The notes beneath the pieces are model-generated. The model had not been told where the DNA came from and searched no databases. It saw only the letters and a list, made by a program, of their open reading frames with translations. From IMG/VR virus record IMGVR_UViG_3300042486_000145, positions 1 through 25,512 of that record: 25,512 nucleotides of DNA; one strand, given 5' to 3'. Both the position numbers and the translations under genes were made by a program. How positions within the stretch are numbered: position 1 is the stretch's first letter; each line of letters starts with the position of its first letter. This stretch comes from a virus. Positions 1 through 25,512 of the stretch are shown one piece after another.

Positions 1-3000
1 TTCATCAACTCATCAAGTGTCACCTTACCAGTTAACTTATGTTTCTTTAAGAATTCTGTATCAAAGGCACTGATATAATACTCATCTTCTCCAACCATAG
101 TAATTTGATTGGTGTTTATTAATATATCAATAGTTTCCTTTGACATATTATCAGTAAAATCTTTTACAGAAGAGTTTATAGCTTCTCTATTCTTAGAAAT
201 ATAATCTTGTATAGCATCATATGTTTCTCCATCTTTAATCATTGATTCTATTGTTTCAACAATATTTTCTGGAAGAACATCTTTCATGATTCTAAGTTCT
301 TGAGACTTAGCTCTTTGGTAAAGATTTTGTGTTCTATCTTCTAATGCTAAATTAATTTCATCATTTAAATAATTACTATAAATGTTATAAACTTGATTCA
401 AATGTTTTCCTGATATAACATCATCCATAGAAATAACATTACCTAAGTTCATCATCCATTCTGTAGAACTATCTCCAGGAATAAGAATGTAGTAATTGCC
501 ATTTATGTTTTGATTTATCTCTTGTACAAATCTTTCTCCTCTAGATAATCTAGCTGTAGATTTATCTTTTCCAGATAGTTGATTCTTGGTTCCTTGAATA
601 TATCCTACGTTTATAGTAGCTATTCTTTCTCCTTCTTCATTAAAGAATAATCCTCCTTTTTTTAACACTTCACTCCCTTTAGAATATACATCATTTAATT
701 GAGGCAGTTTCTCTAAAAGTTCATCTAGTGTTGTTGATTCGTTAAATGTATTTTCAAAATAAGAAGGAGCATTGTTTTCTGAGAATGCACCAATACGTTG
801 ACCCTCTACACCAAAATAAGTAGAGTCTTGATTAGGATTATTAATTTGAGTATAAAGAGTGGCTAATGTTCTTAATGGTCCACTGATGTCTAATCTCTTA
901 GCATCAAATGTCATTAGTTCATTATTCTTTCCTAAATAAGCCTGTATACTATTTACAGCTTTAGCAAATTGTTTTATTTGTGTTATTCTCTCTCCTTTTA
1001 TAATAACTTCTCTATTGCTTAGTCCATTATAAGTTCCTTGATCAAATTCTATCCCTAAATCATTTAAGAATTTAATTTGAGCTGGACCTTTTTTAGTATC
1101 AATCTTAGAAATCCTATCAGTGTTTACTTTATAAACTTTATTCTTTTTATCATAACTAATTAGTCCTCCTTCTGATTTTCCAATAGTTTTCATATTGTCA
1201 ATCCATCCCTGTGAAGTTTTACTAATTGTTGTAAATATATTTGCAGAGCCTGTATACACATCTCCTTCTTCAGAAACATATTGAATTAATGCTTCAGGTT
1301 TTTGTCTAGAGAATGTATTAAAGAATTGTATAAACAATCTCCAATCTGTATCTATACCAAATGTATCAAAGTCAAATGTGTGTGTAACTAAGTTTCCTCC
1401 TAGAGCAGTGAACAATGAAAGGTAGTTTGAGTCTTCTTTTGCAAGATCTATAAACTTTTTAGTGAATTCTGCAGGATCATTTGTGTTATGTAACTTATCT
1501 AATAATGTAGCAAACACTCTGTTAAAGTTTAGTATCTTATAACCTTCATCTGCACCAAGTTTAGACATCTTTGCAGGAGGAACAACTAATGTTGTTCTAG
1601 GTTCCTTCTTTGATTGATTAGATGCTTCTCTTTCTGATAGTGTAGAAAGTAAAAACTTAAGAGCTCCTGTAGAATTCTTTTTCCAATCTATAGAAAAAGT
1701 GTCTGGAGCATAATCTCTTGAATTAGCATTCTCATCATTAATAGAAACCACTTCATCAGCATTGAATGTAATACCAAGAGTTCTTAAAAAGTTAATAGAC
1801 TTTTTAACAAGTTCATTATATCTTTCTTCTCCTAAGTATTCTATTTCTCCAAGTTCTTCATATTCTTGTCTAACTTGAGAGAACACTTCTTCTCCTGTTT
1901 GTGCTAAAGGATTAAACAATAATTCTTTCTGTCCATCTCTGAATATAATACGCTTAACTTGGAATACCATATCTTGTATGTATCCATTTGTTTGCTCTTC
2001 TGTAAGCCCTTCTATGGCTCTATATTCAGGAGCTAATGTCTTTGCTCTCTCTGATAATACAGTCTCTTTAAACTTACCAGAATCAATTGCTTTAAACAAT
2101 TCTTCTTTCAAAGAAGGTTTAGTAACAAAGGATTTAAAGAAATCCATTATTCTTTTAAACAAATTACGAACAGCTTCTCCTAATGATCTAGCAGGAAGTT
2201 TACCTAATCTAAAATCAGTAAAGTCATCAGCTATTCTTTCTTTAGCTTGTTTATCTGTAGCATCAATATATGCTATTTTCTTACCTGATTGTCTATCTGT
2301 AAATTCTCCTTTTTTATTTCTGAACTCCTCAAGTAAATTGTTCTTCTCAGTTTCTGTTAAAAAGTCAGCATAGATAGCTTCAAAGATTTCATGATATTCT
2401 GTACCTCTTAGTCCATTTTTAAAAAACTTAGCAATACCATCTTCAAATACACCCCAAGCTTTTTCTCCATTGTGCATAGTGACTAATCTCTCTAATATTT
2501 CAAAAGGAATAAAAGGAACATTCTTAGCATGCCATTCTTTAAATATTTCTAATTCAGAATTAGTTATTCTGTCAGAAATATCCTTACCCACTTCTCTGTA
2601 TTCACCACTATCTCTCTTTTTCCTTGTAGTAGGTTTAGTTTCTAAAGCAGCAAGTTCTGCGTTATACTTAGCATTGATTTGTTGTGTCTTAGTAATATTT
2701 GTAAAATAGAAATAACTTTCAAAATTAGTAAAATCTTTACTTCCTTTAAACTTTACTCCATATTTAGAAACTGCATCTACTTCAACTTCTGTATCTGTTT
2801 CATTGTCTTGTCTTGCTCCTTTGAATTGTGTCCAGAAGATACCTCTATCTCCTTTTCTAGCTGTTCTTAAACCATTAGCTTCTCTCTTTAATTCTTCTTG
2901 TCTTCTCCTTTCTATATCAGCTTTTTTATCAGAAACTATAGGAGCTTGTGAAGGAGCTACAGGAGCAGCTTGTTGAGTTTCTAATTCTCTTTTTAAAGTT

Positions 3001-6000
3001 TGTTCTATTGCTGCTTCAAAATAAAGCTTAACCTTGTCTTCATTTAGTTTAGCATCTATTACTGCAATTGCTTCAGGAGATTGTCCTTGTTTAAGAGCAT
3101 CATCAATAGTTTTAATCTTCTGAGGATCTGTAGCTATATTTTGTATAGTATCATTAGTTTGAGCAGTTACAGAAATTTCTCCTGTTTCAGATAACGTTGC
3201 TGTAAATAATACATCTCCTGACTTTAACTTAAAAGTTTGAGGAGTGGATGTATTCACTTCATATTCTCCAATTTTATTCTTGTCTTGTACAGGAGCTGGC
3301 TTAACTTCTTTAACAGGCACTTCACTATATGGAAGAACATCCTTATTTGTTATGTAAGCGTATTTTTGTTTGTATGAATTTGAGTTATCTGTTGGTTTGG
3401 TAGTGTGTGTAATTAATGGAGTGTCTCCTACAGATCTAGAAGATCCATCAGGATTCTTACTAGACAATAAGAATGACTGATAGTTAGGCCAAATCACTTG
3501 TGTTAGATTTCCATCTTTATCAGCTACATATTCTGTAAACTTTTTAGATGTTCCTTCTTTAAGTGTTGCATTGTTTATGTTAACAAATGCTCCTTTTCTA
3601 TCTATAGAAGGATCTCCTAATAAAACATCTAATATCTCTTGTTTACTTTCTTCAATTTTAGATAGAGGAAATGATTTATTTCCAATTCTAAATGTCATTG
3701 TATTAGTGTCTATTCCTATTTGACTAGGTTTAGTTGTATCTCCTTTAGATCTCCAAGATAAAACATTTTCTAAAAATTTAACATAACCATAATTAGGTTT
3801 TACAAGTTTACCTGCAGTGGACTTAGCAATCAAATCTTTAGCTAATGCATTCATTACACTGAATACATTATTAGCTTGTTTGTTTGTAAGTTTCTTGTTA
3901 TTGGCAAAATCTAAGAGATCACCATATCTAATTAGTGTTGTACCACTAGGAAAAGATAATGTTTCTCCATCATGAACTATCTTACCTGTTGTTACAACTT
4001 CTAATAATCCATCATGGTTAGCAATTATCTGTTCTCCATTTGGACCAAGTATATCAGACATATGATTGTCTTCATATACACCATTAACTTTAGGTTGATT
4101 TGCAATACCTCTTGATATAGCAAATGGATAAGGTGTATATCCCTTTTCTTCAAATTGTCTTTGTCTAAATATCTTATATGCTTCTAAAGCTATTTCTGCT
4201 TCTAGTTCTTGACCAGCTCTTACCTTTGAAAATCCACCTGCTGTAAATAAACTAGCAGATGTCATTGTTTGAAAAACAACATTATCAAGTATAGTTGGAG
4301 ACTGTTCTCCCACCTTACTTAGTTTCTCTCCTTTTTCATTAACAAAGAAATCTCCTTCAGCTGTTTGTGTAATAGCCACTTGAGCCATAAACTTTTGATT
4401 AACATCACTTTCCATTTCTGGTAAAGCATCTGTTAAATTTAGATTATAAGAAAGCTGTATAATACCATCAAGGCCTAACTCTTTTGCATTAGCATCAGTG
4501 ACAATAATAACTTTTATCTTATTTCTATTCTTAAAGAATTTAAAATTGTTTAAGAAGTTTCTAGCTCTCTTAATGTGTGGAGTGTTATTAGTTTCTTCAC
4601 TTGCTTTATCTTCTGAAGGAGAAGTGGTAGATAAAAATAATCTGTCTACATCTTTAGCTTTACTTTCAGTACCAACAACTTCCCCTGGTTCAGGAGAAAC
4701 AGATTCAACAGAACTTGCTGTAGGAGCTAGTTTAGCCAGCTCTCTATCAAGAACTTCTTTTTGAGCTACTAATGTCTCTTGAGCTATTTTTTCTTTTTCT
4801 ATTTTTTCTAATAAAGATTTAGCATCATTATTAAATTCTTTCTCAACATCATTAATAAGATCTTGATCATCTAAACTATTTATAAATTGTAATCTATCTT
4901 CAGGATTTACTGTTGCTAATTCTTCTTTATATTTAGAATATTCTTCTTTGTTTAATACTGTATCAATTGATTTATTTAATATATCAGTTAGTTCTTGAGA
5001 TGCATTCTCTGTATCAGAGATGCTATAGTTCTTAAATTCATTTGGTGTAAGGAATTTAATTTTACCATTAGGAAGTCTCACCTCAAACTCACCACCTAAA
5101 GTTTTAGATAATACAGTAATTTTGGGTGCAAGGTATAACTCACCACCTTCTTTACGTAATGGTTCTTTTAAGGAATATTCTTTACCTATTTTAAGTTCAG
5201 CATTAACTATTTTAGTTTTCTTTTCTCCCTCAAGTTTTTCTTTTTGTTTTACTACTGCAGGAGAAGTGTCTATCTTTTCATCAGCACCATATCCTCTGTC
5301 ATAGGTATAATTTAATGGACTCTTTTTAATATCATCATACTCTTCTATGAATAACTTTCTACGAAGAGAAAGTTCAATTACGTCTGATAGTTGAGTTTTA
5401 AGTTCATCTTTAACATCAGAAGTTACATCTAATTTATTAATTTGTGAAAGAGCTTCTTCTGTAGCTGTCTTATTTGATTTACCATCTAATATAATACCTT
5501 GTAGTATATCCATTGTAGATACACCTGCTTGAGCTAATCCAATATTAACTTGAGGAATACGTAAGTCATAATTAGCAATCTTACTAGAAGCATATACTAA
5601 TTTATCAATCACATCATCAGAATACTTTCTTAATTGTTTTCCATCAGGACTTAAAACAGGAGCACCTTCTGCATCTGTTAACATCTCTCCAGAATATCTT
5701 AAGTTAAGTGCTCTATATAATTGTTCTGTATTTTTAGCTGTATTTTCAATACTAGAAATTCTTTGTTGAAAGGAAGAGGAGGTATCATTAATATTAGCTA
5801 ACCCCTGTTCTTTTAAAGAAGCTAGTCCTTGATCAGTAACACTTGTTTGTTTTAATTCTGCTAAATCATCCATCACCATATCAAACCTACCATACTTAAT
5901 ACGAGGAGTTAAATAGTTATGTACTAAATCAGCTTTTATATCTTTTGCTTCTAGTTCATCTCCAGAAACAATTGCATCTTGTTGTTGTTTTTGTAAAGTT

Positions 6001-7652
6001 ATTCCTCTGTTTGCAGAAGATAGTCTATCAATGAACGCTTCTTTGAATGTTGGAGTAGAATTAAGAGAATTGATAAATTGTTGAGTGTTACCAGCAACAG
6101 CTTTACCTTGTATAAACTTTCCCTTAGCTTGCATTAATCCTCCAGTGATACCTCCAAGGATTCCTCCTTCAATACCTTCTTTAGAAACTAATGCTCCTAC
6201 ATCTTTACCTAATTCATCTTTACCAAATAAACCATAAAGAAATCCATCAGTTAATATATCAGCATCATTAGATTCTCTAGACTTATTGAAGTAGTTATTA
6301 GTACCCACTTGCAAAGCATACTGTCCAATCTCTTGTCCAGCTTCTTTAGGATCAAATACATACTGTCCTACTTTTTTTGTTTTCTGATATAGTTTACCAA
6401 ATTTAGTTGCAGGAGTTTTAGCAGCATATACACCTCCTTTTAAAACTACATCATCTGCTTGTCCTACTAAACTATTTGCAGCTTGCTTACTTGCTCTATA
6501 AGAAGATCCCATTAAATATGGAAGTTGAGCAAATTCTGTAACAGTTAATAATGATAAGTTACCTAGAAAAGAAGTTTTACCCACCTTTTCTGCTTCCATG
6601 TTAATACCTTCTAATATACTTCCAGTAGGTTCTTGACCATAGTTTTCTAATTTATATTTTTCAATTAAATTATTTCTAAATTCATTAGCTGTTTGTAAAG
6701 CTTCAAAGGAAGCTTCCCCTGCAGAAGAATAAGCAGCAACAGCTGTACGTCTAGCAGTGTCATTAATAGTAGCAAATAGATTAGTTGTCTTTGCAAGTTC
6801 TGCTAGTCTTGAAGACTTAGCAGTGATGTCTGCAATAGAAGAAACTCCTTTATCTAATATAGCAGCAGCTTCAACATTTTTAGCAGCTGAAAAAGCTCTT
6901 GCACTATTTCTTAGTATAGGTGTGAATAACTTAAAAGCTTGAGAAGATCTTGATGCATTTGCAAGAGCAGCAGTAGCAGAACCCAAACCTCTTCCTGCAA
7001 CACCAATAGCAGCATTGGCAATGTTACCACTAACCATTGCTCCTACAGCATATCCACTATTTTTAATTAACTTATCAAATAGAAAGTTAGCAGTCATCCA
7101 GTTATCTGTAGAATACCAATTTGATTCTTTCTCTACATCAGAATAATAATTTGGAAGATATTCTTGATCCACTTTATTATTCCATTTATCTAAATTTCTA
7201 AGTCCTTCATTATCCCATATGTCAGCAAGTCTTCCAGTAAAGGATGCACTCACTGCACCACCAAGCATAGCAAAGCCTCCAGCAATTGTTGTAGCTGCAA
7301 GATTAGCTCCTTTTAAAATACCATTAACTCCTTTTGATAAAGTGCTTTGGTTATAAGAAACATAATCCTCTTGATTAGAAACTATAGGATTAAATTTATC
7401 ATATCTCTGATTTGCTTTTAAAGTGGCATCTGTAACAAAAATACCTTTCTCTTTAAAATTTGCACGTTTAGATAAATTGTTTAATATATCATATGCATCA
7501 TCAGTATTATTCTTTTGTAAAGTGGTGTCACTAAAATCACTTCTTCCTACATCTATTCTTGGTGCAGGAGTGGCTTCATTTAGATCTACTCTTTCCATAG
7601 GAATAGAACTATCCTTTATAATAGATTGAAGATTTTTATCAAAATCTGGCAT
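1..7652 (-). CDS. Giant crAss-like virion (cargo) protein, C-terminus beyond window
   Basis: The frame is open from the ATG at 7652 to the left edge: I read all 2550 complete codons and found no stop. It starts 11 nt after the previous stop. Residues about 114-144 and 196-232 are Gly/Ala-rich hydrophobic stretches that could insert in membranes. Blocks such as SAGEASFEAL, the EAGQEIGQYAL region and KDVGALVSKEGIEGG (all within the first 500 residues) match what I know of giant crAss-like virion proteins. Around residue 1754 lies GTEYHEIFEAI, a zincin-like HExxH motif whose last His is Glu. Known crAss-like phages carry giant virion proteins here, some being RNA polymerase subunits (phi14:2 gp66). 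I saw no DxDGD polymerase motif in the visible part, so polymerase function is not shown. It has no cysteine codon at all. A packaged, ejected protein is the best inference. Confidence 0.8.
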   Translation of the reverse strand, partial: MPDFDKNLQSIIKDSSIPMERVDLNEATPAPRIDVGRSDFSDTTLQKNNTDDAYDILNNLSKRANFKEKGIFVTDATLKANQRYDKFNPIVSNQEDYVSYNQSTLSKGVNGILKGANLAATTIAGGFAMLGGAVSASFTGRLADIWDNEGLRNLDKWNNKVDQEYLPNYYSDVEKESNWYSTDNWMTANFLFDKLIKNSGYAVGAMVSGNIANAAIGVAGRGLGSATAALANASRSSQAFKLFTPILRNSARAFSAAKNVEAAAILDKGVSSIADITAKSSRLAELAKTTNLFATINDTARRTAVAAYSSAGEASFEALQTANEFRNNLIEKYKLENYGQEPTGSILEGINMEAEKVGKTSFLGNLSLLTVTEFAQLPYLMGSSYRASKQAANSLVGQADDVVLKGGVYAAKTPATKFGKLYQKTKKVGQYVFDPKEAGQEIGQYALQVGTNNYFNKSRESNDADILTDGFLYGLFGKDELGKDVGALVSKEGIEGGILGGITGGLMQAKGKFIQGKAVAGNTQQFINSLNSTPTFKEAFIDRLSSANRGITLQKQQQDAIVSGDELEAKDIKADLVHNYLTPRIKYGRFDMVMDDLAELKQTSVTDQGLASLKEQGLANINDTSSSFQQRISSIENTAKNTEQLYRALNLRYSGEMLTDAEGAPVLSPDGKQLRKYSDDVIDKLVYASSKIANYDLRIPQVNIGLAQAGVSTMDILQGIILDGKSNKTATEEALSQINKLDVTSDVKDELKTQLSDVIELSLRRKLFIEEYDDIKKSPLNYTYDRGYGADEKIDTSPAVVKQKEKLEGEKKTKIVNAELKIGKEYSLKEPLRKEGGELYLAPKITVLSKTLGGEFEVRLPNGKIKFLTPNEFKNYSISDTENASQELTDILNKSIDTVLNKEEYSKYKEELATVNPEDRLQFINSLDDQDLINDVEKEFNNDAKSLLEKIEKEKIAQETLVAQKEVLDRELAKLAPTASSVESVSPEPGEVVGTESKAKDVDRLFLSTTSPSEDKASEETNNTPHIKRARNFLNNFKFFKNRNKIKVIIVTDANAKELGLDGIIQLSYNLNLTDALPEMESDVNQKFMAQVAITQTAEGDFFVNEKGEKLSKVGEQSPTILDNVVFQTMTSASLFTAGGFSKVRAGQELEAEIALEAYKIFRQRQFEEKGYTPYPFAISRGIANQPKVNGVYEDNHMSDILGPNGEQIIANHDGLLEVVTTGKIVHDGETLSFPSGTTLIRYGDLLDFANNKKLTNKQANNVFSVMNALAKDLIAKSTAGKLVKPNYGYVKFLENVLSWRSKGDTTKPSQIGIDTNTMTFRIGNKSFPLSKIEESKQEILDVLLGDPSIDRKGAFVNINNATLKEGTSKKFTEYVADKDGNLTQVIWPNYQSFLLSSKNPDGSSRSVGDTPLITHTTKPTDNSNSYKQKYAYITNKDVLPYSEVPVKEVKPAPVQDKNKIGEYEVNTSTPQTFKLKSGDVLFTATLSETGEISVTAQTNDTIQNIATDPQKIKTIDDALKQGQSPEAIAVIDAKLNEDKVKLYFEAAIEQTLKRELETQQAAPVAPSQAPIVSDKKADIERRRQEELKREANGLRTARKGDRGIFWTQFKGARQDNETDTEVEVDAVSKYGVKFKGSKDFTNFESYFYFTNITKTQQINAKYNAELAALETKPTTRKKRDSGEYREVGKDISDRITNSELEIFKEWHAKNVPFIPFEILERLVTMHNGEKAWGVFEDGIAKFFKNGLRGTEYHEIFEAIYADFLTETEKNNLLEEFRNKKGEFTDRQSGKKIAYIDATDKQAKERIADDFTDFRLGKLPARSLGEAVRNLFKRIMDFFKSFVTKPSLKEELFKAIDSGKFKETVLSERAKTLAPEYRAIEGLTEEQTNGYIQDMVFQVKRIIFRDGQKELLFNPLAQTGEEVFSQVRQEYEELGEIEYLGEERYNELVKKSINFLRTLGITFNADEVVSINDENANSRDYAPDTFSIDWKKNSTGALKFLLSTLSEREASNQSKKEPRTTLVVPPAKMSKLGADEGYKILNFNRVFATLLDKLHNTNDPAEFTKKFIDLAKEDSNYLSLFTALGGNLVTHTFDFDTFGIDTDWRLFIQFFNTFSRQKPEALIQYVSEEGDVYTGSANIFTTISKTSQGWIDNMKTIGKSEGGLISYDKKNKVYKVNTDRISKIDTKKGPAQIKFLNDLGIEFDQGTYNGLSNREVIIKGERITQIKQFAKAVNSIQAYLGKNNELMTFDAKRLDISGPLRTLATLYTQINNPNQDSTYFGVEGQRIGAFSENNAPSYFENTFNESTTLDELLEKLPQLNDVYSKGSEVLKKGGLFFNEEGERIATINVGYIQGTKNQLSGKDKSTARLSRGERFVQEINQNINGNYYILIPGDSSTEWMMNLGNVISMDDVISGKHLNQVYNIYSNYLNDEINLALEDRTQNLYQRAKSQELRIMKDVLPENIVETIESMIKDGETYDAIQDYISKNREAINSSVKDFTDNMSKETIDILINTNQITMVGEDEYYISAFDTEFLKKHKLTGKVTLDELM

Positions 7653-7663
7653 ATTAATTTATT

Positions 7664-10240
7664 TTAAAGATTTCTAATAGTTTGTTTATCCTTTTCACTA
7701 ATCAAAGGATTGTTAAGATACAACTGTAAAGCTTGAGATTTTGTCATTTGGTTTAAAAAAGTAATAGCTTGATCTCTATTTACAGGTTGACTATCTAACT
7801 TTAATGGAACTACTCCAGTAGGAGTTTTTAATTGTAAACTAATATACTGTTTAGCATTATCACTTTTATTCCAAACTAAATCTGCCTTAATATCTAAATT
7901 TGTATTAGGCATTTGAGATCTACCAAAATATGCATCTGCATACTGTCCTGTAGGATTAGTACTTCCATTTCCTAAGTATTGTGCTTTAACAACATCTTTA
8001 TATTGTTCGTTTGGTTCATTACGATCATTTATTGGAAGTTGTCTAGCTTCTGAACTCTCTAATGGAATAGTTACTTCTTCTCCTCCCTTTCCCAATATTA
8101 GAAAAGTTTTATCTCCTTGTACTAATTTTTTATATATGATCTTTTCTCTATCATCACTACTGAGCCATGTTTTACCAGTGGTAACTTGACTCTTACTTAA
8201 TTCTTTACTACCTCCTTCACCTTCATATCTACTCAACACTGCATCAGCAATACCTTCCCAAGATCTTCTTGCTATATCCCCATCTCCACTGCCAAAAGTG
8301 ATAGTGGATATTCTAGGTACATAACTTCCATTACGTTCTAATAAAGTGGATTGAAGAAGTTCTTCTTTTGCTTTTGCAACTTTAGATAAACCAGAAGTTA
8401 CCACTCTAGATATTTCGTAATACTTACTTTTATTATTTGCATCTAATCCTAAGCTAAGAAGTTTTTCTTTTTCTGTAAGAGGTCTTCTAAATCTTTCAGA
8501 GGTGGAACCTAAATAAGCTCCTTGTGCTCCTCCATAACCAGGAGTTTGAGTTAATTCTCTATTAGCTACATAGGTAGCTATTTCTTTAGCAGTGAAGTTA
8601 ATAGCTCTTCCTGCTTTATCTTTTACAGTTACTCCTGGAAGACTAGCTATACTATTATAAACTCCTTCTTCTGCTCCTTTAAATTTATTATCTACTTCTT
8701 TGTATATAGACTCTTTAGCTGCATTTATTCTATTTGCCTTATTCTGACTATCTATAATAGCATCCACTTCATCTCTCCATTCAACAGGTATTGCTTTCTT
8801 ACTATTACTATCTCCTATAACATACCAATTAGCATCCCCATTTTTATATTTTTCAATAGCAGCTTTAATTTGACCTGCATTAGTTCCAGGAATACCTTGT
8901 ATCATTTTAGTAATACCAGCATTAGCAGAAGCATCATACATAAGTTTATCACTTTCCATTGCTGACAAAGGATCTTTAACATTAGTGTCAGTTCCTTTAT
9001 AAGTTTCAAACCCACTGCTTATACCATTAAGTTCAATGTTTTGTTTTTGTATTTTAAGGTCAGTTTCTATTTTATTTAAATTATAACCTCTTGTATCATT
9101 AAATTCTTTCCAATTTTGAGCTCTTACAGCTAAAGCCTGATTAGCACGAGTGATAGCATAAGTCTTTTCCCAATGCTGTGCATTTAATATAGGATTTTCA
9201 AGAAGGTTTTCTTTATTATTTTCCCAAGCATAAGCATTGGCAAATTGTGAAATAGCACCATTTTTATAAATAGTAGATTTAGCTAAAGATGGATTAGCCA
9301 TAACTAACTCTAATTCTTCTTTTAATTCAGAATTTAATTGTGAATTTTTATTTTCAAGACTTTCTATTATTCCTTGAAGTTGTTTTTGTTTTTCAGGATT
9401 TGAAGTACTTAGTCCCACCTCTCCTTGTAACTTTTGAATAAGTGAGTTATTAGATTCAATCTGAGAATTAAATTTAGTGTTAGAATACACTGCTAATTTT
9501 TCAGGAGTGTCATATCCCCTAAATTGATAATTAGCATTTATAGATAATTGATTTTGTTCATCAGGAGTTAAAGAAGCTCTAATTGCATTTTCAATCTTTG
9601 CTGCAGAAACTGTTTCCTTACTTATTCTCTGCATTGCTTCTGCAGTCTTTTGTCTGTTTACAGATCCATCTGCATTTGTTACATAAGGAATATCTTGTTC
9701 ATTTAAATCAGAATGTAGGCCTTTGAAAACTTCTAACCATTTTTTATCTACATCAATATATTGAGTATATCTATCTGAGAAAGAAGCATTAACATCATCA
9801 GCATTTAGATATGCATTTGCTTTTTGTGAAAAATCATAAATATTAGCTTGAGAAGATTTACCCTCTCCAATTGCTTTTTCCATCTCTTGAGCTTGCTTTC
9901 TATACCAAGCTGTAGACTTCACTGCATTTTGAATAGTGGCATCTTTACCAATCTGTTTAGTCATCCCCCCTACAGAATTAACTAACTGATAGTTAGAGAA
10001 ATCTCCAGCTGCTACAGTTTTTAACTTAGATCCTAACTCGTTTAATTTAGACTGAAGGTATTGCTGTTGTTTTTCATTTGCAATATCTAGTCCTGCAATG
10101 TTATCAAAGTTAGTTTGAATTTTCTGAAGACCCTCGTCATAACGTTTTTGTTTTTCCATACCAACTTGAACCATTGCCTCTACAGGCAACTGTTGGATGT
10201 ATGGATTAAACTTTGGGGCAATATCTGTATATGAAGCCAT
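7664..10240 (-). CDS. crAss-like helical cargo/virion protein, 858 residues
   Basis: The N-terminal 110 residues (PVEAMVQVGMEKQKRYDEG near 19-37, then AAGDFSNYQLVNSVGGMTKQ near 77-96) resemble a protein family that sits between the muzzle and the giant genes of crAss-like phages. The sequence is mostly helical and rich in Gln, Asn and Lys, with a likely coiled coil at about 254-315. The C-terminal third looks more mixed, with beta-type stretches. There is no signal peptide, no clear membrane segment and no cysteine. The family has no enzymatic motif that I can see. The ATG at 10240 fits because a Bacteroidota-type promoter lies just upstream and would leave a leader of about 10 nt. The giant gene follows after 11 nt, so the two are probably co-transcribed. 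The role as packaged or ejected protein is inferred from position and family. Confidence 0.75.
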   Translation of the reverse strand: MASYTDIAPKFNPYIQQLPVEAMVQVGMEKQKRYDEGLQKIQTNFDNIAGLDIANEKQQQYLQSKLNELGSKLKTVAAGDFSNYQLVNSVGGMTKQIGKDATIQNAVKSTAWYRKQAQEMEKAIGEGKSSQANIYDFSQKANAYLNADDVNASFSDRYTQYIDVDKKWLEVFKGLHSDLNEQDIPYVTNADGSVNRQKTAEAMQRISKETVSAAKIENAIRASLTPDEQNQLSINANYQFRGYDTPEKLAVYSNTKFNSQIESNNSLIQKLQGEVGLSTSNPEKQKQLQGIIESLENKNSQLNSELKEELELVMANPSLAKSTIYKNGAISQFANAYAWENNKENLLENPILNAQHWEKTYAITRANQALAVRAQNWKEFNDTRGYNLNKIETDLKIQKQNIELNGISSGFETYKGTDTNVKDPLSAMESDKLMYDASANAGITKMIQGIPGTNAGQIKAAIEKYKNGDANWYVIGDSNSKKAIPVEWRDEVDAIIDSQNKANRINAAKESIYKEVDNKFKGAEEGVYNSIASLPGVTVKDKAGRAINFTAKEIATYVANRELTQTPGYGGAQGAYLGSTSERFRRPLTEKEKLLSLGLDANNKSKYYEISRVVTSGLSKVAKAKEELLQSTLLERNGSYVPRISTITFGSGDGDIARRSWEGIADAVLSRYEGEGGSKELSKSQVTTGKTWLSSDDREKIIYKKLVQGDKTFLILGKGGEEVTIPLESSEARQLPINDRNEPNEQYKDVVKAQYLGNGSTNPTGQYADAYFGRSQMPNTNLDIKADLVWNKSDNAKQYISLQLKTPTGVVPLKLDSQPVNRDQAITFLNQMTKSQALQLYLNNPLISEKDKQTIRNL

Positions 10241-10253
10241 AGTTTTTAGGGAT

Positions 10254-10316
10254 TAGCAAATTTAACTTAAAGTATTATATGTTACAAGTATAATAACTGT
10301 TTTAGGTAATTTGCTA
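10254..10316. repeat. Nested inverted repeats in the 88-nt intergenic gap
   Basis: A perfect 9-bp inverted repeat has arms TAGCAAATT at 10254-10262 and AATTTGCTA at 10308-10316, 45 nt apart. A second 7-bp pair lies inside it: TATTATA at 10273-10279 and TATAATA at 10289-10295. The outer left arm overlaps the promoter -7 box. This could be an operator or a weak long-loop hairpin. The stems are AT-rich and without a strong terminator shape, and chance is possible in AT-rich DNA. Confidence 0.4.
10256..10287 (-). promoter_or_regulatory. Bacteroidota-type promoter for the 858-residue and giant genes
   Basis: On the minus strand there is TTG (plus coordinates 10285-10287), exactly 20 nt, then TAAATTTGC (10256-10264). 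This agrees with the described Bacteroidetes primary sigma pattern, TTG/TTTG about 19-21 nt before TAnnTTTG. Transcription would begin near 10249, giving a leader of about 10 nt before the ATG at 10240. A host-type promoter here would allow separate expression of the last two cargo genes. It overlaps one arm of an inverted repeat. Confidence 0.55.
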
Positions 10317-10328
10317 TAATTGAATTAA

Positions 10329-13295
10329 TTATAAATTTTTGATTGCTTTAATAATAGAACCATTTCTAGCAGCTTTATTGGAAGTTTTTTCTTTGCTAGT
10401 TTTTGCTTCTAATAAAGCTTTGTATTTACTAAGTTCATCAGGAGTGGCACTTGCAATCATTTCATCAAAGTCTACTAAAGGATTCATGTTAATAGCTCTT
10501 CCAGATTTATCAAACCTGTAGTTGTACATATTCTCCATAACACCTAATTGTCTATTCTCAAGTTTATTTTGAGCATATTTAGAAGCAACAGAATTTAAAG
10601 CTTCTTGTGTTGTAGCCTTTGTAGCACTCTTAGCTGCTTCTTGTCTCTGTTGTTGAGTATCATAAGCTTGTAGATTTTGCAACTGAGCTTGATTTAATGT
10701 ATTTATATTAGCTGCATATGTTTGTGCTTTGTTTCCTTGGTTGATTCTCATTTGTTCTCCTAGTACTTTGTTCTTAGCCATAGTTGCTTGAGCATATATA
10801 GCAGCTAATGCTTCTGGATTATTTCCAGCAAGTCTTTGTGCTTCTCTAGTCTGAGCAGTGATTTCATTTAATTGATCTTGAAGAGATATATCGTATGTAG
10901 TTTGTAGTTGTGGTTGGAATGTTTGTGCTTGTACAGGTTCTAACTGATTGTTAGATAATGCATAAAACTCTCCTGATAATTGTCTTGGGTCTAAATCTTC
11001 AACATCAGATGGTCTAAGAAAAGGAAGTGCTTGATTAAATGCACTCATTCCTTGTTTTAACCAATCAAACTTTTCCACTGGTTCATCAGGAGCATATAAA
11101 GCATTACGTGTAGCTGATGATCCTGTAGTTTTTGGTAAAGCTATTAGTGGATCATTCATTGATCTATAAGGAGTTTTTGTAGCTGCACTTAATGGAATAT
11201 CTGTTAGTCCTTTAACATTAAATGCTGCTCCTAATCTATCATCAAGTTGTACATCCTCACTACCATATAACTCTTTATTTTTAGACTTAATAAGTTTTGC
11301 TCTATTAGGATCTTCTAATAAAAACTTTTGAAATTCTTTATTACCTTTTCCTTTAAATCCTAAATTTTCTGCAATCTTATCCCACTGTTGAGCATCATAT
11401 ATAGATTTAGTTTTTACACCAAGCTTATCTTTATTTCCTGCCCAAGGAGTTAGATTATACTTACTAACATATTTTCCTTTTTGAGCCTTAATAGATGTTC
11501 CCATTTTAGCTTCTTTTATCTTACCTTGTGCAAGATCATCAGCTATTAATCCATACTCTTCAGCTGTATCATTAATAGCTCCTTGCAGAGCTGCAGCATC
11601 TTGTTTCTTTCCAGCAATATCTTTAAGTTTCATATTACTACCCATTAAGTTTGCTTGAAGAGCAGACATCTTTAATTTATCAAATGAATTATTAACATCA
11701 AGGTTGTCTAATGTATCTATAGACTTATCTATAATCTTATTTTGTTTAGCTTCAATCTTAGATAAATCATTTACATAGTTTTTAAACTTCTGATTCTTTA
11801 GTTTAGGATTTCCTAACATGTTAGCACCTTCTTTATTAATTTTAAGATTACCAAATACAACCATATTATTTTCACCTGTACCACCATCTTGTAATTTAAC
11901 AGCAGGTTCACCACCTTCCACTTCTACAGGACTTTGTCCATAAGATATAGGCATACCACCATTTTCATGTGAAGGTCCTCTAAACATCACTGTCTCTCCT
12001 CCATCTGGAAGATAAGGATTGCTTGATATAGGTTCTGCTTCTCCTCTATACACTTGTAACTCTCCACCCATAGCATAAGTTTGCATAGCTCTTTCACTAG
12101 GAGGTGTGTAACTTTTTAGATGTCCACCAGCTCTTAACATATCTGCATCAGCAGGAGGTTTTAATAAATCTTTTACATCATACTCTCCAAATTTAGCAAT
12201 CACTTGTGGCTGCCAATCATGACTAACCCATCCACCATCTTCCATCACATTATCAAACTGTTGAGGAATATAGTTACCCATCATACCTGCTATATTACGA
12301 TTAGATATGTCATCATATTTTTCCATATTCCTACCACTCTTATCTACTAAACTTCCTAAAGCTTGTCCTGCAAATTTTCCAATAGCACCTCCTACAGGTC
12401 CTCCAAAATATGTTCCTGCAGCTTGACCAATTCCTCCACCAATCTTAGAGCCTGCACTAGGACCTCTTCCTTTATTAATAAGCTGGTTACTAAGGTTTCC
12501 TAAAGCTTCACTTGTTCCTTTTTGTGACATAGCTTCTCCAAATCCTCCTTGATTAATAGCTGTAGAGAATCCATTTTGAGCCATAGATATTCTACCACCA
12601 TGATAAAAAGCTTTTATTTGATCACTATCATTTAATGGTTCATATCCAAGATCATCATATAGAGTGTTGGGAGCATATGTATTTTGTATTTCTGTTGGAT
12701 TACCTCCAATCATTGTTCCATTTTTTGCAGAAAGAATATTAGTTCCTACACCATAAGAAGGAGATAATTGATCTGGTTGAATAATAGTATCTTCTGGTCT
12801 AGTGTAATAGTTTTTTAATGGTTGTCTTCTTTGACTAGCAACTGCATCAGCTTGCACTCCTGTTAATAAAGAATTTGCTTTAGCTTCTTTAACAGCTTTA
12901 TTCTGACCTTTAATCATAGACACTCCTTCTATAACATCCATTCCTGCTTGAAGATATCCACTAGCATCTCCTCCTTTTCCTCCTACACCTTGAGCAGCTT
13001 CTTGAGCAGTTTTAGCGTTAGGGTTAATTCCTCCTATAGCAGTGGTTGCTGCGTTATATTCAGGTTGACCATATACTGATCCAAATCCATATCCTTCTTC
13101 TGTACCATTCTGTGCTTTAGGTGGATTACCAAAATCACTTAATTGATGAAGTTGTTTATTAACCATAGAAGCACCCATAGCAGCTTTCTTAAGAGCTTTA
13201 CCATGCACTTTCATAAATGCTTCTTCACTTGGAAACTTCTTGTAAAATGCTGCTTCAGATTTTACACCTGCTAGTTTTAATATTTGATCTTTCAT
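10329..13295 (-). CDS. crAss-like cargo protein with glycine zipper, 988 residues
   Basis: The N-terminus (GVKSEAAFYKKFPSEEAFM at 10-28, then HGKALKKA) is a module I recognise from Bacteroidota phage virion proteins near the muzzle gene. Residues 281-316 form a glycine zipper (GGGIGQAAGTYFGGPVGGAIG and on), a pattern typical of membrane-inserting helices. Residues 439-468 contain RGPSHENGGMPI followed by VEVEGGEPAVKL, a conserved block of unknown function. Short Asn-Gly motifs recur: AQNG at 61-64 and 239-242, AQKG at 604-607, ARNG at 976-979, and DGGW/AGGH/MGGE at 353-412. The region from about 780 to 930 is Gln/Ala-rich and helical. There is no cysteine in 988 residues. It starts 6 nt after the preceding stop. 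Role as an ejected protein that may help form a channel is inference from the zipper and the position. Confidence 0.75.
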   Translation of the reverse strand: MKDQILKLAGVKSEAAFYKKFPSEEAFMKVHGKALKKAAMGASMVNKQLHQLSDFGNPPKAQNGTEEGYGFGSVYGQPEYNAATTAIGGINPNAKTAQEAAQGVGGKGGDASGYLQAGMDVIEGVSMIKGQNKAVKEAKANSLLTGVQADAVASQRRQPLKNYYTRPEDTIIQPDQLSPSYGVGTNILSAKNGTMIGGNPTEIQNTYAPNTLYDDLGYEPLNDSDQIKAFYHGGRISMAQNGFSTAINQGGFGEAMSQKGTSEALGNLSNQLINKGRGPSAGSKIGGGIGQAAGTYFGGPVGGAIGKFAGQALGSLVDKSGRNMEKYDDISNRNIAGMMGNYIPQQFDNVMEDGGWVSHDWQPQVIAKFGEYDVKDLLKPPADADMLRAGGHLKSYTPPSERAMQTYAMGGELQVYRGEAEPISSNPYLPDGGETVMFRGPSHENGGMPISYGQSPVEVEGGEPAVKLQDGGTGENNMVVFGNLKINKEGANMLGNPKLKNQKFKNYVNDLSKIEAKQNKIIDKSIDTLDNLDVNNSFDKLKMSALQANLMGSNMKLKDIAGKKQDAAALQGAINDTAEEYGLIADDLAQGKIKEAKMGTSIKAQKGKYVSKYNLTPWAGNKDKLGVKTKSIYDAQQWDKIAENLGFKGKGNKEFQKFLLEDPNRAKLIKSKNKELYGSEDVQLDDRLGAAFNVKGLTDIPLSAATKTPYRSMNDPLIALPKTTGSSATRNALYAPDEPVEKFDWLKQGMSAFNQALPFLRPSDVEDLDPRQLSGEFYALSNNQLEPVQAQTFQPQLQTTYDISLQDQLNEITAQTREAQRLAGNNPEALAAIYAQATMAKNKVLGEQMRINQGNKAQTYAANINTLNQAQLQNLQAYDTQQQRQEAAKSATKATTQEALNSVASKYAQNKLENRQLGVMENMYNYRFDKSGRAINMNPLVDFDEMIASATPDELSKYKALLEAKTSKEKTSNKAARNGSIIKAIKNL

Positions 13296-13301
13296 AATGT
13301 C

Positions 13302-14402
13302 TTAATTGTATTTGGATAACCATCCACCATTTTCTTTCTTTGGTTTTTTAGGGTTGTCAACTGTAAGTCTACCTTTTTGTAATTGATTAACAATCATTTT
13401 ATTACGAGTATTTTGATTTAATCCTGGTATAGAACCAATTAAACTACCTTGATAGTTATTCTTGATATCCATTAATAAACCTTCGTTATTTGGATTCATT
13501 AATTCATAACCTCCACCTAATATATTTGCTCCAGCAATTCTAAGTGCTCTTTCTAAATTTGGAGAATAATCTCCAATAAATTTTGGTATAGGTAATTTTG
13601 ATGCAACAGATGCAGCAGCAGCAGTGTGTCTTACAGCATCAGCTGGTCCACTTGTTTTTTCACCATAATCTAACCCTTTTGATTTAGCAAGATCAGCAGC
13701 TGTATTTAATGCACTTGCAGGCATAAGATAGTTACCCATCCCAATCATTTTATTTATAGATCTTCTAGTAGTTCCTGTAACATAATCAGGTTCACTATAA
13801 CCATCCTGAGCCATGGGAATCTCTGTAACAGCCTCTCCTTTGTAAGTATAGTCTTGGTCAGGGTACATCATTTGCATGTCTCCTATGTCAGATATACCTA
13901 ATACAGGATAGTTTACATCCTGCATAGTTATTTTGTTGGAATTAATTTTTGTTATTTCTCCTGGATGGGCCCATTGTCCCATATCATCTTCTATAATAGA
14001 ACCATCTCTACTGATAGTCTTTGGTTTCCAATCTAGTCCTTCTTGGTAGAATTTCATCTCTTGTCCATTCTGTGCAGAAGCTTTTGTCTTCTTGGTATAT
14101 TTACCATTAGCAGGAGCAGAACCTTGTGTACGTGCGTATGTGAATCCTACAGAACCAGGAAGACTTCCTCCCATTGCCATTGTTCCTCCCCATGCACCAT
14201 TGTAATTAAAGCCTTTGTCTGTTAGACCTGCCATAGTTCCTTCTATGCCATTCTGTGCATCAGGGGTGTTGTATTTACTAAGCCATCCACCATTCTTCAT
14301 TGTGTTATCTTTTCCACACTGATGGCAAATGTACATATCCTTCTTACTGGAATCTGATTTATTCCAGGACCATCCACAAGTACATGTAACTTTACTAGCC
14401 AT
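13302..14402 (-). CDS. Zn-ribbon virion protein with DUF6973-like C-terminal region
   Basis: Residues 7-29 hold CTCGWSW...CHQC, four cysteines (C7, C9, C26, C29) suited to a zinc ribbon. They are the only cysteines in the protein. The motif NGGWLSKYN follows at 37-45 and recurs as the last nine residues (358-366). AQNG occurs at 49-52 and 110-113, and AQDG at 198-201. Residues 250-323 show GPADAVRH (252-259), GGGYEL (296-301) and MDIKNNYQG (311-319). These echo the DxxRH / HE / MDxxNNxxG pattern I associate with the uncharacterised DUF6973 family, here with Tyr in place of the His before Glu. The start codon shares one base with the upstream stop (TAATG). The position among cargo genes suggests a virion protein. 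An enzymatic role, for example cell-wall hydrolysis, is possible but not shown. Confidence 0.7.
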   Translation of the reverse strand: MASKVTCTCGWSWNKSDSSKKDMYICHQCGKDNTMKNGGWLSKYNTPDAQNGIEGTMAGLTDKGFNYNGAWGGTMAMGGSLPGSVGFTYARTQGSAPANGKYTKKTKASAQNGQEMKFYQEGLDWKPKTISRDGSIIEDDMGQWAHPGEITKINSNKITMQDVNYPVLGISDIGDMQMMYPDQDYTYKGEAVTEIPMAQDGYSEPDYVTGTTRRSINKMIGMGNYLMPASALNTAADLAKSKGLDYGEKTSGPADAVRHTAAAASVASKLPIPKFIGDYSPNLERALRIAGANILGGGYELMNPNNEGLLMDIKNNYQGSLIGSIPGLNQNTRNKMIVNQLQKGRLTVDNPKKPKKENGGWLSKYN

Positions 14403-15271
14403 TATTTGAAAGAGATTTGAGATGGAACAACAATGAATTGACTTACTATATGTATCTCAGAATTGTTATCTAATATGTGTCTTATTTTTAAATCTTTAGC
14501 TCTGAATGTATCTTTCTTGAATGACATGGTTGTGTAATTCATATTAGCTTGATTTATAATTTTATCTATAGATAAAGACTCGCAACTTCTTACAAATAAA
14601 GGAACACTCTTATCTTTTACTAATGACCAGAATGTATTGTACTGATAGAAGTTATCACTCTTAGTATATGTAATAGTTTTACTATCTGTGTTATATTTTG
14701 GATATTGTAAATATGCACTTAAGTTATTAATTGGTTTAGGAACTAATTCTAAAATACCAGAACTCTGTTGTCCATTGTAAACAACAGCTTTGTTAAACCA
14801 ATAGTTATCTATTTCCACTTTATCACATTCGTCAGAAACAAAATCAACATCACGAAGATATCTATACACTTTGGAATAGTCTTTTACATTTTGTAATATC
14901 TCATCTTGATATTGATATGCAAAAGGGTATTCAATAATATAAGGTTCTACATTGTTATAGAAATAATTATATATAACAGGATTTTTTAAATGTTTCCAGA
15001 TACATGCATTACTACTAGGAACAAATTTTGTACTAGCAATTTCACTTGGATAAACAGTACCAACAGGAAAATTGCGTTTGTTCTTACATTTTCCTAAAGA
15101 TTCAATAGATATAATAGTTACATCATTTGCTACTGAATATCCCATCCCTGCTATCAATTCATTCTTAGTAACAAGAGCATCTATAACATCTCCATTCTGA
15201 GCATTAGTCACTTTGAATGGACCTGCTTGAATAGAGCTTGATTTCAATTTTATGTATATAGTCTTTGACAT
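14402..15271 (-). CDS. Tail-associated accessory protein with GPF-type N-terminal domain
   Basis: The function of this 289-residue protein is not recognised. Residues about 3-65 run IYIKLKSSSIQAGPFKV, then a Gly-rich turn, then DVTIISIES and a Cys-containing end. The same order is seen in the N-terminal domain of the fibre-like protein at 23586-24173, so I infer one shared beta-rich fold. The rest (about 70-289) is rich in Tyr and Asn and looks like a structural, beta-type protein. It lies 4 nt after the muzzle stop and overlaps the next start by one base, which ties it to the tail/cargo operon. A decoration, adaptor or muzzle-bound protein is plausible. It has four scattered cysteines, unlike the large genes downstream. 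Confidence 0.65.
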   Translation of the reverse strand: MSKTIYIKLKSSSIQAGPFKVTNAQNGDVIDALVTKNELIAGMGYSVANDVTIISIESLGKCKNKRNFPVGTVYPSEIASTKFVPSSNACIWKHLKNPVIYNYFYNNVEPYIIEYPFAYQYQDEILQNVKDYSKVYRYLRDVDFVSDECDKVEIDNYWFNKAVVYNGQQSSGILELVPKPINNLSAYLQYPKYNTDSKTITYTKSDNFYQYNTFWSLVKDKSVPLFVRSCESLSIDKIINQANMNYTTMSFKKDTFRAKDLKIRHILDNNSEIHIVSQFIVVPSQISFK

Positions 15272-15275
15272 CTTA

Positions 15276-18200
15276 TTATAAAATGAGAGTGGTTGTGGTA
15301 GTGGTTGTTATTTCTGGTTGCTCCTCAGCAACTCCTGCTAAACTACAATCAATTTCTGTAACTGTTCCTGCTAAACTACAATCTAGAGCAATAGTGGTGG
15401 TTGTAGTAGTGGTAGGTTGTGGAACCACTTCAGCTACAATAGCGTCAATCTCACTACAACAATCATTAAGTCCTGAATAGAAGAAATTATTTTCAGCTAC
15501 ATACCAATTAGGTAAATAACTATGGAATGAAATCCAACTCTTTGTATTAAGGTTAAATGATACTGACCAAGATTTGTTACAGAAGTAATCAAGATCTGTA
15601 AGATACACTTGCGTTAATATCTCCACTTCATTCACTATTTCTTTTATATAGTATTCTTTTGTAATTGAATCATATATAATGTTATTTGTTTTTGGAATAT
15701 AGTCAAGCTTTGTAATAATTATTCTATCATACTTACTATCAAATACACCATGTAATCCTACACCAGTGAAATGATTATCTGTATCTACTTCTGGGAAGTA
15801 TTTTATAATCTCAAAAGCTAAATGATCTGTAAACCATCTATTCATACCAGAACCAAAACCTGTTAAATCTGTAGCTTGGTTACCAGCAATTAAGAACACT
15901 TGTCCTCTCTTAGCATCTATTGTTATTTGTCCTTGTGGGATCTTTAATAACATTTTGTTTTGCGAACCTACATATCCAAGATCTGTTTCTGCAAAATCAA
16001 TTGGAGGAGAACTTCTGAATAATGAATCATTACCTATATAAGCAGCTTGTGGATTACTTGTGTTGATTGTTAATAAAGTGTTATACAATAAACTCTTATT
16101 ATCAAATCTAGCAAGAACAGCTTTATTCTCAATACCATCTAATGATGTAAGACTGCCATAGTTCTGTGGAAAATCAAAATAAGAAATAGCTCTATAAATT
16201 AACCAATTATTTACTATAGTGGTGACATCATTTATCTGAGCATCAGAATAAATTGCTCTAAATGGAAAAACTGTTTTACATAGTTCAGGAGTCCAGTTAA
16301 TAGGAAGATGACTAAAAAAGTTTTCTGTGTTTTGTTTAGAGAATGTAGTGTTATAGTAATATGTATTATCTTGAGCAATAGAAACATTACTTTCTTGTAC
16401 CCAATCATCAGGTATATCTGTACTAACATGAGGCCAGAAATCTCCTTCTCTGTTATTAAAGGCTTGTCTTAAGTCTACATTATATCCTGATTCACAATAG
16501 AAATAAGGAATACCATAAGCAAACAAATACATCTTACCATCATAGAAAGTTCTTCCTGGATTACTTTCAGGAGTTTGACTATTAGGACAATCTAGATTGT
16601 GAGCTTTAATTGATATAAAGTTTCTTAGATTTATACCATCTACAGAAACATCACTAAGAACAGATCTTGCTGAAAACCAATATTCAGGATAGGCAACATT
16701 TCCTATCTCATCATAGTATATATCAGAATCATCAGGAGCTCCCACTCTATTATCTATAAAGAATGGAAGTTTAGTTTTAAAAGCAAACTTGCTAATAAAT
16801 GTATCACCACCAAACACTGTATCATACACTGGTGCAAGAATGGGTGTAATATCTCTTTGGAATCCAGTATCTATTGTATCATACGAATAGATTTGTCCCC
16901 ATTGATTTATAAATTGATTCTTTAATGAAGCATAATAAGAAACAACAGAAGTGGAAGATACTTCTTCAGGTTTGCTACAATCTTTTTCAGATAATACAAA
17001 TCTTGAATCATCTGTAACCATAGGTATTCCACTAGGAGCTATAGATGGTGTTTTATCTGGAAATGGTAAAGGAGGTTTTTCTTCAACAGTCTTTAGATAA
17101 ACAGAAGATTCTCTTTGCCAGTTGTTTATATTTTTATCATCACCAACACTTTGCACTCCTGGAATTAAATATTGAGCAATATCAAGTTCTCTTTGTTTAA
17201 TACCTAATACACCATCTGCACTAGTAGCTGCATTATCAATATACCCACTATAGTCATAACTACCTATTGAGTTAAATGAATATGCATAGTTACGTCTAGT
17301 GATACCATTAATATAAATAGTTAAATATGATTGATATGCTGCAAATAAAACAGAAGCATCTAATGATCCTGTTATAGAAGCAATATCAGTAGAACTCTTT
17401 AATGCATCTTCTTGTGCTTCCTTACTAATCATTTTATAAAGAGCATTCTTTTTCACTTGAACAAAATGAGCTCTACCAGCTCCAAACATTACATTTTCAA
17501 GTTTAAGAATATCTCCTAAGAATGGTTGACCAAAAGAAGTTTCTGGAGAGTTAAATACATGTCTATATTTAGAACCGTCTGCATCAAATCCATCTAAATT
17601 CTTAGGAACACAAATATCATAACCTACAGATCCCACTTTTGTAATAGTATAATTTTTTGCTCCTACTACCCATTCAGGAAAAGTTAATGACTTATATTGA
17701 GTGGATCCTGTCATCACCACTAAAGTTTTATTTGGAGGCTGAGTGCAACAATCAGCTGATGGAGTGGGATCCTTAGTACAATAATCACAAAGAGAAGGAT
17801 AGGGTACAGTTCCACAAGGAGTTCCAGGATCTCCATTTATAGTTGGGAAATATATATTAAAACTTGCAGAACTAAAACTTCCTACAGTGATGATATCATA
17901 TATATCATATGTATGACACTCAAAACATCCTTTACCACTAATAATTCTTGGAGAAGGAAAATCAAGACAACAGAAGTTTAAAATTTCTCCTACAGATGTA
18001 GCTTGTTTTGTAACAATTGTATTTGTATAACAATCTATATATTCAACTGTGAATATACCACCACTGAGTTCTGTAACAGTTACACTAAAGTTTCTACATG
18101 TAGTATTACCACCATCTTTTGCATTTGCTGTATAAGCGTTATTCTGAGCTAGTAAGAATGGATCTACAGAAAGATCATTATAAGGATAGTTAGGATAGTA

Positions 18201-20003
18201 ATATTCTGTTCCTTCTCTATCATACTTACCAACATTTCTAAGAATACCTTTTGCAACAATAGATCTATTTGTGTTTCTATTTCCTCTTACAATCTTAAAG
18301 CCTTCTATATTATCTTTTTCAGTTTGTGAAAGACCTGATGAACCAATTAACACTGCTATCTGTGATAAGTCTACACTTACACCAATAGGATATATAGCAT
18401 CCTTTTGTACAGTCATTGCTCCTGGAGAGGAGAATATAGCTGACTCATAAATAGGACTTACAAGAGCATCTGGAAACTTATGATGTCTAATTGGTTGGTT
18501 TGATAAGTCTCCCCAAACTAATTCATTACATGGATAGGTTTCTGTTGATTCCCAATAAGCAAATTCACCATATTGGTAATTACCTTTATAGCTAGTTGAT
18601 GTGTTATACTCTGGAGAAAATCCTGTTACAGTGGCACTATTATATATCTTCCACCAAGGACTAGTTCCTGTAAGAGGATTTGGTTCTCCTATAAAATCAT
18701 TATTAGTAGGAGAAACAGGATATAGATCATTAGCATTTGCACTTCTCCCTGGAATATGAAAGCCATCAGTTTGTTTACCATTTTTTAATAAGAATACAAT
18801 TTCAAATGCATACACCTCATCACGCATGTATCCACGAAGGTTAGTTGCGTTAAGTCCATCAGCATAAGTTTCTGTATTAGGGATTCTATATGATTGCCAT
18901 TGAAGAGTTATTTGATTTGCTATTCTTTGGTAATTAACTTTATCTATAGATGTTAATTGATCCCATACAAGAATATCTCTCACCATTGTAACATCTTGAG
19001 CTATTTCATAATATGGAAACTTCTCAAAAATATCTTGAATGGTAAGTCTTATTTGTTCTTGATTTTGTCCAGTGTAAGTTATCACTGTTGAAACTTCATC
19101 AATAAAATATGTACCAACTAATTCTACAGATGTAATAGCGTTAATGGTTTTTATAACAGCTAAGTTATAATATTGCCATTGTCCTGTTACATCTAGATTA
19201 GATATAGTGAGCTCAATAGATCTACCTACTGGATAATTAAAATTAGGAGTGGTGAGTTGTGGATCAGAAATAGGTGTGGGGTTGGTTACTGAATAATAAG
19301 AAGAATAACCAAATCCTATAGCATCTGAATATTGAATAGCAAATTGATATGTACCAGCAATTAAGTCTCCACCAGTATTGATGTCAGTCACCTCTAACTG
19401 AGGAATAGAAAAATTAGGTTGAAGTTCTAACTGATTACAATCAAGTTCAGTGGTGAATTGAGGATCACAAAGATTGGATGCATAACTTTGTATATAAGGA
19501 ATCTTATCTATATCTAGATATCTTCTAGGATTTAATCCATCAGTCCAATAAATTTCTGTAGTACAATTTGTTATCTTATGTACTGATTTATGAATAGGAT
19601 TATCAATGTTAAAGTTTAAACATTTAGCATTAACAAGAGTGCGATATACACAATCATTGTTATCCATATATCCTATCTCAGAATCTTCTGTTTCAGGATT
19701 TACAATAAAGAATATATGTTTATTTTTTTCAAATATAGAATGAGTACCAATCAGTTGATATCCTTCAGGAAAATTAAAGCAAAGCTCATTCCCTGGTTCA
19801 TTTTGATAGTTAACAGAATTTGCATCAAAGTTTTCTACAGCAGCATTTAAAGCATACGTAAGACTACCCTTATTAATCTGATTAATAGATTGATCTAAAT
19901 TTAATCCAACAGTGGCACTGTTATATTCTTGATTAACAGCACTACTATCAGGACTAACTAAATTCTTTATTTTGCTAACTATATTATTGTTATCTTCTGC
20001 CAT
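15276..20003 (-). CDS. crAss-like muzzle / tail stabilization protein, 1575 residues
   Basis: The N-terminal 170 residues (LNLDQSINQINKGSLTYALN near 34-53, FPEGYQLIGTH near 74-84, NPETEDSEIGYMDNN near 98-112, EIYWTDGLNPRRYLDIDKIPY near 150-170) match the family annotated as stabilization or muzzle protein in crAss-like phages. That protein closes the tail tip below the ring proteins. It is long, beta-rich and Cys-containing, with 28 cysteines. A Cys-dense insert at about 630-755 holds 11 of them, including CC and CxxC pairs. The C-terminus (about 1530-1575) has two seven-Thr tracts flanking two copies of DCSLAG. It starts 8 nt after the ring-type gene and is followed after 4 nt by the 289-residue gene. 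Family assignment is firm by eye. The tail-tip role is taken from the published phicrAss001 structure. Confidence 0.85.
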   Translation of the reverse strand: MAEDNNNIVSKIKNLVSPDSSAVNQEYNSATVGLNLDQSINQINKGSLTYALNAAVENFDANSVNYQNEPGNELCFNFPEGYQLIGTHSIFEKNKHIFFIVNPETEDSEIGYMDNNDCVYRTLVNAKCLNFNIDNPIHKSVHKITNCTTEIYWTDGLNPRRYLDIDKIPYIQSYASNLCDPQFTTELDCNQLELQPNFSIPQLEVTDINTGGDLIAGTYQFAIQYSDAIGFGYSSYYSVTNPTPISDPQLTTPNFNYPVGRSIELTISNLDVTGQWQYYNLAVIKTINAITSVELVGTYFIDEVSTVITYTGQNQEQIRLTIQDIFEKFPYYEIAQDVTMVRDILVWDQLTSIDKVNYQRIANQITLQWQSYRIPNTETYADGLNATNLRGYMRDEVYAFEIVFLLKNGKQTDGFHIPGRSANANDLYPVSPTNNDFIGEPNPLTGTSPWWKIYNSATVTGFSPEYNTSTSYKGNYQYGEFAYWESTETYPCNELVWGDLSNQPIRHHKFPDALVSPIYESAIFSSPGAMTVQKDAIYPIGVSVDLSQIAVLIGSSGLSQTEKDNIEGFKIVRGNRNTNRSIVAKGILRNVGKYDREGTEYYYPNYPYNDLSVDPFLLAQNNAYTANAKDGGNTTCRNFSVTVTELSGGIFTVEYIDCYTNTIVTKQATSVGEILNFCCLDFPSPRIISGKGCFECHTYDIYDIITVGSFSSASFNIYFPTINGDPGTPCGTVPYPSLCDYCTKDPTPSADCCTQPPNKTLVVMTGSTQYKSLTFPEWVVGAKNYTITKVGSVGYDICVPKNLDGFDADGSKYRHVFNSPETSFGQPFLGDILKLENVMFGAGRAHFVQVKKNALYKMISKEAQEDALKSSTDIASITGSLDASVLFAAYQSYLTIYINGITRRNYAYSFNSIGSYDYSGYIDNAATSADGVLGIKQRELDIAQYLIPGVQSVGDDKNINNWQRESSVYLKTVEEKPPLPFPDKTPSIAPSGIPMVTDDSRFVLSEKDCSKPEEVSSTSVVSYYASLKNQFINQWGQIYSYDTIDTGFQRDITPILAPVYDTVFGGDTFISKFAFKTKLPFFIDNRVGAPDDSDIYYDEIGNVAYPEYWFSARSVLSDVSVDGINLRNFISIKAHNLDCPNSQTPESNPGRTFYDGKMYLFAYGIPYFYCESGYNVDLRQAFNNREGDFWPHVSTDIPDDWVQESNVSIAQDNTYYYNTTFSKQNTENFFSHLPINWTPELCKTVFPFRAIYSDAQINDVTTIVNNWLIYRAISYFDFPQNYGSLTSLDGIENKAVLARFDNKSLLYNTLLTINTSNPQAAYIGNDSLFRSSPPIDFAETDLGYVGSQNKMLLKIPQGQITIDAKRGQVFLIAGNQATDLTGFGSGMNRWFTDHLAFEIIKYFPEVDTDNHFTGVGLHGVFDSKYDRIIITKLDYIPKTNNIIYDSITKEYYIKEIVNEVEILTQVYLTDLDYFCNKSWSVSFNLNTKSWISFHSYLPNWYVAENNFFYSGLNDCCSEIDAIVAEVVPQPTTTTTTTIALDCSLAGTVTEIDCSLAGVAEEQPEITTTTTTTLIL
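15288..15308 (-). repeat. Poly-Thr tract 1 (muzzle C-terminus)
   Basis: Seven consecutive Thr codons lie just before the last three residues of the muzzle protein. The plus-strand word AGTGGTTGTGGTAGT at 15288-15302 is identical to 23895-23909 in the fibre-like gene. Confidence 0.9.
15333..15383. repeat. Tandem 18-bp direct repeat encoding DCSLAG
   Basis: TCCTGCTAAACTACAATC occurs at 15333-15350 and again at 15366-15383, a period of 33 bp (11 codons). On the minus strand each copy encodes DCSLAG. The identity extends over synonymous positions, so it looks like a recent in-frame duplication in the muzzle C-terminus, sitting between two poly-Thr tracts. Confidence 0.85.
15393..15413 (-). repeat. 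Poly-Thr tract 2 (muzzle C-terminus)
   Basis: Seven consecutive Thr codons precede the first DCSLAG copy. The word TTGTAGTAGTGGTAG at 15401-15415 is identical to 24196-24210 in the small Cys-rich gene. Confidence 0.9.
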
Positions 20004-20011
20004 GGTTAATT

Positions 20012-20986
20012 TTAATTATTTCTTCTTCCAAATCTATTAGTTCTATTAGGAAGTTCATACATATTAAACCTGTTCAGATCATTTTTAATTCTTCTCTGTT
20101 TAGTCCAAGCATCTTGTTTCTTTATTTCAATATCAGCCATGATGAACGCTTCATCATAAAGTTGTTTATAATAAAGCATTTTTTGCTGTATCTGATTAAA
20201 AGTTTCATCATTGATTTGATTAGATAAAGTTTCAAACACTTTATATTTAATAAATGCCTCAACAAATTCTCTAATACGATAGTTATCAGGAATCATTTGA
20301 TTACCTCCACCATCATATTCTACAGCATACATAATTAAATGTACAATACCATTTCTAAAATTAGTTACAAACTTATTATCTCTAACATCAAATGAATCAT
20401 AACTAGAAGATCCTGGAGTAAAGTTTCTATTATTAGTAGATGTATTTTCTGTAAATGACCAAGCATTTGTATACTCTACACTACAGTTTTGTCTTGCAGA
20501 AATATTACCTGGTTTTAATAAATATTGTCTTTGATAAGATCTTGGAGTAGAACTATTAGTCTTGTAAACAGCTTGAATAAGTTCAGGCATACAAGTACCA
20601 TCACACTCAGGATTACGACATGAGGGACTGTTACAAGGTGTACCTCCTATAGTTAGAGGAGCCACTTGAATAGTGGTGAGTGAAGCAGCTTGAGAATAAA
20701 ATGAACTAGCATCTTGATATGGTCTCATAGAGATTTCAGCACACATCCAAGCTTCTCTAACAGCAAAAAAATTATCTGGTAGTCTAGCTTCAAAATCTTC
20801 AATCACTAAAGCTTGTTCACTTATAACATAAGTGGCTCTTCCTAGTTTTCTAAGACACTTATCAAGATAGGTGGGAAACATTAAGTCATCCACAGCACCT
20901 GTATCAAAGTAGCTTTTTAATTCTTCCTTTACAGTTGAGTAAACAGGTTCAGGAGAAACAAAATTATATTTATAATAGTAACTCAT
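20012..20986 (-). CDS. crAss-like tail ring/adaptor protein, 324 residues
   Basis: This belongs to the protein that directly precedes the muzzle gene in crAss-like phages. In phicrAss001 it forms a ring between the portal and the tail tip. The block IVHLIMYAVEYDGGGNQMIP (214-233), then DNYRIREFVEAFIKYKVFE, is typical of that family as I recall it. A Cys cluster, CNSPSCRNPECDGTC (C118, C123, C128, C132), could bind a metal or form disulfides. The C-terminus (from about 250) is helical and ends in a basic tail rich in Arg and Asn. The start at 20986 lies 9 nt after the previous stop. The exact ring number is not resolved from sequence, and homology to T7 gp11 or P22 gp4-type adaptors is inference. 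Confidence 0.7.
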   Translation of the reverse strand: MSYYYKYNFVSPEPVYSTVKEELKSYFDTGAVDDLMFPTYLDKCLRKLGRATYVISEQALVIEDFEARLPDNFFAVREAWMCAEISMRPYQDASSFYSQAASLTTIQVAPLTIGGTPCNSPSCRNPECDGTCMPELIQAVYKTNSSTPRSYQRQYLLKPGNISARQNCSVEYTNAWSFTENTSTNNRNFTPGSSSYDSFDVRDNKFVTNFRNGIVHLIMYAVEYDGGGNQMIPDNYRIREFVEAFIKYKVFETLSNQINDETFNQIQQKMLYYKQLYDEAFIMADIEIKKQDAWTKQRRIKNDLNRFNMYELPNRTNRFGRRNN

Positions 20987-20995
20987 AATATTAAA

Positions 20996-21472
20996 TTATT
21001 TTTTCCACTCTTGATAGAGATATTGATATTTATCCTCAATTTTAAGGAAATGTGATAGTAGTCTTGATGTAGCTCTTGAAGGTTTAAAGTACCATAGTTC
21101 TAGATGTTTGAATCTAGCTGTATCTTTAAACCACATCCATCCAAAGAAGTAGCCTTCTGTATGGTAGTTGAAGTTATAAATTACTTTACCCTTCTCTTTA
21201 GTTTTTTGCCAATCTATAGGAAGATTGACAAACTCTTTGCCATTTATTCCTTTTGTTTTTCTTCTCTTCTTTTTGTTGATTGAGAACTCTCCAAAACCAA
21301 AAGGAAGTTTTGCTCTCTCACCAGTTTCTAGAATGTATTCTTTGTAGGATTCATTAAATGCATATACTATAATTTTCCATTCATCGAATGATATCTTTAT
21401 AGAATTATGTTTCTTACAGAAGTTGTTATAATTATCTTTACTAGAACTTCTCCAATCAACTTTGGTACGCAT
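20996..21472 (-). CDS. IHF/HU-like DNA-binding protein, divergent
   Basis: Residues 28-50 form a helix pair like the HU N-terminus. They are followed by GERAKLPFGFGEFSINKKKR (51-70), which matches the HU/IHF signature of a turn, a LxGFGxF strand and a basic strand. The following part (about 105-150) is aromatic-rich (YFFGWMWFKD) and longer than a standard HU arm, and the usual Asn-Pro at the arm tip is not evident. The protein is 158 residues against about 90-100 for normal HU/IHF. crAss-like phages are known to carry an IHF-like gene in this structural block. It may bend DNA during packaging or be a virion component. It lies in a tight operon, 5 nt from one neighbour and 9 nt from the other. 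Confidence 0.65.
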   Translation of the reverse strand: MRTKVDWRSSSKDNYNNFCKKHNSIKISFDEWKIIVYAFNESYKEYILETGERAKLPFGFGEFSINKKKRRKTKGINGKEFVNLPIDWQKTKEKGKVIYNFNYHTEGYFFGWMWFKDTARFKHLELWYFKPSRATSRLLSHFLKIEDKYQYLYQEWKK

Positions 21473-21477
21473 GTATG

Positions 21478-22206
21478 TTATCTTGTTGGTGGTACATTAG
21501 GAGCTTGACCATCTAGATTATCTGCTGAAACATCAGTTTTTAATTGGAAGAAGGTAGATAGAAGTTTTTGTGATGTTAAATCTAACACTTGCTTCTCTAA
21601 ATATCCTGGAAGAGAAAATGGTTTATCTAATGGATTCATACACCAATCTTCATTAGTTGGTCCACAACCTCCACATCCAGATTCAGGATACATCACTTCA
21701 TTAGGAACTTCTTGTTCAAAACAAGCAGCAAGTCTAACTGCTTGAAGCAGTGGATTATTTACATATAGATAATCATTTAATATCCAATAGTATTCTTCCT
21801 TCTTTATAATTGGAAGCTTTATTAGATTTGTATATCTATTGATAGTGATTTCTTTTAGTTTAGTTCCTGTGCCTCCCATAGCATTAATAGAATAAACTCC
21901 TTGAATAAGGTATTGATAGTTTCCTTCAGATATACGAGGAATTTTATATCTAGTTCTAGCAACATTGCAGGGATCTTGATAATCACAACATTCAGAAATA
22001 GGAACCTCAATCATTTCAAGACATGGAATAGTAGTGAATAGAGTGCTAGTAGCCCAAAGTTTTCTAAGGTTAGTCTCTCTCTTAATCAATAAGATACTAT
22101 TATTTCTAACCTCAGAAGCAATAGCTCTATCTGTAATCAAACTATCTGTTGATAGGATTTTATGCATAGAACGTATGTCTGAAACTAACTTTCTTAATGT
22201 TGCCAT
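21478..22206 (-). CDS. crAss-like structural protein (probable tail ring), 242 residues
   Basis: Residues 40-110 (LIKRETNLRKLWATSTLFTT, then IPCLEMIEVPISECCDY, then PRISEGNYQYLIQGVYSINA) match a well-conserved crAss-like structural family placed just before the IHF-like gene. The family is thought to be part of the tail barrel, which I cannot confirm from sequence alone. It has eight cysteines, grouped as SECCDYQDPC (71-80) and CGGCGPTNEDWC (178-189), suggesting metal sites or disulfides. The start at 22206 follows the phosphoesterase stop by 3 nt. It has no signal peptide or membrane segment. A proline-rich end follows residue 230. Confidence 0.65.
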   Translation of the reverse strand: MATLRKLVSDIRSMHKILSTDSLITDRAIASEVRNNSILLIKRETNLRKLWATSTLFTTIPCLEMIEVPISECCDYQDPCNVARTRYKIPRISEGNYQYLIQGVYSINAMGGTGTKLKEITINRYTNLIKLPIIKKEEYYWILNDYLYVNNPLLQAVRLAACFEQEVPNEVMYPESGCGGCGPTNEDWCMNPLDKPFSLPGYLEKQVLDLTSQKLLSTFFQLKTDVSADNLDGQAPNVPPTR

Positions 22207-22209
22207 TAT

Positions 22210-23409
22210 TTACAATCTAAATTCGAATTCACTTATTTTACCTAAATCTTTATCATAAACTAAAGCAAGAGCTGCTCTAATACTATGTACAAAATTATTA
22301 TCTAAATGCCATCTATCTGTTCCAGATAAACTAGGCATCTGTTGTATTCTCACTCCTTTAATTTCTTTAGCCATGTAGTGATGCTTATCTCCTGTATGCA
22401 CTTCTCTGTAAGTAGCATTACCAAATGCTTGACTATATTCAGGATGTGTTGCAAACAATAAAGGAAGATCTTCTATCTTACAGTTACCATGATGATAACC
22501 GATAAAAGTGTTACCTAATAAAACAGCTTTAACTACACTATGTTCTCTATTAAAGATGATATTAGGATCTGCTGCAAAGTAAACTTCTAAAGCATGTGCT
22601 AGATAATAAGACTTAGTCTTATCATGATTACCTTGTACTAATACAACAATCACTTCACTAGAAACTTTTTTCATCATAGTGATAGTCTCTACAAGTAGAG
22701 AGAATCCTACTTCATACTCATTAGCATAATCAATAATAGTATCTTGTGGTGTACCACTAGTTGTTTGATTTTGATAATTATCTGTATGAAAAAAATCATT
22801 TGATATTGGGAATATAATTGTATCAATATCATAAACTGCTTTTACATCATATACTAATGATGTAGCTGCTTTAAAATATCTTTCACATCTTCTAGTAATA
22901 GAATTATCTCCATCTACATGACTTTTAGCTAAATGAAAATCAGATATGGATATTTCAACATCAACTGTTCTATTACTAAAATTAAGTTCAGGTTGTTTTT
23001 GTTCCTTATAATTAGATTTATATTTTTCTAAAAACTTTGCAAAATCTTCAGCAGTGTAATCGTTTGGTTTTTTAAGTTTGGAAAATACTGAAGATGTAAA
23101 TTTTCCATTGGGAAGTAGTTTAGACCAGTAGTTTGTAATGATATATTTATCTAAATTAATCTTATGTAATCTAGCTAACTCAATATCATTTTTAGGTTCA
23201 TAGCTTAGTGTTAATATACTTTCTATTGTTCCTGTTTCATTGTTCACTTTACGAGTTGATTGATAATCTACATTGTTGTTTTTCAACTGGTTAAGTAAAT
23301 CATTCACTTCAATCTCACTAATTCCAAGCTTTTTGGCATAAAAACTTTTACTTCCTTTTTGCTTCAATAATCTTTTTAACTGATATAGAAGCTCTTGGTT
23401 TTCAGACAT
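22210..23409 (-). CDS. HTH plus calcineurin-like metallophosphoesterase
   Basis: Residues about 5-42 look like a helix-turn-helix (SFYAKKLGISEIEVNDLLNQ). After a linker, residues 150-399 carry the metallophosphoesterase motifs in order: DFH (D157, H159), SNDFFHTD (D205, in place of GDxxD), GNHD (260-263), GYHHG (H306/H307) and GDKHH (340-344). These residues normally hold two metal ions and cleave phosphoesters, as in Mre11/SbcD nucleases and phosphatases. The gene begins a new unit just after a terminator and leads into the tail operon by 3 nt. The N-terminal HTH suggests DNA or RNA as substrate, perhaps genome processing or host DNA attack, but this is inference. Similar proteins occur in Bacteroidota phages. 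The Asn in place of the Gly of GDxxD is unusual. Confidence 0.8.
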   Translation of the reverse strand: MSENQELLYQLKRLLKQKGSKSFYAKKLGISEIEVNDLLNQLKNNNVDYQSTRKVNNETGTIESILTLSYEPKNDIELARLHKINLDKYIITNYWSKLLPNGKFTSSVFSKLKKPNDYTAEDFAKFLEKYKSNYKEQKQPELNFSNRTVDVEISISDFHLAKSHVDGDNSITRRCERYFKAATSLVYDVKAVYDIDTIIFPISNDFFHTDNYQNQTTSGTPQDTIIDYANEYEVGFSLLVETITMMKKVSSEVIVVLVQGNHDKTKSYYLAHALEVYFAADPNIIFNREHSVVKAVLLGNTFIGYHHGNCKIEDLPLLFATHPEYSQAFGNATYREVHTGDKHHYMAKEIKGVRIQQMPSLSGTDRWHLDNNFVHSIRAALALVYDKDLGKISEFEFRL

Positions 23410-23474
23410 ATATAGTCGAGTTTAGATAAAAATTTAGTAAAGATACAAAATAGTTTTTTAAAATACCAAATAAT

Positions 23475-23505
23475 TTAAACTAACTATGTTATTGTCTATA
23501 ATCAA
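23475..23505 (-). promoter_or_regulatory. Possible promoter for the tail operon
   Basis: On the minus strand, TTG (23503-23505) is followed after 20 nt by TAGTTTAA (23475-23482). This keeps the spacing of a Bacteroidota promoter but only part of the TAnnTTTG box. It lies between a terminator and the phosphoesterase start, where a promoter is expected. The leader would be about 60 nt. Confidence 0.3.
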
Positions 23506-23511
23506 TTTAGT

Positions 23512-23549
23512 TATAAAATAAAAAACTCCTGAGAAATTAATCTCAGGAG
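23512..23549 (-). terminator. Rho-independent terminator after the fibre genes
   Basis: Arms CTCCTGAG (23526-23533) and CTCAGGAG (23542-23549) form a perfect 8-bp stem, extended by one A-T pair, with a loop of 6 nt. On the minus strand the stem is followed by TTTTTTATTTT. It sits 37 nt past the stop of the fibre-like gene and separates the fibre block from the tail operon. Confidence 0.8.
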
Positions 23550-23577
23550 AATCCTGTAAAACCAACAAAACAGGATT
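23550..23577. terminator. Second hairpin, T-run on the plus strand
   Basis: Arms AATCCTGT (23550-23557) and ACAGGATT (23570-23577) pair over 8 bp with a 12-nt loop. On the plus strand a T-run follows (TTTTTGTATTTT), so it could stop antisense transcription. On the minus strand no U-run follows, so there it may only support the neighbouring terminator or protect the RNA end. Confidence 0.5.
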
Positions 23578-23585
23578 TTTGTATT

Positions 23586-24173
23586 TTAAAAACAATCAGT
23601 TTGACTTGATATTACTAATGTATTACTATAATACGCTGTATATAAATCAGTTGGATTTGATGCTAATGAATACGATAGTTGTTTATTATATGCTGCTGGA
23701 TCATCAAATGGAACTAGTAGACTACTATCATTAAAGAATTGTGTCACTCCTATAGAAGTAGATGAAACTGCATACACTGCTAATTGTGGAGATCCATATG
23801 AAACCCAGCTTCCACCAGATTGTGTACATGCTTCTCCTGAAATATCAGCGTATCCATATAAACCATATAAAGTTCCCATTATTGGGCCAGATGTAGTGGT
23901 TGTGGTAGTAGTACTAGTAGATGTTGTACTACTTGTAGATGTAGTTGTGGTGGTACCACTAATAATTAAATCAATGTAATTAGTACATACAGAATCAGAT
24001 GTCACTCTTATCACTACAGTTCCATTTGGAACTAAAGAAGAAGTGTATCCTGATACTAAAGAAGCTTTAGGTACATTGTTTTCAAAAGGAACTACAAACC
24101 CATCTACATCTGAATAAAGATCAAATGGTCCTGTATCAGAACCTGCTGTTGTTAATGTTATTAATACTGTCAT
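23586..24173 (-). CDS. Fibre-like two-domain protein with Thr/Ser linker
   Basis: Residues 1-72 are a beta-type domain (ITLTTAGSDTGPFDLYSD, then SLVPNGTVVIRVTSDSVCTN) that shares its layout with the N-terminus of the 289-residue protein at 14402-15271. Residues about 74-95 are almost only Thr and Ser. The C-terminal domain of about 100 residues (GLYGYADISGEACTQSGGSW, then GVTQFFNDSSLLVPF) resembles short modules in Bacteroidota phage tail fibres and adhesins. I infer a domain-linker-domain tail decoration or fibre protein that may touch the cell surface. It is the last gene before the terminator, 11 nt after the small Cys-rich gene. It has no signal peptide and three cysteines. Confidence 0.65.
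   Translation of the reverse strand: MTVLITLTTAGSDTGPFDLYSDVDGFVVPFENNVPKASLVSGYTSSLVPNGTVVIRVTSDSVCTNYIDLIISGTTTTTSTSSTTSTSTTTTTTTSGPIMGTLYGLYGYADISGEACTQSGGSWVSYGSPQLAVYAVSSTSIGVTQFFNDSSLLVPFDDPAAYNKQLSYSLASNPTDLYTAYYSNTLVISSQTDCF
23892..23954 (-). repeat. Thr/Ser linker tract (21 codons)
   Basis: Twenty-one codons are all Thr or Ser and contain a terminal run of seven Thr. The plus-strand word AGTGGTTGTGGTAGT at 23895-23909 is identical to part of muzzle tract 1. It is a flexible linker at the protein level and a likely recombination-prone stretch at the DNA level. Confidence 0.85.
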
Positions 24174-24184
24174 ATTTTATTGGT

Positions 24185-24493
24185 TTATATACTTGTTGTA
24201 GTAGTGGTAGTTGTTGCAGGACATGTATTTACCAATTGACAAAAGTATGCTTGAAGAAGAGGAGTGTTCTCAATTGTATCTATAATATGTGCTATAAATT
24301 CATCAGAACACATTCTATTATCTATCTTCTGTAAAGCTACTTCTAGATTATCTTTTGATTGAATTCCTGTACAAGGTAAATTTGGACCATTGTATATAAT
24401 TTGAAAACTAGATATACAAGGATCGTTACATGCAAATGGAAATGCAATTCTATAAGCTTCATTATAACAAGGCATTCCTGGTAAACAAGACAT
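24185..24493 (-). CDS. Small Cys-rich tail-associated protein ending in poly-Thr
   Basis: This 102-residue protein has eight cysteines. The block IYNGPNLPCTGIQSKDNLEV (33-52), then ALQKID, is a motif I recognise from fibre and structural proteins of Bacteroidota phages. The second half is helical and leads to CPATTTTTTTSI at the end. It lies between the tail-collar protein (9 nt gap) and the fibre-like protein (11 nt gap), so it is probably an adaptor or fibre subunit. The terminal poly-Thr resembles a linker whose following domain is missing, or a deliberate end tag. No enzyme motif is seen. Confidence 0.6.
   Translation of the reverse strand: MSCLPGMPCYNEAYRIAFPFACNDPCISSFQIIYNGPNLPCTGIQSKDNLEVALQKIDNRMCSDEFIAHIIDTIENTPLLQAYFCQLVNTCPATTTTTTTSI
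24194..24214 (-). repeat. Poly-Thr tract (small Cys-rich protein C-terminus)
   Basis: Seven Thr codons lie just before the final Ser-Ile. The word TTGTAGTAGTGGTAG at 24196-24210 is identical to 15401-15415 in the muzzle gene, about 9 kb away. Confidence 0.9.
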
Positions 24494-24502
24494 AATTTAA
24501 AA

Positions 24503-25512
24503 TTAAGGAATGTATATAATATAATTTGTTGCCAAAGCTGGCTGATAATTTGGATGTGATAAACCACCTCCTGCATCATTAACAGTAACATTTGCACTTA
24601 TAGAAGTAGAACTACTATTACCTAAAGTTGGTAATGTTGAACTACCCATAATCTCATAATCTATATTTTGACTTGAGTATGATCTAGCTCTTGTTACATA
24701 AGTAGAAGCAGTTATTTGAGGGGTTCCAGTAGTATTTACATCTGTGTTATACATAAAGTGTGTATGTGCAACAGGTATAGGTGTTGTAGTATGTGTATGT
24801 GCAGGAATTTGTGTTGTAGTTAAAAGTACATTGTTTGTGCCATTCACTGAGTTTAATGTATACGTAGGATTACCAGCCACTGCTGGATCCACTGCAGCAG
24901 ACATTGCTCCTCCAGGAACACCTGTTGTTACACCTACACCCACTCTACCCCTTTTATCAGGAGTACCATTAGATCCATTACATATATAAATCTTATCCCA
25001 TCCTAAGCCTGCAATACCTGCTCCAGAACCATCGAAATTAGATAATGTGCCATAGTATTCCACTGCAGTGAATGGAACCATTTTAACATACTGTTGTGCA
25101 ATTGGAGCTATTGAATTTAGATAGGCTTGTATTAATGCATCTAGATCATCAAGTTTAACATAGTTTGTATCTACATCTACCGCAAGAGCTACTAATGCAG
25201 CATCCACATCACAAAGTTTTGTGATTACAGCTTGTAGAACATCATGTGTACCACTTGATGCAGATACACCTGTTAAACAATCAACATCATAATTTCCTTC
25301 AAGAGCTGCAAGTTCTGCAACAATTACATCTATTTGATTTTGTAAATCACAAGAAGCTTGAATTAAAGCTTTGAAAAGGTTTAAAGCATTTAGGTCTTCA
25401 CAATCAGGAAGATATTGATTAACCACCTCACAAATAATTGCAGGGTCTATAGTTAGTTTAATTCCTGTACCATCTAATGTAGATGTAAGAAATGTAATTA
25501 TACATTGCTCTA
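24503..25512 (-). CDS. Phage tail-collar/fibre protein, 5' end beyond window
   Basis: The frame stays open to the right edge. A GTG at 25426 looks like a start but the frame continues upstream with coding-like sequence (TSTLDGTGIKLTIDPAIICE), so the true start lies outside. The N-terminal visible part is helical and Cys-containing (CEDLNALNLF, CDLQNQID, CDVDAAL). The C-terminal half carries a tail-collar domain: GWDKIYICNG, PDKRGRVGVG, then IPAHTHTTTPIPVAHTHF and a final ALATNYIIYIP. The two AHTH motifs resemble the HxH iron sites at the tips of T4-type fibres. I infer a fibre or collar protein acting in host recognition. The small Cys-rich gene follows after 9 nt. Confidence 0.8.
   Translation of the reverse strand, partial: EQCIITFLTSTLDGTGIKLTIDPAIICEVVNQYLPDCEDLNALNLFKALIQASCDLQNQIDVIVAELAALEGNYDVDCLTGVSASSGTHDVLQAVITKLCDVDAALVALAVDVDTNYVKLDDLDALIQAYLNSIAPIAQQYVKMVPFTAVEYYGTLSNFDGSGAGIAGLGWDKIYICNGSNGTPDKRGRVGVGVTTGVPGGAMSAAVDPAVAGNPTYTLNSVNGTNNVLLTTTQIPAHTHTTTPIPVAHTHFMYNTDVNTTGTPQITASTYVTRARSYSSQNIDYEIMGSSTLPTLGNSSSTSISANVTVNDAGGGLSHPNYQPALATNYIIYIP

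Follow-up and report, generated by a model that had tools for sequence, protein, structure and literature searches.

Cysteine-poor bodies and paired junction cysteines in the polymerase cargo of crass-like phages: a proposed disulfide-linked train

In the crass-like phage PhicrAss001, mass spectrometry of virions has detected five cargo proteins (gp45, gp46, gp47, gp49 and gp50), whose ejection is believed to proceed in a partly unfolded state (PMC10172136). Interchain disulfides have been described in the tail of this virion by cryo-EM (PMC10172136). The cargo is mostly invisible in the PhicrAss001 maps, and no disulfide has been seen within it. According to the sequence record notes, mass spectrometry also exists for the homologues in phage phi14:2. 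Fusion of crass-like RNA polymerases (RNAPs) to large proteins is likewise already known (PMC10770324).

The pattern described here bears on how megadalton enzymes pass through a narrow phage tail in the right order and number. The word 'cysteine' does not occur in the text of the PhicrAss001 structure paper, which mentions neither cysteine (Cys) depletion nor terminal Cys (PMC10172136), and it is likewise absent from the main review of ejection proteins, the preprint on the structure of the N4 virion RNAP (vRNAP), the PhiM1 ejectosome paper and the crassvirus review. No earlier report of Cys-free ejection proteins or of cargo couplers was found in the open literature, to which the search was confined, and the link between RNAP fusion and terminal Cys appears to be new.

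The cargo block of the window

The window is the whole stretch of viral DNA analysed, 25,512 nucleotides long. Judged from its genes, it holds the ejected cargo block of a crass-like phage, with the Crassvirales-like feature of muzzle and ring proteins adjoining the cargo genes. At one end, on the minus strand (3..7652), lie the N-terminal 2,550 residues of a giant cargo protein, a gp47-like and gp50-like (virion RNAP) fusion with no visible Cys. The gp47 profile matches the N-terminal part of the giant (E 7e-34), and the gp50 profile matches its family (E 2e-46) over alignment columns 2555-3761, beyond the window end. These profile-profile comparisons were made with hhalign without realignment, in order to obtain usable alignment ranges. 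In complete relatives, the gp47 match is N-terminal, the gp50 match lies further on and the next gene matches gp49; the active-site part of the RNAP (DFDxDK) and gp49, both outside the window, were located in these orthologues by profiles and HMMs. On the basis of these matches, the window giant is a natural gp47-RNAP fusion with its C-terminus beyond the window, and constitutes the front part of a polymerase cargo of about 5,500 residues (gp47, RNAP and gp49).

Two further cargo genes follow on the minus strand. The first (7664..10240) encodes an 858-residue protein in the position of cargo protein C2 (gp46), to which no sequence match was found. The second (10329..13295) encodes a 988-residue protein with a segment that may resemble the portal-bound domain of cargo protein C1 (gp45); columns 450-616 of its family profile match columns 486-610 of the gp45 profile with an E of 6e-6 and a probability of only 85%. 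PHROGs, Pfam and the PDB held no useful family for the giant or the 858-residue protein, tblastn with the 988-residue protein gave no matches, and neither did megablast of the tail block against phages.

Beyond the cargo, still on the minus strand, the first Cys-bearing gene (13302..14402) encodes a 366-residue protein with an N-terminal CxC-x16-CxxC motif. Its four Cys (positions 7, 9, 26 and 29) are all present in the orthologues L083, L085 and L088; the motif (CTC...CHQC) is zinc-ribbon-like, and the protein carries NGGWLSKYN at both ends. Next come a muzzle-like protein of 289 residues with 4 Cys (14402..15271, minus strand), whose residues 87-287 align with the C-terminal end of muzzle family phrog_15100 (positions 1586-1781, E 7e-9), and the muzzle itself (15276..20003, minus strand; 1,575 aa), recognized by a family-model match. 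The nearest annotated muzzles belong to Leptolyngbya phage Lbo-JY46, Cellulophaga phages phi4:1 and phi17:2, and csAssE-Sib. Tail ring protein 1 (20012..20986, minus strand; 7 Cys) matches CrAss_Ring_1 (E 1e-9) and tail ring protein 2 (21478..22206, minus strand; 242 aa) matches CrAss_Ring_2 (E 2e-16). Threonine runs occur at or near the C-terminus of the muzzle, inside a 195-residue protein (23586-24173) and at the end of a 102-residue protein (24185-24493).

The initial annotation had reported that the three cargo genes lack Cys altogether, and a recount bears this out: 2,550 codons, 858 residues and 988 residues give 4,396 residues with 0 Cys, where about 22 would be expected at 0.5% and about 78 at the muzzle's 1.78%. 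The Cys-rich neighbours were also counted correctly (28 in the 1,575 residues of the muzzle, 8 in the 242 of ring protein 2 and 8 in the 102-residue protein). The switch that had been placed at the border between cargo and tail is indeed sharp (13295/13302), but the first gene across it is that of the 366-residue CxC...CxxC protein rather than of a tail ring protein. TGT and TGC are plentiful in the remaining two sense frames (21 + 162 in the giant, 8 + 53 in the 858-residue gene and 14 + 64 in the 988-residue gene), so the avoidance concerns the amino acid and not the nucleotides, and an avoidance of these codons at the nucleotide level was rejected. Orthologues retain the absence, with 0 Cys in 45 of 51 orthologues of the 988-residue protein and in 12 of 15 of the 858-residue protein. 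Neither ordinary Cys content in orthologues nor an equal absence in non-virion proteins, the two outcomes named as grounds for doubt, occurred; in the same kinds of genome the non-virion proteins have ordinary Cys content.

Cysteine-poor cargo in other phages

The five cargo proteins of PhicrAss001 contain 7 Cys in 7,478 residues, as against 241 in 20,586 in the other proteins read, and the cargo of phi14:2, cr128_1, phi17:2, Lbo-JY46, FpV4 and csAssE-Sib is Cys-poor likewise. The same holds for most of the DAC15 cargo, the exception being four Cys in its C1 protein. Cys in crass-like cargo stands at 0.096 of its level in the other ORFs of the same loci (outside the gut clade, 0.017% vs 0.56%), and no other residue falls below a ratio of 0.77. 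The residual Cys of C1-like and adjoining cargo proteins lie in close pairs, at 390/398 in crAss001 (L002 41987-44515), 211/219 and 273/281 in DAC15 (L016 41176-43674) and 369/378 in phi14:2 (L008 33983-35245).

Similar depletion is found in other short-tailed phages. The N4 vRNAP has 0 Cys in 3,500 residues and T7 gp15 and gp16 have 0 in 2,065, most orthologues of both being Cys-free too, while P22 gp7, gp16 and gp20 have 0 in 1,309 and phiKMV gp35-37 have 0 in 2,416. T7 RNAP, which is of the same polymerase kind as the N4 vRNAP but is not ejected, has 12 Cys in 883 residues. Tape-measure or putative tape-measure proteins without Cys include lambda H (853 aa; L014 10542-13103), T4 gp29 (590 aa; L022 10878-12650) and P1 Sit (1,140 aa; L007 40988-44410). 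Cys is only mildly low in P1 DarB (9 in 2,255 residues, 0.40%) and T4 Alt (0.44%), and the phiKZ virion RNAP subunits gp178, gp180 and gp80 have 0.34%, 0.41% and 1.34%, respectively; all of these proteins exit via long contractile tails.

Because P1 DarB, the phiKZ subunits gp80, gp178 and gp180, and T4 Alt keep Cys, the proposition that all ejected proteins are Cys-free was rejected, and passage through a narrow tail alone is no cause of the purge. The Cys-poor signature of ejected proteins put forward in the initial annotation thus extends to orthologues and to unrelated short-tailed phages without being universal. The purge accompanies tape-measure proteins and those short-tailed phages whose periplasmic conduit is of their own making, and these few cases suggest that Cys is purged by contact with the periplasm and not by transit of the tube. 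For annotation, this gives the rule that in short-tailed phages the proteins of a Cys-free run are likely to be ejected.

Cysteines at the chain junctions

The number of chains in which the polymerase cargo (gp47, RNAP and gp49) is made varies among crass-like phages from one to four. The layouts are three separate chains, a gp47-RNAP fusion followed by gp49, a single chain of 4,600-5,640 residues, and forms with extra splits. They were compared in 29 relatives of the window giant, 80 more loci from a scan with the gp50 profile, and reference phages, together 83 clusters below 70% identity. Every junction N-terminus (93 of 93) carries a single Cys among the ten residues that follow Met, and 79 of 82 junction C-termini carry one, whereas outer termini have none (0 of 32 N-terminal and 0 of 64 C-terminal). 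Pooled, exactly one Cys is present on 172 of 175 junction termini and on 0 of 96 outer termini, a contrast shown by no other residue. A first count had given 76/77 and 75/77 at junction N- and C-termini against 0/33 and 1/57 at outer ones, with Fisher values of 3e-27 and 4e-34 that overstate the number of independent events, because the clusters are phylogenetically non-independent.

The placement is directional: gp47 has the Cys at its C-terminus only, gp49 at its N-terminus only and the middle chain at both, and the order that the terminal Cys imply is the order of the chains in fused proteins. Fully fused chains, with fusion confirmed by HMM, have 0 Cys in 10 of 11 cases, four of those ten being incomplete at the 5' end. 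Extra splits bring further matched pairs, as in phi4:1 and phi17:2, where chains of 1957, 517 and 1914 residues carry Cys at the end of the first, at position 4 and the end of the second, and at position 3 of the third; L160 and csAssE-Sib behave likewise. Gut lineages with interior Cys (0.26%) retain the terminal pair. On the RNAP tree of the 83 clusters, the RNAP/gp49 fusion state changes at least 5 times; a count of 11 state changes was not relied on, because the label 'gp47 fused', assigned by motif position, was wrong for several long, unfused gut RNAPs. Across the sampled sequences, nearly Cys-free bodies go together with paired junction Cys that are absent on fusion.

Among the 29 relatives, every complete giant has exactly one Cys within its last five residues, and the gp49-like protein that follows has one at position 3-5 in entirely different surroundings; residues flanking junction Cys vary freely in general. 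The closest relative of the window giant (L083; 3,937 aa) ends in ..SSETCK and precedes a gp49-like protein starting MPCK. Since the window stops inside its giant, the C-terminal Cys expected there is out of view, and no coupler Cys is present in the window. In about half of the giants (L083-L111), one further Cys lies in the interior near residue 3,100, some 80 residues before the DFDxDK motif and with no visible partner. A lone N-terminal Cys occurs in an early cargo gene near the muzzle in FpV4 (L026 19853-21649) and Lbo-JY46 (L023 34333-36357), both starting MKKKC, and in a 718-residue ORF of L133; no partner C-terminal Cys was found for these three.

Several apparent exceptions can be traced to the reading of the sequence. 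The cargo genes of L126 and L115 have open frames only if TAG is translated as Gln; the L126 gene for gp47 contains 76 of these codons. Read in this way, L126, one of the three C-terminal misses, obeys the rule (RNAP MSEC...KKLC, gp49 starting MAKSTGC, gp47 ending NCE), and L115, broken under the standard code, gives MVC...KIC, MGNSC and ..DCR. The gp49-like gene of csAssE-Sib (L025 45085-45930, 45830-50000) has a frameshift or insertion in the deposited record, and its upstream piece starts MTSTC. The junction rule thus predicted sequence-reading errors in these cases (L126, L115 and csAssE-Sib), and for annotation a terminal Cys marks a true chain end, while its absence, as in L126 and csAssE-Sib, flags a frameshift or recoded stop. 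L186, with overlapping ORFs, looks like a frameshift inside a giant. The C-terminal misses in L139 and L180 have a Cys 24 and 31 residues from the end. One exception remains: the fused chain of L176 has 4 Cys, of which that at position 3 matches a C-terminal Cys of the preceding chain.

A proposed disulfide coupling, its alternatives and known systems

We consider it likely, from the arrangement of these residues, that the cargo chains are joined head to tail by interchain disulfides into one threadable train, the bodies being Cys-free so that only the couplers pair. After lysis, the terminal thiols would pair as single interchain disulfides, C-terminus to N-terminus, each doing the job of the peptide bond in fused proteins and giving one linear unit with gp47 first and gp49 last. 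Formation of the envelope conduit, as the first step, is expected to fall to the 988- and 858-residue proteins; lacking coupler Cys, these would not be tied to the train. The linked train would then pass down the tail with its chains in order and at a 1:1:1 stoichiometry, and reduction in the host cytoplasm would free the subunits. Cys-free bodies may avoid wrong disulfides during virion storage and during the partly unfolded crossing of the periplasm. The broader reading, that terminal thiols replace peptide bonds, that evolution swaps both freely, that the chains come apart through a redox switch in the cytoplasm of the host and that similar coupling arose independently in epsilon15-like phages, is favoured with some reserve.

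Against the disulfide train stands the anoxic gut setting of gut phages, in which disulfides form less readily. The same termini would be expected if these Cys served homodimer formation or bound a metal, but their loss on fusion would not. The possibility that the terminal Cys serve some other assembly of RNAP subunits (same-chain homodimers, a shared metal site or a linkage confined to the virion core) is doubtful. The geometry would allow homotypic pairing, since the capacity of the cargo zone is illustrated with six copies of each RNAP-associated protein (PMC10172136). Such a role does not account for the one-sided placement on gp47 and gp49 in fused-protein order or for the joint disappearance of both partner Cys on fusion, and a usual zinc site would need more than the single Cys that each side supplies. 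As the whole account, plain avoidance, in which partly unfolded proteins crossing the periplasm shed all Cys and the terminal ones have no common role, is unlikely. It agrees with the Cys-free ejection proteins of T7, P22, phiKMV and N4, with lambda H, T4 gp29 and P1 Sit, and with the lesser depletion of contractile-tail cargo, yet leaves the contrast between junction and outer termini and the loss on fusion unexplained. The earlier suggestion that Cys loss suits unfolding and passage across the periplasm therefore holds for the Cys-poor background layer, where plain avoidance is true, and does not extend to the residual Cys at the junctions.

The two remaining explanations concern the reading and composition of the genes. 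One-base overlaps at many junctions and the TAG-as-Gln loci might point to terminal Cys codons created by overlap, re-initiation, frameshift or stop recoding. However, junction gaps range from -13 to more than 500 bases and are out of frame, the outer termini of the same genes lack Cys, and reading TAG as Gln restores the rule rather than breaking it. In PhicrAss001, cr128_1, L113, L116, L117, L124 and L131, gp47 and the RNAP are encoded on different strands yet keep their matching ends, which leaves no room for an operon or overlap effect; the gene-overlap artefact was rejected on these cases and its probability is negligible. It is also very improbable that Cys scarcity reflects the composition of long helical proteins or AT-rich codon bias. 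The cargo is slightly low in His, Trp and Pro too (0.78-0.82), but the gap between these ratios and that of Cys, the frequency of out-of-frame Cys codons and the contrast between T7 RNAP and the N4 vRNAP tell against it. No equally Cys-free helical non-virion proteins were found in the genomes read, and a general amino-acid bias was rejected.

The disulfide train lends itself to a precise and cheap test, since the junction pattern predicts two disulfide-linked peptides in virions already purified and analysed. For PhicrAss001, the computed gp47-gp50 pair is CNS with CITTNSTIEELAAK (neutral mass 1812.8233; 3+ 605.2817) and the gp50-gp49 pair is ICGANTLYEL with CAIIPQVR (1992.0172; 3+ 665.0130); the homotypic pairs would have masses of 642.1738, 2983.4729, 2189.0384 and 1794.9960. 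If true, the mechanism would offer a natural means of coupling and uncoupling protein cargo for delivery.

Among known systems, the PhicrAss001 cargo (gp45, gp46, gp47, gp49 and gp50) resembles that of the window family in its homologous giant and polymerase subunits, its C1 domain, putatively present in the window family, and the terminal Cys on gp47, gp50 and gp49, and differs in having gp47 and the RNAP as separate chains, which the window family has in one. The virion RNAP block of phi14:2 is also unfused, and has Cys at the last residue of g067, at position 3 and the last but one of g066, and at position 3 of g065. The N4 vRNAP (Schitoviridae) is likewise giant, ejected and Cys-free, but is an unrelated single-subunit RNAP in one chain with no couplers. 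A split N4-like RNAP (L207; 899, 1453 and 1228 aa) has no terminal Cys, so that coupling is not general to virion RNAPs if this split is real. The ejection proteins of T7, P22 and phiKMV share the periplasmic conduit and the near absence of Cys, but are unrelated in sequence and have no matched terminal Cys. The sole Cys of T7-like gp14 (L005, L294-L341) is at conserved position 2, and T7 gp6.7 and many epsilon15-like gp14 also have an N-terminal Cys, mostly at this position.

A second case of coupling is possible, from sequence, in the unrelated epsilon15-like phages. In all 70 gp16/gp17 pairs read (ten clusters at 90% identity), gp16 has a Cys as the sixth or seventh residue counted from its C-terminus, and that of gp17 is residue 5 or 6 (residue 12 if an upstream start is used). 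Unlike in the crass-like cargo, the residues flanking these Cys are conserved as well, which makes the Cys pattern weaker evidence there. Two-chain (A-B) toxins, which bear no sequence relation to the phage cargo, would resemble it by analogy of mechanism only: their chains, held by an interchain disulfide, cross the membrane as one unit and are parted by cytosolic reduction.
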